A stretch of 64,000 bases of DNA. Origin: Vibrio penaeicida (GTDB lineage Bacteria > Pseudomonadota > Gammaproteobacteria > Enterobacterales > Vibrionaceae). Of the stretch, positions 1 through 64,000 are shown in pieces. Position 1 is the stretch's first letter. Every line of letters begins with the position of its first letter. The DNA is taken from NCBI RefSeq assembly GCF_019977755.1, contig NZ_AP025144.1, positions 3,224,001-3,288,000 on the forward strand. Reading direction: 5' to 3'. The notes below the pieces were generated by a model. The model was not told the DNA's origin and did not search any database. It saw only the letters and a list, made by a program, of their open reading frames with translations. The translations under genes were made by a program, and so were the position numbers.

Positions 1-519
1 GCCGACGGGTAGGAAGAAGAAAATCGCTTCACCAATTAGCCATAGAAACGAATGGACGGTCGCCCAAAACTGACTGATTTGCGTCAGTGTTTGGCCATCG
101 AACATCTTGATATCGCCTATAACGTTGCGAAAACCAAGAATCAAACCACCCGTAATGATCGCCGGTAGAAGGGGAACAAAAATTTCGGCTAGGTGGGAGA
201 TGCTGCGCTCTAAGATATTCATATTCTGACGAGCAGCTAGCTTGGACTCGTCTTTGCTAGCGCTGCTTTTCCCTGACAGTTCAAGTAAAAGCTTATAGAC
301 GTCGTCCACTTCATTGCCAATCACGACTTGAAATTGACCAGCATTTGTAAAACAACCGCGAACGATAGAAATGCTCTCTAGCCTTTTCACATCCGCTGTA
401 TCGGTATCATTTAGTACAAAGCGCAATCGAGTTAGACAATGGCTTACACTCGCAATGTTATCGCTTCCCCCTACAAGTTCGAGGATTTTGGCGACATCTT
501 TCTTCGCTACCTTACTCAT
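1..519 (-). CDS. treB: PTS trehalose-specific EIIBC component, N-terminal part (runs off window)
   Basis: Membrane permease of the phosphotransferase system that imports trehalose as trehalose-6-phosphate. The visible 173 codons hold the EIIB domain, with the phosphorylated cysteine in the SHCLTRLRF motif about 25 residues from the start, then the beginning of the EIIC membrane domain (motif IFFFLPVG at the window edge). The ATG at 519 has an AGGGTG Shine-Dalgarno. The frame is open to position 1, so the gene continues outside the window. It is divided from treR by two TreR-like operators, and this context makes trehalose the best substrate call; another alpha-glucoside is less likely. Confidence 0.88.
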   Translation of the reverse strand, partial: MSKVAKKDVAKILELVGGSDNIASVSHCLTRLRFVLNDTDTADVKRLESISIVRGCFTNAGQFQVVIGNEVDDVYKLLLELSGKSSASKDESKLAARQNMNILERSISHLAEIFVPLLPAIITGGLILGFRNVIGDIKMFDGQTLTQISQFWATVHSFLWLIGEAIFFFLPVG

Positions 520-562
520 AACTGTTCACCCTATTTGAATTCACGTTCTATTTTATTTCTTT

Positions 563-576
563 TGGGACCGTTCCCA
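563..576. promoter_or_regulatory. treR box: TreR operator 1
   Basis: TGGGACCGTTCCCA is a near-perfect 14-bp palindrome matching the known TreR operator type (TGGGAACGTTCCCA). It lies about 45 bp upstream of treB. Binding by the adjacent LacI-family repressor is inferred. Confidence 0.75.
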
Positions 577-618
577 ATTGTTATTATTCATATTGACATC
601 ACTAATAATAAATCAAAA

Positions 619-632
619 TGGGAACAGTCCCA
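619..632. promoter_or_regulatory. treR box: TreR operator 2
   Basis: TGGGAACAGTCCCA is a second copy of the TreR-type palindrome, centred 56 bp from the first, in the same treB leader. Paired sites at this spacing could allow joint binding or looping. Confidence 0.75.
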
Positions 633-654
633 TTAATTGAACATGATCACATTA
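633..654. promoter_or_regulatory. Candidate CRP site upstream of treB
   Basis: TTGA-N6-TCACA (637-651) has one perfect and one partial half of the CRP consensus TGTGA-N6-TCACA, with A/T flanks. It sits directly beyond TreR operator 2. Catabolite control of trehalose operons by CRP is known in enterobacteria; here it is inferred. Confidence 0.45.
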
Positions 655-731
655 AAAATGTAGTGATAAATAGAAAAAGAAGTACTGAATTTTTATTCTT
701 ATTAAATTACAACGAGTTGAAAAATTGTACG

Positions 732-1682
732 CTAACTGGGAAGAGAAGGGGTTAGAGTGACGTGAGTCACCTCCGATTGATTCTGCAGTTGGTCGACCAG
801 CAGGTTAGCGGCTTTTCTTCCAGCTTCCGCATACCCTGGGTCAATACTCTGTGTGTTTGGGAACAAAAATGAAAGTAAAGCGTTCCCACCAACCCCAAAT
901 ACAGTTACGTCAGTTTTACCGAGCTCTTGAAGCCTTTTATTGACGCCTAATGCAATTGAATCACTGGCACACACAATGGCATCGGTTTTTGTACCCAATA
1001 CCGTATCGACTAAGTGATAACCGCTTTCATGACTCAGTGCACCCGTCGTGTAATTAGGCGTTAACGCATGGCTTTCACACCACCGAATGTAAGCTTGCGT
1101 ACGCAAACGGCCCGTTGTCACATCCGTATCATCCACACCAATAAAGGCAATGTGTGTTTTGTTCTGTTGGCTAAGTTGATTCAAGGCCATCTCGATGACG
1201 GATTGATTGTTGTAATTCACAGAAGATATTTCAGAAGAATCCGACGCAATGACTACCGCTCTATGCCCCCAAGATTCCAGTTCGTACATATCGCAATCTG
1301 AAAAACCAAACACAATTACACCATCAACATTTCGACGCTTTAAAACAGCGAGGTGCTCATTGGTCTTTTCACAGTCAAATTGGCTTTCCATGATCACGAC
1401 ATCGTACCCAGCGGCATACAACGTTTTTAAAAGCAGGCTGACGACAAGGTTCTCTGAGGGAGAATCCAAACGAGAAATAATCACTCCGATGACTTTCTGA
1501 CTGCCTCCTCTCATTGATTGAGCAGACTTAGACGGAACATAACCAGATTCAGAAATGATTTGCTCTACCTTTTTACGGGTATCTGGTTTTACTTTTGGAT
1601 CGTTCGTTAAAACACGAGAAACCGTCGATTTACCGACCCCTGCTAATCGAGCGATATCCAAAATAGTGAGCTTCTTACTCAT
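732..1682 (-). CDS. treR: Trehalose operon repressor, LacI/GalR family
   Basis: 316-residue LacI-type repressor. The N-terminal helix-turn-helix (residues 5-30, ILDIARLAGVGKSTVSRVL) is followed by the hinge and a periplasmic-binding-protein-like effector domain. The E. coli homologue responds to trehalose-6-phosphate. It lies immediately behind treB on the same strand, with 212 bp between them. The DNA there holds two TGGGA-N4-TCCCA palindromes of TreR type, which supports the assignment over other LacI repressors. Because both genes point left, treR is downstream-to-upstream distal of the treB promoter and must have its own promoter beyond 1682. Confidence 0.88.
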   Translation of the reverse strand: MSKKLTILDIARLAGVGKSTVSRVLTNDPKVKPDTRKKVEQIISESGYVPSKSAQSMRGGSQKVIGVIISRLDSPSENLVVSLLLKTLYAAGYDVVIMESQFDCEKTNEHLAVLKRRNVDGVIVFGFSDCDMYELESWGHRAVVIASDSSEISSVNYNNQSVIEMALNQLSQQNKTHIAFIGVDDTDVTTGRLRTQAYIRWCESHALTPNYTTGALSHESGYHLVDTVLGTKTDAIVCASDSIALGVNKRLQELGKTDVTVFGVGGNALLSFLFPNTQSIDPGYAEAGRKAANLLVDQLQNQSEVTHVTLTPSLPS

Positions 1683-1778
1683 AGGATTTCAAATTTACTT
1701 GTCGTAGTGATAAAGGAATATTGCCGAAGTTTGGCATCGAATTGCAATATTCCCTCATAGAAAGAGTGAGATAAATAC

Positions 1779-2138
1779 TTAAAACAAGGTATTTTTAGAC
1801 GATAGCGATGTCTTTTTAGGCGTATTTTGATTGCACATTTGCATCGGAACATTAGGCAAAGACAGACTGGCTTGGGTCCCTTTCATCCAGAAAACATACC
1901 CCATACGACGATTCTCAAATTTCTCACCAGAAGCACTCGGCACGCGATCCATGAGAAAGCGCTCATTGTTTATTTCCAATTGCAGCTCATACTCATTAAT
2001 AGGGTGTGTCCATATTTCTAAGTCTTCGCCACATATATATGCGTTATTAACCGAAGTGCTTGAGCTAGAACTGCAGCCAGTGACCACCAACCCCGTGCTC
2101 ACCAACAGTGCACTCACACTTATAAATTTTTTCAACAT
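1779..2138 (-). CDS. MliC-like C-type lysozyme inhibitor lipoprotein
   Basis: 119-residue lipoprotein with a signal peptide ending in a VTGC lipobox (Cys at about 22) followed by a serine-rich linker. The mature part has the MliC/PliC layout: an early Cys (YICG), a SASGEKFENR motif and an FW-KG-AS-L stretch, and a late Cys (MQMC) that would form the usual disulfide. MliC proteins protect peptidoglycan from host lysozyme at the cell surface. The ATG is 8 bp downstream of the gmhB stop, so the two are probably co-transcribed. The C-terminal tail of about 17 residues after the last Cys is an extension without a recognised role. Confidence 0.68.
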   Translation of the reverse strand: MLKKFISVSALLVSTGLVVTGCSSSSSTSVNNAYICGEDLEIWTHPINEYELQLEINNERFLMDRVPSASGEKFENRRMGYVFWMKGTQASLSLPNVPMQMCNQNTPKKTSLSSKNTLF

Positions 2139-2146
2139 GGAACGAG

Positions 2147-2698
2147 CTAGCTCTTAAGGTAGGCAGGGACATCTTTGATGCTGTCTAATACGACTGACGC
2201 CAAAGACTCTCCTTTCTCGGTAACAGGTTTCCCAGTGCGGACAAGAACTCGTGTTCCAACACCTGCCGATTGAGCGGCCATCATATCTTCCGCTTTGTCA
2301 CCCACCATAACGGAATTTTCCATGTCTATTTTTAAGAAATCACGGGCAGAAATAAACATACCGGGCTTGGGTTTTCGGCATTCACAATCTTGCTTGTAAT
2401 CCCCGATACCATGTTCAGAGTGATGCGGACAATAATAAAAGCCATCAAAATCAACGCCATTATCAACGAAATTCCAATCCATCCACTGAGTAAGAGAAAG
2501 AAAGCGATCTTCGCTAAACATCCCTCGCGCTATTCCGGATTGATTCGTAACAAGTACCAGTAGGTAACCCATGTCTTGAAGTTGCTTTGTTGCTTCAAAT
2601 ACACCGTCTATGTATTCAAAACTATGTTCATCATGCACGTAACCGTGGTCTACGTTGATCACACCATCACGGTCAAGAAAAACGGCAGGTTTAGCCAA
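2147..2698 (-). CDS. gmhB: D-glycero-beta-D-manno-heptose 1,7-bisphosphate 7-phosphatase
   Basis: HAD-superfamily phosphatase of the ADP-heptose pathway for LPS inner core. The nucleophile motif FLDRDGVIN is at residues 7-15, motif II is VTNQSG, the zinc-binding cysteine loop is CPHH...CECRKP, and motif III/IV is MVGDKAEDM. Length 183 fits the family. The start is TTG at 2698, preceded by GAGGA at proper spacing; it gives the expected [13 protein letters not shown] terminus and no in-frame ATG suits better. The MliC-like gene follows at once. Confidence 0.9.
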
Positions 2699-2862
2699 AA
2701 TCGAATCCTCAATGCACTCTTAATCAGAACAAATTATTACATGCTTTATAGCACTTCGCACTATGCAATTACTTTTTAGCCTCGATGGGGGAATAAGCGG
2801 CAAAAATGCTCGCGAGCGTATGCATACCCTTGCTTTAAGCAAAAATCACCCATTATCTGTAA

Positions 2863-2886
2863 AGCTATATAGACGTCTAGACGTAA
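2863..2886. promoter_or_regulatory. MetJ operator (tandem met boxes)
   Basis: AGACGTCT at 2871-2878 is a perfect met box and is followed without gap by AGACGTAA at 2879-2886; AGCTATAT at 2863-2870 is a degenerate third box. MetJ with S-adenosylmethionine binds tandem 8-bp boxes. The position 120-140 bp upstream of metN is consistent with methionine repression of metNIQ. Confidence 0.8.
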
Positions 2887-2895
2887 AAATACCTA

Positions 2896-2924
2896 TTGAC
2901 TTAAAAAACAGAAAGCCATAGCAT
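2896..2924 (+). promoter_or_regulatory. Putative sigma-70 promoter of metNIQ
   Basis: TTGACT (2896-2901) and TAGCAT (2919-2924) are separated by 17 bp, just downstream of the met boxes. The -35 is strong and the -10 moderate. The remaining 2698-2862 stretch between gmhB and this site shows nothing else recognisable. Confidence 0.45.
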
Positions 2925-3005
2925 CGACTGAAAATTTAGAGCAAGTTCAAAATATTATTCTGTTCACTCTATTCGCTTTTCAGTTTATTCCGCACGGTTG
3001 TTTAT

Positions 3006-4040
3006 ATGATTGAAATTAATCAAGTAAATAAGGTTTTCTATCAAGGCAGTAAGGAGATCAACGCCTTAATAGACATCAACCTATCTATTCCCCAAGGCGC
3101 AATCTTTGGCGTCATTGGATCTTCCGGTGCAGGGAAAAGCACACTGATTCGTTGCGTTAACATGTTAGAAGCACCAACGTCTGGCGAAGTTATCGTAGAT
3201 GGTGTCGACTTAACAAAGCTTTCTAAGTCTGAGCTTGGAAAAGCGCGCCGTAACATCGGCATGATATTTCAGCACTTTAATCTACTATCTTCCCGTACGG
3301 TATTTGAAAATATCGCTCTTCCTCTAGAACTTGCGAGCGCAGACAAATCAAAAATCGAAAGTAAAGTCACCGAACTTTTGGCACTGGTTGGGCTAAGCGA
3401 CAAACGTGACACCTACCCAGCGAACCTAAGCGGTGGACAAAAGCAGCGTGTTGCGATTGCTCGTGCATTGGCATCGGACCCAAAAGTTTTATTGTGTGAT
3501 GAAGCGACCAGCGCACTGGACCCAGCGACAACTCAGTCGATTCTTGAGCTGCTGAAAAAAATCAACCGACAGCTCAATATCACCATTCTGCTGATTACAC
3601 ATGAAATGGATGTGGTTAAAAGTATCTGTCATGAAGTTGCCATTATTGGTGATGGAAAACTGGTTGAGAAAGGCACCGTTGGCGAAATATTTGCTCACCC
3701 TAAAACTGAATTAGCACACAATTTCATTCGCTCCACTTTGGATCTTTCCATTCCTGAAGATTACCAAGTTCGGTTGAAGTCAGAACGTGTCGAAGGTAGC
3801 TACCCGTTGGTTCGCTTAGAGTTTACGGGCGCAAGCACCGACGCACCTCTGATGACGCAAATCGCTCGAAACTACGGTATTGATGTGAGTATTTTAAGCT
3901 CCGACTTGGATTATGCTGGCGGCGTGAAATTCGGAATGATGGTCGCGGAGCTCTTTGGCGACGAAGAAAGCGAAAAAGCAGCGCTCGATTTTATCCGCGA
4001 ACACAAAGTTAAAGTAGAGGTACTTGGTTATGTCCTTTAA
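3006..4040 (+). CDS. metN: Methionine ABC transporter ATP-binding protein
   Basis: 344-residue ATPase of the MetNIQ importer for D- and L-methionine. Walker A is GSSGAGKST (residues 38-46), the ABC signature is LSGGQKQR, and Walker B is [13 protein letters not shown]. The C-terminal part from about 265 on is the NIL/ACT-like domain typical of MetN, which senses internal methionine and blocks transport. First gene of metN-metI-metQ; its last 11 bp overlap metI, indicating coupled translation. MetJ boxes lie upstream. Confidence 0.95.
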
Positions 4041-4707
4041 GTCAGTAACAGAGTGGCTAAGCCTAAATGGCGATCTTTTGCTGGGTGCAACGTGGGAAAC
4101 CCTATACATGGTCGCGGTTGCGGGCATCGTTGGGTTCGCTGTGGGTATCCCATTAGGTGTTATTTTACACACCACTAAGAAAGGTGGCTTACTGGAAAAT
4201 ATCGCTTTAAATAATGTTCTAGGTGCGATTGTGAACATCGGTCGCTCTGTACCATTTTTGGTTCTAATGGTTGCCATTATCCCTGTCACCAAATTACTTG
4301 TTGGTACATTTATCGGCACCACGGCAGCAATTGTACCGTTAACGATTGGTGCTATCCCATTTGTTGCTCGCCTGATTGAAGGTGCACTACTCGAAGTGCC
4401 AAGTGGTCTTGTTGAAGCCGCGCAATCTATGGGAGCAACACCAACCCAAATTATTACAAAAGTACTGCTTCCAGAAGCTCTACCTACCATCGTGAACTCC
4501 GTAACCATCACCATGGTTACATTAGTGAGCTATTCGGCAATGGCTGGCACCGTGGGCGGCGGCGGTTTAGGGGATGTCGCGATTCGTTACGGCTTCCACC
4601 GATACGATGTTGTGATTATGGCTGTTACCGTCGTGATGCTTATCGTACTGGTACAAATCATTCAATCAATCGGTGACGCGCTGGTACGCCGCGTTGACCA
4701 CAGATAA
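4030..4707 (+). CDS. metI: Methionine ABC transporter permease
   Basis: Inner-membrane permease of about 225 residues with five hydrophobic segments and the EAA-type coupling loop ([23 protein letters not shown]) that contacts MetN. I place the start at ATG 4030, inside the end of metN; an upstream TTG in frame at 4024 would add only two residues. Overlap with metN is 11 bp. The 65-bp gap to metQ carries no terminator, so metQ is in the same transcript. Confidence 0.94.
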
Positions 4708-4772
4708 CTCAATTTTTAACGTTAACAGTTAATAAATAAAGAATTTTTGGATTTAGAATTAAGGAGAATACA

Positions 4773-5582
4773 ATGAAATATAACCTTAAAAGCCTTTTGG
4801 CCATCGCAGCAGCAGCGTCTGCATTAGTACTAACAGGCTGTGGCGAGAAAGAAGTCGACACAAGCAAAATCAAAGTTGGCGTAATGGCAGGTGCAGAAGC
4901 ACAAGTTGCTGAAGTGGCTGCAAAAGTAGCGAAAGAGAAATACAACCTAGATGTAGAGTTAGTGACGTTTACCGATTACGTAACACCAAACGCAGCACTC
5001 GATGACCAATCTATCGACATTAACGCATTCCAGCACAAGCCATACCTTGATCAGCAAGTAACGGATCGTGGTTACAAACTGACTATCGCTGGTAACACGT
5101 TTGTTTACCCTATCGCGGGTTACTCTAAGCAAGTAACGTCGGTTGATCAGATTCAAGAAGGCGCTCGTATTGCTGTTCCTAATGACCCAACAAACCTTGG
5201 TCGCTCTCTACTTCTTCTAGAACAACAAGGTCTTCTTACTCTACGTGAAGGTGTTGGTCTACTAGCAACTGTACGCGATATCGTTGCGAACCCGAAAAAC
5301 ATCACTATCGTTGAACTGGATGCCGCTCAACTTCCACGCTCTTTGGACGACGTAGCGCTGTCTATCATTAACACGACTTACGCAAGCAGCATCGACCTAA
5401 CGCCTGAAAAAGACGGTGTATTCGTTGAAGACAAAGACTCTCCATACGTAAACCTGATTGTTGCACGTGAAGAAAACCTAGCAGCAGAAAACGTACAAAA
5501 CTTTGTTAAAGCATACCAAACAGACGAAGTTTACAACGCGGCAATGGACATCTTCAAAGGCGGTGTAGTGAAAGGCTGGTAA
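4773..5582 (+). CDS. metQ: Methionine-binding lipoprotein
   Basis: 269-residue NlpA-family substrate-binding protein. It has a signal peptide with lipobox LTGC (Cys at about 23), then the mature domain starting KIKVGVMAGAEAQ. It carries conserved features of MetQ such as FTDYVTPNAALDDQSIDINAFQHKPYL across two lines of alignment and IAVPNDPTNLGRSL. It delivers methionine to MetI and is lipid-anchored on the outer face of the inner membrane. SD AAGGAG precedes the ATG. A strong terminator follows 43 bp after the stop. Confidence 0.95.
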   Translation: MKYNLKSLLAIAAAASALVLTGCGEKEVDTSKIKVGVMAGAEAQVAEVAAKVAKEKYNLDVELVTFTDYVTPNAALDDQSIDINAFQHKPYLDQQVTDRGYKLTIAGNTFVYPIAGYSKQVTSVDQIQEGARIAVPNDPTNLGRSLLLLEQQGLLTLREGVGLLATVRDIVANPKNITIVELDAAQLPRSLDDVALSIINTTYASSIDLTPEKDGVFVEDKDSPYVNLIVAREENLAAENVQNFVKAYQTDEVYNAAMDIFKGGVVKGW

Positions 5583-5624
5583 TTATACCGTTTCACACAT
5601 TTCTTTAGATTTATCTCGTTCATT

Positions 5625-5652
5625 AAAAAGGCTAACTTCGGTTAGCCTTTTT
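5625..5652 (+). terminator. Rho-independent terminator after metQ
   Basis: AAAAAGGCTAAC-TTCG-GTTAGCCTTTTT is a perfect stem with a stable UUCG loop and T-tract. The A-tract on the other side lets it also stop the leftward RpiR-type gene. Confidence 0.9.
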
Positions 5653-5713
5653 CATTTCCTGATTTTCAGAACATCCAGTTCTTAACCTTAGATACTAATA
5701 GGTCATAGAGAAC

Positions 5714-5781
5714 CAGATCATAAGAGACATCAGATCATAAGAGACATCAGATCATAAGAGACATCAGATCATCAGAGGCAT
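5714..5781. repeat. Four tandem copies of a 17-bp repeat
   Basis: CAGATCATAAGAGACAT occurs three times without change (5714-5730, 5731-5747, 5748-5764), followed by a fourth copy with two substitutions (5765-5781). The leftward regulator gene ends inside the array: its stop codon is supplied by copies 3-4. Copy number is likely to vary by slippage. Confidence 0.9.
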
Positions 5782-6597
5782 CACCACCTCGGCGGTATCA
5801 ACAACCGACTCTGCGTATTCTGGATATTGTTCCAGCAAGGTGTTAACCAAAACATCAACCAACAATAACGCTCCTACTTTAGAAGCAAAGGCTCCCCCCG
5901 TTAGCGGCCCTTCTGGTCTTGCTGCAATAAGCGATTCTGTCGATATCGATGACAGCGCACTGTGCGTAATGTTGGTAAGAGAAATAACGGGAGTATCGCG
6001 TTGATGTGCTTGCCTAACCGCATGGACAACTTCTTTGGTTGATCCCGAACTCGAAATCGCAAACCAGAGATCGCCTTGAGTGCTTCGAACGGCGTTCATT
6101 GCCGCTAAATGGGTATCTTCGAACATGGTGACTTTCTTGCCGATTCGCAATAATCTGAACGCCAAGTAACGCCCCACAATGCTTGATGCTCCAACCCCAA
6201 CGCAACTGATGTATTGAGATTCATGAACCAGATTACACACTCTTTTCAGCGCTTTTCGGTCAATAATTTGGGCGGTATCTTGCAAGCTTGCCACTGCGCT
6301 TTGGGCTGAGATATGGCAAATATCGCCTTCCATCTCGACCTGTTTCTCTCGCGGATTCTGGCTAAGATCCACCGCCAACGCCATCCTAAAGTCTGAATAG
6401 CCTTTGTAACCCATATCACGACATAGCCTCACCACTGTCGCTTCACTGGTTTGAGAATTGCGCGCTAAATCTGTGATGGTTTGAAACTGGACATCATGAG
6501 CATTATCCAAGACATAATCCGCCACTAAACGTAGTTTCTTACTCAATGGTTCAGTGTTCGCTCGAAGACGAACGAGTAAATTTTTGGGTAGACTCAC
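5764..6597 (-). CDS. RpiR-family regulator of the sialic acid locus (NanR-like)
   Basis: 277 residues: N-terminal RpiR helix-turn-helix (about 1-75, with TITDLARNSQTSEATVVRLCRDMG split over the recognition helix), then a SIS sugar-phosphate-binding domain (about 125-260, ISSSGSTKEV). Vibrio nan clusters use an RpiR-type NanR that senses N-acetylmannosamine-6-phosphate, and its place at the end of the leftward lyase/TRAP genes supports this role. Start is GTG 6597 after AGAGAG. The last residues and stop lie in a 17-bp tandem repeat, so the C terminus may vary between strains. Confidence 0.75.
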   Translation of the reverse strand: MSLPKNLLVRLRANTEPLSKKLRLVADYVLDNAHDVQFQTITDLARNSQTSEATVVRLCRDMGYKGYSDFRMALAVDLSQNPREKQVEMEGDICHISAQSAVASLQDTAQIIDRKALKRVCNLVHESQYISCVGVGASSIVGRYLAFRLLRIGKKVTMFEDTHLAAMNAVRSTQGDLWFAISSSGSTKEVVHAVRQAHQRDTPVISLTNITHSALSSISTESLIAARPEGPLTGGAFASKVGALLLVDVLVNTLLEQYPEYAESVVDTAEVVMPLMI

Positions 6598-6688
6598 AAT
6601 GCTCTCTTTTTCGTTGGTGACGGCGTGGATAAAGGTATCAGACTCATCTCGTCAAATACAGTAATAGCAAGTCTATACTCGAACAACC

Positions 6689-7570
6689 TCAATATGAACG
6701 CGTCAAACATTCCATAACTCGCGTTTTATGTGATTTTGACAGGGGCAAAAATGGTTCTCGACACTGACCATAGTCGATCCCTAACTCTCCCATGGCAAAC
6801 TTGATGCTCTGATATAACCCTGCCTCTAACAGCACTTCAGTAACCCGATTGACTTGATGCTGTAAATCCATGGCTTTTTCCGTGTCTCCTTGCTTCATCG
6901 CTTCAAAAATCGCCACATACTTAGCGGCCATCAAATTATACGTCGTTCCTATGCCACCACTTGCCCCCATTTGTAGACCATTAACCAACATAGAGTCTTC
7001 ACCATGAAAGATGAGGCTATTCGGCTGAAGTTGCCTTAGCCTTTCGATGAAAAACATATCGTGTGTGGTGTGCTTTATGCCAATCACGTTATCCATGGCA
7101 GATAAATTCAAGAGCGTCTGATGGGTAAATGTTACGCCCGTGGTTCCAGGAATGTTGTACAGCAATAACGGAACATCTGTGTAATCGAGAATAGACTGAT
7201 AGTAATAGGTCACTTCTTGGGGGGTGAAGCCGTAATAAAAAGGCGGTGTTGCAGAGATCACTTGATACCCTTCATTTTGCGCGGTATCGATCAGTAAACG
7301 TACGTCGGTTAACGCAATTGCCCCAACATGAGCAATCAGCGGCACTCGATTATTGACAATATGCGCGACCGTTTTCAACACTCTTTGTCGTTCTAAAATA
7401 CTCATCATAAAACACTCAGAAGAGCTGCCACCAATGTAAAAACCGTGTACCCCCTGCGAAATATGATGCTCAACCATGCCTTCAAGCTTGTCGTATTCCA
7501 ACTCCCCTATTGAGCTAAAGGGGGTCATGAGCGGAATAAAGATGCCTTCCATAGGTTTGTGTTTCGTCAT
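6689..7570 (-). CDS. DHDPS/N-acetylneuraminate lyase family aldolase, second paralogue
   Basis: About 293 residues, a class I aldolase TIM barrel. The Schiff-base lysine is in IGIKHTTHD, the catalytic tyrosine in LLYNIPGTTGV, and the substrate carboxylate loop reads GGSSSE where E. coli NanA has GGSTGE. It resembles the E. coli/Haemophilus NanA branch, unlike the neighbouring NanA. A start at 7570 is preferred because GAGGG lies upstream and it matches family N termini; an ATG at 7588 overlaps the nanA stop (ATGA) and would add six residues. The substrate may be a sialic acid variant or another 2-keto acid. Confidence 0.72.
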   Translation of the reverse strand: MTKHKPMEGIFIPLMTPFSSIGELEYDKLEGMVEHHISQGVHGFYIGGSSSECFMMSILERQRVLKTVAHIVNNRVPLIAHVGAIALTDVRLLIDTAQNEGYQVISATPPFYYGFTPQEVTYYYQSILDYTDVPLLLYNIPGTTGVTFTHQTLLNLSAMDNVIGIKHTTHDMFFIERLRQLQPNSLIFHGEDSMLVNGLQMGASGGIGTTYNLMAAKYVAIFEAMKQGDTEKAMDLQHQVNRVTEVLLEAGLYQSIKFAMGELGIDYGQCREPFLPLSKSHKTRVMECLTRSY

Positions 7571-7584
7571 CTGTTCGCCCTCAT

Positions 7585-8484
7585 TCATACCGCATCCAAA
7601 AAGCCAGCATGGCGAAGCTTGAATAGCACATCTTGCTTCTGCGCTTTCGTTAGCGCTCTAATCGGCGATCGCGGGTTCCCAACATCAATCCCGTGCAGCT
7701 GCATAGCAACTTTTCCTGCTGCTACGCCCCCGTATTCCACCAGAACACGAATAATCGCAATCACAGCATCCATTAACCGAGCCACCTCTTGGTGATCGCC
7801 TTTGTGGAAAGCGTCAATGATCTTCAGGTATAACGGCGCCGCATAGTTGTAGGTACTGCCAACCGCCCCAACCGCACCGACTGCTAACCCCGCCGGTAAA
7901 AATTCATCCACACCAAAGGGCACATCAAACTTCCCATCCGCAACGCGAATGCATCTCTGGTAGTCATAGAGATCGGAATGATTGAATTTTGCACCGGATA
8001 GATTGGGAATTCGCTTGCTTCCTTCAATGAGAAACTGCTCTAAGTCGACATTCACGCCGGACATTCCCGAATGGTAATAATAAAACCCTTTTGATGGTGC
8101 AGCGCTCGCCACTTGAGCGCAGTAGTCAACCAACTCATCAACGTTAGCTGGCTTGAAAAAACACGGACCAATTACAGAAGTGGCGAGTACATCTAACGTG
8201 TCGGCATGACGAGTTAGATCTAATGTATCGACGATGCTCAGCGCACCAGTGTGGACAATAATATCCAATTTGCCGCGGCAAGCCTCAACCCAGCGCTCAG
8301 CAATTAGCTTGCGTTCTTCGACTGAACAATGAACCCCTTCTCCTGTTGTGCCGCAAATATATGCCCCAGACACACCCTGCTCTATCAGCAGTTCAGCAAT
8401 TTGATCGATAACCTCCAGATTCACCTGACTGTTTAGGTCGAAAGGTGTATGGGGTGCAGCAATCAATCCGGTTAATTTTTTCAT
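7585..8484 (-). CDS. nanA: N-acetylneuraminate lyase (human-NPL-like type)
   Basis: 299-residue aldolase splitting N-acetylneuraminate into pyruvate and N-acetylmannosamine. Motifs: GLIAAPHTPFD at the N terminus, CGTTGEG carboxylate loop, FYYYH with the catalytic tyrosine, SGAKFNHSDLYD with the Schiff-base lysine, and FGVDEFLPAGLAVGAVGAVGSTYNY. These follow the vertebrate NPL branch rather than E. coli NanA, as is known for Vibrio NanA. It lies 16 bp behind the TRAP large permease gene and overlaps the second lyase paralogue in an ATGA arrangement, so it belongs to the leftward transport-lyase operon. Confidence 0.88.
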   Translation of the reverse strand: MKKLTGLIAAPHTPFDLNSQVNLEVIDQIAELLIEQGVSGAYICGTTGEGVHCSVEERKLIAERWVEACRGKLDIIVHTGALSIVDTLDLTRHADTLDVLATSVIGPCFFKPANVDELVDYCAQVASAAPSKGFYYYHSGMSGVNVDLEQFLIEGSKRIPNLSGAKFNHSDLYDYQRCIRVADGKFDVPFGVDEFLPAGLAVGAVGAVGSTYNYAAPLYLKIIDAFHKGDHQEVARLMDAVIAIIRVLVEYGGVAAGKVAMQLHGIDVGNPRSPIRALTKAQKQDVLFKLRHAGFLDAV

Positions 8485-8500
8485 TTTGAATGCGTCCTAA

Positions 8501-9784
8501 TTATTGTCCGTAGTTGAGAAACAACTCTGGAAGGAACAGAGTGATTTGAGGAAAGACCACCACGAGAATCAACACAATAAAGAGCGGTACCAGCAAGGGA
8601 ATAACTCCTCGGGTTAAGGTGTGGAATGGGATATCACCCACTCGAGATACAACATAAAGCGCCATTCCCATTGGTGGCGTTAATATCCCGATCATCAAAT
8701 TGAGGATCGCCATCACGCCAAAATGAACGGGGTCAATTCCTACCGCACTGGCCACAGGCACCAAAAACGGAACCAGTAGCAGAAGAAGGGCTAACGATTC
8801 AATAAATGTACCGAGGAAAAGCAAGAGCAGATTAATCAGAAGTAGCAGAACCAAAGGATTTTCGCTGATGGTAAGGAAGTATTCAGCCAGCATTTGAGGC
8901 AATTGCTCCCGCGCCACAATCCAACCAAATACCGTTACCCCCATCACCATCAAGGCAACCACCGCTGTTGTGTTTATGGTGTCTTTTAGAGCATCAATAA
9001 ACCCACTAATGGTGAGCTGCTTATATACAACCGTACCCAAAAAAAGAGCATATAAAGACGAAACAACAGCCGCTTCTGTTGGCGTGAACTTACCGGAAAA
9101 AATGCCTCCAATGATGATCACTGGCGTCAGCAAAGACAAAAATGCTTCTTTGAATGAGGTGAGCTGAGCTTTGCGCGAGGCTTTGGGTAGCGTCATGTAG
9201 CCGCGCTTTTTACAGATGAAGTAACTCATCACCATCAGCGCGATACAACAAAGAAGACCTGGAATGGCACCAGCCAAAAACAGCGCACCAATTGACGTGT
9301 TTGAGACGACACCGTAAATCACCAATGGGATAGAAGGAGGAACTAAAGGACCAATAATGCACGAAGCCGCCGTTAACCCACCAGCAAAGTCATCATCATA
9401 CTTGGCGTCTCGCATTGATTTTATCTCGAGCTGACCAAGCCCTCCGGCATCAGCAAGCGCAGAACCCGACATGCCTGAGAACAACAAACTCGCCATAATA
9501 TTCACATGCCCAAGGCTACCCGTCACATGCCCGACCATGGATTTTGCAAAGTTAAAAATACGTTCGGTAATGCCTGCACTGTTCATTAAATGCCCTGTTA
9601 GAACAAAAAAAGGCACCGCTAAAAGTGTGAAATTATTAATGCCGCCCAGCATTTGCTGCGCCGCAAAATTGATACCTGGGCTACTGGTGACAACCAGAAA
9701 AACCAAAGCAACAAAAATGAGTGAAAAACCCACTGGCATACCTGCAAATAACAGCGCTAACCAGCCAAAAATTGAAGTTGCCAT
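8501..9784 (-). CDS. siaM: Sialic acid TRAP transporter large permease
   Basis: 427-residue DctM-type membrane subunit with about 12 hydrophobic segments. Characteristic sequences are GMPVGFSL near the N terminus, FSGMSGSALADAGGLG, IGPLVPPSIPLVIYG and ILTPPMGMALYV, where the Na+-coupled elevator transport sites lie. Together with SiaQ and the periplasmic SiaP it imports N-acetylneuraminate against a sodium gradient. It is separate from SiaQ here, as in V. cholerae, not fused as in Haemophilus. Gap to siaQ 9 bp. Confidence 0.9.
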   Translation of the reverse strand: MATSIFGWLALLFAGMPVGFSLIFVALVFLVVTSSPGINFAAQQMLGGINNFTLLAVPFFVLTGHLMNSAGITERIFNFAKSMVGHVTGSLGHVNIMASLLFSGMSGSALADAGGLGQLEIKSMRDAKYDDDFAGGLTAASCIIGPLVPPSIPLVIYGVVSNTSIGALFLAGAIPGLLCCIALMVMSYFICKKRGYMTLPKASRKAQLTSFKEAFLSLLTPVIIIGGIFSGKFTPTEAAVVSSLYALFLGTVVYKQLTISGFIDALKDTINTTAVVALMVMGVTVFGWIVAREQLPQMLAEYFLTISENPLVLLLLINLLLLFLGTFIESLALLLLLVPFLVPVASAVGIDPVHFGVMAILNLMIGILTPPMGMALYVVSRVGDIPFHTLTRGVIPLLVPLFIVLILVVVFPQITLFLPELFLNYGQ

Positions 9785-9793
9785 GCTATCCCC

Positions 9794-10288
9794 TTATTTG
9801 CTTTCAGCGTTTACTGAACGGTGAGTGTGGCGAAAATCAGTCACTAGACCGACCATCTTTTGCAGTTGGCGAACGACCATAAACAGTCCCCCTAGGGGCA
9901 AGCTGTAATTCATCCATTTGCTTGAGATCTCCAGCGTGATCAATTCAAAAAACGCCGTTCGCTGAACGTGTTGATAGCCAAGGTAGATAATGGCAAAAAT
10001 GGAAAGGAGTACTGCCAACTCAAGAGAAAGCACCAAAATCAGGCGGACCTTCTCGGGCAGTTTGTCTGAAAAGAACGTAATGTTAACGTGAGTGCTGCTT
10101 TTAATGGCGATAGCACATCCAATCAGTGCCATGTACATAAACAACACTCTCGCCAGTTCTTCGCTCCATAAAGAAGGATCATCTAATAACCAACGTGTCC
10201 CGATTTGCCAAGTGAGCACAACCAGTAAAACGAGCATCAGTGGTACCGTGATGATTTCTTCAATATTTCTTGTGATCTTTTGTAGCAT
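9794..10288 (-). CDS. siaQ: Sialic acid TRAP transporter small permease
   Basis: DctQ-type subunit with four transmembrane segments (about residues 12-34, 45-65, 85-108, 125-145) and a conserved W-EE-ARVLF-Y motif (LWSEELARVLFMYMALIG). I choose ATG 10288 because GGAG stands 6 nt before it; the frame is open to GTG 10342, directly after the siaP stop, giving up to 182 residues. It stabilises SiaM in the membrane. No hairpin separates it from siaP. Confidence 0.85.
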   Translation of the reverse strand: MLQKITRNIEEIITVPLMLVLLVVLTWQIGTRWLLDDPSLWSEELARVLFMYMALIGCAIAIKSSTHVNITFFSDKLPEKVRLILVLSLELAVLLSIFAIIYLGYQHVQRTAFFELITLEISSKWMNYSLPLGGLFMVVRQLQKMVGLVTDFRHTHRSVNAESK

Positions 10289-10342
10289 TTGCGGCTCCAT
10301 GGCTGGCAGATACAACGTGCCAGCCAGACTGTCTAAAAACAC

Positions 10343-11308
10343 TTACATTGCAGCAAGTTGCTTCACAATAGGTTGACCCACTTTCTCTTCAAACTCGGCG
10401 TACAAAGGTTGCATCGCCTCGCGGAACGGTGAAAGCTCTGGGTAAGTCACGTTCACACCTTTCGATTCAAAGAAAGAAACCAATTCAGACTCTTGCTTTT
10501 TCACGGAAGCGGTATGCGCTTCTCCTGCTTTAGCAACAGCATCCGAAACGATTTTTTGCTGATCGCTAGACAGCTTCTGCCACGTATTTTCAGAAATGAT
10601 GACCATTTGGTCGTTCACGATATGGTTGGTGAGGGCTAGATTTTCTTGTACCTCATAAAACTTCATCGTCTTGATGGTTGGTAACGGGTTTTCTTGCCCG
10701 TCTACTGCGTTGGTTTGCAACGCAAGGTACACTTCTGAAAACGCCATTGGTGTTGGTGAAGCGCCAGACAACTTAGCGTAATTCAAGTTAGGTTTTGCAT
10801 TCGGCACACGCAGCTTTAACCCTTTAAAATCGCTGATCGACTTTAATGGTCGATTAGAGGTTGTTTGTCGAGTGCCGTTGTACCATGTATCCAGCGCTCG
10901 CCATTGGAACTTCGTCAGCATTTCTTGTCGAATTCCCTGACCAAACTCCGAATCAAACATACGACGAAGGTGCTCATAATCTTTTGCTACGTACGGGAGG
11001 GTGACCGCTTCCGCTCTTGGTATCCAAAGCCCCATGCGTCCAAATTCTGCATAGGTGATATCCAGATCACCAAGTGACAATTGCTGTAACATCGCACGGT
11101 CGTCGCCAAGTTGTGCACTCGGGTACAACGTAATCTTCAACTCGCCTTTACTCATTTCTTCGATTGTATCGGCTAAAAGCTTGGCCGATGTGTATTCAAC
11201 AGAACCAACAGACGCCTGCATTCCCATTTTCAATGTAGTCGCCGCTTGGGCTGATAGAGCACATCCAAGTGCCAGCATTGCCAAGGTCAATTTATTGATG
11301 GCTTTCAT
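10343..11308 (-). CDS. siaP: Sialic acid TRAP transporter substrate-binding protein
   Basis: DctP-family periplasmic protein of about 321 residues. The signal peptide reads MKAINKLTLAMLALGCALSAQA. The arginine in LKLRVPNAKPN corresponds to the one that binds the carboxylate of sialic acid in SiaP, and FSEVYLALQTNAVDGQENP is the usual dimer/clamp motif. ATG 11308 has AAGGAA at good spacing; the in-frame extension to 11344 would spoil the signal peptide. First gene of the leftward operon siaP-siaQ-siaM-nanA-lyase2 and divergent from nanE. Confidence 0.88.
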   Translation of the reverse strand: MKAINKLTLAMLALGCALSAQAATTLKMGMQASVGSVEYTSAKLLADTIEEMSKGELKITLYPSAQLGDDRAMLQQLSLGDLDITYAEFGRMGLWIPRAEAVTLPYVAKDYEHLRRMFDSEFGQGIRQEMLTKFQWRALDTWYNGTRQTTSNRPLKSISDFKGLKLRVPNAKPNLNYAKLSGASPTPMAFSEVYLALQTNAVDGQENPLPTIKTMKFYEVQENLALTNHIVNDQMVIISENTWQKLSSDQQKIVSDAVAKAGEAHTASVKKQESELVSFFESKGVNVTYPELSPFREAMQPLYAEFEEKVGQPIVKQLAAM

Positions 11309-11356
11309 CGCTTTTCCTTTTTGTTTGTGCCGCTGCATTTTCATGCTTACGACATT

Positions 11357-11389
11357 TTGAAAAAAATCTCTTTTTTAGTTGAAAAAAAT
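11357..11389. promoter_or_regulatory. Direct repeats in the divergent siaP/nanE control region
   Basis: TTGAAAAAAAT occurs at 11357-11367 and 11379-11389, exactly 22 bp apart, which places both copies on the same DNA face. They lie about 50-80 bp upstream of siaP in the 256-bp divergent region. Candidate operator for the RpiR-type NanR; unproven. The remaining part of the region (11390-11560) is A/T-rich with no firm site. Confidence 0.4.
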
Positions 11390-11564
11390 ATTCACCAAGA
11401 ATTATTATAACAATGAAGATTATTTTCAAAGTGTCATTTAACAAAATGTGAGAGCGAGCAAAATTTCACCAAACCTGCTCGTTTTTAACCAAGCTGAATG
11501 AATAAGCAACAAGTCACGTTTGAGTATCGCGTCTCAGTTCCATAGCGGCTTTTAACTTGATTTC

Positions 11565-12287
11565 ATGGCAAACTTTATTGAGGTCATTGTGAAGAACATT
11601 GAAAAAGGCAATCGCATTCGAGCGTTACTGCAAGGGCAAACCGTCGTCTCTATACAACCCGTAGTGGGAAGCCCAATGGACAACTCCCACATCATTTCCA
11701 CTATGGCTTTATCTGTGCAACAAGCAGGAGCTAAAGCGCTTCGCATCGAAGGGATAGAGAACGTTGCCGCCGTATCCAAAGTTGTGAGCATTCCTATAAT
11801 TGGAATAGTGAAAAGAGATTTAACGGATAGCCAGGTGCGTATTACACCATTTTTGTCAGACGTAGAATCATTAGCCAATGCAGGCGCTACCGTCATTGCA
11901 TTCGATGCGACAAACCGACCTCGCCCAGAAAGCCGGGAAAAGATCTTCGAAGCCATAAAAAATGCGGGCTGTATTGCCATGGCAGATTGCTCCTGCTTTG
12001 AGGATGGTCTTTGGGCACACAACCACCATGTTGATATCGTAGGAACCACCTTATCGGGATACGTAGAAGGAGAAGTGCCCAATGAGCCAGATTTGCAACT
12101 CGTCAAACAGTTTTCGAAAGCAGGATTCTTTACGATGGCAGAAGGGCGCTATAACACTCCGGAGCTCGCAGCAAAGGCTATAGAACACGGCGCTGTCGCC
12201 GTAACGGTGGGGTCCGCTTTAACCCGGTTAGAGGTCGTGACGCGCTGGTTTAATTCCGCCACTCAAGCAGTAGGAGCACAATCATGA
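11565..12287 (+). CDS. nanE: N-acetylmannosamine-6-phosphate 2-epimerase
   Basis: 240-residue TIM-barrel epimerase turning ManNAc-6-P into GlcNAc-6-P. Motifs: [13 protein letters not shown] near the N terminus, IIGIVKRD with the catalytic lysine, [10 protein letters not shown], and [12 protein letters not shown]. The ATG at 11565 has a poor Shine-Dalgarno; a GTG at 11589 would give a length closer to E. coli NanE, so the first eight residues are uncertain. The stop overlaps nanK by 4 bp (ATGA). Confidence 0.9.
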
Positions 12288-13165
12288 AAGTACTGGCCAT
12301 CGATATTGGAGGAACAAAGATAGCGCTCGGATTGGTCGACCTTTCTACGTCATCCCTGATTGAACGAACACAAATTCCAACGCCAGAAGCACAATCAGCA
12401 GAACAGTTTGCCCAACATATTCTTCAGCACTGCCAGGGTTGGCTTCCTCAAGTAAATAAAATAGGCATTTCCACAACGGGGTGGGTAAGCCATGCAGGGA
12501 TAACCTCAATCAATCCAGATACCCTCTCTTTTCCTGCTCCATTTCCCTTGCATCGCGCCCTAGAGGCTTTGTGCAATAAGCCCGTATCCATGCTTAACGA
12601 TGCTCAGGCAGCAGCATGGTACGAGTACTTGCAGTTGGATTCTCCCATTCTGAATATTGCTTACGTTACCGTTTCAACAGGGGTGGGCGGAGGCTTGGTC
12701 TTGAATGGAAAGCTCCATAAAGGTGCCAACAACTTTGCAGGGCATATCGGTCACACCGTGGTCGACATCAATGGTGCACCATGCGGGTGTGGTCAAACTG
12801 GGTGTGTCGAAGCCATCGCCTCTGGAAAAGCGATTCAGCGGCAAGTCAAAAAAAGCATTCAGCCAGAGCTGGGCAAAGACGTCAGTAACGTTGAACTCTT
12901 TAAAATCGCACCGCGGAACCCACATGCGCAGGCCATCATCGATAAAAGTGCAAAAGCGGTTGCAACACTTTGTCTTAACCTAAAAGCCAGCTTAGATCTG
13001 GATGCCATTATAATTGGAGGCGGTATTGGGCTCGCGAGTGGTTATCTCGCTGCCGTCGCAAAATATGTTCAGCAATCCCCTCCTCCGTTTCACGTTTCCC
13101 TTTATAGCGCCAAGGGTGATTACGATGCTTGTTTACTGGGCGCTGCGTTTCAATTTATGGAGTAA
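12284..13165 (+). CDS. nanK: N-acetylmannosamine kinase, ROK family
   Basis: 293-residue ROK kinase phosphorylating ManNAc at C6. ATP motif [10 protein letters not shown] at residues 6-15, catalytic [11 protein letters not shown], and the structural zinc motif [11 protein letters not shown] after [14 protein letters not shown] precedes the ATG, which overlaps the nanE stop. Together NanA, NanK, NanE and NagA bring sialic acid to GlcN-6-P. Confidence 0.9.
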
Positions 13166-13174
13166 GGATACTTT

Positions 13175-14314
13175 ATGACTCTACAAGCCATTTCAGCAAA
13201 AAGGATTTTTGATGGTGAGCGCTTCCATTTGAACTCAGCTATCCTTTGGCAAGATAATGAAATATTGGGTGTTATCCACCAAGAATCCATTCCTAAAGAT
13301 GCTCAAATCCATGACTATCACAATTGTACACTCGCCCCAGGTTTTGTAGATATACAAGTCAATGGTGGGGGTGGTGTCATGTTCAACCAAGATACCGATA
13401 TAGAAGGCATACAAACTATTTGCCGTGCACACCGAAAACACGGTACAGCCTATCTTCTCCCTACCTTGATCAGTGATAGCAAGGAGAAAATGGAACACGC
13501 TCTTATTGCAACCGAAGCTGCGATTCGCGACAAAATTGCAGGTGTTCTGGGTGTTCACTTAGAAGGACCTTGGCTTAACCCAGAAAAAAAAGGCGCACAC
13601 GACGACAAACACTTTTACGCTCCTTCGATCTCGGAACTTGAAGCCATGCCTTGGCTCAGCTCTGGTGCTACCTTGGTTACGCTCGCCCCTGAGATGGTGA
13701 CCACTGAAGTATTGAGTTGGCTCTCTGAAAAGAAAGTTATCGTTTCTTGTGGTCATAGCAATGCTATTCAAGCTCAGCTACATAGTGAAAAAATTCGCTA
13801 TGTAAATGGATTTACGCATTTGTACAACGCCATGTCTCCATTGGAAGGCAGAGAGCCAGGTGTTGTTGGAACGGCACTTCTTAATGACAACACTTGGTGC
13901 TCCATAATTACAGACGGTATTCATGTTTCAGAAAACAGCACACTATTGGCTCACCGTAGTAAACCAGCCGGAAAACTCTTCATCGTCACAGATGCCATGG
14001 CAACAGTAGGCAGCCAAAAGGACACCTTTGTTCTAAATGATGAAACAGTACGAGTCGTCGATGGAAAACTGGTGAATACTCAAGGCAGTTTAGCGGGCGC
14101 ACACATTGGTATGGATCAGTCGGTCGCCAATGTCATCCAATGGGGAGTTCCGGAAGAAGAAGCGCTAAAAATGGCATCGACATACGCAGCCAAAGCGATG
14201 CAGCAAGATACACTTGGATATCTTGCAAAAGGGTTTCGTGCAGCCATTACCATTTTGGATGATGAGTATGCGAGCCAAGGGGTCGTCGTGGACGGAAAAC
14301 TGTATCCGCAGTAA
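13175..14314 (+). CDS. nagA: N-acetylglucosamine-6-phosphate deacetylase (nan-linked copy)
   Basis: 379-residue amidohydrolase making GlcN-6-P and acetate. Metal-binding and catalytic motifs: GFVDIQVNGGGG, HLEGPWLNPEKKGAH (HxEGP), CGHSNA, GFTHLYNAMSPLEGREPG and the catalytic aspartate in VTDAM. Starts 9 bp after nanK with AAGGA upstream. In vibrios a second nagA usually sits in the chitin/GlcNAc locus; this one completes the sialic acid route. A terminator lies 42 bp downstream. Confidence 0.92.
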   Translation: MTLQAISAKRIFDGERFHLNSAILWQDNEILGVIHQESIPKDAQIHDYHNCTLAPGFVDIQVNGGGGVMFNQDTDIEGIQTICRAHRKHGTAYLLPTLISDSKEKMEHALIATEAAIRDKIAGVLGVHLEGPWLNPEKKGAHDDKHFYAPSISELEAMPWLSSGATLVTLAPEMVTTEVLSWLSEKKVIVSCGHSNAIQAQLHSEKIRYVNGFTHLYNAMSPLEGREPGVVGTALLNDNTWCSIITDGIHVSENSTLLAHRSKPAGKLFIVTDAMATVGSQKDTFVLNDETVRVVDGKLVNTQGSLAGAHIGMDQSVANVIQWGVPEEEALKMASTYAAKAMQQDTLGYLAKGFRAAITILDDEYASQGVVVDGKLYPQ

Positions 14315-14355
14315 ACCTTGTACTCCATTACTCCCCATCTTTTCCGAAAACTCTC

Positions 14356-14389
14356 AAAGGCGCGAATATTGTACTTTTCGCGCCTTTTA
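14356..14389 (+). terminator. Rho-independent terminator after nagA
   Basis: AAAGGCGCGAA and TTCGCGCCTTT form an 11-bp stem around a short loop, followed by TTAT. It closes the nanE-nanK-nagA unit. Confidence 0.85.
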
Positions 14390-14534
14390 TATTCGAAATC
14401 ACGCCATATCGCTACTTAGTGATTACCTTCTTTATAAAAAAGCGATACTATTCTCCTGCGTTGAAACACAAAGACGCATCCCCAAGTAATCTCCAGATTC
14501 GACTATCTGTGAGGATACTAGGGTGTAACAACAT

Positions 14535-14682
14535 TATTCTCAGGGCGGGGCGAAATTCCCCACCGGCGGTATACCAGATATTCTGGTGAGCCCGCGAGCG
14601 CTTGCAGTCGCTTGATTGCAAGGTCAGCAGATCTGGTGAAAACCCAGAGCCGACGGTCATAGTCCGGATGGGAGAGGATGAT
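14535..14682 (+). ncRNA. FMN riboswitch (RFN element) in the ribB leader
   Basis: All hallmark parts of the RFN aptamer are present: the opening TTCTCAGGGCGGGGCGAAA, CCCCACCGGCGGTA, the variable arm with GCCCGCGAGCG, the AGGTCAGCAGATCTGGTG segment, GCCGACGGTCATAGTCCGGATG and the closing GAGAGGATGA. FMN binding would lower ribB expression. It starts about 305 bp before the ribB ATG; 160 bp of expression platform follow. Confidence 0.95.
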
Positions 14683-14753
14683 AAAAACACAGTGAAACCA
14701 CTTCCTATTGGAGCTGGTGAGTACTCTGTGGGTTTTACTTTGGCTTGTATTTA

Positions 14754-14784
14754 GATCATGGGTAGCTTTTTGCCTACCATGATC
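14754..14784 (+). promoter_or_regulatory. Hairpin in the riboswitch expression platform
   Basis: GATCATGG pairs with CCATGATC (14777-14784), with TAG/CTA extending the stem after one bulge. No T-tract follows, so it is not a plain terminator. It may take part in alternative pairing between aptamer and ribB start. Confidence 0.5.
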
Positions 14785-14842
14785 CACAAGCCCCCTTCAT
14801 ATTATGCCCTGATTCTGGTAAATTTTTTTACGGAGTACTACC

Positions 14843-15505
14843 ATGAATCAGAACCAAACTTCATTGCTAGAACAATTTGGCACACCCATTGAGCGTGTAG
14901 AAAACGCCCTCGAAGCATTGCGACAAGGACGCGGTATTCTATTGCTTGATGACGAAGATCGTGAAAACGAAGGCGATCTCATCTATTCAACGGATCATTT
15001 AACAAATGAACAAATGGCGCTCATGATTCGCGAATGCAGCGGAATTGTTTGTTTGTGTGTGTCTGATGAACACGCCAATCAATTAGAACTGCCTCCGATG
15101 GTGGAAGCTAACGACAGCAAAAACCAAACAGCCTTTACGGTTTCTATCGAAGCAAAAGAAGGCGTAACCACTGGCGTCTCTGCTGCCGACCGTGTCACCA
15201 CCATAAAAACCGCCGCTCGTTTAGATGCAAAAGCCAGCGATCTCGCAAGACCTGGCCACGTTTTTCCATTACGTGCACGTCAAGGTGGTGTTATGACTCG
15301 TCGCGGTCATACAGAAGGTACAATCGATCTGATGCAAATGGCGGGGCTTTCCCCTTTTGGAATTTTGTGTGAAGTCGCAAACCCTGATGGTTCAATGGCG
15401 AAAACACCCGAAATCGTGGCGTTTGGCAAATTGCACAATATGCCTGTTCTGACTATTGAAGATATGGTCAGCTATCGCATTATGATGGAAGAAAAATCCG
15501 CATAA
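14843..15505 (+). CDS. ribB: 3,4-dihydroxy-2-butanone 4-phosphate synthase
   Basis: 220-residue enzyme forming the four-carbon riboflavin precursor from ribulose 5-phosphate. Motifs: [13 protein letters not shown] (acidic loop, metal and substrate), [26 protein letters not shown] and [12 protein letters not shown]. No GTP cyclohydrolase II domain is attached, as in E. coli RibB. Controlled by the FMN riboswitch upstream and transcribed alone, with a terminator about 120 bp downstream. Confidence 0.95.
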
Positions 15506-15514
15506 GAGCTTATT

Positions 15515-15624
15515 TATAAAAAAGCAATAACAAAAATCTGTCTTATAAAACCTATAGTCACAAAAGCTTTGGTTATAAAAACCATAATCACAAGAACTGT
15601 AGTCATAAACCTATGATCTTAAAA
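15515..15624. repeat. Degenerate 30-bp tandem repeat downstream of ribB
   Basis: Units start at 15515, 15544, 15574 and 15604 with TATAAA(A) or CATAAA followed by C/G-CTATA-like and CACAA segments (for example TATAAAACCTATAGTCACAA and TATAAAAACCATAATCACAA). About 3.5 copies lie between the ribB stop and its terminator. Function unknown. Confidence 0.6.
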
Positions 15625-15645
15625 AAGGAGCCGAGGCTCCTTTTT
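15622..15645 (+). terminator. Rho-independent terminator after ribB
   Basis: AAAAAGGAGC-CGAG-GCTCCTTTTT, a compact stem with A- and T-tracts; probably also serves the convergent lipoprotein gene. Confidence 0.85.
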
Positions 15646-15664
15646 CATTTGGTTGAGGGTTAAT

Positions 15665-16084
15665 TTAACCTTCAGCCGATTGCTGCGCTTTCATCTCATT
15701 CAGCTGCTTTTCAAGCTCAATAATACGTAATTCTGCTTCCAGCTCTGCCGCCCTTCTTTCAGCGTCAGAACGCGTGTCTTGCGATACACCATCTGCCATT
15801 ACTTGGTTGCGATCAGCACTGCGTGAGTCTTCTAAATCTTTCATCGAACCACTCACACCACCTGCAACGCCACCCGCAATCGCACCTTTTGCCGCTAACT
15901 CAGGCGATCCAAGAAGTAAACCTGCCGTTGCACCAAGTAACGCACCGCCAACGGTACCGCGATTACGTGCTGCATTTTCATCGTCGGCACTAAACTCTGG
16001 TGACGCACATCCTGTAAGACCAACCAATGTTATTCCGATCAACACAGTTTTTAACGCTTTGATAGATTTCAGTGATGTTTTCAT
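15665..16084 (-). CDS. Glycine-zipper lipoprotein
   Basis: 139 residues. Signal peptide with lipobox LTGC (Cys about 26), then a glycine zipper hairpin at about 45-80 (GTVGGALLGATAGLLLG and AIAGGVAGGVSGS), followed by a charged, probably coiled-coil tail rich in Glu, Arg and Gln. Such proteins (YMGG/glycine-zipper families) sit in the outer membrane or periplasm and bridge or stabilise the envelope; exact function unknown. Convergent with ribB. Confidence 0.7.
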   Translation of the reverse strand: MKTSLKSIKALKTVLIGITLVGLTGCASPEFSADDENAARNRGTVGGALLGATAGLLLGSPELAAKGAIAGGVAGGVSGSMKDLEDSRSADRNQVMADGVSQDTRSDAERRAAELEAELRIIELEKQLNEMKAQQSAEG

Positions 16085-16199
16085 AGGTAATGCTCTGTAA
16101 TAACTAAGTCTGGAGCCATCATACCTTCACGTTATATTTATGATCCAATACACGTTTCTTATTTTGTTCATAAGCAATTATTATTATCAGGATTGTTTG

Positions 16200-16221
16200 C
16201 AAATTGAACAAGATCACAAAT
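16200..16221. promoter_or_regulatory. Candidate CRP site upstream of the sugar-acid cluster
   Basis: TTGA-ACAAGA-TCACA (16204-16218) matches one CRP half-site perfectly and the other partly, and closely resembles the candidate upstream of treB. It lies about 200 bp before the PdxA-like gene. The rest of the 16085-16345 stretch is A/T-rich without recognisable genes. Confidence 0.4.
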
Positions 16222-16345
16222 TCAGCGATTGAAGAAAATCATAGATCAATCACTAATTATTTGATTTTATTTAATTAAAACAAAATCCCTCCATTTTCCA
16301 TCTCAATCATGTTTCTTTTTTGTTAATTTCAATCTTGTCAATTAC

Positions 16346-16380
16346 TGGTCTAGTGGTAATGTTTCCGTACCAGTAGACCA
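16346..16380. promoter_or_regulatory. Inverted repeat, candidate FadR-type operator
   Basis: TGGTCTAGTGGT (16346-16357) is repeated in inverted form as ACCAGTAGACCA (16369-16380), differing at one position. The arms lie 35-70 bp before the start of the first catabolic gene. TGGTC/GACCA cores are typical of FadR-subfamily GntR regulators, two of which are encoded in this cluster. Confidence 0.5.
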
Positions 16381-16414
16381 AGAATCATACAGAATCTAAC
16401 CGTAAGGAAACGTT

Positions 16415-17437
16415 ATGCCTACCTCTTTGCCCACTGTTGCTATTTCTTTAGGCGATCCCTCTGGCATTGGTGCTGAACTGATAGCCAAATTATTCAGCCA
16501 AAATGGTATTACGTCACAAGCCAATATCGTACTCATAGGTGACCAATGGCTATGGGATCATGGCCAAAAGATTGCTCAAACTAAAATCGAGCTGAAAACG
16601 ATTGAGTCTCTATCTGACGCACGTCAGTACAGTGGATCGGGTGAGATTCTTTTTGTTCCGGTGCATTCCGTTAGTCAGCAAGAAGTGAAGGTAGGATTTG
16701 CAAGTGCCGCCGGAGGTAGTTCGGTATTAAACATATTAGATCAATGCCTAGATGCGGTAGTCGCCCACCATATTGATGCCATCTGTTTTGCGCCCCTGAA
16801 TAAACAAGCGATGATTCTCTCTGGATTGCCTTTTGAGGATGAACTCCACTACTTTGCCGACAAGCTAGGTGTCGATTCCTTTTTCTGCGAATTTAATACG
16901 CTTGGCAATCTGTGGACTTCAAGAATCTCATCTCATGTGCCACTGAAAGATGTGGTCAGCATCCTGAGTGAAGAACGAATCATCGAGGCCAGCAAGCTCA
17001 TCTATAAGGCATTAAAAGCCGCAGATATTGAATCCCCCAGAGTCGCGGTTGCAGCACTTAACCCACATGCTGGTGATGGTGGTGTTTGCGGTACAGAAGA
17101 AATCGACATCATTGAGCCGGCCGTAAACAAACTCAACAGCTTAGGTTACCCCGTTTTAGGTCCTTACCCTGCCGACACCATTTTTCTCAAAGCTCGAGAC
17201 GGCGATCTCGATGCCATTGTCACCATGTATCACGACCAAGGGCAGATCGCCATCAAGCTTCTCGGGTTTGAAAAGGGCGTAACGGTTCAAGGAGGGTTGC
17301 CAGTCCCGATTACCACCCCAGCTCATGGCACTGCTTATGACATTGCAGGAACTAACCAAGCCAATGTGAGCGCCACGATTCAAGCCTTCAATATTGCTTG
17401 CCGTATGGGCACCAACTATCGCAAACAAGCTCAATAA
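16415..17437 (+). CDS. PdxA-family (PdxA2-like) 4-phosphate dehydrogenase
   Basis: 340 residues related to 4-hydroxythreonine-4-phosphate dehydrogenase. GDPSGIG at 13-19, metal-binding histidines in SSHVPL (about 174), NPHAGDGG (about 218) and MYHDQG (about 273), and [10 protein letters not shown] near the C terminus. The segment [10 protein letters not shown] (143-152) replaces the GHTEFF-type motif of vitamin B6 PdxA, pointing to the PdxA2 branch that oxidises phosphorylated four-carbon acids such as threonate- or erythronate-4-phosphate. The usual DUF1537 kinase partner is absent here. First gene of the catabolic cluster; AAGGAAAC precedes the ATG. Confidence 0.75.
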
Positions 17438-17451
17438 CAGGAGACGTTTCA

Positions 17452-18624
17452 ATGAAAATAACCAAAGTTCAAGCCCGTGTATTTGAGTGGAATGGACACA
17501 CCGTAGAGCCCCAAAACAACTTTTGCTCCAATGCAATGGGTGAGTTATGGGATCGTGGCGATTCGATGGGGACATTCCGCTTTCACGGCTGGACTGTCGT
17601 TGAAGTGTTTACCGATGACGGATTGGTAGGTATTGGAAACGTTGCGTTAGCACCAAGAATTGCCAAACAAATCATCGACCAATATTTAGCACCAATCGTG
17701 ATAGGGCAAGACCCATTTGATTATGAATATCTCTGGCAAAGAATGTATCGCTCAACACTGGCATGGGGACGTAAAGGCATTGGCATGGCGGCGATTTCAG
17801 CCATTGATATCGCGCTTTGGGATTTGATGGGAAAAGCCACAAACAAGCCTGTATTCAAACTGCTTGGTGGGCGCACAAAAGAAACGATCCCTTGTTATGC
17901 CTCTAAGCTTTATCGCACGGATCTGGATGAAATGCAGCGCGAAGCGCAATCCTATCTAGACCAAGGATTTTCAGCCATGAAAATGCGATTTGGTTATGGT
18001 CCTAAGGATGGACCGCAGGGCGTAAGAAAAAACCTCGACAGTGTAGCGGCAATTAGAGAAGTCATCGGTGAAGACATCGACTTAATGCTGGAATGCTACA
18101 TGGGTTGGAACTTGGAATACGCCAAGCGTATTTTACCTAAATTGGAACAGTACCAGCCACGTTGGCTAGAAGAACCGGTAATCGCCGACGATATTGATGG
18201 CTATGCTGAACTCAATCAACTCACCAGTATTCCTATCTCCGGTGGCGAGCACGAATTTACCAGTTACGGCTTTCGTCAATTACTCGAAAAACGCGCGGTG
18301 TCAGTCATTCAATACGATACCAACCGAGTGGGTGGAATCACCGCGGCTCATAAAATCAACGCAATAGCCGAGTCTTTTGGTGTTCCTGTGATCCCTCATG
18401 CTGGGCAAATGCATAACTACCACCTCACGATGTCGACCCTTGCCTCTCCAATGTCGGAGTATTTCCCCGTCCATGACGTAGAGATAGGCAACGAGTTGTT
18501 TTACTACATCTTTGAAGGGGACCCATCACCCGTTAATGGCCATATCGAACTTGATGAAAACACACCGGGGTTAGGGCTGAGTATCAGCAAAAAACACCTC
18601 AAACAATTCAACGTGATTGAGTGA
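17452..18624 (+). CDS. Enolase-superfamily sugar acid dehydratase (rhamnonate-dehydratase-like)
   Basis: 390 residues, mandelate-racemase subgroup. The N-terminal capping domain runs to about 130, then the barrel carries K177/R179 (KMR), metal ligands E214, E240 and E266 (GGEHEF), and the general base pair D289 and H316 (IPHAG). Dehydration of a C5 or C6 aldonate to a 2-keto-3-deoxy acid is the likely reaction; substrate could be arabinonate, rhamnonate or a related acid. ATG 17452 follows CAGGAGAC; a longer frame to 17398 lacks such a site. Next gene begins 7 bp after the stop. Confidence 0.78.
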
Positions 18625-18631
18625 GGACGCC

Positions 18632-19618
18632 ATGAGAATCATACAGTTTGTACAAAATAGCCAGATCAAAGTGGCACTCGTCGAATCCTACGATCAGGTT
18701 CGTGTGTTAAATGCCTCTGGCGGAACATACCAACTAGTGATGGAGGCTATTAATACAGAGAAATCTTTAGCTCAGGTTATCGGTGAAAAATACACCAACG
18801 AAAGGCTGGATTACCAAGCCATCATTGATAACCAAATGCTGCTTCCTCCGATTACCCACGATGATCCTTCTCGTTGGTTAGTCACAGGAACGGGGTTAAC
18901 CCATCTCGGCAGTGCAGATGCCAGAGCGGAAATGCACGCCAAACTCGCGGGTGACGAAGAGCTCTCCGATTCAATGAAAATGTTTCAGCTGGGCGTAGAA
19001 GGCGGAAAACCAAACATTGGTGAAGTAGGTGCGCAGCCGGAATGGTTTTATAAAGGCGACGGTCAATGTGTCGTTGCCCCTGAACAACCTATCACTATGC
19101 CGAATTTTGCTGAAGATGGCGGTGAAGAGCCTGAGCTCACGGCGTTATATGTCATAGGCAGCGATGGCACTCCTTATCGCGTGGGTTTTGCTATCGGTAA
19201 CGAATTTTCTGACCACGTAACCGAGCACTTCAATTATTTATGGCTGGCGCATTCCAAATTGCGTTCATGCAGTTATGGACCAGAGCTGCTGATAGGCGAC
19301 TTACCCGAGCACTTAGAAGGCACGAGCGCTATTCAACGTGAAGACAAATTACTGTGGAGTAAGTCCTTCTTAACGGGCGAAGCCAACATGGCACATACCA
19401 TCAGTAACTTAGAGCACCATCACTTCAAATATGACCAATTCAGGCGTCCAGGAGATTTGCACGTGCACTACATGGGCACAGCCACACTCAGTTTTGCGGA
19501 TAAGGTGAAAACACAAGTAGGCGATCGATTTGAAATAACGATCCCCGCCTTTGGTCGCTCCTTGCGAAATACGTTGGTTCAAGCGTCTCCAGAATCGGTT
19601 CAAGTTAAAGCGCTATAG
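18632..19618 (+). CDS. FAH-superfamily protein, AraD1/GguC-like, probable 2-keto-3-deoxy sugar acid dehydratase
   Basis: About 328 residues. The fumarylacetoacetate-hydrolase fold is seen in the C-terminal two thirds with acidic metal-ligand motifs (EEPELTALYVIG, IGNEFSDHVTE) and THLGSADAR at about 93-102. Sulfolobus 2-keto-3-deoxy-D-arabinonate dehydratase belongs to this superfamily and makes alpha-ketoglutarate semialdehyde, the substrate of the enzyme encoded next. ATG 18632 has GTGAGG upstream; a TTG at 18617 inside the previous gene is less likely. A hydrolase of a diketo acid is the alternative. Confidence 0.7.
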   Translation: MRIIQFVQNSQIKVALVESYDQVRVLNASGGTYQLVMEAINTEKSLAQVIGEKYTNERLDYQAIIDNQMLLPPITHDDPSRWLVTGTGLTHLGSADARAEMHAKLAGDEELSDSMKMFQLGVEGGKPNIGEVGAQPEWFYKGDGQCVVAPEQPITMPNFAEDGGEEPELTALYVIGSDGTPYRVGFAIGNEFSDHVTEHFNYLWLAHSKLRSCSYGPELLIGDLPEHLEGTSAIQREDKLLWSKSFLTGEANMAHTISNLEHHHFKYDQFRRPGDLHVHYMGTATLSFADKVKTQVGDRFEITIPAFGRSLRNTLVQASPESVQVKAL

Positions 19619-19629
19619 GAATAAAAATC

Positions 19630-21207
19630 ATGATATTGACGGGTAAAATGACCATTGGGAGTAAAAAGATCATGGGTGACCAAAAAGTCATTCATGGCAT
19701 CAACCCAAACACAAACGAAGCGTTAGATCCACCTTATTTAGGCGCGAATGAAACCCAACTGTCTCAAGCGTGTGAACTCGCAAAACATGCATTTGCTATT
19801 TATCGAAAAACCAGTCCGGAGCGTAAAGCGGATTTTCTTCAAACCATCGGTGAAGAAGTCATGGCGCTGGAACACAGTTTGATTGAACGCGCAATGAAAG
19901 AGACGGGGCTACCTCAAGCAAGAATTGAAGGGGAAAGAGGCAGAACAGTCGGTCAATTAAATTTATTTGCTGACAACCTCAGAAAGGGGCTCACTTTCGT
20001 ACCGAAATTTGACTCCGCTATCCCAGACCGAGCCCCGCTGCCTCGCCCAGATATGCGATTGACGTATTTACCATTGGGTCCTGTCGCGGTATTTGGTGCC
20101 AGCAATTTCCCGCTCGCATTTTCGGTGGTAGGTGGCGATACAGCCTCTGCCTTAGCGGCAGGCTGTCCAGTGATAGTCAAAGCGCATTCGGCTCACCCCG
20201 GTACATCCGAGTTGGTCGCCAGTGCAGTGACTCGCGCTGCCAAACGCTGTGATATGCCTGAAGGTGTGTTCTCTATGCTGTTCGGATCCGGTCATTTAAT
20301 CGGTCAGGGATTAGTATCTCACCCAGCCATCAAAGCCGTGGGATTTACTGGCTCAAGAGCAGGAGGAATGGCGCTAATGGCAACCGCTCAACAGCGCCCA
20401 GAGCCGATTCCCGTGTACGCCGAAATGAGCAGCATTAACCCAGTCGTTCTGATGCCAAGTGCACTTCAAAGTAGTAGCGATACGCTCGCCCAAGGTTTTT
20501 GTGCCTCTTTGCAAATGGGCGCTGGTCAGTTTTGTACCAACCCTGGTTTAGTCCTTGCGATTGATGGTCCTGAACTGGATCAATTTATCGCCAAAAGTGC
20601 GGAAAACATCAATAACACCATCAGCCAAACCATGCTGACTTCTGGAATTCATGCTGCGTATCAAAACGGGGTGGGAACGCTGGTTGAAAACGCAACCATC
20701 ACAATGGTGAGTGAAGGAGATGTGTCGGGTAATCACAACCAATGCGTTCCTTACTTATTCAGTACGCGTGCAGAAGCCTTTCTTCAGCAAGAACAAGCAC
20801 GAGACGAAGTCTTTGGCAGCAGTTCATTGGTTGTTCGCTGCAAAAGCCTTGATCAACTTCTTGCGGTCATTGATGCGCTTGAAGGTCAGCTAACCGGCAC
20901 CATTCACACGGGTTCCAACGATTCAAACCAAGACCTTCAAGAGGTATTGGATCATCTAGAGCTCAAAGTGGGTCGAGTACTTTTCAATGGATTTCCAACG
21001 GGGGTTGAAGTCTCTCATGCCATGGTGCATGGCGGTCCTTTCCCCGCAACTTCAGATTCAAGAAGCACGTCGGTGGGTTCCAACGCTATTGAGCGATTCC
21101 TTCGTCCTGTTTGCTATCAAAATGTGCCGGAGCCTTTGCTGCCTGAGCCCATTAATAGAGATTTCGCTGGATTAGCGCTAATCGACGGGCACTACCAAAG
21201 CAATTGA
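19630..21207 (+). CDS. Alpha-ketoglutarate semialdehyde dehydrogenase (ALDH superfamily)
   Basis: 525 residues. Catalytic Cys302 in GAGQFCTNPG, Glu265 in YAEMSSINP, Asn159 in GASNFPLAFS and Lys184 for the cofactor. The EMSSINP and GAGQFCTNPG forms and the length are those of bacterial KGSADH enzymes that oxidise alpha-ketoglutarate semialdehyde to alpha-ketoglutarate at the end of non-phosphorylative pentose and hexarate pathways. Follows the FAH gene by 11 bp. The start gives a 20-residue lead; ATG 19648 or 19672 could also serve. Confidence 0.82.
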   Translation: MILTGKMTIGSKKIMGDQKVIHGINPNTNEALDPPYLGANETQLSQACELAKHAFAIYRKTSPERKADFLQTIGEEVMALEHSLIERAMKETGLPQARIEGERGRTVGQLNLFADNLRKGLTFVPKFDSAIPDRAPLPRPDMRLTYLPLGPVAVFGASNFPLAFSVVGGDTASALAAGCPVIVKAHSAHPGTSELVASAVTRAAKRCDMPEGVFSMLFGSGHLIGQGLVSHPAIKAVGFTGSRAGGMALMATAQQRPEPIPVYAEMSSINPVVLMPSALQSSSDTLAQGFCASLQMGAGQFCTNPGLVLAIDGPELDQFIAKSAENINNTISQTMLTSGIHAAYQNGVGTLVENATITMVSEGDVSGNHNQCVPYLFSTRAEAFLQQEQARDEVFGSSSLVVRCKSLDQLLAVIDALEGQLTGTIHTGSNDSNQDLQEVLDHLELKVGRVLFNGFPTGVEVSHAMVHGGPFPATSDSRSTSVGSNAIERFLRPVCYQNVPEPLLPEPINRDFAGLALIDGHYQSN

Positions 21208-21215
21208 ATGGAATA

Positions 21216-21249
21216 CCAATAAGTTAACTGAAATCCAATAAGTGAACTG
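21216..21249. repeat. 15-bp direct repeats before the first FadR-type gene
   Basis: CCAATAAGTTAACTG (21216-21230) and CCAATAAGTGAACTG (21235-21249) differ at one base and have a 19-bp period. They lie between the dehydrogenase stop and the regulator start and may be binding sites or a small duplication. Confidence 0.55.
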
Positions 21250-21288
21250 GTACGCCGTCAAGTAAACATGGCTCGATGAGGGAATATC

Positions 21289-22017
21289 ATGGCAGCGAAT
21301 GTATTTGCGTTTGAAAAGCAGCTAAAAAATCAAACTAAGAAAGACATCCTTGCAAGCAAGTTACTGGAAATGATTTTTTCTGGCTTGCTAAGAGATGGGG
21401 ATACGCTGCCGAGCGAGCGAGAGCTGTGTGCCATGTTTGGCGTAAGCCGAGAAACCGTAAGGGGTGCAATAGGGATGATCGCCGCTTATGGGCTTATTAG
21501 TGTTTCACACGGTGCAAAAAGCCGAGTCAATCGTAATGATGAGTTGTTAAAGCGTTGCATCGAGCTTCTTCCTCAGCTCTCCAATCTCACCATCAACAAT
21601 TACGACATTGAAGCCGTCTTTCAAAGCAGAAAAGTGGTCGAAGCCGCTATTGCACATGGCGTTGCCATTCACATTGACCAACAAGGCTTGAGTGAACTCA
21701 AGGCATTATTAGAACAACAAGAATCGCTTTTTGAAAAGCCAGCTCATTTCCAGATATCGGATCAGCGCTTTCACAAGCTGATTTCTGACTACAGCGACAA
21801 CGCGATTCTGGCAGGCTATGCCGACGAACTCTATGCCTATGGGCTTAACTTTCGACGCAGTGTTTTGGAGCAAGAGGGTGCTATTCAAAAAAGTTTTATT
21901 GAGCACTACGAAATATACAAAGCACTGGAACAAGGCAATCCAAAATTAGCAGAAAAAGCCATGCTAGATCACCTCAACAGCGTGTACTACACCACGATCT
22001 CTGCCATGAGGAATTAG
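21289..22017 (+). CDS. GntR-family (FadR subfamily) regulator 1
   Basis: 242 residues. The winged helix at about 18-75 includes LPSERELCAMFGVSRETVRGA; the all-helical FCD effector domain follows (about 95-235) with metal-binding histidines (RFHKLI, LDHLNSVY). FCD regulators of this kind (UxuR, LldR and relatives) respond to organic or sugar acids. Preceded by GAGGGA. It is closely similar over its full length to the regulator at 25286-26014, and the two bracket the TRAP genes. Confidence 0.85.
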   Translation: MAANVFAFEKQLKNQTKKDILASKLLEMIFSGLLRDGDTLPSERELCAMFGVSRETVRGAIGMIAAYGLISVSHGAKSRVNRNDELLKRCIELLPQLSNLTINNYDIEAVFQSRKVVEAAIAHGVAIHIDQQGLSELKALLEQQESLFEKPAHFQISDQRFHKLISDYSDNAILAGYADELYAYGLNFRRSVLEQEGAIQKSFIEHYEIYKALEQGNPKLAEKAMLDHLNSVYYTTISAMRN

Positions 22018-22079
22018 CCAATTAATCAAATAACCATACACGTGCAAACCATTGATTGGTGGGCATGAATTTAGGACAC

Positions 22080-22101
22080 CAACGGTCATTGACGACCATT
22101 G
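22080..22101. promoter_or_regulatory. Inverted repeat upstream of the second TRAP operon
   Basis: CAACGGTC and GACCATTG are inverted around ATTGAC, giving a GGTC-N6-GACC core like FadR-type operators. It ends 22 bp before the TRAP binding-protein gene. Confidence 0.35.
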
Positions 22102-22123
22102 AAATTAACGGAGAAACGCAGAA

Positions 22124-23119
22124 ATGAACATCACGACCATGCGCAAAATGTTAATTAGTACCACTGTAGTATCACTGGCATTTGCCGCTCCACACACCTT
22201 AGCGAAAGAGCTGATATTTGCCATTGGTGCCGCACAGGGATCGTTACAGTACAAAACTGCAGAAAAGTTTGCGAACAATGCAAATGCCGCGTTGAAATCC
22301 GCCGGTTCCGACTATTCGATTAGCCTTTTTGGTGATGGACAGTTGGGTAAAGATAAGGAATTGATGCAAAAGCTAAAACTTGGAACGGTTCACCTTAGCC
22401 AACCCTCTTCCATCATGGCGAAAGTCACACCACAGTTTGCTCTCTTTGATATGCCGTTTTTGGTGAAAGACCGAGCGCACCTAGCAAAAATCGAATCCGA
22501 AGTTTTCTGGCCAAGCATAGCACCAACAGCCGATAAGAAAGGCTACAAGGTACTCAGCATGTGGGAAAACGGGTTCCGTCATATTACTAACAACGTCAAA
22601 CCCATCAACACACCAGCAGATTTGAAAGGCATTAAATTGCGAACGCCGAATAGCACGTGGCGTGTGAGTATGTTCCGTAACTGGGGAGGTAATCCAACGC
22701 CGATGTCTTTCTCTGAAGTGTTTGTTGCATTGCAAACAGGCGTCATCGATGGGCAGGAAAACCCACTCACCAATATTTATGCGGCGAAATTCAATGAAGT
22801 ACAGAAATACTTGTCTTTAACCAATCACGTTTACAGCCCTTCCTACCTTGTTGCTGGCAAACGAACTTGGGACAAAATTCCTGCTGATGTTCAAACGATC
22901 ATCAAAGATTCTGCCAACGCTATCAAGCCTTGGATGTATGAATTGTCAGACAGCCAAGAACAAGAATTGCTAGGGAAATTGAAGAAAGGCGGAATGCAGG
23001 TGAACAAAGCCAGCTATCAAGATTTTGTCGATGCCAGTAAGCCAATTTATGAACAGTTTGCTAAGAAAGTGGATGGCGGTAAAGACATGCTGGATAAAGT
23101 GTTGTCACTCGCGAACTAA
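22124..23119 (+). CDS. dctP: TRAP transporter substrate-binding protein (sugar acid type)
   Basis: 331 residues with a signal peptide ending near LAKE (about 27). The carboxylate-binding arginine is in GIKLRTPN, and FSEVFVALQTGVIDGQENP is the family motif. It shares its frame with SiaP but differs around the ligand site (LRTPNSTWRVSMF versus LRVPNAKPNLNYA), so sialic acid is unlikely; an aldonate such as the substrate of the upstream enzymes is the best guess. GGAG upstream of the ATG. Confidence 0.85.
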   Translation: MNITTMRKMLISTTVVSLAFAAPHTLAKELIFAIGAAQGSLQYKTAEKFANNANAALKSAGSDYSISLFGDGQLGKDKELMQKLKLGTVHLSQPSSIMAKVTPQFALFDMPFLVKDRAHLAKIESEVFWPSIAPTADKKGYKVLSMWENGFRHITNNVKPINTPADLKGIKLRTPNSTWRVSMFRNWGGNPTPMSFSEVFVALQTGVIDGQENPLTNIYAAKFNEVQKYLSLTNHVYSPSYLVAGKRTWDKIPADVQTIIKDSANAIKPWMYELSDSQEQELLGKLKKGGMQVNKASYQDFVDASKPIYEQFAKKVDGGKDMLDKVLSLAN

Positions 23120-23139
23120 TCAACACTGGATATTAATGA

Positions 23140-23157
23140 GGGCAGTCATGCCCTCTC
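23140..23157 (+). promoter_or_regulatory. Intercistronic hairpin between TRAP P and Q genes
   Basis: GAGGGCA-GTCA-TGCCCTC, a 7-bp perfect stem with no T-tract, 12 bp before the dctQ start and next to its CAGGAGG Shine-Dalgarno. It could protect the dctP message and favour more binding protein than permease. Confidence 0.55.
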
Positions 23158-23169
23158 TCAGGAGGAATC

Positions 23170-23763
23170 ATGATTGCAAGATTGGCATATAGATTAGAGA
23201 AAGTACTCGAAGGAATGTCTGTATTTCTCGTGCTGTCGATGACGTTTGTAATTGTGTTTGGCGTCATTATGCGTAAAACCGGTTCATCTCTAATCTGGTA
23301 TGACGAAGTCGCCTCTTTGCTGCTGGTATGGATAACCTATTACGGTGCCGCAACCGCAGCAATTAAACGAAGTCATCTAGGGTTTAGTGGCTTGTTATAC
23401 AGTGCAAAAGGCACGCTTCAATCCACCCTATTTTGGGTATCCGAAGTCATCGTGATTGGGTTCTTTGCCCTGGTTGCTTTTTATGGCTGGACGGTACTTG
23501 AATATTTTGAAGGTGAGACTCTAATCAGCCTGCCTTGGGTTCCTGTCCCGTTCGTGCAGTCCGTTATCCCTATTGGCGCCATTTTGTTTATTTTTGCTGA
23601 GCTTCTTTCTATTCCACAAGCATTACAAGACATGCGTGAAGGTCGAGATCACGACCGCGCCGAACTCGAAGAGTACGCAGAGGAATGTGGCATCGATACA
23701 GAAGATCTATTCCCCAGCGGTGAGAAAACACATGTACACAAAAAGATGGAGGCTAAATCATGA
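23170..23763 (+). CDS. dctQ: TRAP transporter small permease
   Basis: 197 residues with four predicted membrane segments and the conserved Q-subunit stretch IWYDEVASLLLVWITYYGAA. An unusual acidic C-terminal tail of about 35 residues (DRAELEEYAEECGIDTEDLF) projects into the cytoplasm. Strong CAGGAGG site upstream. Overlaps dctM by 4 bp. Confidence 0.85.
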   Translation: MIARLAYRLEKVLEGMSVFLVLSMTFVIVFGVIMRKTGSSLIWYDEVASLLLVWITYYGAATAAIKRSHLGFSGLLYSAKGTLQSTLFWVSEVIVIGFFALVAFYGWTVLEYFEGETLISLPWVPVPFVQSVIPIGAILFIFAELLSIPQALQDMREGRDHDRAELEEYAEECGIDTEDLFPSGEKTHVHKKMEAKS

Positions 23764-25046
23764 TCTACCTGCTATTATTTGGTGGTTTAATTGCATTGGT
23801 AATGATCAATGTGCCTATCGCAGTTTCCATTGGCGTGGTTGCTATTAGTGGTATGTTGCTTACCTCTGGTTCTGACGCCATGCTCAATGTGCCACTTACC
23901 TTGTATGAAGGTGCGACCAAATTCCCACTACTTGCCATTCCTTTGTTCGTTTTGGCGGGCGAGTTGATGAATACCTCAAGCATCTCTCGTCGTCTGATTG
24001 ATCTTGTGTCCGCCATGATTGGCTTTGTGCGGGGTGGCTTAGCGATGGTCAATATTGGGGTTTCCATGTTCTTTGCTGAGATATCAGGATCGGCGGTGGC
24101 GGATGTGGCTGCGACCGGAAGCGTGTTGATGCCAGCAATGAAAAAGCGCGGCTACAAGCCAACTTTTGTTGCCGCCATCACTTCGTCGTCCGCCTCTTTA
24201 GCCATCATCATTCCTCCCTCTATTTCGATGATCCTATACGGCGCTATTGCGGATACCTCCATCGTAAAGTTGTTCTTAGCCGGTGTTGTACCCGGTGTAC
24301 TTGGCGGAGCATTAATGATGGCGCTCTCGTATTACTTTGCTATCCGCTACAACCTTCCGCGTGAAGATGCATTTAGCTGGAAAAACCTAAAGCAGAAGTT
24401 TAAAGAAGCGATTTGGGCTTTGTTTCTTCCCGTCATTATCTTAGGGGGTATTTTTGGTGGTGTGGTTACCGCTACCGAAGGTGCGGGGCTTGCCGTTATC
24501 GCAGCGCTAGTCATCGGCTTTATCATCTATCGTGAGCTTACCCTAGCCCACCTATACAAATGTATGATTCGAGCAAGTGTTCAAACGGCGGCAGTCATGC
24601 TCTTGGTGGCGACGTCGGCTTTACTTGGCTTGTTTCTGACTGAAGTTCGACTTCCTCAAGAAATGGCTCAAGCGATTCTGGATTTCACAGAAAGCAAGAT
24701 CGTGGTGCTAATGCTACTGAACATCTTGTTCTTTATTTTAGGTATGTTTTTGCATGGTGCTGCGGCCATAATTTTAGTCGTCCCAATGGTTTTACCTTTG
24801 GTGCTTCAGTTTGGTATAGACCCTATTCACTTCGGGCTGATTGTGACCCTTAACCTCGCTATAGGGCAACAAACCCCACCTGTCGCCAGTGTACTCGCAA
24901 CCGCTTGTTCCATAGCCAAAGTGGATATCTGGTCCACAACCCGTGCAAACTTGCCCTTTATTGGTGTGTTGATTGCACTTCTTCTCCTTGTGACTTACGT
25001 ACCATTTATCACACTCGGCTTGGTTGATTTGGTGTATGGAAAGTAA
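23760..25046 (+). CDS. dctM: TRAP transporter large permease
   Basis: 428 residues, about 12 hydrophobic segments. Family motifs: NVPIAVSIGV, FAEISGSAVADVAATGSVLMP, IIIPPSISMILYGAIADTS and GQQTPPVASVL. Forms the sodium-driven translocation path with the Q subunit. Translationally coupled to dctQ through an ATGA overlap. A long inverted repeat about 95 bp after the stop may end the message. Confidence 0.88.
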   Translation: MIYLLLFGGLIALVMINVPIAVSIGVVAISGMLLTSGSDAMLNVPLTLYEGATKFPLLAIPLFVLAGELMNTSSISRRLIDLVSAMIGFVRGGLAMVNIGVSMFFAEISGSAVADVAATGSVLMPAMKKRGYKPTFVAAITSSSASLAIIIPPSISMILYGAIADTSIVKLFLAGVVPGVLGGALMMALSYYFAIRYNLPREDAFSWKNLKQKFKEAIWALFLPVIILGGIFGGVVTATEGAGLAVIAALVIGFIIYRELTLAHLYKCMIRASVQTAAVMLLVATSALLGLFLTEVRLPQEMAQAILDFTESKIVVLMLLNILFFILGMFLHGAAAIILVVPMVLPLVLQFGIDPIHFGLIVTLNLAIGQQTPPVASVLATACSIAKVDIWSTTRANLPFIGVLIALLLLVTYVPFITLGLVDLVYGK

Positions 25047-25141
25047 CCCCGTTTAGGGAAGTAGAAAGATGAGCCTCCACAATACGGCTGACAAGCCTTC
25101 CCTCTATCAGCCAAGGCTGAACAAGGGCATGTCGGTCATTT

Positions 25142-25195
25142 GATTCACATAACGTGTCTGTAAAGTTCCACGCCGGCACGTTGCTTATGTGAATC
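25142..25195. repeat. Inverted repeat between dctM and the second regulator gene
   Basis: GATTCACATAA (25142-25152) and TTATGTGAATC (25185-25195) are an 11-bp perfect inverted pair; CGTG/CACG extend the pairing inward. No T-tract follows directly. It may be a terminator, a regulator site or a protected mRNA end. Confidence 0.55.
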
Positions 25196-25262
25196 CGTCC
25201 TTCTGCTTCCCGTTTTTCTTACGCTTGCTCTTAAACCGTACCATCCCCATAATTGTGAAAGA

Positions 25263-25274
25263 ATTGTACACAAT
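25263..25274. promoter_or_regulatory. Palindrome over the start of regulator 2
   Basis: ATTGTACACAAT is a 12-bp palindrome with two central bases, ending 11 bp before the ATG. TTGT-N2-ACAA cores occur in GntR/FadR-type operators. Binding here would block ribosome loading or elongation, giving autocontrol; inferred only. Confidence 0.4.
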
Positions 25275-25285
25275 GGTATTTCCTT

Positions 25286-26014
25286 ATGACTCGCTCAGCT
25301 TTTGCCTTTGAGCAAACCCTGAAAAACAAAACCAAAAAAGACATTCTGGCGGAAAAGATTCTGGAAATGATCGTAACGGGCTTATTACGCGATGGGGACG
25401 AGTTACCTAGCGAGCGAGAACTCAGCAGCATGTTTGGGGTGAGCAGAGAAACCGTACGTGGCGCGTTAGGCATTATTCAAGCGTATGGAATGATCCATGT
25501 TTCTCATGGTTCCAAAACACGTGTTAATCGAGACGAGCAATTGCTCAAACGCAATGACTGGTTACCGGAGTCTTCCAGCTTACAAATCAACAACCATTCT
25601 GTAGATACTGTTTTTGAAAGCCGAAAAGTGATCGAAGCAGCCATCGCTCGTCAAGCTGCGAAAAACATTACTCAATCGCAACTCAACGAGTTAAAAGCGT
25701 TGCTGAAACAGCAATCCAAAATGTTCTCAGATCCTGTCCGGTTTCAACTGTCCGATCACCAGTTTCATTTGAGCATTGCTGAAATTGCCGCAAACCCAAT
25801 TTTCATCAATTATTCTGACGAACTCTATTCCTTTGGTTTGAAATTTCGACGCCAAGTCATGAGTAAAAAAGGTTCCATAGAACAAAGCTATATAGAGCAC
25901 ATGGCTATTTACGAAGCGTTGAGCCAACACGACGCAGATGCCGCTGAGCAAGCCATGCTCAATCACCTCACCAGCGTACATCAAACAACTGTTGAAGAAA
26001 TGGAAGACGCTTGA
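25286..26014 (+). CDS. GntR-family (FadR subfamily) regulator 2
   Basis: 242 residues, same layout as regulator 1: winged helix with LPSERELSSMFGVSRETVRGA and an FCD domain with metal-binding histidines (QFHLSIAE, LNHLTSVHQ). Matches regulator 1 at well over half of positions by eye, so the pair comes from a duplication. The Shine-Dalgarno is weak. Its last 34 bp overlap the 3' end of the convergent histidine kinase gene. Confidence 0.85.
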   Translation: MTRSAFAFEQTLKNKTKKDILAEKILEMIVTGLLRDGDELPSERELSSMFGVSRETVRGALGIIQAYGMIHVSHGSKTRVNRDEQLLKRNDWLPESSSLQINNHSVDTVFESRKVIEAAIARQAAKNITQSQLNELKALLKQQSKMFSDPVRFQLSDHQFHLSIAEIAANPIFINYSDELYSFGLKFRRQVMSKKGSIEQSYIEHMAIYEALSQHDADAAEQAMLNHLTSVHQTTVEEMEDA

Positions 26015-29000
26015 ATTCGAGAAATCATTTCAGCTGTTTGTTTAGACAGCTTTTCGGATATGCCTTCATCAAACTTTCCTTCTTGCAATGACAAGTCCAA
26101 CGATAGCGCCATGTCCTGTAATTCTGTCGCCCCTATCACCCCTGCCGTTCCCGCAAAATCGTGATAAATACGTTGAAGGTCGCGTGTATTGTCCGGCGAA
26201 ACTTCTGATACATCGTGCAAAAATGACGTGGCCATATCGGAGAAAATCGTCAGCCTGTTTTTCACTTTTAGATCGCAATGAGCACATTGATTCAATAAAA
26301 ACGACATATCAATGCCTTCAATCAACAGTGTTGGTTCCTCAGATGGCCAACGTATCTCGCCCTTGGTGTTACGTTTATTGTCGTGAGAAATATCAAGACA
26401 ATAGGGAGAGAGTAACTCCAATAACTGGTCTGCCAGAATCGGTTTTGCAATGCAGTCATCGAACACATCAACACGATAAGACGCTGCTCCAGGACTGGCG
26501 CTGGTGCAAATGATGGTTAAATCCGATAACTTTGGGTTCTTTCGAATTTCCATTGCGCATTCAATTCCGTCCACTTCTGGCATGTGCAGGTCTAGCAACA
26601 ACACGTGATAATCAAACTTCGACAACGCATCCAGCGCTTGCTGACCATTTTCAACCACATCAACATCCGCGCCAAACATGGCCAGCATGTCGCTGATGAA
26701 CTCCTGATTTAATTTGTTATCGTCGGCCACCAGCACTTTTAGCCCACTGAGTGCGTAGTCTGTGTCGGAGAGAAGGCTTTGCTCATCCACCTCTTTCCCA
26801 TTCATTTTCCCCACAAGTTGAAGAACATCCGACACGCGAATAGGTTTGCTCAACCGGCAGACGTTGCCCTCTACCTCATCCACTTCGTCGATGTTACAAA
26901 GCATCGCAACAGGAATTTCCGAAAGGTCAGTGGTTTGAAGAATATCGATGAAGGTTTCTCCCGATATGCCTTCCAATGCTTGGTCCACAAGAATGAGGTC
27001 GTAATTACACGTCATCTCTAACGCTTGTGAAGCCGACACAAGATCGCACTCCATGCCTAGCCACTTTAACGTAAGCTCAGTGTTTTCTCCGAACAAGGTA
27101 TTTTCACAGACCAACAAAACATGCGCAGATTCGGATGGTCGTTCGGGTGCGTTAATTAATGGGAAAGACAATTCAAAAGAAAAGAGAGAGCCTCGCCCCA
27201 CTTGACTAAAGCATTCAATTTTCCCGCCCATCAGATGGACAATTTTTTGGCTAATCGATAAACCAAGCCCCGTGCCTTTATGGTGTTCGTCCAACTGTGA
27301 GTATGGTTTGAAAAGGCGATCGCGAGATTGCCGAGATATTCCTTGCCCAGAATCCGAGATATTAAAGGCTAGCACCACTTCATGACCGGCTTTGCGTACA
27401 ACCGATATTCCCACTCCCACATAACCATGATCCGTGTGTTTAATCGCGTTGTTGGTCAGATTGATAATGACTTGTTCTAACCGAACACTGTCACCCATTA
27501 AATGAGCTGGAACATCAGGCGCAACTTGAATGTGCATTTGAACTGGTTTTCCTGCCAGAGCGGGGGTAGATACAGAAGTGACGTGATCAACCACATCGAC
27601 CAAACTGAAAGGCTCACATTTCAAGCTCAGTTTTTTCTGTTCGAGCTTAGAAAAATCAAGGCTGTCATTTATGATTTTCACTAAATTTGATGACGCTTGC
27701 TCAATTTTCTCTAAGTAGTCTTGCGTACTCAGCTGCCCTTTTCCCTGCTTGGCCAAATACACAAACCCCAGAACCGCATTCATCGGCGTCCGGAGCTCAT
27801 GACTAATGATCGCTAACGTATTGGCTTTGTCTTGAGCAATTTGCCTCTCAATGGACATTCGAGTTTCCGCATCCTGCTTATCTTGTTTCAGCAGTTTAAT
27901 GCGATTTGCCAAAGCCACGGAGAATAAACAAACCTCAACGACGCCCCCTAAATGCATCAGGTAATTGGTGACAACACTGTCGTGTATTAACCCGATGTTC
28001 GCCATAGAATTCATGCTAACACCAGCAAACAAAAGGGACCACGCCACCAAATATAATCCAGAACCTTCAATTCTTTTGTAGAGCGCTGCAACCCCTACCA
28101 GCATGCCGATAACGCCAGAACCAATGGCAACTGCAAAGCTTAGTTGACCCACTGTAGAGTAAGAAACAATATAGGTCATCACGATCAAGAGTACTGAGAC
28201 CGCCTTAGTGATCTCAACAATGATGTTCACCCAGGGCATATTTTTACGAATTTGCAACAACTCTTGGCTAAATAGCAACGTACAAAACGTGAGCATCCCT
28301 GTCGTGATGGGAATCGAACGACTTGCCCAATCTGGCGCATTTGGCCACAAATAGTGAAAAGCCAAACCATCCCAACATGCCGCGCTCAATGCAGCACTTA
28401 TAACAAAGAATAAGTAATACGCGTATACCTTGTCTCGTAGACGAAAAAAGACAAAGGCGTTGTATACTGCGATTAAAAGTAACCCGCCGTAAAAGAGCCC
28501 TAGAAAGAAGTTTTCCTGCCCCAGTGTCTGAGCAAACTCAATATCGGTATAGTACTCCAATGGGAGCTGAAGAATACTTTCACTCTGTACTCTTAGATAA
28601 AAAACCGTTGGTTCATTAGAGGAAAAGGTAACGCGAAACGTATTATGCCTGTCGTGGAAGGGGCGAACATCAAACGCATAACGATCCCCAGACTGTTGGT
28701 GCACAAGGCGCGTACCGTCTATCACTTGGTAAAAATCGAGGTAGTCCAACGGCGTGTAAGAAACCGTCAAGATACAACAATCTTCTTGAGGTTTCATGAA
28801 GGTCACTTTTAGCCAAAAAGCCGATTTGCTGTAGCCAAAGTTATTCACTTCATTTGTAGAGATAGCTTCCCAATCAGATTGATCTAACGCCAAAACATCA
28901 CTAATTCTCATGTTCGCACTTTCATCTTCAAATTTGCTCATGCTGGCAATTGGAATAGATGTTTTCTTTACATGAGCTGAGCTTTCAAAACTCAACATTG

Positions 29001-29064
29001 AGCTGAGAATGAATAGAATGGCAACAAAGCTATATTTCATAAATGAGACATTAAAGTGCGACAT
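25981..29064 (-). CDS. Hybrid sensor histidine kinase with 7TMR-DISM sensor
   Basis: 1027 residues. Signal/anchor segment at 10-30, a 7TMR-DISMED2 extracellular domain (about 40-175), seven membrane helices (7TMR-DISM, about 185-390), HisKA with phospho-accepting H422 (SHELRTPMN), HATPase with N box and GTGLGLSI, a degenerate first receiver (D694), a full second receiver (D825, LLLDLHMPEVDG, K in IAKP) and a C-terminal Hpt domain with H968. A complete phosphorelay protein in the inner membrane. The ligand is unknown; DISMED2 domains resemble carbohydrate-binding folds. Divergent from the OmpR-type regulator that is its likely target. ATG 29040 is another possible start. Confidence 0.88.
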   Translation of the reverse strand: MSHFNVSFMKYSFVAILFILSSMLSFESSAHVKKTSIPIASMSKFEDESANMRISDVLALDQSDWEAISTNEVNNFGYSKSAFWLKVTFMKPQEDCCILTVSYTPLDYLDFYQVIDGTRLVHQQSGDRYAFDVRPFHDRHNTFRVTFSSNEPTVFYLRVQSESILQLPLEYYTDIEFAQTLGQENFFLGLFYGGLLLIAVYNAFVFFRLRDKVYAYYLFFVISAALSAACWDGLAFHYLWPNAPDWASRSIPITTGMLTFCTLLFSQELLQIRKNMPWVNIIVEITKAVSVLLIVMTYIVSYSTVGQLSFAVAIGSGVIGMLVGVAALYKRIEGSGLYLVAWSLLFAGVSMNSMANIGLIHDSVVTNYLMHLGGVVEVCLFSVALANRIKLLKQDKQDAETRMSIERQIAQDKANTLAIISHELRTPMNAVLGFVYLAKQGKGQLSTQDYLEKIEQASSNLVKIINDSLDFSKLEQKKLSLKCEPFSLVDVVDHVTSVSTPALAGKPVQMHIQVAPDVPAHLMGDSVRLEQVIINLTNNAIKHTDHGYVGVGISVVRKAGHEVVLAFNISDSGQGISRQSRDRLFKPYSQLDEHHKGTGLGLSISQKIVHLMGGKIECFSQVGRGSLFSFELSFPLINAPERPSESAHVLLVCENTLFGENTELTLKWLGMECDLVSASQALEMTCNYDLILVDQALEGISGETFIDILQTTDLSEIPVAMLCNIDEVDEVEGNVCRLSKPIRVSDVLQLVGKMNGKEVDEQSLLSDTDYALSGLKVLVADDNKLNQEFISDMLAMFGADVDVVENGQQALDALSKFDYHVLLLDLHMPEVDGIECAMEIRKNPKLSDLTIICTSASPGAASYRVDVFDDCIAKPILADQLLELLSPYCLDISHDNKRNTKGEIRWPSEEPTLLIEGIDMSFLLNQCAHCDLKVKNRLTIFSDMATSFLHDVSEVSPDNTRDLQRIYHDFAGTAGVIGATELQDMALSLDLSLQEGKFDEGISEKLSKQTAEMISRIQASSISSTVV

Positions 29065-29219
29065 GGAACATTACAATTGATAGTTTTTAAATTGAGCGAA
29101 ATATTATAAACTATTTCAATAATTGATGGGTTGTTTCATTTTTTTAGCTGATACTCGTTGTAAATAATTAACAAACAATTTCCAAAACTGCATACCAATC
29201 TAGGGTCAGATTAGCTCTC

Positions 29220-29930
29220 ATGCCTCATCGTCGTATTTTAGTAGTTGAAGATCACGCACCTACACGTGAATCACTCGTAAAAGCATTACAGTCTCAAGGC
29301 TATGATGTCCTCATCAACATTACTGGTGAAGGTGTCTTTCAGCAGGTTGCTAACAGCCACCCCCCCATAGACTTAGTGCTTTGTGATGTCGTGCTGCCTA
29401 ATGCTGATGGCACCGAGATTGCACATTGCCTTTCTAAGGAAAAATTATGCAAAGTCATATTGGTATCCAGCCGAAAATCGGATGAAGATCGTATCAAGGG
29501 GCTGGCTCGAGGGGCTGATGACTATGTTGTGAAGCCACTGAATATGGTGGAAGTGCTACTTAGAGTCCAAGCCGTATTGCGCCGCAATGACGTGCCCTCA
29601 CACGAGCACGATCAAGAATCTATCTACATTCATGTTTACCCAGGTATTCGCCTGCATAAAGAAAATAAGTTATTGCTTCATAAAGACGGAACCGAGTTTC
29701 GTTTAACGGATGCGGAAAATGAAGCGCTGCTTTTCCTTATTGGCAACGCCGGAAAGGTATGCACCCGCCCTCAATTAGTGAAGATAACAAAAAGCCAAAA
29801 TTGGTCGCCAACCGACCGCTCCATTGACATGCTAATCAGCCGTTTACGAAAGAAACTCGAAGCAAACAGCTCACATGCAGAGTTGCTGGTGACGATTCGC
29901 GGCAAAGGTTACATGCTTGCTACTCAGTAA
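29220..29930 (+). CDS. OmpR-family response regulator
   Basis: 236 residues: receiver domain (1-120) with acidic ED at 10-11, phospho-acceptor D56 (LVLCDVVLP) and K106-region VVKPL, then a winged-helix Trans_reg_C domain (about 135-234) ending RGKGYMLA. Starts 155 bp from the divergent hybrid kinase gene, with which it probably forms a TorSR/ArcAB-like phosphorelay. Targets unknown; the intergenic A/T-rich stretch is the first place to look for its own sites. Confidence 0.88.
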   Translation: MPHRRILVVEDHAPTRESLVKALQSQGYDVLINITGEGVFQQVANSHPPIDLVLCDVVLPNADGTEIAHCLSKEKLCKVILVSSRKSDEDRIKGLARGADDYVVKPLNMVEVLLRVQAVLRRNDVPSHEHDQESIYIHVYPGIRLHKENKLLLHKDGTEFRLTDAENEALLFLIGNAGKVCTRPQLVKITKSQNWSPTDRSIDMLISRLRKKLEANSSHAELLVTIRGKGYMLATQ

Positions 29931-29941
29931 TAGTCATACTG

Positions 29942-30871
29942 TCACTTTTTGAACAACACAATTTCGGTTCTGAGCTTCGTAATTTCCACATTATTTGGGT
30001 TATCGACATAGCGTTCGATTCCCATTGGCTTTCGGGTCACTTTTACTTTGTTGTGTCTGGCTGCCATCATGGCCATGGACCATGCGTTGCCAAGAAATTG
30101 GTATGCACCAGTGTGTTCCACTACATACGTTTCACTTGCTTTTAGGTAACCACAAATAAAGGGTTCAGGGACATTCACAGGCTCGGATATCGGATAACAT
30201 GTGTGAAAATCAAAGTGCATAGTTGCCATATCCATCCTGTCATATAAGGCAAACATTTCCCCCGATGACTCAATATTTTGTTCCGCTAAAAATTCATCCA
30301 GTTTAACAATATCCCCTTGCATGGTCGGTCCCATGTCTTGAATGCCTGCACCATTCTCTAGTGCAATGTAATGGGTTGCTGGCAACATGCTATTTCCAAC
30401 CAGTGTTAACTCCGAATGCACTTCTCCTGTTTCAACCAAGCTTTTGAGCATGAGTAACCCGCGGTCATAATCCATCCCGATCATCGACTTGAACATGCCT
30501 TTAAGAAAAAACAAAAACCAAGGGACGCGGCTTTCCATTACCCAACTTAGCCGAGTTCCCGAAGCGGTAGGCTCCGCCTTGAATTTAATGATAGCGGAGG
30601 ACTTAAACGGGCGTAAAAATGTAAGCGACATTTCCAACTGAGTATCCGATTTACTCGTTAGCACCATACTTCCCGCTCCGACCAAATTTCCGCTCCACTC
30701 ATATCCTGACTGAATATTTCCTAGATCACCGTTGTAGGTCAAAGTGCAATTTCTTTCCATAATTAACCACGGAGACCAATCTGGCCAGTTTTTGAAATTG
30801 CTAATAAATTCAGTTATAAATTCTGGTGTCTTTTCAATTTCAATGTCTCGGCATACCTGATAACTCAGCAT
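29942..30871 (-). CDS. SRPBCC domain fused to a GyrI-like effector-binding domain
   Basis: About 309 residues. Residues 1-150 look like a polyketide-cyclase/START-type SRPBCC fold (NWPDWSPW early, helix at the end), and about 155-309 is a GyrI-like/AraC-effector-binding domain (VVEHTGAYQFLGNAWSMAMMAARH). No DNA-binding domain is present. It may sequester or bind a small hydrophobic or cationic compound. ATG 30871 has GAGGTG 5 nt upstream; GTG 30877 is the alternative. Stands alone, convergent with the response regulator gene. Confidence 0.7.
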   Translation of the reverse strand: MLSYQVCRDIEIEKTPEFITEFISNFKNWPDWSPWLIMERNCTLTYNGDLGNIQSGYEWSGNLVGAGSMVLTSKSDTQLEMSLTFLRPFKSSAIIKFKAEPTASGTRLSWVMESRVPWFLFFLKGMFKSMIGMDYDRGLLMLKSLVETGEVHSELTLVGNSMLPATHYIALENGAGIQDMGPTMQGDIVKLDEFLAEQNIESSGEMFALYDRMDMATMHFDFHTCYPISEPVNVPEPFICGYLKASETYVVEHTGAYQFLGNAWSMAMMAARHNKVKVTRKPMGIERYVDNPNNVEITKLRTEIVLFKK

Positions 30872-31131
30872 GTTCACCTCGCGTCCCTTTTAGCCTTTAT
30901 TTATATTGGACAATTCACAGTCTTACTTCAACGCCATTTCTTACCATCTACAGGTTTGTGTTAAACCTAATACCCAGCCTAAGAGAATAGTCAATTAGCT
31001 TGATATCTTAGCTCCTTCTACTAGTTTTTTAATATATGGGGCATAAAAGCTTCAAATTATTCATTGGCACATACAAAAATACAGATAAGTCAGTGATGAG
31101 AAAAATACGTTGGCTATAGGTGTAACAAGGC

Positions 31132-32325
31132 ATGAAACATAAACAAATTGTCGTCATTGACGACTCGCAAGCTATTCTAATGGTCATGAAAACCATGCTG
31201 CTCGAGCTCGGATATACCAACGTAGTGACCTCTTCTAACCCTAAAAAGGCGCTGGAATCCATTCGTAACCAGCCTCATAAATACAGTGCGGTTTTTACCG
31301 ATCTCAATATGCCTGAAATTGATGGTATGGAAGTCATCAAGCAGTTAGGTGCAATGCAGTTTGAAGGCGGTATCTGTATTATCTCCGATATGGAAAGGCG
31401 AATAATAGAACTAGCCGCAGATATCTCTAAACAACACCAAGTTTGCTTACTGGGAAATATTTCTAAGCCAATCGACCTAAACAGCCTGAAAAGAGCACTC
31501 GATAAACTAAAACAAATGGAAGAGCGTAACTTTGTACATTACGAGAAAATGTCAAAGGAAGAGCTCATTGAGTGTATCGAAAACCGCTACATTACCCCCT
31601 ATTACCAACCCAAAGTTGGTGCGCAATCTCATAAGGTTAACGGTGTCGAAGTACTTGCTAGGATTTGTAAACCCGGGATACCTGAAGCGATTCTTCCTGG
31701 CCAGTTTATTCCTACCGCAATGCGTTATGAATTGCTTAATGACATTACTCTGCAGGTTTTAGAAAAATCTCTCGATGATTTACCGACGCTGTGCAAAGAG
31801 TTTGGTCAAGAACTAAAGGTCAGTGTCAACCTTTCTCCCAGCCAATTGGTCGACCCGACATATCCTGATGTCTTGAATGAAATTGTCACATCTAAGGGAG
31901 TCAATAAATCACAAGTTATCTTAGAAATTACCGAAGAGTTCGCCTTAAAAAGCACCGAGCAATTGGAGTCTTTAAACAGATTCCGTATCCGTGGCTTTGG
32001 ATTGTCATTAGATGACTTTGGGACTGGTTTTACCAACCTACAGCAGCTTCGGAGCCTGCCGTTTACCGAAGTAAAAATTGATCGTAGCTTAATCACAGAC
32101 ATTCACTGCGATCAATTTAACCAAGTTGTCGTGAATTCTCTCGCCGACATATCTTCAAGATTGGATGTCACGCTGATTGCTGAAGGCATGGAGACAATTG
32201 AGGACTTAAGCTACCTCGAAAGTAATTACAAAAAAATGCACATTCAAGGCTTTTTAATTTGTACTCCAAGGCCCATAGATAATTTATTGCGCTGGTACCA
32301 TAGTTGGACAAAAGCCCCAAATTAA
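31132..32325 (+). CDS. REC-EAL response regulator, c-di-GMP phosphodiesterase
   Basis: 397 residues. Receiver domain 1-125 with D10/D11, phospho-acceptor D57 (VFTDLNMPE) and KP at 112-113, a linker, and an EAL domain at about 145-395. The signature reads EVLAR (E173), so ExLxR is kept; NLSPSQL, ITEE, DDFGTG, KIDRSLI and AEGMET supply the remaining metal and catalytic residues, so activity is expected. It would link a phosphorelay to lower c-di-GMP and motility or biofilm control. No kinase gene is adjacent. Confidence 0.85.
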   Translation: MKHKQIVVIDDSQAILMVMKTMLLELGYTNVVTSSNPKKALESIRNQPHKYSAVFTDLNMPEIDGMEVIKQLGAMQFEGGICIISDMERRIIELAADISKQHQVCLLGNISKPIDLNSLKRALDKLKQMEERNFVHYEKMSKEELIECIENRYITPYYQPKVGAQSHKVNGVEVLARICKPGIPEAILPGQFIPTAMRYELLNDITLQVLEKSLDDLPTLCKEFGQELKVSVNLSPSQLVDPTYPDVLNEIVTSKGVNKSQVILEITEEFALKSTEQLESLNRFRIRGFGLSLDDFGTGFTNLQQLRSLPFTEVKIDRSLITDIHCDQFNQVVVNSLADISSRLDVTLIAEGMETIEDLSYLESNYKKMHIQGFLICTPRPIDNLLRWYHSWTKAPN

Positions 32326-32357
32326 CGGTGTTAACAAATTATCTTAAAAAACAGTAT

Positions 32358-32855
32358 CTAGAGAGTGTGAAATGCGTTAGCGCGCATTCCCCTCATGTCA
32401 CACCCATCCTCCATATAGGCAGGTGTAAACACCTCAAAACCTTGCTTTTGATAATAGGGAACAAGATACGACTGAGCTGAGATAAACACTGGGGTCGAAA
32501 ATTCATGACGCTGCATCGCCGCTATGGAAACTCTCAGCAATTCGTCACCAAGGCCTCTCCCTCGATATGCTGAATGCACAACAACACGCCCTATCGCGGT
32601 ATCGCTTTTATTCTCACCTAAATATGGCTTAACTTCTTCTGGATACCCCATTCCTTGTGGTAACAAACGGGAATACGCTACAACCTCATCACCATCGAAC
32701 CCAAGAACATGCATAACACCTTCTGCACAATCTTTCCCATCCAAATCAGAATAAGGCGCATTTTGTTCAACAACAAAAATGTCCACTCTTAACTTAAGTA
32801 ATTGATAAAGTTCAATTGGTGTTAATTGTTCGAATGTGCAAATTTTCCAGCGCAT
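32358..32855 (-). CDS. elaA: ElaA-like GNAT acetyltransferase
   Basis: 165 residues, single GNAT domain. Motifs: ELYQLLKLRVDIFVVEQ near the N terminus, the acetyl-CoA loop in VVVHSAYRGRGLGDELL (about 93-109) and a C-terminal YYQKQGFEVF. The substrate of ElaA proteins is not firmly known. Good GGAGGA site before the ATG. Monocistronic; a MITE-like element lies just upstream of its promoter region. Confidence 0.82.
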   Translation of the reverse strand: MRWKICTFEQLTPIELYQLLKLRVDIFVVEQNAPYSDLDGKDCAEGVMHVLGFDGDEVVAYSRLLPQGMGYPEEVKPYLGENKSDTAIGRVVVHSAYRGRGLGDELLRVSIAAMQRHEFSTPVFISAQSYLVPYYQKQGFEVFTPAYMEDGCDMRGMRANAFHTL

Positions 32856-32921
32856 AGATCCTCCATTAAAAACAGAAGAAATATAAGTGCTACTACGCTG
32901 TGGAGCGTTAACAAAGGTTAA

Positions 32922-33205
32922 CTAGGGTCTGTTGATCTTTCGAGATGATTTTTGCAGCAATTTGTGGGGGATTTATACAAGGCAGAGCTTATTCGGTGTA
33001 GTCGCTCTACATCAATGAGCGATAACGCAGTAGAAATAAGCCACAAATGCTGCCCAAAGGGTTCGACTAGGCGTCCCCGTTCCCATGCCTTTTACTCATT
33101 GTTGCAAGGTATTTGCTTAGAATGACTAGGCTACATACCTTGCGCCGCGATTAAAAGGCATAGAATTCGAACAAAATTTAACCGCGAAAGATCAACAGAC
33201 CCTAG
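32922..33205. mobile_element. MITE-like element with perfect 21-bp terminal inverted repeats
   Basis: 284 bp without coding capacity. The left end (32922-32942, beginning CTAGGGTCTGTTGATC) and the right end (33185-33205) are exact reverse complements over 21 bp. Inside are two further nested foldbacks: GCAGCAATTTGTGG against CCACAAATGCTGC with GCTTATT/AATAAGC, and TGCCTTTTA/TAAAAGGCA with CAAGGTAT/ATACCTTG. The outer CTAG may be the target duplication. It fills most of the elaA/channel-gene interval (32856-33230). Confidence 0.8.
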
Positions 33206-33230
33206 AGATAACAATCACATGCTGGCATTG

Positions 33231-34205
33231 CTAACGTGTCATTTTTTTAACGAAAACAACAACAAACAAAGCCATAGTAAAACTCCCCAAGAAGGCTTCA
33301 AAAGCGGCAATAAACCGCGCTAACCCAATAGGCGATATATCTCCATACCCAAGTGTCGTGAAGGTAACAACGCTAAAATAAAGTGCATTCAGGAACTCTA
33401 AAAAGATCGCCATGGAACCATGCATATCGGGGTAAATAGGATTGGATGCAGTTGTTCCAAGAAAAAAGTAGGCAAGTGCACACATCATGATCAAACATAC
33501 TGAGAACATCACCACTCGGATTGGAGATTCTCCGTAGCCACAGAACAAATCAACACCTTTTGAGATGATGCGTTTGGAACTAAAACGAGGCATTTGATAA
33601 CGCCTAAACACCATCTCTTTCTTGAAAAAGTGCCCCGCAATTTCAAATAGCCCTTCTTTTTCACACTGCTTTCGAATGCACCGGGCGACTTCTTCAGCCT
33701 CTTGGCATAGTTCAACGGATTTCTTTATTTCTCCTTGTCGAATGGCGTCCATTGCCTTTCTTTCTTGTTGGAGCTCTTCCCCCCATTCAACGTTTTCAAG
33801 ACGAGCTCTACTCAAGTCAGCGCCAAGCAGGTTGCAATTTTCAAGATGGGCACAATGCAGGTTTGACCCAGCCAATGTACTTTTCATTAAAGACGAGCCT
33901 CTTAGATCGAGACCAAAGAAATGCGCGTTTCGCAAATCCGCTCGATAGAAATCCGCATCACGGCACTTGTACCCTTCTCTGCTTCCTCTATTCACGAGGT
34001 TAATGTCTTCAAGTTTGGCTCTAGAAAGCTGGAATCCGTCCAATGGCTTCCCATCTTTTGCCCACTGTTCTACTTTGGCTTTTACATCGTCGTTACTCTT
34101 ATCCACTTTAGGATCATGCCAATAGCACAATCCCGATTCGCCAGCTGGTTCGTTACACTGCCAACCATCGGGATTGCAATATTTACATGTTTTGTTTGCT
34201 GTCAT
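33231..34205 (-). CDS. Two-TM potassium channel with cysteine cluster and pentapeptide repeats
   Basis: About 324 residues. N-terminal Cys/His cluster (C7, C10, C17, C27, H30; ending GLCYWHD) likely binds zinc; pentapeptide-type repeats follow at about 65-140 (DADFYRADLRNAHF, ADLSRARLEN); a charged helical section; then TM1 (about 229-250), a pore loop with filter TTLGYGD (284-290) and TM2 (about 298-322). The filter is that of K+-selective channels. Start ATG 34205 has AGGGCGAG upstream; the frame is open to 34241. What the cytosolic part senses is unknown. Confidence 0.78.
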   Translation of the reverse strand: MTANKTCKYCNPDGWQCNEPAGESGLCYWHDPKVDKSNDDVKAKVEQWAKDGKPLDGFQLSRAKLEDINLVNRGSREGYKCRDADFYRADLRNAHFFGLDLRGSSLMKSTLAGSNLHCAHLENCNLLGADLSRARLENVEWGEELQQERKAMDAIRQGEIKKSVELCQEAEEVARCIRKQCEKEGLFEIAGHFFKKEMVFRRYQMPRFSSKRIISKGVDLFCGYGESPIRVVMFSVCLIMMCALAYFFLGTTASNPIYPDMHGSMAIFLEFLNALYFSVVTFTTLGYGDISPIGLARFIAAFEAFLGSFTMALFVVVFVKKMTR

Positions 34206-34317
34206 AAACACTCGCCCTAAAAAGCTCAAAAAACGCATCAAGCCAATGGCGCAAGATGCAAAATACTTTTTAAGTGTAGGTTGGGATTAAAGCAGTCACA
34301 AAAGGAGACGTTGATAT

Positions 34318-35217
34318 TTATTCGTTTCCTACTTCTTGTCTTAACCAGTGAACAAATTTATCGATATTCTCACTCTTTTGATGCTGAATAAAAAAATACC
34401 CGGCTTCAACAGGTGTTGCCGAAAATGGGCTACATAGCCTTTGTGTTTTTATGTCCTCTTCAAGTAAGGACAATCTTCCCATCGCAACACCAACGCCCGC
34501 TTCTGCCGCCGCCATGGCCATATCCGCTCGGTTAAAGAAATGCCCTTTTAACTCACTGGGAAAAATATTATTGAGCTTCATCCACATCTGCCATTCCACA
34601 TCCTTTGAGGCGTGCCGCCAAGCCATTCCATCGTGCAGCAGTAAGACTTTCTCCCATACGTTGGGATCGTTTTTCCAATCGTGCTGCGCCATCACGGAAG
34701 GCGACATAACAGGAAGAAGAGATTCTTTAAAAAGCAAACTGGCGCGAGAATCTCGGTATGGAACCACACCGTAATCAATCGCCAAATCAAAATCGCCACT
34801 GTACGCATCTACTATTGCGGCTTCAGCGTAGCTCTGGATTTGAATATCAGGATAAAGACTATAGAAATTCTGCAACTTAGGAATTAACCATTTATAGGCA
34901 AACGATGGGGTGAGCTTAAGGCGAATTTCTTGGTCTGTGTTCGCAGTGCTGCGAATACCCTCGATGGCATTATGTATAACCGTTAGCCCTTGTTGTGTCG
35001 ATTCAAACAGAATCCGACCGTTTTCATTAAGCTGAACACCACGAGAATGTCTTTCAAATACAGGGAAGCCAAGTTGTTTTTCAAGCAGTGATATTTGCTG
35101 ACTGATTGCCCCCGTTGTTTTGTGAAGAATACGAGAGGCGCCAGTAAAACTGCCTACCCGCGCAGCGACTTCGAATGTCGATAGGTGGCTAACAATACTG
35201 CTTTTCACAATTTCCAT
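34318..35217 (-). CDS. LysR-family (GcvA-like) regulator
   Basis: 299 residues. LysR winged helix at about 8-65 (TFEVAARVGSFTGASRIL, with SLLEKQLGFPVFERHSRGV), then the periplasmic-binding-type effector domain. It is divergent from dadA with about 140 bp between, and LysR proteins often control the gene they face, so D-amino-acid use is a plausible target. ATG 35217 has GGTGAGAG upstream; a TTG at 35229 is less likely. Confidence 0.82.
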   Translation of the reverse strand: MEIVKSSIVSHLSTFEVAARVGSFTGASRILHKTTGAISQQISLLEKQLGFPVFERHSRGVQLNENGRILFESTQQGLTVIHNAIEGIRSTANTDQEIRLKLTPSFAYKWLIPKLQNFYSLYPDIQIQSYAEAAIVDAYSGDFDLAIDYGVVPYRDSRASLLFKESLLPVMSPSVMAQHDWKNDPNVWEKVLLLHDGMAWRHASKDVEWQMWMKLNNIFPSELKGHFFNRADMAMAAAEAGVGVAMGRLSLLEEDIKTQRLCSPFSATPVEAGYFFIQHQKSENIDKFVHWLRQEVGNE

Positions 35218-35355
35218 TCTCTCACCCAATCTTTGTGTTTAATTTTTCTAAAAGCTAGATGCAATTTTTATCGATTGTTAAACATTTGTAAACACCAGAC
35301 ACTACAAACAGATTAGCGCTATCGAAATAGACGAATTAAAACGGACAAGTAAAAA

Positions 35356-36636
35356 ATGAAAGCCTTAGTGATTGGAAGTGGTGTTATTGGTTTAACCAGC
35401 GCGTGGTATTTAAGACAAGCAGGATTTGATGTCGATGTTATCGATAGGCAAGAATGCAGTGCATTGGAGACCAGCTTTGCCAATGCCGGGCAACTTTCTT
35501 ATGGCTACTCTGCTCCATGGGCTGCGCCTGGAATTCCATTCAAAGCCATGAAATGGCTATCTCAAACACATGCGCCACTTAAAATATCTCCACCGTTAGA
35601 TTCAAACATGATGGGGTGGAGCCTAAAAATGCTGGCAAATTGCACTGAGGAAAAATACCAACAAAACAAATCGAGAATGCTTCGATTGGCGAATTACAGC
35701 AAATTGAGCATGGCTGAATTACGGCGATCTCTCAAACTAGAATTTGAAGGAAAAGAGCTCGGTACATTGCAGGTATTTCGCAGTGCAGCACAAATAGACG
35801 CTGTCGGAAAAGACATGTATCTATTAGAAAAAAGCGGTATTCAACATCATCTGCTCAATGTCGAACAATGTATTGAAAAAGAGCCGGGGTTAGCAGCAGT
35901 AAAGCATAAGCTCACAGGTGGGCTGTATCTGCCCAATGATGAAACTGGCGACTGCTTTTTATTTTGTCAGCAGTTGGAACAGCATTGTAAAAATGCAGGC
36001 ATTCAATTTCACTACAATCAAGAAGTGAAATCGATTCAGCATAACCAAAAAGTGATCACCGGAATCACAACCACTCAACAAGAATTTCAAGCCGATAAGT
36101 ATATCGTAGCGATGGGCAGTCACTCAGCGCAATGGCTCAAACCTTTAGGGGTAAATTTACCGGTTTACCCAGTTAAGGGGTATTCCTTAACCGTTCCAGT
36201 AGAAAACATAGAGTACGCACCAAATTCAACCATCATGGATGAAACCTATAAAGTTGCCATTACTCGATTTAAGAACCGAATTCGAGTGGCAGGCACCGCA
36301 GAACTGGCTGGATTCAACCAAACCCTTCCGGGCAAGCGCACTCAAACAATCAATAAGGTGCTGACAGACCTTTTCCCCAAGGCAAGCAGATTATCGGATG
36401 CCGAATACTGGACTGGGCTACGCCCTATGACCCCAGACGGAACACCGATCATCGGGCAAACGCCGTTATCGAATATGTACACCAATACTGGTCACGGCAC
36501 ACTGGGGTGGACACTCGCTTGCGGGTCCGGGCGGTTGTTGGCCGATATTGTTGCCAATCAAACACCGGATATTGAGCACGAGGATCTATCCTACTCTCGC
36601 TATGCACGTAAAAAAAAATACGTAACGACACCCTAA
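35356..36636 (+). CDS. dadA: D-amino acid dehydrogenase (DadA-like)
   Basis: 426-residue FAD-dependent oxidoreductase. Dinucleotide motif VIGSGVIGLTSAWYL at residues 4-18, and FANAGQLSYGYSAPWAAPG, a DadA hallmark. Near the C terminus TGLRPMTPDGTPIIG and HGTLGWTLACGSG complete the FAD site. It oxidises D-alanine and other D-amino acids to 2-keto acids at the inner membrane. The gene after it is an alanine/glycine:cation symporter. No alanine racemase gene (dadX) is adjacent. Confidence 0.88.
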   Translation: MKALVIGSGVIGLTSAWYLRQAGFDVDVIDRQECSALETSFANAGQLSYGYSAPWAAPGIPFKAMKWLSQTHAPLKISPPLDSNMMGWSLKMLANCTEEKYQQNKSRMLRLANYSKLSMAELRRSLKLEFEGKELGTLQVFRSAAQIDAVGKDMYLLEKSGIQHHLLNVEQCIEKEPGLAAVKHKLTGGLYLPNDETGDCFLFCQQLEQHCKNAGIQFHYNQEVKSIQHNQKVITGITTTQQEFQADKYIVAMGSHSAQWLKPLGVNLPVYPVKGYSLTVPVENIEYAPNSTIMDETYKVAITRFKNRIRVAGTAELAGFNQTLPGKRTQTINKVLTDLFPKASRLSDAEYWTGLRPMTPDGTPIIGQTPLSNMYTNTGHGTLGWTLACGSGRLLADIVANQTPDIEHEDLSYSRYARKKKYVTTP

Positions 36637-36984
36637 AATATAGCGCTTGGCTGATTTCGCTATTCAAGGCATTAGACGACCTCAACAACAGGGGTAATGA
36701 AATTTAATTCCAAATAAGTGTTTTTTTACAGAATGAAAAGTACAACTTAATGAAAAAATATACAGAATCATAGTCGATATCTTTATTCTTTTTGAAAAAT
36801 AATAATTATACAAACCATCATTTCGCACAATTTATAGCCACTATATTGCAAAATATTAGCGATACGTGCTCTAACTCACGATAGCAGCAACAGTTAGATA
36901 AAAATATTAACAACTTAGTCACATTCAAGATTAATATATCGTTCGATTTTCACACAAACACAACATCAATATAGGGAAAGAGTC
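36637..36984. other. Intergenic region between dadA and the AGCS symporter gene
   Basis: 348 bp, strongly A/T-rich, no credible gene on either strand. The only firm element is the GGGAAAGAG Shine-Dalgarno just before the symporter ATG. Length and A/T richness suggest a separate, regulated promoter for the symporter. No terminator hairpin with T-tract was found after dadA. Confidence 0.6.
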
Positions 36985-38529
36985 ATGCAGTCACTCGTCG
37001 ACTTTCTTAATGGAATAATATGGAGCCCAGTACTTATTTACTTATGTCTGGGCGCTGGCTTGTTCTATTCCATTACTACTCGCTTTGTTCAGGTTCGTCA
37101 TTTTTCAGAAATGTGGCGTTTGCTTTTATCAGGCAAAAGCTCCTCTAAAGGCATATCTTCATTTCAGGCTCTCGCGGTTTCGCTTTCAGGACGCGTAGGT
37201 ACGGGTAACATTGCTGGTGTCGCTGCGGCAATCGGATTCGGTGGTCCTGGTGCAGTATTCTGGATGTGGGTAGTAGCTTTCTTAGGTGCCGCAACAGCCT
37301 ACGCAGAATCCACATTAGCGCAAATTTACAAAGAAGAAGATGAAGGTCAGTTCCGTGGTGGTCCTGCTTATTACATTGAAAAAGCGATGGGTCAAAAATG
37401 GTATGCATGGATTTTTGCTATAGCCACTATCTTCGCGTGTGGTGTTCTTCTTCCGGGCGTTCAATCAAACAGTATCGGTAATGCCGTTGAAGCCGCATTT
37501 GGCACGGGCATGATGATAGATACAGGTCTAGGTACTTACAGTTTCGCTAAAATCTTTACTGGCACCTTTATTTCCATCATTTTAGCGTTCATCATTTTTG
37601 GTGGCGTTAAGCGTATTGCTAACTTCACGCAATTCGTTGTTCCTTTCATGGCTTTAGCCTACATCGTCATTGCGTTTGTCATTATCCTTCTTAATATTGG
37701 TGAAGTTCCACGTATCTTCTCAATGATTGTTGGTGATGCCTTCACTCCAATGGCAGGCTTTGGTGCAGCCATCGGTTGGGGCGTTAAACGTGGTGTTTAC
37801 TCCAACGAAGCGGGTCAAGGTACTGGTCCTCACGCTGCTGCTGCTGCAAGCGTCGACCACCCTGCGCAACAAGGGTTAGTTCAATCTTTCTCAATCTACA
37901 TTGATACGCTACTCGTTTGTTCCGCTACGGCATTTATGATTCTTATCACTGGTGCTTATAACGTACATGGTGGTGCTGAAGGACAATTCCTCATTCAAAA
38001 TCTACCTGCAACAATCGGCGCTAATGGTCCAGTCTTCACCCAAATGGCGATAGAAAGTACGTTGCCGGGTGTTGGGAAACTGTTCATTGCATTTGCTTTG
38101 TTCTTCTTCTCATTCACCACTATTTTGGCTTACTACTACATTGCTGAAACCAACATCGCTTACATTCGACGTACGTTCAAATTGAGCGGAATGATGTTTG
38201 CGCTAAAATTGGTCATCCTGTCTGCGGTATTCTACGGAACAGTAAAAACGGCAAATCTGGCTTGGGCAATGGGTGACGTGGGCGTAGGCTTAATGGCTTG
38301 GCTCAATATTGTGGGTATTCTAATCATCTTCTTTATGGCAAAACCTGCACTTAAAGCCCTGAAAGATTATGAGCAGCAGCAGAAAGAAGGCGTCACCGAA
38401 TATACGTTTAACCCAATAAAGCTTGGTATTAAAGGAGCAACTTACTGGGAAGAAAAATACAAACGTAAAACTGGTAAATCACCGTCAACCGAAGAGTCGG
38501 CAGATGGCGTAGAGCAACCTTCGGTATAA
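36985..38529 (+). CDS. Alanine/glycine:cation symporter, AGCS family
   Basis: 514 residues, about 10-11 membrane helices. AGCS motifs: FQALAVSLSGRVGTGNIAGVAAAIGFGGPGAVFWMW spanning the unwound helix 1 region, GGPAYYIEKAMG, GWGVKRGVYSNEAGQGTGPHAAAAA. Takes up alanine or glycine with Na+ or H+. Long hydrophilic C terminus. The upstream dadA suggests supply of D- or L-alanine for catabolism. Followed by a bidirectional terminator. Confidence 0.9.
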   Translation: MQSLVDFLNGIIWSPVLIYLCLGAGLFYSITTRFVQVRHFSEMWRLLLSGKSSSKGISSFQALAVSLSGRVGTGNIAGVAAAIGFGGPGAVFWMWVVAFLGAATAYAESTLAQIYKEEDEGQFRGGPAYYIEKAMGQKWYAWIFAIATIFACGVLLPGVQSNSIGNAVEAAFGTGMMIDTGLGTYSFAKIFTGTFISIILAFIIFGGVKRIANFTQFVVPFMALAYIVIAFVIILLNIGEVPRIFSMIVGDAFTPMAGFGAAIGWGVKRGVYSNEAGQGTGPHAAAAASVDHPAQQGLVQSFSIYIDTLLVCSATAFMILITGAYNVHGGAEGQFLIQNLPATIGANGPVFTQMAIESTLPGVGKLFIAFALFFFSFTTILAYYYIAETNIAYIRRTFKLSGMMFALKLVILSAVFYGTVKTANLAWAMGDVGVGLMAWLNIVGILIIFFMAKPALKALKDYEQQQKEGVTEYTFNPIKLGIKGATYWEEKYKRKTGKSPSTEESADGVEQPSV

Positions 38530-38571
38530 GCGTTCGCTTTACTCTTACAATACCCAATAGGTACATAATAT

Positions 38572-38598
38572 AAGGGATAGTGCTTGCTATCCCTTTTT
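38572..38598. terminator. Bidirectional terminator between AGCS gene and satP
   Basis: AAGGGATAG-TGCTTG-CTATCCCTT with TTTT on the right and A/T on the left; ends both convergent transcripts. Confidence 0.8.
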
Positions 38599-38634
38599 AT
38601 TACCAATCCGATTTCCGTAACTTTGCAACCATTT

Positions 38635-39231
38635 TTAAGCAGCAATTTGTTCGGTATTGATTCTTGGTGAAGGCTTTTTCTCACCAATTGGCAAAATGGT
38701 TCTGCCATATTCGTTGTTGAGTACTTGAGCCATCGCAAAATAGATGGCACTCGCTCCGCAGAATATCCCCTCAAAACCAGCAATTGTGCCGATAAGCTCA
38801 CTTCCAGTGAAATCTCGAATTGCCAGTAACGCAAAAAGAATGGTCAGCGATCCAAACACTACTTGCTTTGCGATTGGGTAACACAGTGAACCGATAAACA
38901 TGAACGCCGTAAAGATTCCCCATAAAGTGAGGTACCACCCCATAAAATAATCAGGGCTTTTTGGTAGCCCTAGATAAGGTAGAACGATACAACCAACTAG
39001 CGTTAACCAAAACAAGCCATAAGATGTAAACGCAGTGGTACCAAATGTATCCCCACGTTTAAAGCACATCATGCCAACAATCACTTGGCTTAACCCACCA
39101 TAGAAAACCCCCATTGCAAGAATCATAGAATCAATTGGGAAAAAACCTGCATTGTGGATATTCAGCAAAATTGTGGTCATTCCAAATCCCATTAACCCCA
39201 AAGGGGCGGGGTTGGCTAGCTTAGTCGACAT
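38635..39231 (-). CDS. satP: Acetate/succinate permease, GPR1/FUN34/YaaH family
   Basis: 198 residues with six membrane helices. The family signature NPAPLGLMGFGMTT lies at residues 7-20, and FKRGDTFGTTAFTSYG and FWLTLV match SatP. Imports acetate (and succinate) with protons. Monocistronic between two terminators; 244 bp separate it from the guaA stop region. Confidence 0.9.
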   Translation of the reverse strand: MSTKLANPAPLGLMGFGMTTILLNIHNAGFFPIDSMILAMGVFYGGLSQVIVGMMCFKRGDTFGTTAFTSYGLFWLTLVGCIVLPYLGLPKSPDYFMGWYLTLWGIFTAFMFIGSLCYPIAKQVVFGSLTILFALLAIRDFTGSELIGTIAGFEGIFCGASAIYFAMAQVLNNEYGRTILPIGEKKPSPRINTEQIAA

Positions 39232-39424
39232 ATCTCATAACCTTCAAATTTATTAATAAAAAATACAGGAAAATTTTATAAGGTTTTGAGGCTTATTGTG
39301 ACAATAGCTTGTGCAAACTAAGTTTGTGGCAATGATCAGATAAAAACTTGGAGAGTCGGAAGCTTGGTGAGCAGGGGTTTGAGTTAACACAGGTTTGGGT
39401 GAACAGAGATTTGAATAAAAAAAG

Positions 39425-39455
39425 CTAAAAAAATGCCAGCGCGAAGGCTGGCATT
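39425..39455 (-). terminator. Rho-independent terminator after guaA
   Basis: On the minus strand AATGCCAGC-CTTCGC-GCTGGCATT followed by TTTTT; 20 bp after the guaA stop. Confidence 0.88.
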
Positions 39456-39474
39456 GGTATCTAGTGAGAGGAAA

Positions 39475-41028
39475 TTATTCCCACTCAATTGTCGCTGGTG
39501 GCTTACCAGAAATATCGTAAACCACACGAGAGATACCATCGACTTCGTTGATGATACGGTTAGAAACCTTACCAAGGAAATCGTATGGAAGGTGCGCCCA
39601 GTGAGCGGTCATGAAGTCGATGGTTTCTACTGCACGCAATGAAACAACCCAATCGTACTTACGACCATCGCCCATTACACCAACAGAACGTACTGGTAAG
39701 AATACCGTAAACGCCTGAGAAACTTTGTGGTACAAATCCGCAGCATGCAGCTCTTCAATAAAGATAGCGTCAGCGCGGCGCAGCAAGTCACAGTATTCTT
39801 TCTTGATTTCACCAAGAACGCGAACACCTAAACCCGGACCTGGGAATGGGTGACGATAAAGCATGTTGTATGGAAGACCCAGTTCAAGACCAATCTTGCG
39901 AACTTCATCTTTAAATAGTTCACGCAATGGCTCAACTAAGCCCATCTCCATGTCATCCGGTAATCCGCCAACATTGTGGTGAGATTTGATAACGTGTGCT
40001 TTACCCGTTTTAGATGCAGCAGACTCGATAACATCTGGGTAGATAGTCCCCTGAGCAAGCCATTTCGCATTTTTCAGTTTCTTAGATTCTTCATCGAAGA
40101 TATCTACAAACACGTGACCGATGATCTTACGCTTCGCTTCTGGGTCAGCTTCGCCTTCCAGCGCTTTTAGGAAACGGTCTTCAGCATTCACATGGATGAT
40201 ATTAAGACCAAACTTGTTGCCGAACATATCCATAACTTGCTCAGCTTCGTTCAAACGTAGTAAACCGTTATCAACGAATACACAAGTCAGCTTGTCGCCA
40301 ATTGCGCGGTGAGCAAGCATTGCCACAACCGAAGAGTCAACCCCCCCCGACAGACCTAGGATAACTTCATCGTCGCCTACTTGCTCTTTAATTCGAGCAA
40401 CAGCATCTTCAATGATGGATTCGGAAGTCCATAAACGCTCACAGCCGCACACGCCAAGAACGAAATTCTCTAGCATCTGCAGTCCGTTTTTCGTATGTGT
40501 TACTTCTGGGTGGAACTGAACGCCGTAGTACTTCTTCTCTTCGTTTGCCATAGCAGCATAGGGGCAAGTCTCTGTCTCACCCGCCTTTACGAAGCCTTGT
40601 GGGATTTCTACAACTTTATCGCCATGACTCATCCAAACGTCTTGAGTAGCTTCAAGATCTTTAAAGATTGAGGATTCACCAGAAACTTCAACTGCAGCGT
40701 AACCAAACTCGCGCTCGTCAGAAGTTGATACTTTACCACCAAGCTGTTCCGCCATGGTCTGCATGCCATAGCAAACACCCAATACAGGTACGCCAGAATC
40801 GAATACGTATTGCGGAGCTCGAGGAGAGTTATCTTCTGTTACGCTTTCAGGGCCACCAGAAAGAATAATGCCGTCTGGGTTGAATTCACGAATGTCCGCT
40901 TCTTCAACATCCCAGCTCCACAGCTCACAATAAACACCAATTTCACGGATGCGTCGAGCAACAAGCTGAGTGTATTGAGAACCAAAATCAAGGATCAAAA
41001 TACGTTGGTCATGAATGTTCTTAGTCAT
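39475..41028 (-). CDS. guaA: GMP synthase (glutamine-hydrolysing)
   Basis: 517 residues. N-terminal class I glutamine amidotransferase with nucleophile Cys in GVCYGMQ and catalytic HPEVTH; central ATP-pyrophosphatase with the P-loop [10 protein letters not shown]-terminal dimerisation domain ending TIEWE. Converts XMP to GMP. Second gene of guaBA, 81 bp after guaB. AAGAGACG precedes the ATG. Confidence 0.97.
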
Positions 41029-41109
41029 TTTCGTCTCTTAAGATCAAATAGGTTAAGCGATGAAGATGCGTATTGACACGCATCTTCAAGGTTAATTCTT
41101 TAGGGGTTG

Positions 41110-42576
41110 TTACTGACCAGTACGGTAGTTTGGTGCTTCTTTCGTCATCTGCACATCGTGGACGTGAGATTCTTTCATGCCAGCACCAGAAATACGCACG
41201 AATTCAGCTTTAGTACGCATGTCGTTGATTGTTGCGCTGCCAGTTAGGCCCATGCTTGAACGCAAACCACCCATTTGCTGATGCACAATTTCTTTCAAGC
41301 GACCTTTATAAGCGATTCGACCTTCGATGCCTTCAGGAACAAGTTTATCCGCAGCGTTATCAGATTGGAAATAACGGTCTGAAGAACCTTTAGACATAGC
41401 ACCAAGAGAACCCATACCGCGGTATGACTTGTATGCACGACCTTGGTAAAGCTCAACTTCACCCGGTGCTTCTTCAGTACCTGCAAACATAGAACCAACC
41501 ATCACACAAGATGCGCCAGCAGCAATCGCTTTACAGATGTCACCAGAGTAACGGATACCACCGTCTGCGATTACAGGAATACCGTATTCAGCGGCTGCAT
41601 CTGCTGCGTCCGAAATAGCAGTGATTTGCGGTACACCAACACCTGTAACAATACGAGTTGTACAGATTGAACCAGGACCGATACCCACTTTAACTGCACT
41701 CACACCCGCTTCAATTAGGGCTTTCGCACCCGTTGCCGTTGCAACGTTACCGCCAATGATATCGAGGTCAGGGAACGCAGCGCGAGTTTCGCGGATACGC
41801 TTCAATACCCCTTCAGAGTGGCCGTGAGACGAGTCGATAAGTAAAATGTCTACACCTGCATCAACAAGTGCTTTCACACGCTCTTCATTACCAGCACCAG
41901 CGCCTACTGCGGCACCAACACGTAATCGACCTTGTGCATCTTTACATGCGTTAGGCTTACGTTCTGCTTTGTGGAAATCTTTTGCGGTGATCATGCCTTT
42001 TAGTTGGAACTCTTCGTTCACTACTAAGACTTTCTCTACACGGTGCTCTTGCATCAGCTTTTGTACTTCTTCACGAGAAGCACCTTCTTTTACTGTTGCT
42101 AGACGTGCTTTTGGTGTCATGACATCTTCAACTTTCTTGGTCAGGTCAGTAACAAAACGTACATCGCGACCAGTGATGATGCCCACTAATTCATTGTTAT
42201 CTGCAACAACAGGGTAACCAGCAAAACCGTTTTCTTCAGTTAACGCTTTTACATCTTCAATCGTTGCTGTTGGCTCAACAGTCACAGGAGCAGTAACCAC
42301 ACCTGCTTCGAAAATCTTAACAAGATGCACTTGATGAGCTTGTTGCTCAATCGACATATTTTTGTGGATAAAGCCAATACCACCTTCTTGCGCCAGCGCA
42401 ATGGCTAGGCGAGCTTCCGTTACGGTATCCATAGATGCAGAGATCATTGGAATATTCAAAGTGATGTTTTTAGTCAGCTGAGTGCGAAGATCAGCAGTGT
42501 TCGGAAGAACAGTGGAGTGTGCCGGGACGAGTAAAACGTCGTCAAAAGTTAAAGCTTCTTTTGCGATTCGTAGCAT
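41110..42576 (-). CDS. guaB: Inosine-5'-monophosphate dehydrogenase
   Basis: 488 residues from ATG 42576 (GAGATA upstream), the same length as E. coli GuaB; the frame continues 14 codons further up but without a ribosome site. Barrel domain interrupted by two CBS domains at about 93-205; catalytic Cys in [15 protein letters not shown], then the mobile flap. Oxidises IMP to XMP with NAD+, the first committed step to GMP. Leads the guaBA operon. Confidence 0.97.
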
Positions 42577-42668
42577 TTGCAATATCTCACAACAAGGTGT
42601 TAATAGGAATAAACCCAAGCTTTATCGTTTCGCATAATAAAGTGATTTGGATTTGATATTGCAGACGG

Positions 42669-42674
42669 ATTATA
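42669..42674 (-). promoter_or_regulatory. Putative -10 element of guaBA
   Basis: TATAAT on the minus strand, about 95 bp before the guaB start, after TGCG. The -35 is weak, so an activator or stringent control may be involved. No convincing PurR box was found. Confidence 0.35.
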
Positions 42675-42717
42675 CGCACAGGGCAATCGCTTGACCACAC
42701 ATTTTTTTATTTTTTAT

Positions 42718-42745
42718 TTGCAATCACCCCCTTGATATGTATTAT
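42718..42745 (+). promoter_or_regulatory. Putative promoter of xseA
   Basis: TTGCAA (42718-42723) and TATTAT (42740-42745), 16 bp apart, about 40 bp before the xseA start. Confidence 0.35.
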
Positions 42746-42785
42746 ATTGCCGCTAATTTCCATATTCACGCCTTAGAGATTAGTT

Positions 42786-44120
42786 GTGTCTTCTCTGACC
42801 AATAATAATATTTTCACTGTATCTCGTTTAAACTCGGAAGTCCGTCTACTGCTCGAAAATGAAATGGGCGTTGTATGGCTCGTTGGTGAAATTTCTAATT
42901 TCTCTGCCCCCGTTTCTGGTCACTGGTACTTCACATTAAAAGACTCCCGTGCCCAAGTGAAATGTGCGATGTTTCGAGGCAACAACCGTCGAGTAACATT
43001 CAAGCCACAAAATGGAAATCAAGTTTTAGTTAAAGCCCGCTTGTCTCTCTATGAACCAAGGGGTGACTACCAACTTATCATTGAAAATATGCAGCCCGAA
43101 GGCGACGGACGGCTTCAGCAAGAGTTTGATGAGCTGAAGATGAAACTTGCCGCTGAAGGTCTGTTTGCTCAAAGTTCAAAGCAACCTTTACCTGAAAACC
43201 CAACTCGTATTGGTGTTATCACATCCAAGACGGGTGCAGCTCTGCACGATATTCTAGATGTATTAAAACGCCGAGATCCTACACTGCCTATCGTTATCTA
43301 CCCTTCTATCGTTCAAGGAGATACTGCCGCTATCTCAATTGCTCAAGCGATTGGTAGAGCGAACGAACGCAAAGAGTGCGACGTGCTTATTGTTGGACGG
43401 GGTGGAGGTTCGTTGGAAGATTTATGGTGTTTTAACAATGAAATCTTGGCACGTACAATTGCCGCAAGCCAGATCCCTATTGTTTCTGCTGTAGGGCATG
43501 AGGTAGATGTCACCATTGCTGATTTTGTGGCAGACATGAGAGCACCAACACCTTCAGCAGCCGCAGAGTTAGTCAGTCGAGACAATAATCACAAAGTATT
43601 GTCACTGAAACAAAAGCGCCAACACTTACGTCAGGCAATGTTGCAGTATCTTACAGACCACCAATCTTCGCTCAATATGCTGGAAAGAAAGTTGGAAAGA
43701 AAGCACCCAAGCTACCAACTTCAACAGCAAAGCCAGAGATTGGATGATTTAGAACAGCGGCTGCGCGTTGCAATGAACCAAAGGTTATCAGGTAATAGCC
43801 GAACAATGGTGAATTTGGATCACCGGCTCGCATTGCACAATCCTCAGCGAAAACTCAATCAGCTTCAGAGCGAGCTCTCTAGCAGTAAAGCGAAACTTTT
43901 CGATGCAATGGATAGGCAGTTGTTACTGTCTCGACATCAATTGGCTCTAGCAGCCGAGAAACTGGACACCGTAAGCCCACTAGCTACATTAAAACGTGGT
44001 TATAGTATTACACAGCTAGAAAATGGCGATGTGGTCACTGATGCTAACAAAATTAAAACGGGTGACGTACTTATCACCCGCCTTGCTGATGGGAATATTC
44101 GCTCAACCGTTTCTGACTAG
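42786..44120 (+). CDS. xseA: Exodeoxyribonuclease VII large subunit
   Basis: 444 residues. N-terminal OB-fold (about 8-100, [24 protein letters not shown]), catalytic core with [12 protein letters not shown] and [28 protein letters not shown], then a long coiled coil (about 270-400) that binds XseB. Degrades single-stranded DNA. Starts with GTG after TAGAGAT, giving the standard N terminus. Divergent from guaB, as in enterobacteria. xseB is not nearby. Confidence 0.95.
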
Positions 44121-44221
44121 TGCTAGTGCACTTCTAACTACGCGTAATTTCTGATCACTAACAAGGTTAGACCTTCAGTTTTCGTTTACATACAGCTTAG
44201 TTTTCTTAAACAAAGAAGCTT

Positions 44222-44458
44222 TTAAGCCACATTCGATTGTTTTTTATAGATAAAAGTAACTCGAGACTTGGATTTCAGTTCATTACAGCTTGGGCAGAAA
44301 TAACTCGCGGATCCGCATGCTTGAAGCTTTTCTAGAGATTGTTCGCAGTCTGGGCAGAACGCAAGCTTCTGATAATCTTCGGAGCAGAAATCGCAGTGAT
44401 ATAACCCACCATTCCATCTCAACTCGCTGTCACAGTGTTTGCATACATTATCATTCAT
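44222..44458 (-). CDS. yfgJ: Double zinc-ribbon protein, YfgJ-like
   Basis: 78 residues with four CxxC pairs (CKHC, CDFC, CPDC, CPSC), i.e. two rubredoxin-like zinc ribbons. Its position between xseA and der is the same as yfgJ of E. coli. Function unknown; a nucleic-acid or protein-binding role is possible. Starts with ATG after AAAGAT. Convergent with xseA. Confidence 0.85.
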   Translation of the reverse strand: MNDNVCKHCDSELRWNGGLYHCDFCSEDYQKLAFCPDCEQSLEKLQACGSASYFCPSCNELKSKSRVTFIYKKQSNVA

Positions 44459-45005
44459 ATCTTTACCCTCTTTACCACGAAGTACATCCTGATAATGAAG
44501 TCATAACTTAATACGTGCTTTGATCTGTATCAGATGTTAATCCGAACAAGGGCTTTGGGAACATTTGATCTTTCACGATTAAATTTTATTTGAGATATAT
44601 ACGTTCTAATCACATTGTAAGGTACGTATTCATGTTACTTTTCAACAATCAAACCGTAATATGTGACGTCAAGTTACGAATACAGATCTTTTCCGATCTT
44701 CCGCACTAGGACATCTGATCAGCGATCAGCATCAAAAAGAACATTTATATAACCACACCCCGAAAGCATAAGTTACATATGCTGTATTTGAATTTCAAGC
44801 AGATATAAACACCAAAAACAAAACCAAAAATAATACTTAACAGAATTTAATATTCGATCAAAATTCAATTGCCATTCGAATGTAAGTGAACATTACAACG
44901 TTTGGAATTACAGATAACACATTGTTTTTAAATAAATATATTTTAATGGGCATCTGTTTATTGGCAGATCCGACAAACAAAAATACGTTAATTGTCTTCG
45001 AATAC
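44459..45005. other. Long A/T-rich intergenic region between yfgJ and the der terminator
   Basis: 547 bp with no credible gene. It contains seven GATC (Dam) sites between 44522 and 44859, four of them within 43 bp (44685-44727). Several A/T-rich -10-like stretches are present. The leftward yfgJ promoter must lie here; a small RNA cannot be excluded, but no hairpin with T-tract was found inside. Confidence 0.5.
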
Positions 45006-45030
45006 AAAAAAGCGCCTTTCGGCGCTTTTT
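45006..45030 (-). terminator. Rho-independent terminator after der
   Basis: AAAAAGCGCC-GAAA-GGCGCTTTTT on the minus strand, right after the der stop; symmetric A/T tracts make it bidirectional. Confidence 0.9.
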
Positions 45031-45032
45031 AG

Positions 45033-46517
45033 TTATTTATTTCGATTTTTCATCATCGACATAAGTCGTTTGCGTTTTCGCTCTTGCGACAACGTAAGTT
45101 TATTGGACTTACCTTCAAATGGGTTGTCACTACTCTGGAATTGAATTCGGATAGGAGTACCCATAATTTCCAAAGAACGACGGTAGTAGTTCATTAAGTA
45201 ACGCTTATAGGAGTCTGGCAATTCATGTACTTGGTTACCGTGAACAACAATGATTGGAGGGTTATAGCCACCAGCGTGCGCGTATTTCAATTTCACTCGG
45301 CGACCACGCACCATTGGTGGTTGGTGATCATCTTGCGCCATTTTCATGATTCGAGTTAGAACAGATGTACCAACACGAGTCGTTGCCGATTTATACGCTT
45401 CTTGAACCGATTCAAACAAGTGCCCTACACCAGTACCGTGCAACGCTGAGATAAAGTGAATTCGTGCAAAATCGACAAAACCTAGGCGGCGATCAAGCTC
45501 TTTCTTCACATGCTCTTTTACATCAGTATCTAGACCATCCCACTTATTCACCGCAATCACAATGGAGCGACCAGAATTCAGCGCAAAACCTAATAGACTT
45601 AAATCTTGATCAGATATGTTTTCTCGAGCATCAATAACCAGCAGCACTACGTTAGCGTCTTCGACAGCTTTCAAAGTCTTAACAACTGAAAACTTTTCTA
45701 CCGTCTCATTGATACGCGTACGGCGACGTACACCTGCTGTATCAATCAGGACATATTCACGTTCATCACGCTGCATTGGAATGTAAATAGAGTCACGAGT
45801 AGTGCCTGGGGCATCAAATACTACGACTCGCTCTTCACCAAGAATACGGTTTGTAAGCGTCGATTTCCCTACATTAGGACGACCAATGATAGCCAGCTTT
45901 ATAGGTTGATCTTGTAAGCGTTTGAATTCAGCTTCCGCTTCTTCTTCGGTGTAATCCAGTTTTTCTTCCGGGTCTTCAAAGTCCGTGAGGTCTTCCAGCT
46001 CACCTTCAGCATTTGCAATGAGTTCTTCTGCAAATGGATTAAGTGCACGATCAATCAACGCTGCTACACCGCGACCATGAGATGCCGCAATTTGATACAT
46101 GTTTTCGACGCCAAGCTTCCAGAAATCGGCGCACGCTGCATCGGCATCAATACCGTCTACTTTGTTCACCACCAGCATAGCTGGTTTCTCTATTTTTCGA
46201 AGGTGCATCGCAATGGCTTCATCCGCTGGTGTTAAACCAGCACGACCATCAACCATAAAGAGAACCACATCAGCTTCATCAATCGCTGCCAGCGACTGCT
46301 GTGCCATCTTTGTTTCTACGCCCTCTTCCGTTCCATCAATACCACCAGTATCGATAACGATGAAATCATGTTCACCCAGTTTTGCCTGACCGTATTTACG
46401 ATCCCGAGTTAATCCAGGGAAGTCGGCCACTAACGCGTCACGCGTTCTAGTCAGACGGTTAAAAAGCGTCGACTTACCAACATTAGGACGCCCTACAAGA
46501 GCAACTACAGGAATCAT
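45033..46517 (-). CDS. der: Ribosome biogenesis GTPase Der (EngA)
   Basis: 494 residues with two GTPase domains, each with [10 protein letters not shown] (about 8-17 and 213-222), DTGGI/DTAGV and NKVD/NKWD motifs, joined by an acidic linker (about 168-205), and a C-terminal KH-like domain ending in a Lys/Arg-rich tail. Acts in 50S subunit assembly. Own promoter is expected because a terminator separates it from bamB. GAGGT precedes the ATG. Confidence 0.97.
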
Positions 46518-46611
46518 ATGTACCTCTACAATCTTATTTCTTAATGTAGCTATAGGTAAATCATTAGCACTAAAGCTTAGAACTTACCTATAACCACACT
46601 TGTTTAATTAT

Positions 46612-46649
46612 CAATAAAACGGCTCTTGACTGAGAACAGCCAAGAGCCG
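46612..46649 (-). terminator. Rho-independent terminator after bamB
   Basis: CGGCTCTTG and CAAGAGCCG form a 9-bp stem around 12 nt, followed by TTTTATT on the minus strand. It ends the rlmN...bamB string before der. Confidence 0.8.
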
Positions 46650-46671
46650 ATTGTGAATTATATCACGTTAT

Positions 46672-47829
46672 TTACTGGATCTGCAGTTTCTTTACAGCAC
46701 CAGAACGCGTCACTACAACGTAACCTTCGTCAACAACAATAGGTCCTACAGCAAAGCCACTGTCGTCTATAAGTTGCTGAGCCACAAACTTGCCAGAGTC
46801 CTTCTCCAGCCAATGTAGATAACCTTCAGTATCGCCAACGACTAACTTGCCGTCGATAATTGAAGGAGCCGTTAATAAACGGTGCTCTAACTGTTTGTTG
46901 CTCCAGATTTCTGTACCACTACGCGCATCAACCGCGACGAGATGATCTTTATCGGTAACTAAGTAAAGATTACTGCCATCCGTCACCATATCGGTTGCAG
47001 ATGAGTAAGTACGCTTCCAAGATGGCGAACCAGAACGTAAGTCAATCGCCACAAGCTGACCGTTTACACCGACAATGTATAACGTGCTACCAATAATGAT
47101 GGGCGATGCATCGGCATCGACTAGACGATCAATTTCAGTGGAACCTTTAGGCGTCCCCACTGGCTGTTGCCAAATTAGTTGCCCACGAGCCACAATCGCG
47201 GCTGCAATTCGGCCATTAGCAGTTCCCCAGAACACACCACCAGAAATGGTGACAGGAGAACTGTCTCCACGAAGCGTTAAGCTGGGAACTTCTGAACTCA
47301 CTGTCCACTCTTGAGAGCCGTCTTCTTGGTTTAAGGCGACCAATATTCCGCGAGAAGTATGGACCATAACAAGGTTAGCGTCGGTAGCAGGTGCTGCAAG
47401 TACCTCACCCTCTACTGAAGAACGCCAAAGAAGCTCACCATTTTCTGCAGAAAGCGCTATCAATTCGCCATTTTCGCTACCGATAAACAACTTACCAAAC
47501 GCCGCAGCAATTCCACCGGACAGGCGAGCCGTGTTTTCTGACTCAACAGTGGTAGACCAGTTTGCTTTCCCTGTATTAGGATCCAGCGCTTTTACTTGTC
47601 CATCTCGACTGGCAACAAATACATTGTCGTACGCATAGACAGGTTTCAGTTTGGAAAAATAATGCCCAACACCATCACCAACCGAAGTAGACCAGTTACT
47701 TGCTGGTGTAAATTGGCTTTCAACAATAGGCAAAGGTGCCATTACGATGGTGTCTTCTTCGCCCGCGCATCCAGCTAAGCCGGCTACAGCCAAGGCGCAC
47801 ATCACAGCTCGGTTGAGCATTTTCTTCAT
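46672..47829 (-). CDS. bamB: Outer membrane assembly lipoprotein BamB
   Basis: 385 residues. Signal peptide with lipobox LAGC (Cys about 21), then an eight-bladed PQQ-type beta-propeller with repeated AxDxxTG-x-xW motifs (ALDPNTGKANW, ALSAENGELLW, AVDARSGTEIW). Part of the BAM complex that folds outer-membrane proteins. ATG 47829 has AAGGG upstream; a TTG at 47838 in frame is less likely. Starts 12 bp after yfgM. Confidence 0.94.
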   Translation of the reverse strand: MKKMLNRAVMCALAVAGLAGCAGEEDTIVMAPLPIVESQFTPASNWSTSVGDGVGHYFSKLKPVYAYDNVFVASRDGQVKALDPNTGKANWSTTVESENTARLSGGIAAAFGKLFIGSENGELIALSAENGELLWRSSVEGEVLAAPATDANLVMVHTSRGILVALNQEDGSQEWTVSSEVPSLTLRGDSSPVTISGGVFWGTANGRIAAAIVARGQLIWQQPVGTPKGSTEIDRLVDADASPIIIGSTLYIVGVNGQLVAIDLRSGSPSWKRTYSSATDMVTDGSNLYLVTDKDHLVAVDARSGTEIWSNKQLEHRLLTAPSIIDGKLVVGDTEGYLHWLEKDSGKFVAQQLIDDSGFAVGPIVVDEGYVVVTRSGAVKKLQIQ

Positions 47830-47841
47830 TCGATACAACCC

Positions 47842-48456
47842 TTACTTCGCCAGATCGTCCAGCTTCATTTGCAGAGCTTGGCTCGCATCTGACTGCTGTT
47901 GTGCTTCTGAGTAGGCAGCATACGCACCTTCAGAGTTACCCTGACGAAGCAAGATGTCGCCTTTAAGCTCAGCAACACGACCAGCCCAACCCGCTTCTTT
48001 AATCGAATCGAGCTGAGTAAGCGCTTCATCGTACTTTTCTTGTTCTGCAAGCACGCGAGAAGTACGTACTGTTAACAAAGAAACGATAGCCGTATCTTTT
48101 GTGTTTGCTTTAGCCCAGTTTAACTGCTCTAGAGCCTTATCCAGCTCTCCCGCTTCAACAAATGCTTTTGCTAGTTGTAGCGCAGCTAATACTGAATATT
48201 GAGATTCTTTATTCGCTTCGATAAACGCCAGTGCATCAGATGATGACTCTGCACCAGAGTTCTGTATTTGAGTCAGTACTTTATCGTACGCTTGAGAAGC
48301 TGCACCTTGCGCTTCTGCTTGCGAGTCCTGATAAAAACGCCAGCCAAAGATACCGCCTAAGCCAACCACCGCACCTACGATGACCGCTTTACCATTCTCT
48401 TTCCACCATTCTTTAATGGCTTCTACCTGTTGTTCTTCAGTATCGTAGAGTTCCAC
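47842..48456 (-). CDS. yfgM: YfgM, SecYEG-associated TPR protein
   Basis: 204 residues: short cytoplasmic start (MELYDTEEQQVEAIKEWWKENG), one membrane helix at about 24-43, and a periplasmic TPR-like helical domain (UPF0070). In E. coli it partners PpiD at the Sec translocon and influences the Rcs response. GTG start with AGGACAGGA upstream. 12 bp from hisS. Confidence 0.92.
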   Translation of the reverse strand: MELYDTEEQQVEAIKEWWKENGKAVIVGAVVGLGGIFGWRFYQDSQAEAQGAASQAYDKVLTQIQNSGAESSSDALAFIEANKESQYSVLAALQLAKAFVEAGELDKALEQLNWAKANTKDTAIVSLLTVRTSRVLAEQEKYDEALTQLDSIKEAGWAGRVAELKGDILLRQGNSEGAYAAYSEAQQQSDASQALQMKLDDLAK

Positions 48457-48468
48457 GTCCTGTCCTCT

Positions 48469-49737
48469 TTAGATCAAATGCTTAAGTTGCGCGGCAACGT
48501 CTGCCTGTGCAACTGTTGTTTGTTCGCCACCTGTTAAGTCTTTGACGACTACAGTGCCTTCCGCTACTTCGTTTTCACCAAGCACTAAGGCTACGACCGC
48601 GCCAACTTTGTCAGCACGCTTAAATTGTTTCTTGAAGTTACCGCCACCGAAGTGCGTCATCACACGTATGCCTGGCAATGACTCTCGAATTTGCTCTGCC
48701 AGCTTCATGTTTGCCATTAATGTGCCTTCACCTGCGCTTACCATGTACACATCGACTGCGCGACGCGTGTCAGCTAGGTCCAGTTCTTCTAACATAAGAA
48801 CTAAGCGCTCTAGCCCCATAGCAAAACCCACTGCTGGGGTAGACTTACCACCCAGCTGCTCGACAAGCCCATCATAACGACCGCCGCCACACACTGTGCC
48901 TTGAGCACCTAAGCTTTCAGTAATCCATTCAAAAACGGTACGGTTGTAATAATCCAGACCACGTACAAGACGCTGGTTAACTTGGTATTCGATACCAGCA
49001 GCGTCAAGAAGTTCACACAATCCAGCAAAATGTGCTTTAGATTCTTCGTCAAGGTAATCGGACAGCTGAGGAGCATCAACTAGAATCGCTTGAATATCTG
49101 CATTTTTGGTATCCAGAACACGTAGCGGGTTCGTATGCATACGACGTTTACAGTCTTCATCGAGAATATCGATGTGCTGTTCAAGGAATTCAATCAACGC
49201 CGTGCGATAGTTAGCACGAGCTTCTAATGAACCAATTGAGTTTAACTCTAGACGCACATGTTTTTCGATACCGAGTTCTCGCCATAGACGAGCTGTCAGC
49301 ATGATCAGTTCAGCATCGACATCGGGACCATTCAGACCGAATACTTCCACACCACACTGGTGGAATTGACGATAACGACCTTTTTGAGGACGTTCGTGAC
49401 GGAACATCGGTCCCATGTACCACAGGCGTTGCTCTTGGTTATACAGCAAACCATTTTCAATACCGGATCGAACACAACCAGCTGTCCCTTCAGGGCGCAA
49501 AGTCAGGCTATCGCCATTGCGATCTTCAAAGGTGTACATCTCTTTTTCAACAACGTCGGTCACTTCACCGATGGCGCGGCTAAATAGATGAGTCATCTCA
49601 ACGATAGGCATGCGAACTTCACTGTATCCGTACGCACTGATTACATGTTTAACCGCGCTCTCCACTTTTTGCCAAAGAGGAGATTGTGTAGGGAGGCAGT
49701 CATTCATGCCTCTGATTGCTTGTATCGTTTTTGCCAC
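48469..49737 (-). CDS. hisS: Histidyl-tRNA synthetase
   Basis: 422 residues, class II synthetase. Motif 1 near residues 45-80, motif 2 in [21 protein letters not shown], the histidine motifs [15 protein letters not shown] and [15 protein letters not shown], motif 3 GFAMGLERL, and a C-terminal anticodon-binding domain (about 330-422). GTG start with weak Shine-Dalgarno; the N terminus [16 protein letters not shown] matches the family. 17 bp after ispG. Confidence 0.97.
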
Positions 49738-49754
49738 AGTTATTACCGTCGAGA

Positions 49755-50879
49755 TTATTGTTTATCGATTAAATTGATGTCGATGCGATTGCTTTCATCA
49801 AGCACCGACGCTTTTGCACGAATTTTGGCTTCGAGCTTGCTAACCAAATCTTCATTATCAAAGCGCTCTTTTTGACGTTTACCGTCTTCATAAAAAGCGC
49901 TTTTCTTGTGACTTCCAGCTAACCCTAAATGAGAAACTTCTGCTTCACCTGGGCCATTTACCACGCAGCCAATGATAGAGACATCCATCGGCGTAATAAT
50001 GTCTTCTAAACGTTCTTCCAAAGCATTAACAGTATTGATCACATCAAATTCTTGACGAGAGCAGCTTGGACAAGCGATAAAATTAATACCGCGGGAACGA
50101 ATTCGAAGGGACTTTAGAATATCGAAACCAACTTTAATTTCTTCTACAGGGTCAGCTGCCAAAGAGATTCGAAGTGTATCTCCAATGCCTTCATTCAGCA
50201 GCATGCCAAGGCCCACTGCGGATTTAACCGATCCAGCACGCGCGCCACCTGCTTCGGTGATGCCGAGGTGAAGAGGTTGATCAATCTCTTTCGCCAGAAG
50301 ACGATAAGAGTCCACAGCTAAAAAGACATCAGATGCTTTTACACTGACCTTAAATTGATCAAAATTCAAACGATCGAGGTAATCAACATGGCGCATTGCT
50401 GATTCTACCAGCGCCTCAGGTGTAGGTTCACCGTACTTCACTTGCAGATCTTTTTCTAAAGAACCGCCATTAACACCGATTCGAATTGGGATATTTTTAT
50501 CACGAGCACAATCGACTACCGATTTCACTCGTGCTTCATTACCAATATTCCCGGGGTTTATTCTTAAACAGTCAACACCGTACTCCGCTACTTTCAAAGC
50601 GATTCGATAGTCGAAATGAATATCGGCAACCAAAGGAACATTGACTTGCTGCTTTATCAGTTTAAAGGCTTCTGCTGCTTCCATAGTAGGAACAGAAACG
50701 CGAACAATATCAGCGCCAACGGTTTCCAGTGACTTAATTTGAGCCACTGTTGCTTCAACATCCGTTGTTCTGGTGTTGGTCATGGACTGCACCGCGATAG
50801 GGGCACCGTCACCGATCGGCACATCACCCACATATATGCGGGTCGATGCACGACGTTTAATAGGGGATTCGTGTTGCAT
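49755..50879 (-). CDS. ispG: 4-hydroxy-3-methylbut-2-enyl diphosphate synthase
   Basis: 374 residues, penultimate enzyme of the MEP isoprenoid route. TIM barrel (about 1-255) and a C-terminal [4Fe-4S] domain with [10 protein letters not shown] and a third Cys in [10 protein letters not shown]. The iron-sulfur need ties it functionally to the nearby isc operon. Follows rodZ by 25 bp. Confidence 0.97.
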
Positions 50880-50904
50880 AATGGCTTTTAGACTTACTCA
50901 GCTT

Positions 50905-51903
50905 CTAGGGTAATTTGAATCTTGCTACTTTGCCTGCAGTATACCCAGAAAGGTCTACAGCTTCACCAGCAAATGTCATTGAAACACCTTCAGGTGCACC
51001 TAATATTACGCTGTATGGAGCCTTGCCACTTAAAGAAAGTTGGTGACCCGCTTTTTTTACACCCGTAGCAAGCACTTTGCCTTCTGCGTCTTTTACCTGA
51101 ATCCAGCAATCAGCCGAAAACGACATTGAAACTGGGTTAGCAGATGCCGGAGAATCTGAAAGAGCGATGTTAGTACTCTCAGGCGATTCAGCATCAGATG
51201 ACTCGTTTGATAAAGAAGACGAAACGTCACTAGTTGCTGTGTCAGTAACTGAGCTATCAGTGTCTGAAGATTCGGTATTTGAAGAGTTGTTAACTTCTTC
51301 GTTGGCAGATGTCGTGTCTTCTGTTGAAACAGCTGCATTGGCAGTTGGCTCAACCTCTTCATTCTGTTGAACGGGTTGAGCTGAAGCGACATTGAGCTCT
51401 CTTTGGGCTTCAAGTACCGCCAAATCAGCTTCTGACTCTTGAGAAAGGGAATCTGATGAAGAAGTCAGCTCTGAAACTGATAGTGTGTCTAGGCTCTGAT
51501 TTTGCCACCACCACACAGAAGAAATACCAACCAATACCGCCAGTACACCCCATGTAATTAGCATGATGCGACTGTCGTGTTTTTCACGATTGGTTTTTCT
51601 AGAAAAGCTCTGCATGGACTGTTCTTTATGGTTCACCTCTTCTTCCAAAAGAGGCAAAACATCGTCATCACTTAGTCCAACGGCCTTGGCGTAAGATCGC
51701 AAATAGCCACGGGTAAAAGTGGCTACTTGATCTGACTTGAAGTTGTTATCTTCAATGTTTTGTATCACCGCCAAGCGGAGACGAAGACGGTCAGCAATGT
51801 CTTTTTGCGTTAACCCCAGCTTCTCTCGCTGTTGGCGCAGTACATCACCTGGAAGTGGCAATGTAGAAATAGTCATATTTTCTGCAGTTTGTTCAATACT
51901 CAT
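50905..51903 (-). CDS. rodZ: Cytoskeleton protein RodZ
   Basis: 332 residues. Cytoplasmic helix-turn-helix (about 18-75, LRQQREKLGLTQKDIADRLRL) that binds MreB, one membrane helix (113-133), a Ser/Thr/Glu-rich periplasmic linker (about 140-250) and a C-terminal DUF4115 domain. Maintains rod shape. The long low-complexity linker is the most variable part. The ATG lies 11 bp inside the end of pilW, indicating coupling. Confidence 0.92.
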   Translation of the reverse strand: MSIEQTAENMTISTLPLPGDVLRQQREKLGLTQKDIADRLRLRLAVIQNIEDNNFKSDQVATFTRGYLRSYAKAVGLSDDDVLPLLEEEVNHKEQSMQSFSRKTNREKHDSRIMLITWGVLAVLVGISSVWWWQNQSLDTLSVSELTSSSDSLSQESEADLAVLEAQRELNVASAQPVQQNEEVEPTANAAVSTEDTTSANEEVNNSSNTESSDTDSSVTDTATSDVSSSLSNESSDAESPESTNIALSDSPASANPVSMSFSADCWIQVKDAEGKVLATGVKKAGHQLSLSGKAPYSVILGAPEGVSMTFAGEAVDLSGYTAGKVARFKLP

Positions 51904-52648
51904 TCGCTACGTACTTCTGATATTGAATCGAGTCTGGGTATTTGTCTTTTAATACGCTCGCGTACTTATTTGCAAGAGTGTTATTGCCTGCTTGTTTTTC
52001 TAATTCAATTAGCAAGCCCAAACTCGAAGCTTTATACCCATATCTATTATGAAATTTTAAAAGTCTAACCCTAGCTTCCCGATACTTTGCTTTTTGAATT
52101 TCTATTTGTGTTAGCTGAAGTATAGAAACAACACGGTTTGGGTCATGATCCAAAGAACGGGCAAAATAATACTCAGCTTTATCCTGATCGCCGCTTTTCA
52201 GCGCACACATTGCCGCATTTTGATAGCTGGCTGCAATCAGGTAGTAATATGGCTGTTCAATAGCACGGTTAAAGAATGCATCGGCTTCATCGTATCGACC
52301 GATTTTACAAAGAAACGTACCGTAGTTATTGAGTACATCACCGTTCTTAGGCGACTCCCTAAGTGCCTTTTTATAGGCTTGCTCTGCCTGATCGGTCTCG
52401 CCAACTTCTTGATAAAAGTGAGCCATTGCGATCAGTGAACGATAATAATCTGGTGCGTAGCTTACTGCGGTTTCAAGATTTTCTCTTGCCCGAATCATAT
52501 CTTTGGACTCAAGATAACTTAAACCTAAGCTTATACGCGCTTCTGCCGCCTTTATCTTATCAAACTGATTATTAGCGGATTGTTCAGTAACTGTAACACA
52601 ACCTACTAACAAACTAACCAGAAATATGTTCGCAATTCTCACTAACAT
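51893..52648 (-). CDS. pilW: Type IV pilus biogenesis/stability lipoprotein PilW (PilF)
   Basis: 251 residues. Signal peptide with lipobox LVGC (Cys about 17), then at least five TPR units (AYKKALRESPKNGDVLNNYGTFL and similar). Works as the pilotin for the PilQ secretin. In vibrios and pseudomonads it lies between rlmN and rodZ, as here. ATG 52648 has GGGAG upstream; a GTG just before it is too close to that site. Overlaps rodZ by 11 bp. Confidence 0.92.
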   Translation of the reverse strand: MLVRIANIFLVSLLVGCVTVTEQSANNQFDKIKAAEARISLGLSYLESKDMIRARENLETAVSYAPDYYRSLIAMAHFYQEVGETDQAEQAYKKALRESPKNGDVLNNYGTFLCKIGRYDEADAFFNRAIEQPYYYLIAASYQNAAMCALKSGDQDKAEYYFARSLDHDPNRVVSILQLTQIEIQKAKYREARVRLLKFHNRYGYKASSLGLLIELEKQAGNNTLANKYASVLKDKYPDSIQYQKYVANEY

Positions 52649-52693
52649 CACACTCCCTTACTATCTGGGGAGTCTTTCTGGTCAATTATCAAC

Positions 52694-53812
52694 TCAGATT
52701 GACTTCACCTCGATTGGTTCCCCGTGCTGTTTAAGTTTTGTCCGTTTTGTTCGATCGATCACATCTCCAACTAGCTGACCACAAGCTGCATCAATGTCAT
52801 CACCACGAGTTTTACGCACAGTTACCGTGTAATCATATTTCATCAACGTTTTCATAAAGCGGTCAATGCGTGAGTTACTCGGCTTGCGGTATGGTGAACC
52901 AGGATAAGGGTTAAAAGGAATCAAATTTATCTTAGACGGAGTATCTTTTAACAATTCTGCGAGTTGTCTTGCATGTTCCATATCATCATTCACATGATCA
53001 AGCAGAACATACTCAATCGTAACTTTGCCACGGTTGGCATTAGAGGAGGCAATATAGCGCCTAACGGAATTGAGGAAATCTTCAATGTCCCAGCGATCAT
53101 TAATAGGCATGATCTCACTTCGAAGTTCATCATTTGGTGCGTGTAAAGAAATGGCCAGTGCAACATCGATGTTCCCTGTCATTTGATCAAGACCAGAAAC
53201 CACTCCTGACGTTGAAACCGTCACGCGTCGCTTTGATAAACCAAAACCTAAGTCATCAAGCATGATCTCCAAAGACGGGATCAAGTTTTTCATGTTCAGT
53301 AGCGGTTCGCCCATTCCCATCATCACGACATTGGTAATCGGACGACGACCGGTTTCTTTCTGCAAGCCAATCTCTCGTGCTGCACGCCAAACTTGGCCAA
53401 TGATTTCCGACACTTTTAAGTTTCGGTTGAATCCTTGCTGAGCGGTAGAGCAAAATTTGCACTCAAGTGCACAACCTACTTGGGAGGACACGCAAAGTGT
53501 CGCTCTATCTGCATCAGGGATGTATACCGTTTCGACATCTTGATCACCAACACGCATTGCCCATTTGATGGTTCCATCAGAAGAGTGCTGAGCCTCAGAA
53601 ACATAAGGAGCACGAATTTCTGAAACACGCATAAGCTTCTCTCGAAGCTTCTTATTGAGATTGGTCATGTTCTCAAAATCGTCGACACCAAAATGGTAGA
53701 TCCACTTCATGACCTGATCAGCACGAAATGCTTTCTCGCCTAATTCATCGGCGAAGTATTTTCGTAGCCCTTTACGGTCAAAATCCAGTAGATTTACTTT
53801 TTCGGTGCTCAT
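52694..53812 (-). CDS. rlmN: Dual-specificity 23S rRNA/tRNA adenine-C2 methyltransferase
   Basis: 372 residues, radical-SAM enzyme. CxxxCxxC cluster in CALECKFC, methyl-carrying cysteine in DIDAACGQL near the C terminus (about 345), and the active-site cysteine pair as in E. coli RlmN. Methylates A2503 of 23S rRNA and A37 of some tRNAs. First gene of the leftward run to bamB; the 242 bp before it contain its promoter region. Confidence 0.96.
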
Positions 53813-54000
53813 GTTGTCTCTCGCAGGTGTAACTGTATTTAAGGGCGCGAATTGTACAGCCTTTACCCAATGACAACAAGGGGTCGAAAGTAAGGTTATT
53901 TATAAAGGATTAATTTCAAATTGATTAATTTTTAAACAGAAGAAAAATAACGAGTATGAGGTGTTATATTGCGAGGGAACGGGAAAGGATTTTAGAAACA

Positions 54001-54028
54001 TTGCACCTATGAATAGGCATAAGTGCAA
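54001..54028 (-). terminator. Possible terminator hairpin after ndk
   Basis: TTGCAC-TATG pairs with CATA-GTGCAA with one mismatch; the following minus-strand bases are only weakly T-rich (TGTTTCT). Candidate end of the ndk message. Confidence 0.4.
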
Positions 54029-54053
54029 TGATGAATTCACACTCTAGAAAAGA

Positions 54054-54485
54054 TTAATCTTCTCGAGGGCAAATTTCAGACGCTGGGAAGAAAAACTCAA
54101 TTTCTCGCGCTGCAGATTCAGGGCTATCACTTCCGTGAACGGAGTTGTAACGCATGCTTACCGCATAATCAGCACGAATAGTGCCACATGCTGCTTCCTC
54201 AGGGTTCGTTTTACCCATTAGCTCACGGTATCGAGCAATTGCATTTTCACCTTCAAGCACTTGAACCATAATCGGTCCAGATGTCATGAACTCTTTCAAA
54301 CCTTCAAAGAAAGGCTTGCCTTCATGCTCTGCATAAAATCCACTCGCTTGGTCATCCGATAGATGAACCATTTTAGCAGCGATAATTCTTAAACCTGCTT
54401 TTTCAAATCGATGGTAGATTTCACCTACAAGATTTCTTTTTACAGCATCGGGCTTAATGATGGAAAACGTTCTTTCTAGAGCCAT
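54054..54485 (-). CDS. ndk: Nucleoside diphosphate kinase
   Basis: 143 residues. Catalytic histidine in [27 protein letters not shown] at the N terminus, and the [14 protein letters not shown] core. Balances NTP pools by phosphate exchange. AAGGAC before the ATG. Monocistronic between pepB and rlmN. Confidence 0.97.
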
Positions 54486-54567
54486 AAGATGTCCTTCGTT
54501 CTTTCGTTATAGTATCCGAGGGTTACAATTGATTTGCTTCCCTCGAATTTTTTAAGTTGAATTCAGT

Positions 54568-55860
54568 TTATTTCGCTTGTTCTGTCAAAATTCGAGCGAG
54601 TGTACGTACACCCATACCCGTTGCGCCAGCCGACCATTTGTCGCTCGCACTCTTACGATACGTGCCAGCACAGTCGAAATGCAACCAACCTTTCTTGTAG
54701 TCATTCACAAAATACGACAAAAAGGCTGCTGCAGTGCTCGCGCCTGGAGAGTAATGACCACTACTGATGTTTGATAAATCAGCAAAGTTTGAAGGCAACA
54801 TTGAACGGTGGAAATCCGCCAGCGGCAGAGGCCATAACCCCTCACGCTCTTCAGCCGCATAGCCTACAGCCTTGGATGACAGTTGCTGGTCAAATGACAG
54901 CAGTGCATGGTAATCGTTACCCAGAGCATTCTTTGCTGCGCCAGTTAGAGTAGCGCAGTCGATTATCAGTTCTGGGTTTTGCTCACTCGCGTACAAAAGA
55001 CCGTCCGCAAGAACCAAACGCCCTTCCGCATCAGTATTCATGATTTCGACAGTTTTGCCGTTTTTGTAGGTGATGATGTCACCCAGCTTGAAAGCTCGAC
55101 CTGAAATCATGTTCTCAGCACAACAAAGAATTAATTTCACACGCTTGTTAAGACCGCGAAGGATAGCCAAACCAAGACCACCAGTAATCGTACCCGAACC
55201 GCCCATGTCAGCTTTCATGGCATCCATGAATCCAGAAGGCTTAATGCTGTAACCGCCCGAATCAAAGGTAATACCCTTACCGACTAGACAAGCAAAAACA
55301 GGCGCATTTTCATCACCCGTTGGGTTGAAGTCCAATTGAAGCATTGCAGATGTACGCTCGGAGCCACGACCAACCGCGTAAATACCTTCCCAACCTTCTG
55401 TTAGCAAGTCTTTATCTTTGACGATTCGGTAAGTAACGTGCTCTGGCGCTAGAGATTTAATAAACTCCCCAGCCATAGTCGCAAGTTGACGAGGGGCAAC
55501 TTCTTCAGCACTTTTGTTGATGATATCTCGAACCCAATTTCCTGCCTTGATACGAGAATCTAATTCGTGTTGAGCACTCTCTTCAAGATCAACCCACTCA
55601 ACGGAATTGGTATTTTTAGGTCCACGGTAGCCTTGGTAGAACGCCCAAATGCTCTCTATATCCCAACCTTCACCCTGCAAAAATACGGATTTGATTCCTT
55701 GACCATCCAGCTTGCGCCCTGCGCGCTGAATCACATCGACTAACTCACCATCGGTGTGGTGAATGGTTGTACCTTGTTCTGTAAAAGATAAAATTGCGTT
55801 TTCGCCCCATTGAGGGAGTGCCGCTTGTGAGGAAATGAATACCGGCATTTGTGTAGACAT
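54568..55860 (-). CDS. pepB: Peptidase B (M17 leucyl aminopeptidase family)
   Basis: 430 residues. C-terminal catalytic domain with metal and substrate residues in [26 protein letters not shown] and [14 protein letters not shown], typical of M17. Lacks the longer N-terminal domain of PepA, as PepB does. ATG 55860 follows AAGGAGAAATC; an upstream start at 55881 is not needed. Located after iscX as in E. coli, but a strong terminator lies between. Confidence 0.93.
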
Positions 55861-55972
55861 GATTTCTCCTTGTCTTGTCATCGTAATCTTCGCTGATTTC
55901 TATTATGACTTTGTTTCTTTTTACGAGTTGAGGAATGTTAGCATTATGTTCGTAGAAAATGTCATTTGCATA

Positions 55973-56003
55973 AAAAAAACGGGCTAGATAGCCCGCTTTT
56001 TTT
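55973..56003 (-). terminator. Rho-independent terminator after iscX
   Basis: CGGGCTA-GA-TAGCCCG with long A and T tracts on both sides. It closes the isc operon and isolates pepB. Confidence 0.88.
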
Positions 56004-56099
56004 AGTAAATAATGTCAAGTCAAGTAAACAACTCAACATATAACACAAGTTCTTAGATGACATAGAGATCTATGTAGACCTAACTAATTACATCTTGTG

Positions 56100-56300
56100 T
56101 TAATCTGCTTCATCCATCCAGCAGAGGATAATCGCCTCTAGAATTTTTTCATTAGATCGGCTTGGATCATCTTCAAACTCTTCTAACTCACAAATCCAGC
56201 GATGCAAATCCGTAAAACGTACAGTTTTAGGATCGGTGTCAGGAAATAGATCGCATAACTCAATTGCGATATCTCTCGAGTCTGTCCATTTTAAGCTCAT
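56100..56300 (-). CDS. iscX: Fe-S assembly protein IscX
   Basis: 66 residues, acidic. Begins [15 protein letters not shown] and contains [16 protein letters not shown], the usual IscX features; ends WMDEAD. Binds IscS and iron and tunes cluster assembly. AGGAAGTG before the ATG; 12 bp after fdx. Last gene of the isc operon. Confidence 0.95.
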
Positions 56301-56312
56301 TTCACTTCCTTA

Positions 56313-56651
56313 TTAATGATCTTCAGCTGCGTGATTCAGCGTGTACTTCGGAATTTCAACGACCAAGTCTTCGTCGGTGATCACCGCTTGGCAACCTAAA
56401 CGAGACTCAGGCTCTAAACCCCATGCTTTATCCAGCATGTCATCTTCAAGCTCTTCGCTCTCATCTAATGAATCGAACCCTTCGCGTACAACGATATGAC
56501 AAGTAGTACAGGCACAGGATTTCTCACAAGCATGCTCAATTCCGATGCCATTTTTCAACGCAACATCAAGAACAGTCTGACCAGTTTGTCCTTCTAATAC
56601 CGCGCCTTCTGGGCAAAGGTCTTCATGGGGTAAAACAATAATCTTTGGCAT
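56313..56651 (-). CDS. fdx: [2Fe-2S] ferredoxin, Isc type
   Basis: 112 residues. Cluster cysteines in CEKSCACTTC (C-X5-C-X2-C) and a fourth in LGCQAV near residue 87. Supplies electrons for Fe-S cluster assembly. Ends YTLNHAAEDH like its enterobacterial homologues. 24 bp after hscA. Confidence 0.96.
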   Translation of the reverse strand: MPKIIVLPHEDLCPEGAVLEGQTGQTVLDVALKNGIGIEHACEKSCACTTCHIVVREGFDSLDESEELEDDMLDKAWGLEPESRLGCQAVITDEDLVVEIPKYTLNHAAEDH

Positions 56652-56675
56652 TTTAAATTCTCAAACTTATAACTG

Positions 56676-58529
56676 TTATATGTCATCAACTGATTGACCA
56701 GATAACGCTGATCGAATCGATTTGTCCATGCGACGAGACGCAAAATCTTGACTGGCTTTGTCCGTCTCTTTGATGCCTTGCTCAATCGCATCGGCATTGT
56801 CTTGGTTACGTAACGCAATCAGAGCTTCTATCGATTTCAGCAACACCTGCCTTTCTTCCTCAGAAAGCAACTCATCACCATCAATTTGCAACGCTGAAAC
56901 CAGACCTTCGATAACACGATCTGCTTCAACCCTTTGCTCAGCAAGTGCTCTAGCGTGCATGTCTACTTTTGCGTAGGTCATGGAGTCTTTCAGCATGTTG
57001 GCGACTTCATCATCACTCAAACCATACGATGGCTTCACTTGGATTTCAGCCTGTACGCCAGTGCTCTTTTCCATGGCTGTTACTGACAGCAAACCATCTG
57101 CATCAACCTGATAAGTCACACGTATGTGCGCCGCACCAGCCGCCATTGGTGGTATACCTTTTAGTGAGAATTTGGCTAATGAGCGACAATCGCCAATCAT
57201 TTCACGCTCACCTTGTGCAACATGAACGAGCATACCCGTTTGCCCGTCTTTAAACGTAGTAAATTCTTGAGCTTTAGCGACTGGAATTGTGGTGTTTCTT
57301 GGGATGATTTTTTCAACCAAGCCACCCATGGTTTCAATCCCCAATGACAAAGGGATCACGTCAAGCAGTAGCATCTCAGAATCAGGCTTATTGCCCGCTA
57401 ATATATCCGCTTGAATGGCAGCCCCAATAGCAACAACCTCATCCGGATTGATGCTCGTGAGCGGCGTTTGTCCAAAGAATTCACCAACCATGTCACGAAC
57501 ATGGAGCGTGCGCGTTGAACCACCAACCATCACAACTTCTTGTATTTCATCTGTTGAAACCCCTGCATCTTTTAGCGCACGGCGGCAAGAAAGCAGTGTT
57601 TTCTTAACAAGTGGTTGAATGAGTTCATTGAACGTTTCACGAGACAACGAACCAGACCAAGCCCCAAATGCTAAGTCTGTAGATTCAGAGTTTGATAGCT
57701 CGATTTTCGCTTGAGTCGCAACGTCCAGTAATACACGTTGCTGTTCATTGGAAAGCGTACCTTGAGTATTTGACTGCTCTTTAATGTAGTCTGCCACTAT
57801 GTGGTCAAAATCATCACCACCTAGGGCAGAATCGCCACCAGTGGCTAGGACTTCAAAAACACCTTTGGATAAGCGAAGAATGGAAATATCAAACGTTCCT
57901 CCACCCAAATCGTAAACGGCGATCACACCTTCCTGAGCGGAATCGAGCCCATAAGCGATGGCTGCTGCTGTTGGCTCGTTCAACAATCGAAGAACATTCA
58001 ACCCCGCAAGTGTTGCGGCATCTTTCGTACCTGCGCGCTGCGCATCGTCAAAGTACGCAGGAACCGTAATCACTACGCCGGTCAACTCTCCACCGAGCGC
58101 CTCTTCTGCACGTTTACCCAATGCTTGCAAAATTTCAGAAGAAACTTGGATTGGATTAACGTTGCCTTTTGAAGTCTCTATTAATGGCAGACCATTTTCA
58201 CTTTCAATAAAAGTATAAGGAAGAGAAGGGTAGCGTGTTTTAATATCACCTAAAGAACGACCAATAAGCCGTTTAGCGGAAATGATCGTTTGCTTGGGAT
58301 CGGACTGAGCGTGCTCACGCGCTTTTTCTCCGACTAATGTAGTATCAGAACCATAATAGACAACCGATGGCAAAATGCTTTCATTCTGCTCATCGACTAG
58401 TGGTTTTGCTGTTCCGCTAAGAACAGATGCCACCAGTGAGTTCGTCGTCCCCAAGTCAATGCCAGCCGCCAAACGATGCTCGTGTGGTGCTGAACTTTGA
58501 CCCGGTTCTGCAATTTGAAGTAATGCCAT
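56676..58529 (-). CDS. hscA: Fe-S protein assembly chaperone HscA
   Basis: 617 residues, Hsp70 family. ATPase domain with [12 protein letters not shown] at about 23-34, [20 protein letters not shown] and GGSTRT; C-terminal substrate-binding domain that recognises the LPPVK motif of IscU. Shorter than DnaK and without a Gly-rich tail. Transfers clusters from IscU with HscB. Gap to hscB 13 bp. Confidence 0.97.
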
Positions 58530-58542
58530 TGAATGTCCTTTA

Positions 58543-59058
58543 TTATCCGAGCAGTTTGTCTTCCAACTGCTCTATTTCATTTTGTAATTTGGCAATAAAT
58601 TTTAGCTTACGAATACCATTCGCAGCGTTTTCCAGTGTGTTATCAGTTAATGCCTGAACCATCTCGCTCAAAAGCGATTGATACAGTTTACTGACCTTTT
58701 TCTCAAAATCGAATAATTCAGACTCTGGATCTGATGATGACTCAATATCCTCTAACGCTTCCCTTAGCTCCATCTGTTCCATTAAAAACATAGGATCTTG
58801 CATCGTGTTTTGCTCATTCCGAATGTCTACCCCTTTAAGAGAAAGAAGGTATTCAGCACGAGAAATCGGTTGTTTTAGTACTTGGAAAGCATCATTGATT
58901 TGCGCGGCTTTTTGCACGGCAAGAAGGCGATCTCGCTCGGATGCAGTCGCGAATTTATCTGGATGGAATTGGCGTTGAAGCTCTCTGAACTGAGTGGATA
59001 ACGCAGCAACATCGAGATCAAACTGGCGAGAAATGCCAAACAATTCAAAATGATCCAT
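58543..59058 (-). CDS. hscB: Fe-S assembly co-chaperone HscB
   Basis: 171 residues. N-terminal J domain (about 1-75) with the HPD tripeptide in [15 protein letters not shown], and a C-terminal three-helix IscU-binding domain. ATG 59058 gives [13 protein letters not shown] and the family length; the frame runs up to 59112 without support. Stimulates HscA ATPase. Confidence 0.95.
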
Positions 59059-59162
59059 TTTCTGACTCTCAGTGAAATCTGGGCAAAAAATAAAGATAAG
59101 TGGCAAGCACAAAACGCAGCGTTCACTGCGTTTTAAATCGATGTATTTGTTGAGCTTATTTA

Positions 59163-59486
59163 TCAGACATTAAAGCTTTCACCACAACCACACTCGCCTT
59201 TAACGTTGGGGTTGTTAAACTGAAAACCTTCATTCAAGCCTTCTTTTACGAAGTCCAACTCAGTCCCGTCTAGGTATACTAAGCTCTTAGGATCAATGAT
59301 TATTTTCACATTGTCCTGCTCAAAGATTTCATCTTCTTCATTAAGAACATCAACAAATTCGAGAACATAAGCCATTCCGGAGCAACCTGTGGTTTTCACC
59401 CCAAGTCTTAAACCGATGCCTTTGCCTCGATTATCTAGAAATGATCTGACACGGCTTGTCGCCGCTTCTGTCATGGTAATGGCCAT
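59163..59486 (-). CDS. iscA: Iron-sulfur cluster carrier IscA
   Basis: 107 residues, A-type carrier. The three conserved cysteines are in [11 protein letters not shown] and CGCGESF at the C terminus. Passes clusters to apo-proteins. 64 bp after iscU, part of the isc operon. Confidence 0.97.
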
Positions 59487-59550
59487 ACTGCAACCTGCTA
59501 ATCTTTAGTGAAATTAAAATGGAAGAAGCGCTAACTCCTTCCATTTACAA

Positions 59551-59934
59551 TTATGACTCGTGTTTCTTTTTGTAATCAGAAACAGCAGCTTTAATTGCAT
59601 CCTCAGCAAGGATAGAACAGTGAACTTTTACCGGTGGTAATTCAAGTTCTTCAGCAATTTCTGCATTTTTGATCGCCGCTGCTTCGTCAATACTCTTACC
59701 TTTCACCCACTCGGTGATTAGAGAGCTAGAAGCAATGGCACTACCGCAGCCATAAGTTTTAAATTTCGCGTCTTCAATGATGCCTTCAGAAGACACTTTG
59801 ATTTGCAGTTTCATAACGTCGCCACATGCTGGCGCGCCAACCATACCACTACCAATGGATGGGTCTTCTTTATCGAATGAACCAACGTTGCGTGGGTTTT
59901 CGTAATGGTCTATAACTTTTTCGCTGTATGCCAT
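59551..59934 (-). CDS. iscU: Iron-sulfur cluster scaffold IscU
   Basis: 127 residues. Cluster cysteines in GAPACGDVM, TYGCGSAIASSS and KVHCSILAED, and the HscA recognition motif LPPVK at about 98-102. Scaffold on which IscS sulfur and iron are assembled. 33 bp after iscS; GAGGT upstream. Confidence 0.98.
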   Translation of the reverse strand: MAYSEKVIDHYENPRNVGSFDKEDPSIGSGMVGAPACGDVMKLQIKVSSEGIIEDAKFKTYGCGSAIASSSLITEWVKGKSIDEAAAIKNAEIAEELELPPVKVHCSILAEDAIKAAVSDYKKKHES

Positions 59935-59967
59935 AATTTTTACCTCGAATCCTCTATATCCTTGAGA

Positions 59968-61182
59968 CTAGTGGTGAGCCCATTCAACTGTGCTCAAATC
60001 TACACCTTCTTTGTACATATCCCATAGAGGAGACATGTCGCGCAGTTTATCCACTGCAACACGAATCTTTTCAACGGCGTAATCGATGTCTTCTTCTGTC
60101 GTTAAACGACCAAAAGAAAAACGAATGGAGCTATGCGCTAGCTCGTCATCCAACCCTAGAGCACGTAGAACATACGAAGGCTCAAGGCTTGCTGATGTAC
60201 ATGCAGAGCCAGAAGAAACAGCCAGGTCTTTCAGTGCCATAAGCAGAGATTCACCCTCAACAAATGCAAAACTGATATTGAGATTGTGAGGAACGCGTTG
60301 CTCTAGATCACCATTGATCGTCAATGCTTCCATTCCCTCAAGACCTTTCAACATACGATCACGCAATGACTTTGCATGGTCGAAATCTTTTTGCATTTCT
60401 TCTTTTGCAATGCGGAAGGCTTCACCCATACCAACAATTTGGTGAGTCGCCAAGGTACCAGAACGGAAACCACGCTCGTGACCGCCACCATGAATTTGCG
60501 CTTCTAGGCGAATACGTGGTTTGCGACGAACGTACAATGCACCAATACCTTTAGGACCGTATGCTTTATGCGCAGACATAGAAATAAGATCGACTTTCAT
60601 TTCCTGAACATCTAGTGGCACTTTGCCAGCAGACTGTGCAGCATCAACATGAAAGATAATCTTGCGCTCACGGCAAAGTTCGCCGATAGCAGAAATGTCC
60701 TGAATGACACCGATTTCGTTGTTAACATGCATGATAGATACTAGAACAGTATCCTCTCGCATTGCTGCTTGAAGTTTATTCAGATCAATAATGCCATTGG
60801 ATTCTGGCTCAATGTATGTCACTTCATAACCTTCACGCTCTAGCTGGCGGCACGGATCAAGAACCGCTTTATGTTCGGTTTTACACGTAATAACGTGCTT
60901 GCCTTTTTTGCCGTAAAAGTGCGCCGCACCTTTAATTGCTAGGTTGTCAGATTCTGTTGCGCCCGAGGTAAAAATAATTTCTCTTGGGTCAGCGTTTAAT
61001 AGTTCAGCGATTTGCTCACGAGCAGTGTCTACTGCTTCTTCTGCCTGCCAGCCATAACGATGAGAACGAGATGCAGGGTTACCAAACGTCCCATCCATCG
61101 TCATGTACTGAACCATTTTTTCAGCAACGCGCACATCAACAGGGCATGTTGCTGAGTAATCAAAATAAATGGGCAGTTTCAT
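59968..61182 (-). CDS. iscS: Cysteine desulfurase IscS
   Basis: 404 residues, class V PLP enzyme. PLP lysine in [10 protein letters not shown] (about 206), active-site loop cysteine in [14 protein letters not shown] (about 328), C-terminal IscU/Fdx-contact tail ending STVEWAHH. Source of sulfur for clusters and tRNA thiolation. GGAG before the ATG; 50 bp after iscR. Confidence 0.98.
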
Positions 61183-61232
61183 TTGTTACTCCAATGTAAT
61201 ATTGTCCGCTTAAGCGGTTATATAGACGCTAT

Positions 61233-61739
61233 CTATGAGCGTACATTTACACCGATGGGGGCGGTGCTTGTATTTTTTTGTCCAAACCCATGATTGATCA
61301 CCAAGTCGATACCCTGACGATCAGATATTTCTAATACTTCGTTGTCCAACATCAACTCACCTAGAGTGATATTGTTTAAGAACTCACTAATTCTAGCACT
61401 CAAGTCGCGCCAAAGCGTGTGAGTGAGGCAGCGGGAACCACCTTGACAGTCCGCTTTACCATTACATTTCGTTGCATCGACAGATTCATCTACAGCAGCA
61501 ATCACCATACCGACAGCAATATCGTCCGCATCAGTACCAAGACGGTAGCCACCACCAGGTCCGCGTACACTTGCAACTAAACCAGCTTTACGTAACTTAG
61601 AAAATAATTGTTCTAAGTAAGATAAAGAAATGCCCTGACGCTCTGAAATATCAGCCAGTGGCACTGGGCTTTCTTGTGAATGCAGAGCAACATCTAACAT
61701 TGCCGTTACTGCATACCTTCCTTTAGATGTAAGTCTCAT
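61233..61739 (-). CDS. iscR: Iron-sulfur cluster regulator IscR
   Basis: 168 residues, Rrf2 family. Winged helix ([19 protein letters not shown] start, recognition helix [19 protein letters not shown]) and the [2Fe-2S] ligands C-X5-C-X5-C in [14 protein letters not shown] at 92-104. The holo form represses the isc operon. ATG 61739 matches the family N terminus; the open frame to 61802 overlaps the operator and is not used. Confidence 0.96.
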
Positions 61740-61781
61740 ATCACACCGTATCCACAGTAAGTTTGTGGATAGAATTTTTCC

Positions 61782-61806
61782 ATACCCGACTAAATTGGTC
61801 AAGTAT
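61782..61806 (-). promoter_or_regulatory. IscR type 1 binding site, proximal
   Basis: The minus strand begins ATACTTGACCAATTTAGTC and continues GGGTAT, fitting every defined position but one (CC for CT) of the known type 1 consensus ATASYYGACTRWWWYAGTC. It lies 43 bp before the iscR start. Confidence 0.85.
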
Positions 61807-61831
61807 TTATTTGACTGTTTTAGTCAGGTAT
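61807..61831 (-). promoter_or_regulatory. IscR type 1 binding site, distal
   Basis: The minus strand begins ATACCTGACTAAAACAGTC and ends AAATAA; a good type 1 match that abuts the proximal site with no gap. Two such sites precede iscR in E. coli too. Its far edge is about 20 bp from the trmJ stop. Confidence 0.8.
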
Positions 61832-61852
61832 TTAACCACGCAAAGTTAATGG

Positions 61853-62584
61853 TTATTTTTCATTCGACAGATTCTTTTGTACGGACGTTAAAATCCCTCT
61901 AAGAATATTGATTTCTTGGGCTTCAGGGCGTGCTCTAGAAAATAAACGTCGTAATTTATTCATCACCTGACCTGGGTTTCTGTCATCTAAAAACTGGGTT
62001 TGAGTGATGACTTTTTCAAGATGCTCATAGAACATTTCAAGCTCTTTGTGCCTAGGATAATCGCTTTCTTGCGGTGCTGGGTGTTCACTTGCGACGTCAT
62101 TGAGGTGGGCTACTCGCACCTCATACGCCAAGGTCTGAACCGCCATAGCAAGATTCAAAGAACTGTATTCTGGGTTAGCGGGGATACAAACATGAAAATG
62201 ACAACGTTGTAATTCGTCATTGGTTAACCCCGTTCTTTCTCGCCCAAATACAAGGGCAACGGGATGTTTTTTACCTTCCAACGCGAATAGCTCTCCGCAC
62301 TCTCGGGGCTCTAACATTGGCCATTCTAATGTTCTAGAACGCGCACTAGAGCCAACAACAAGACCACAGTCTTCAACGGCTTCTTCTAGCGTCTTCACTA
62401 CTTTCGCATTGAGAGCAATTTCACTAGCACCGGCTGCTAACGCAACAGATTGGGAGTCGACTTCACATTGAGGATCGACCAAGACCATGTTGGACAGCCC
62501 CATCACTTTCATTGCACGCGCTGCGCTGCCAATATTTCCAGAGTGTGACGTACCAACGAGGACAACTTTTACTTGGTCTAACAT
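61853..62584 (-). CDS. trmJ: tRNA (cytidine/uridine-2'-O-)-methyltransferase TrmJ
   Basis: 243 residues, SPOUT-class enzyme methylating position 32 of tRNAs. Knot motifs: [23 protein letters not shown] at the N terminus, [14 protein letters not shown], and [18 protein letters not shown]-terminal helical extension as usual. Lies just upstream of iscR in the same direction, as in E. coli, and divergent from suhB. Confidence 0.95.
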
Positions 62585-62816
62585 GGTGTAATTTACCGAC
62601 TATTTAAAAACCGCGAAATAGTATCACAACACTCTAAAAAAGGTTATCCCTCTCCCTCAGACAGCAGTAGATTCCTTCACATTGCTAAAAAGTGACAACG
62701 AAGTTGATCGTTCAAAACAAGTTTTAAGCTCAAAAAATAACCACTTCCTTTTTACCGATACTCTGATATACTCCCCGCCGCTTTATCGTTCTTTAACATC
62801 CGTTGGGAAAAACTGT

Positions 62817-63620
62817 ATGCATCCAATGCTTAACATTGCTATTCGCGCTGCGCGAAAAGCAGGCAATCATATTGCTAAATCACTAGAAAACGCTGACAAA
62901 ATTGAATCTACTCAAAAAGGCAGCAATGACTTTGTTACTAACGTAGACAAAGAAGCAGAAGCTCTGATCATCGATACCATTAAAGCCTCTTACCCAGAGC
63001 ACTGTATCGTTGCTGAAGAAAACGGTCTTATCGAAGGTAAAGATAAGGACGTACAATGGATCATCGACCCACTGGATGGCACGACAAACTTCTTAAAAGG
63101 TCTTCCTCACTTCTCTGTATCCATTGCTGTTCGAATGAAGGGCAAAACAGAAGTAGCTTGTGTATATGACCCAATGCAAAATGAGCTGTTTACTGCTCAG
63201 CGCGGCTCTGGTGCTCAACTTAACAATGCTCGCATCCGAGTAACGCCACTTAAAGACCTTCAAGGTACTGTTTTAGCAACAGGCTTCCCATTCAAGCAAA
63301 AGCAGCACTCAGAATCTTACATGAAGATTGTTTCCGGTCTGTTCACTGAATGTGCCGATTTCCGACGCACAGGCAGCGCAGCACTTGATTTGTGTTACCT
63401 AGCGGCAGGTCGTGTGGACGGTTTCTTTGAGCTTGGCTTAAAACCTTGGGACATGGCTGCGGGTGAGCTTATTGCTCGTGAAGCAGGTGCTATCCTAACT
63501 GACTTTGCAGGCGGCACAAACTACATGCAGTCTGGTAATATTGTTGGCTCTAGCCCACGCGGTGTAAAAGCAATTCTAAAACACATCCGCGAAAACGGTA
63601 ATGAAGCTATCCTGAAGTAA
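62817..63620 (+). CDS. suhB: Inositol monophosphatase / rRNA maturation factor SuhB
   Basis: 267 residues. Mg2+ ligands in VAEENG, WIIDPLDGTTNF and KPWDMAAGELIAREAGA, the three inositol-phosphatase motifs. In E. coli SuhB joins the rRNA antitermination complex. ATG 62817 gives the family N terminus MHPMLNIAIRAARKAG; the frame is open to 62682 but that part is leader. Monocistronic with a terminator 28 bp later. Confidence 0.95.
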   Translation: MHPMLNIAIRAARKAGNHIAKSLENADKIESTQKGSNDFVTNVDKEAEALIIDTIKASYPEHCIVAEENGLIEGKDKDVQWIIDPLDGTTNFLKGLPHFSVSIAVRMKGKTEVACVYDPMQNELFTAQRGSGAQLNNARIRVTPLKDLQGTVLATGFPFKQKQHSESYMKIVSGLFTECADFRRTGSAALDLCYLAAGRVDGFFELGLKPWDMAAGELIAREAGAILTDFAGGTNYMQSGNIVGSSPRGVKAILKHIRENGNEAILK

Positions 63621-63647
63621 TTCTTCACTGTCACAAGCTGAATATCT

Positions 63648-63703
63648 AAAACACCCAGTAACTAAACGCTCTCAAGCAGTAAAGTTACTGGGTGTTTTTT
63701 ATT
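63648..63703 (+). terminator. Rho-independent terminator after suhB
   Basis: ACACCCAGTAACT pairs with AGTTACTGGGTGT around a 19-nt loop, followed by TTTTTATT. Confidence 0.85.
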
Positions 63704-63752
63704 GTCACTTGCAAAGTGTCTAACCTTATATCAGCCCACAACTCCAGAATAC

Positions 63753-63780
63753 AAAAAAGCCACCTGAGTTAGGTGGCTTT
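63753..63780 (-). terminator. Rho-independent terminator after secF
   Basis: On the minus strand AAGCCACCT-AACTC-AGGTGGCTTTTTT; 26 bp after the secF stop. Confidence 0.88.
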
Positions 63781-63805
63781 AAGATAAGACTTAGTTGTCT
63801 GTGGA

Positions 63806-64000
63806 CTAAGGTAACTCTTCGAGTTCTTCGCCCTCTTTCTCGATCTGAGGAGGCATAAGGTGCTCGCGAGTAATGCCAAGCTTCAGGGCTAATGCAGAAG
63901 CTACGTAAATAGAAGAGTACGTACCCACTGTAATACCAAGAAGTAGCGCAGTAGCGAAGCCATGAATCATCGCTCCACCTTGGGTAAACAACGCGATAAC
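63806..64000 (-). CDS. secF: Protein translocase subunit SecF, C-terminal end (runs off window)
   Basis: The last 64 codons of SecF: FTQGGAMIHGFATALLLGITVGTYSSIYVASALALKLG is the final part of the SecDF membrane domain, with the GTYSSIYVA signature. A short acidic cytoplasmic tail (EKEGEELEELP) follows. SecF with SecD uses the proton gradient to help protein export. The frame is open to the window edge and the start lies outside. secDF next to suhB-trmJ is the usual gammaproteobacterial order. Confidence 0.93.
   Translation of the reverse strand, partial: VIALFTQGGAMIHGFATALLLGITVGTYSSIYVASALALKLGITREHLMPPQIEKEGEELEELP

Follow-up and report, generated by a model that had tools for sequence, protein, structure and literature searches.

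We identified in Vibrio penaeicida a cluster of nine genes that, with a probability of roughly three in four, encodes the lower part of bacterial L-ascorbate catabolism together with its own importer, the first half of the pathway being absent; a compound formed by the decay of vitamin C probably feeds the cell. The cluster lies in a DNA stretch of 64,000 nucleotides (the window), where nine rightward open reading frames occupy positions 16415-26014. An ORF check confirmed their presence and placement, and family searches assigned the products to PdxA, MR_MLE (N- and C-terminal domains), AraD1/GguC, Aldedh, DctP, DctQ, DctM and, in two cases, GntR plus FCD, in line with the families named in a preliminary description of this DNA. 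As the gene core was found repeatedly across Pseudomonadota, the grouping is not due to chance.

Table 1. Features of the cluster, in window coordinates.
Feature	Position	Strand	Basis or remark
Putative operator, imperfect inverted repeat TGGTCTAGTGGTA / TACCAGTAGACCA	16345..16382	+	before pdxA-like gene
PdxA-family oxidative decarboxylase, proposed 2-carboxy-L-lyxonate decarboxylase	16415..17437	+	PF04166, residues
Enolase-superfamily (MR subgroup) sugar-acid dehydratase, proposed L-lyxonate dehydratase	17455..18624	+	MR_MLE
AraD1/GguC family protein, proposed 2-keto-3-deoxy-L-lyxonate dehydratase	18632..19618	+	NF040903
Aldehyde dehydrogenase, proposed alpha-ketoglutarate semialdehyde dehydrogenase	19630..21207	+	Aldedh, C302/E265
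GntR/FCD regulator 1	21289..22017	+	GntR+FCD family match
TRAP solute-binding protein (window type), proposed 2-carboxy-L-lyxonate receptor, ligand inferred	22124..23119	+	DctP
TRAP small permease DctQ	23170..23763	+	PF04290
TRAP large permease DctM	23760..25046	+	PF06808, TIGR00786
GntR/FCD regulator 2, paralog of regulator 1	25286..26014	+	GntR+FCD; identity to regulator 1

In the L-ascorbate pathway of Ralstonia eutropha H16, a cytochrome b561, a gluconolactonase, a WD40 rearrangement enzyme and a lactonase/amidohydrolase reportedly act in the earlier steps, and a PdxA-family oxidative decarboxylase is said to make L-lyxonate from 2-carboxy-L-lyxonate. A dehydratase, a second dehydratase and an aldehyde dehydrogenase reportedly take L-lyxonate to 2-oxoglutarate. 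2-Carboxy-L-lyxonate itself arises spontaneously from diketogulonate. Like the R. eutropha pathway, the window cluster would lead over L-lyxonate to 2-oxoglutarate. The TRAP system would take in 2-carboxy-L-lyxonate, and the PdxA-family enzyme would oxidize it at C3, release one carboxylate and re-reduce the product with catalytic NAD+ to yield L-lyxonate. Dehydration by the enolase-superfamily enzyme would then give 2-keto-3-deoxy-L-lyxonate, from which the AraD1/GguC protein would form alpha-ketoglutarate semialdehyde by a second dehydration, and the aldehyde dehydrogenase would convert the semialdehyde to 2-oxoglutarate. Unlike the R. eutropha pathway, the cluster has a dedicated TRAP importer and two GntR/FCD regulators.

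Judged by family, residues and neighbourhood, the PdxA-like gene product is best read as a candidate 2-carboxy-L-lyxonate decarboxylase. It matches PF04166 with 293 bits and retains the metal triad H174/H218/H273. The PdxA substrate residues H136, T137, N283 and R292 (UniProt site list, whose numbering agrees with the alignment) are replaced by E143, L144, T290 and I299. In all 81 relatives compared, H136 is changed to E, N283 to T and R292 to I or V, and the metal histidines as well as K274 are retained. The gene shares a locus with the dehydratase gene in 77 of 85 cases (at most 300 bases apart in 71), the dehydratase occurring without PdxA in the remaining 8, and in an even phylum sample it lies within 1.5 kb of the dehydratase in 8 of 10 dehydratase-bearing genomes. 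PdxA is the commonest neighbour of this dehydratase, and the earlier suggestion that it does not fit the route, and so points to a further substrate or to a branch not yet described, had to be abandoned. That the gene encodes an additional enzyme for making vitamin B6, present here by chance, would agree with its PF04166 membership and is highly improbable, given the recurrent pairing with the dehydratase and a separate PdxA elsewhere in the genome with a higher family score (364 bits). An identity as vitamin B6 PdxA was also rejected on the equivalog cut-off (263 vs 290.35 bits) and the replaced substrate residues. Activity on D-threonate or D-erythronate 4-phosphate, and hence a second substrate range, is very unlikely too: the best solved match is indeed the PdxA2-type chain 2hi1 (182 bits), and PdxA2 has a role in tetronate catabolism, but the GHT motif present in PdxA2-type chains is replaced in the window enzyme, and a DUF1537 kinase (PF07005) was not matched in the genome, in a search whose control matched in 3 of 14. 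The D-threonate-4-P dehydrogenase model (NF002891) gave 198 bits, far below its cut-off of 583, and this identity was discarded.

The following three enzymes would form the route from L-lyxonate to 2-oxoglutarate, with an MR-subgroup dehydratase carrying KxR and His-Asp, an AraD1/FAH-type second dehydratase and an aldehyde dehydrogenase in one cluster. Translated from the ATG at 17455, the first dehydratase has 389 residues, and relatives align over its full length. Its catalytic residues K176/R178, E213/E239/E265 and D288/H315 had been correctly identified before, with numbers one too high; R179 and H316 are presumably the corresponding residues of the Labrenzia enzyme. The KxR motif and the His-Asp dyad are kept: of the residues listed, all but E213 are invariant in 93 of 93 relatives. 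At position 213, E occurs in 86 of them and D in the other 7. Among solved structures, the chains 3sqs, 3ssz and 3stp come closest, at about 615 bits; they bear only the names MR/MLE protein or 'galactonate dehydratase, putative'. An identity as L-rhamnonate dehydratase (RhmD) was rejected, as the score of 252 bits lies below the cut-off of 393 (NF011968), which makes the public name 'L-rhamnonate dehydratase' of close relatives doubtful. For the third gene product, Pfam searches gave no family, and its earlier placement in the FAH family holds through the NCBIfam AraD1/GguC model (519 bits, cut-off 340); no solved structure was matched by sequence. The aldehyde dehydrogenase has C302 and E265, as expected from the preliminary description. 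The solved chain closest to it (3v4c, 476 bits) belongs to an NADP+ aldehyde dehydrogenase, and the window enzyme is 51% identical to the Marinovum-locus enzyme named ketoglutarate semialdehyde dehydrogenase by its depositors. PMC10444878, where Stack 2020 and Ghasempur 2014 are cited, states that an ascorbate degradation pathway needs a COG4948 enzyme.

The suggested non-phosphorylative route to alpha-ketoglutarate and the import of a pentonate-related acid by TRAP both stand as plausible predictions. The D-arabinose pathway of Sulfolobus likewise comprises two dehydrations and a semialdehyde dehydrogenase, and the L-lyxonate pathway of Pseudomonas aeruginosa PAO1 reportedly has an enolase-superfamily dehydratase, an FAH-type second dehydratase and an aldehyde dehydrogenase. 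Since a PdxA-family decarboxylase is reportedly a published ascorbate step, the comparison with Sulfolobus is less apt than that with L-ascorbate and L-lyxonate catabolism. Unlike the non-phosphorylative pentose pathways, which in Herbaspirillum (PMC6336799) include the same reactions as Route II, the window cluster contains neither a sugar dehydrogenase nor a lactonase and has a decarboxylase step in front. For the PA2206-2217 region, PMC3557286 mentions genes of the FAH and aldehyde dehydrogenase types, and for P. fulva a TRAP insertion; PA2214 of PAO1 is given as MFS and putative L-lyxonate transporter, whereas the window importer is of the TRAP type.

Some related clusters additionally hold genes for b561, gluconolactonase, WD40/YncE and amidohydrolase. 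Among ten annotated plasmid loci with the dehydratase, PdxA was annotated in 8, SMP-30 in 5, b561 and YncE in 3 each and an adjoining amidohydrolase in 1; b561, SMP-30 and YncE occur all together in the Variovorax, Paraburkholderia and Sphingomonas loci. Against the ascorbate reading, five of the ten (Marinovum, Paracoccus, Qingshengfaniella, Caballeronia and Polaromonas) have no annotated upstream ascorbate gene, although the Polaromonas locus does contain DNA resembling SMP-30 and YncE. A survey of 150 genomes from the window's family gave the dehydratase in 9; seven of these, and no other genome, had the WD40 gene, always between GguC and ALDH; the two dehydratase genomes lacking WD40 are the present one and the syntenic G005. 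In this genome, no WD40/YncE-type enzyme was found at E <= 1e-20, lower stringency yielding partial matches of 25-32% identity, and the cluster was therefore classed as a truncated variant and not as the full L-ascorbate pathway. The best match in this genome was 27% identical over half of the query for amidohydrolase/lactonase, with no close relative, and 26% over most of the query for gluconolactonase; b561 gave no match in a search run without a positive control. In this the genome differs from R. eutropha H16, and as orthologs of all four were not found, entry into the pathway is expected at the carboxy-acid. Enterovibrio calviensis (L026), of the same bacterial family, has a full-looking ascorbate cluster which shares the PdxA-LyxD-GguC-ALDH core and a GntR regulator with the window but differs in lacking the window-type TRAP and in having WD40, SMP-30, b561 and a binding protein of the ABC sugar type. 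The identical core in such clusters with WD40 and SMP-30, together with the 64-99% identity of the dehydratase to those of loci both with and without ascorbate genes, makes it unlikely that homologous, re-specialized enzymes act here on a different C5/C6 acid such as L-arabinonate or another branched acid, even though, on chemical grounds, all pentonates that have the L configuration at C4 would end in one 2-keto-3-deoxy acid.

A new point of this analysis is that the TRAP system, for which DctP, DctQ and DctM are all present together, probably imports 2-carboxy-L-lyxonate, a spontaneous decay product of vitamin C. PMC11066805 describes 2-carboxy-L-pentonate as formed non-enzymatically and decaying to L-lyxonate, and CPA/CPL are also described in PMC6225978. 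The binding protein of the system has W179-R180, a pair shared by all 17 window-type proteins and seen in none of 35 other TRAP binding proteins compared. It is possible, if somewhat doubtful, that the enzymes act as proposed and the cargo is instead L-lyxonate, diketogulonate or carboxy-lyxonolactone. L-Lyxonate alone would suffice for the lower three enzymes, and according to PMC11066805 the carboxy-acid and its lactones slowly decarboxylate to L-lyxonate and L-xylonate. DctM also scores 267 bits, below the cut-off of 800, against YiaN, a permease for diketogulonate, though another TRAP permease in the window, at 8501-9784, scores 289. Against these cargoes speak the missing close lactonase relative in the genome and the distribution of the window-type TRAP, which occurs solely in loci with PdxA (16/16) and in none of the 8 PdxA-less loci. 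WD40 accompanies it in 4 of 16 genomes, all four of which have a second, different TRAP, as do 2 of the 12 WD40-less loci, both with amidohydrolase. Among PdxA-bearing loci, WD40 was present in 4/16 with the window-type TRAP vs 30/61 of the others (Fisher p = 0.098), a difference that is not significant because TTT-type loci often lack WD40 too; the loci are, moreover, kin by descent.

Taking 2-carboxy-L-lyxonate as the cargo, we tentatively propose, at slightly under even odds, a stand-alone pathway for this compound in hosts unable to make it from vitamin C, served by its own TRAP receptor of the diacid type (with the extra Trp-Arg). Relatives would join the decay chain one after another along its course, at diketogulonate, the carboxy-lactone, the carboxy-acid or L-lyxonate, retaining downstream enzymes only and a matching transporter. 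Sea and soil would then hold a standing supply of food in the form of spontaneous vitamin C decay products. Should the entry-point reading be true, poorly studied ascorbate decay products would have dedicated consumers, and with the TRAP receptor there would be a first way to assay the free compound in environmental settings. The present reading removes a false lead, the undescribed pentonate branch, and indicates vitamin C catabolism for a cluster with the public names 'L-rhamnonate dehydratase' and 'PdxA'.

The two GntR/FCD regulators are paralogs (58% identity over 242 amino acids) and may control the operon by binding to the inverted repeat ahead of the pdxA-like gene, which would serve as their operator. 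Its arms of 18 nucleotides are 83% complementary, and 37 of its 38 bases are identical in the syntenic cluster of G005 (L118). When 86 loci (1.62 Mb) were scanned for sites with at most 2 mismatches from a 13-base half, operator-like sites were found within 250 bases upstream of pdxA or the TRAP receptor gene in 15 loci, and these placements account for 19 of all 49 such sites.

The nine rightward genes of the cluster, as the preliminary description had listed them, were recovered by ORF prediction and family searches. The catalytic residues described for the dehydratase are also present, with a numbering that is one lower throughout (K176/R178/E213/E239/E265/D288/H315) for the start codon given in the table. 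The third gene encodes an AraD1/GguC protein according to NCBIfam (519 bits), and a Pfam search of the same gene gave no match. Records from V. penaeicida match the dehydratase at 98-99% identity. Its public name is 'L-rhamnonate dehydratase', but it reaches only 252 bits against that model, whose cut-off is 393. Assignment to RhmD or to another named NCBIfam dehydratase was rejected, as the score was under the cut-off in all 13 families listed. The nearest solved chains are 3sqs, 3ssz and 3stp (about 615 bits), which carry the names MR/MLE protein or putative galactonate dehydratase. For P. aeruginosa PAO1, an L-lyxonate pathway has reportedly been worked out with its reaction scheme and residue numbers (Ghasempur 2014), and the window's cluster matches that pathway in combining a dehydratase, an FAH-type dehydratase and an aldehyde dehydrogenase. 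PA2212 of PAO1 is a PdxA. Other publications agree with parts of this match. For the PAO1 region, a figure legend in PMC3557286 mentions FAH and aldehyde dehydrogenase genes together with PA2212, and in the same source PA2214 appears as an MFS transporter, with PA2215 and PA2216 entered as hypothetical proteins; PMC10413270 names PA2214 as a putative L-lyxonate transporter. We consider with good confidence that the enzymes and the route of the window cluster are of a known kind. The positions of the cluster, of its neighbours and of an interrupted gene from another genome are given in the table.

Positions of the cluster, of neighbouring features and of an interrupted WD40/YncE gene
Feature	Position	Direction	Remarks
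Nine-gene cluster	16415-26014	rightward
Start codon (ATG) of the dehydratase	17455	rightward
Inverted repeat, putative operator	16345-16382
FMN riboswitch followed by ribB-like ORF	14532-15505		riboswitch 116.7 bits
ribB-like ORF	14843-15505		by eye
Sialic-acid type cluster adjoining the studied cluster	8501-14314	both	leftward TRAP genes (DctP, DctM by family search) beside rightward NanE-, NanK- and NagA-like ORFs (Nan/Nag names by eye)
Large ORF like a hybrid sensor kinase	25981-29064	leftward	by eye; 3' end reaches 34 bases into the second GntR gene
Response-regulator-like ORF	29220-29930		by eye; next to the sensor-kinase-like ORF
WD40/YncE gene with internal stop codon	G006 C8:115798-116732		contig of locus L023

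Eighty of the loci surveyed were the top-ranking ones among 584 confirmed stretches, and gene content was determined by tblastn with named proteins; ORF clustering was set aside, antisense ORFs being found in high-GC loci. Counts refer to 85 of 90 dehydratase loci, with short or edge-cut loci (e.g. L043, L070 and L017) included, the plasmid loci L084, L086, L087, L088 and L091 left out and loci L138 and L139 outside the counts. For L083, L085, L089, L090 and L092 the search covered one plasmid record each instead of a genome. In this survey WD40/YncE was searched genome- or record-wide, and lactonase, gluconolactonase and b561 at the locus only.

PdxA proved to be the steadiest partner of the dehydratase, being encoded at the same locus in 77 of the 85 cases (at most 300 bases away in 71, 1.3-5.7 kb off in 6) and missing from eight. 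Four of the five left-out plasmid loci also gave a PdxA match, that of L091 in two pieces, and L084 gave none. When 398 Pseudomonadota genomes were sampled evenly, the dehydratase was found in 10, eight of which, including the window's genome, have PdxA within 1.5 kb. GguC is not universal; in many Betaproteobacteria and Rhodobacterales its position is taken by a dihydrodipicolinate-synthase-type protein. In R. eutropha H16, ascorbate breakdown reportedly uses proteins of the b561, SMP-30, YncE and amidohydrolase families (Stack 2020), and the step just before L-lyxonate is said to be a PdxA-family decarboxylation of 2-carboxy-L-lyxonate. Ten annotated plasmid loci carry PdxA in eight cases (not in Marinovum and Polaromonas), SMP-30/gluconolactonase in five, b561 in three and YncE in three; b561, SMP-30 and YncE occur jointly at the Variovorax, Paraburkholderia and Sphingomonas loci, and an amidohydrolase accompanies upstream ascorbate genes in one of the ten. 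According to PMC10444878, which cites Stack 2020 and Ghasempur 2014, a COG4948 enzyme is required for an ascorbate degradation pathway. Sulfatase-like genes lie near the dehydratase on the Marinovum and Polaromonas plasmids (L084, L091), perhaps pointing to a sulfated precursor.

The substrate site of PdxA was compared between 81 dehydratase-linked proteins (80 from the loci and the window's own) and the canonical PdxA of the window's genome, using the UniProt list of PdxA substrate residues. The metal histidines (H166, H211 and H266 in E. coli numbering), D247, D267, K123 and K274 are kept in all 81. Replacements were found at H136 (E in 81/81), N283 (T in 81/81), T137 (L in 77, H in 3 and M in 1) and R292 (I in 76 and V in 5). 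Two other roles for this protein were rejected. A vitamin B6 paralog was discarded in view of the second PdxA elsewhere in the genome. PdxA2 and DUF1537 belong to tetronate-phosphate biochemistry, and the GHT motif is retained in PdxA2 and D-threonate-4-phosphate dehydrogenase chains. The window's genome has no DUF1537 kinase, so that a phosphorylated tetronate is an unlikely substrate, and with the GHT motif also lost this route was dismissed. The exchanges of H136 for E and N283 for T also occur in two rhizobial PdxA proteins that are not near the dehydratase, and the signature thus marks a wider non-phosphate group and not this reaction alone. These two loci (L093, L094) have TTT transporter genes nearby and no dehydratase match within the locus, and their PdxA possibly acts on another non-phosphorylated substrate.

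The window's family was sampled with 150 genomes, of which nine have the dehydratase and seven WD40/YncE, these seven all being among the nine, and in 7/7 the WD40 gene lies between those for GguC and the aldehyde dehydrogenase. The two dehydratase genomes that lack it are the window's own and G005, whose cluster (L118) has the same gene order as the window, both regulators and the TRAP genes included. Queries for amidohydrolase, WD40 and gluconolactonase gave only weak, mostly partial matches of 25-32% identity in the window's genome, and a b561 query, run without a positive control, gave no match there. In genome G006 a stop codon interrupts the WD40/YncE gene of an otherwise full-looking cluster; the gene may be in decay, or the stop may stem from faulty sequencing.

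TRAP systems like that of the window were found in 16 loci, all with PdxA and 12 without WD40 (for L085 the plasmid record only was searched); 14 of 18 lack WD40 if the window's genome and G005 are added. The permease gene ends at most 44 bases from pdxA in 12 of the 16, and in the other four the TRAP genes follow the aldehyde dehydrogenase gene, as in the window. A second TRAP system is present in all four window-type loci with WD40 and in two of the 12 without. The absence of WD40 from window-type loci, when compared to all other PdxA-bearing loci, was not significant (p = 0.098) because loci with TTT-type transporters often lack WD40 too. In the window-type binding proteins Trp179-Arg180 is invariant (17/17, the incomplete protein of L011 with 53% coverage left out), seven residues past R173, an arginine common to the other aligned TRAP binding proteins. 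The Trp-Arg pair is absent from all 35 TRAP binding proteins of other types that were compared; these come from the same neighbourhoods, are encoded on the plus strand and share 30% identity or more with the Ruegeria protein along a stretch exceeding 200 residues. The second arginine (R180) would suit a second carboxylate, should it line the pocket. PMC11066805 describes diketogulonate as being converted spontaneously to 2-carboxy-L-pentonate and two lactones, with slow decay to L-lyxonate and L-xylonate, and PMC6225978 records the same products in diketogulonate preparations and states that they are not oxidised in vivo. It is plausible that stand-alone entry at 2-carboxy-L-lyxonate through a dedicated TRAP receptor constitutes a new variant of the pathway. 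A literature search that did not extend to Stack 2020 and Ghasempur 2014, which may mention such variants, returned no report of this kind of entry.

The inverted repeat in front of the cluster is identical in 37 of 38 bases between the window's genome and G005, and Zobellella regions look similar to it by eye. Its 13-base half, with at most two mismatches allowed, occurs at 49 sites in 86 loci (1.62 Mb), 19 of them within 250 bases upstream of pdxA or the TRAP receptor gene; these 19 are spread over 15 loci, including those of Vibrio, G005, Halomonas, Marinobacterium, Chromohalobacter and Cobetia. The cluster's pair of GntR/FCD proteins, paralogs with 58% identity, would control the operon through this putative operator; the Halomonas clusters displayed have one such protein. 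Scanning for promoters gave 4 sigma-70-like sites, below the mean of 17.0 in shuffles, and terminator-like sites were about as frequent as expected by chance (11 versus 11.3).

Throughout the 85 loci, WD40 was detected genome- or record-wide for 35, of which 34 have PdxA in the locus, and it accompanies all eight loci with ABC-type genes. In the phylum sample, six of the 10 dehydratase genomes lack WD40, and two of the six WD40-positive genomes lack the dehydratase, both with distant WD40 matches (32-38%). Another 37 loci have PdxA but lack WD40 throughout their genome or record, and lactonase, gluconolactonase and b561 are all missing from the locus itself; window-type TRAP genes are present in 10 of these, TTT-type transporter genes in 24 and neither in 3. 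An amidohydrolase without WD40 occurs in five loci and gluconolactonase only in one. L012, L018 and L034, which have amidohydrolase (lactonase-type) genes and whose genomes gave no match to WD40 at E <= 1e-20, are candidates for entry at a carboxy-lactone. DUF1537 and an LtnD-type gene were found together in six loci, none of which has PdxA. L-Threonate is another breakdown product of ascorbate according to PMC11066805. The six loci are those of Chromohalobacter/Salinicola (L027, L029-L031, L033 and L037), where L-lyxonate and L-threonate are possibly used jointly.
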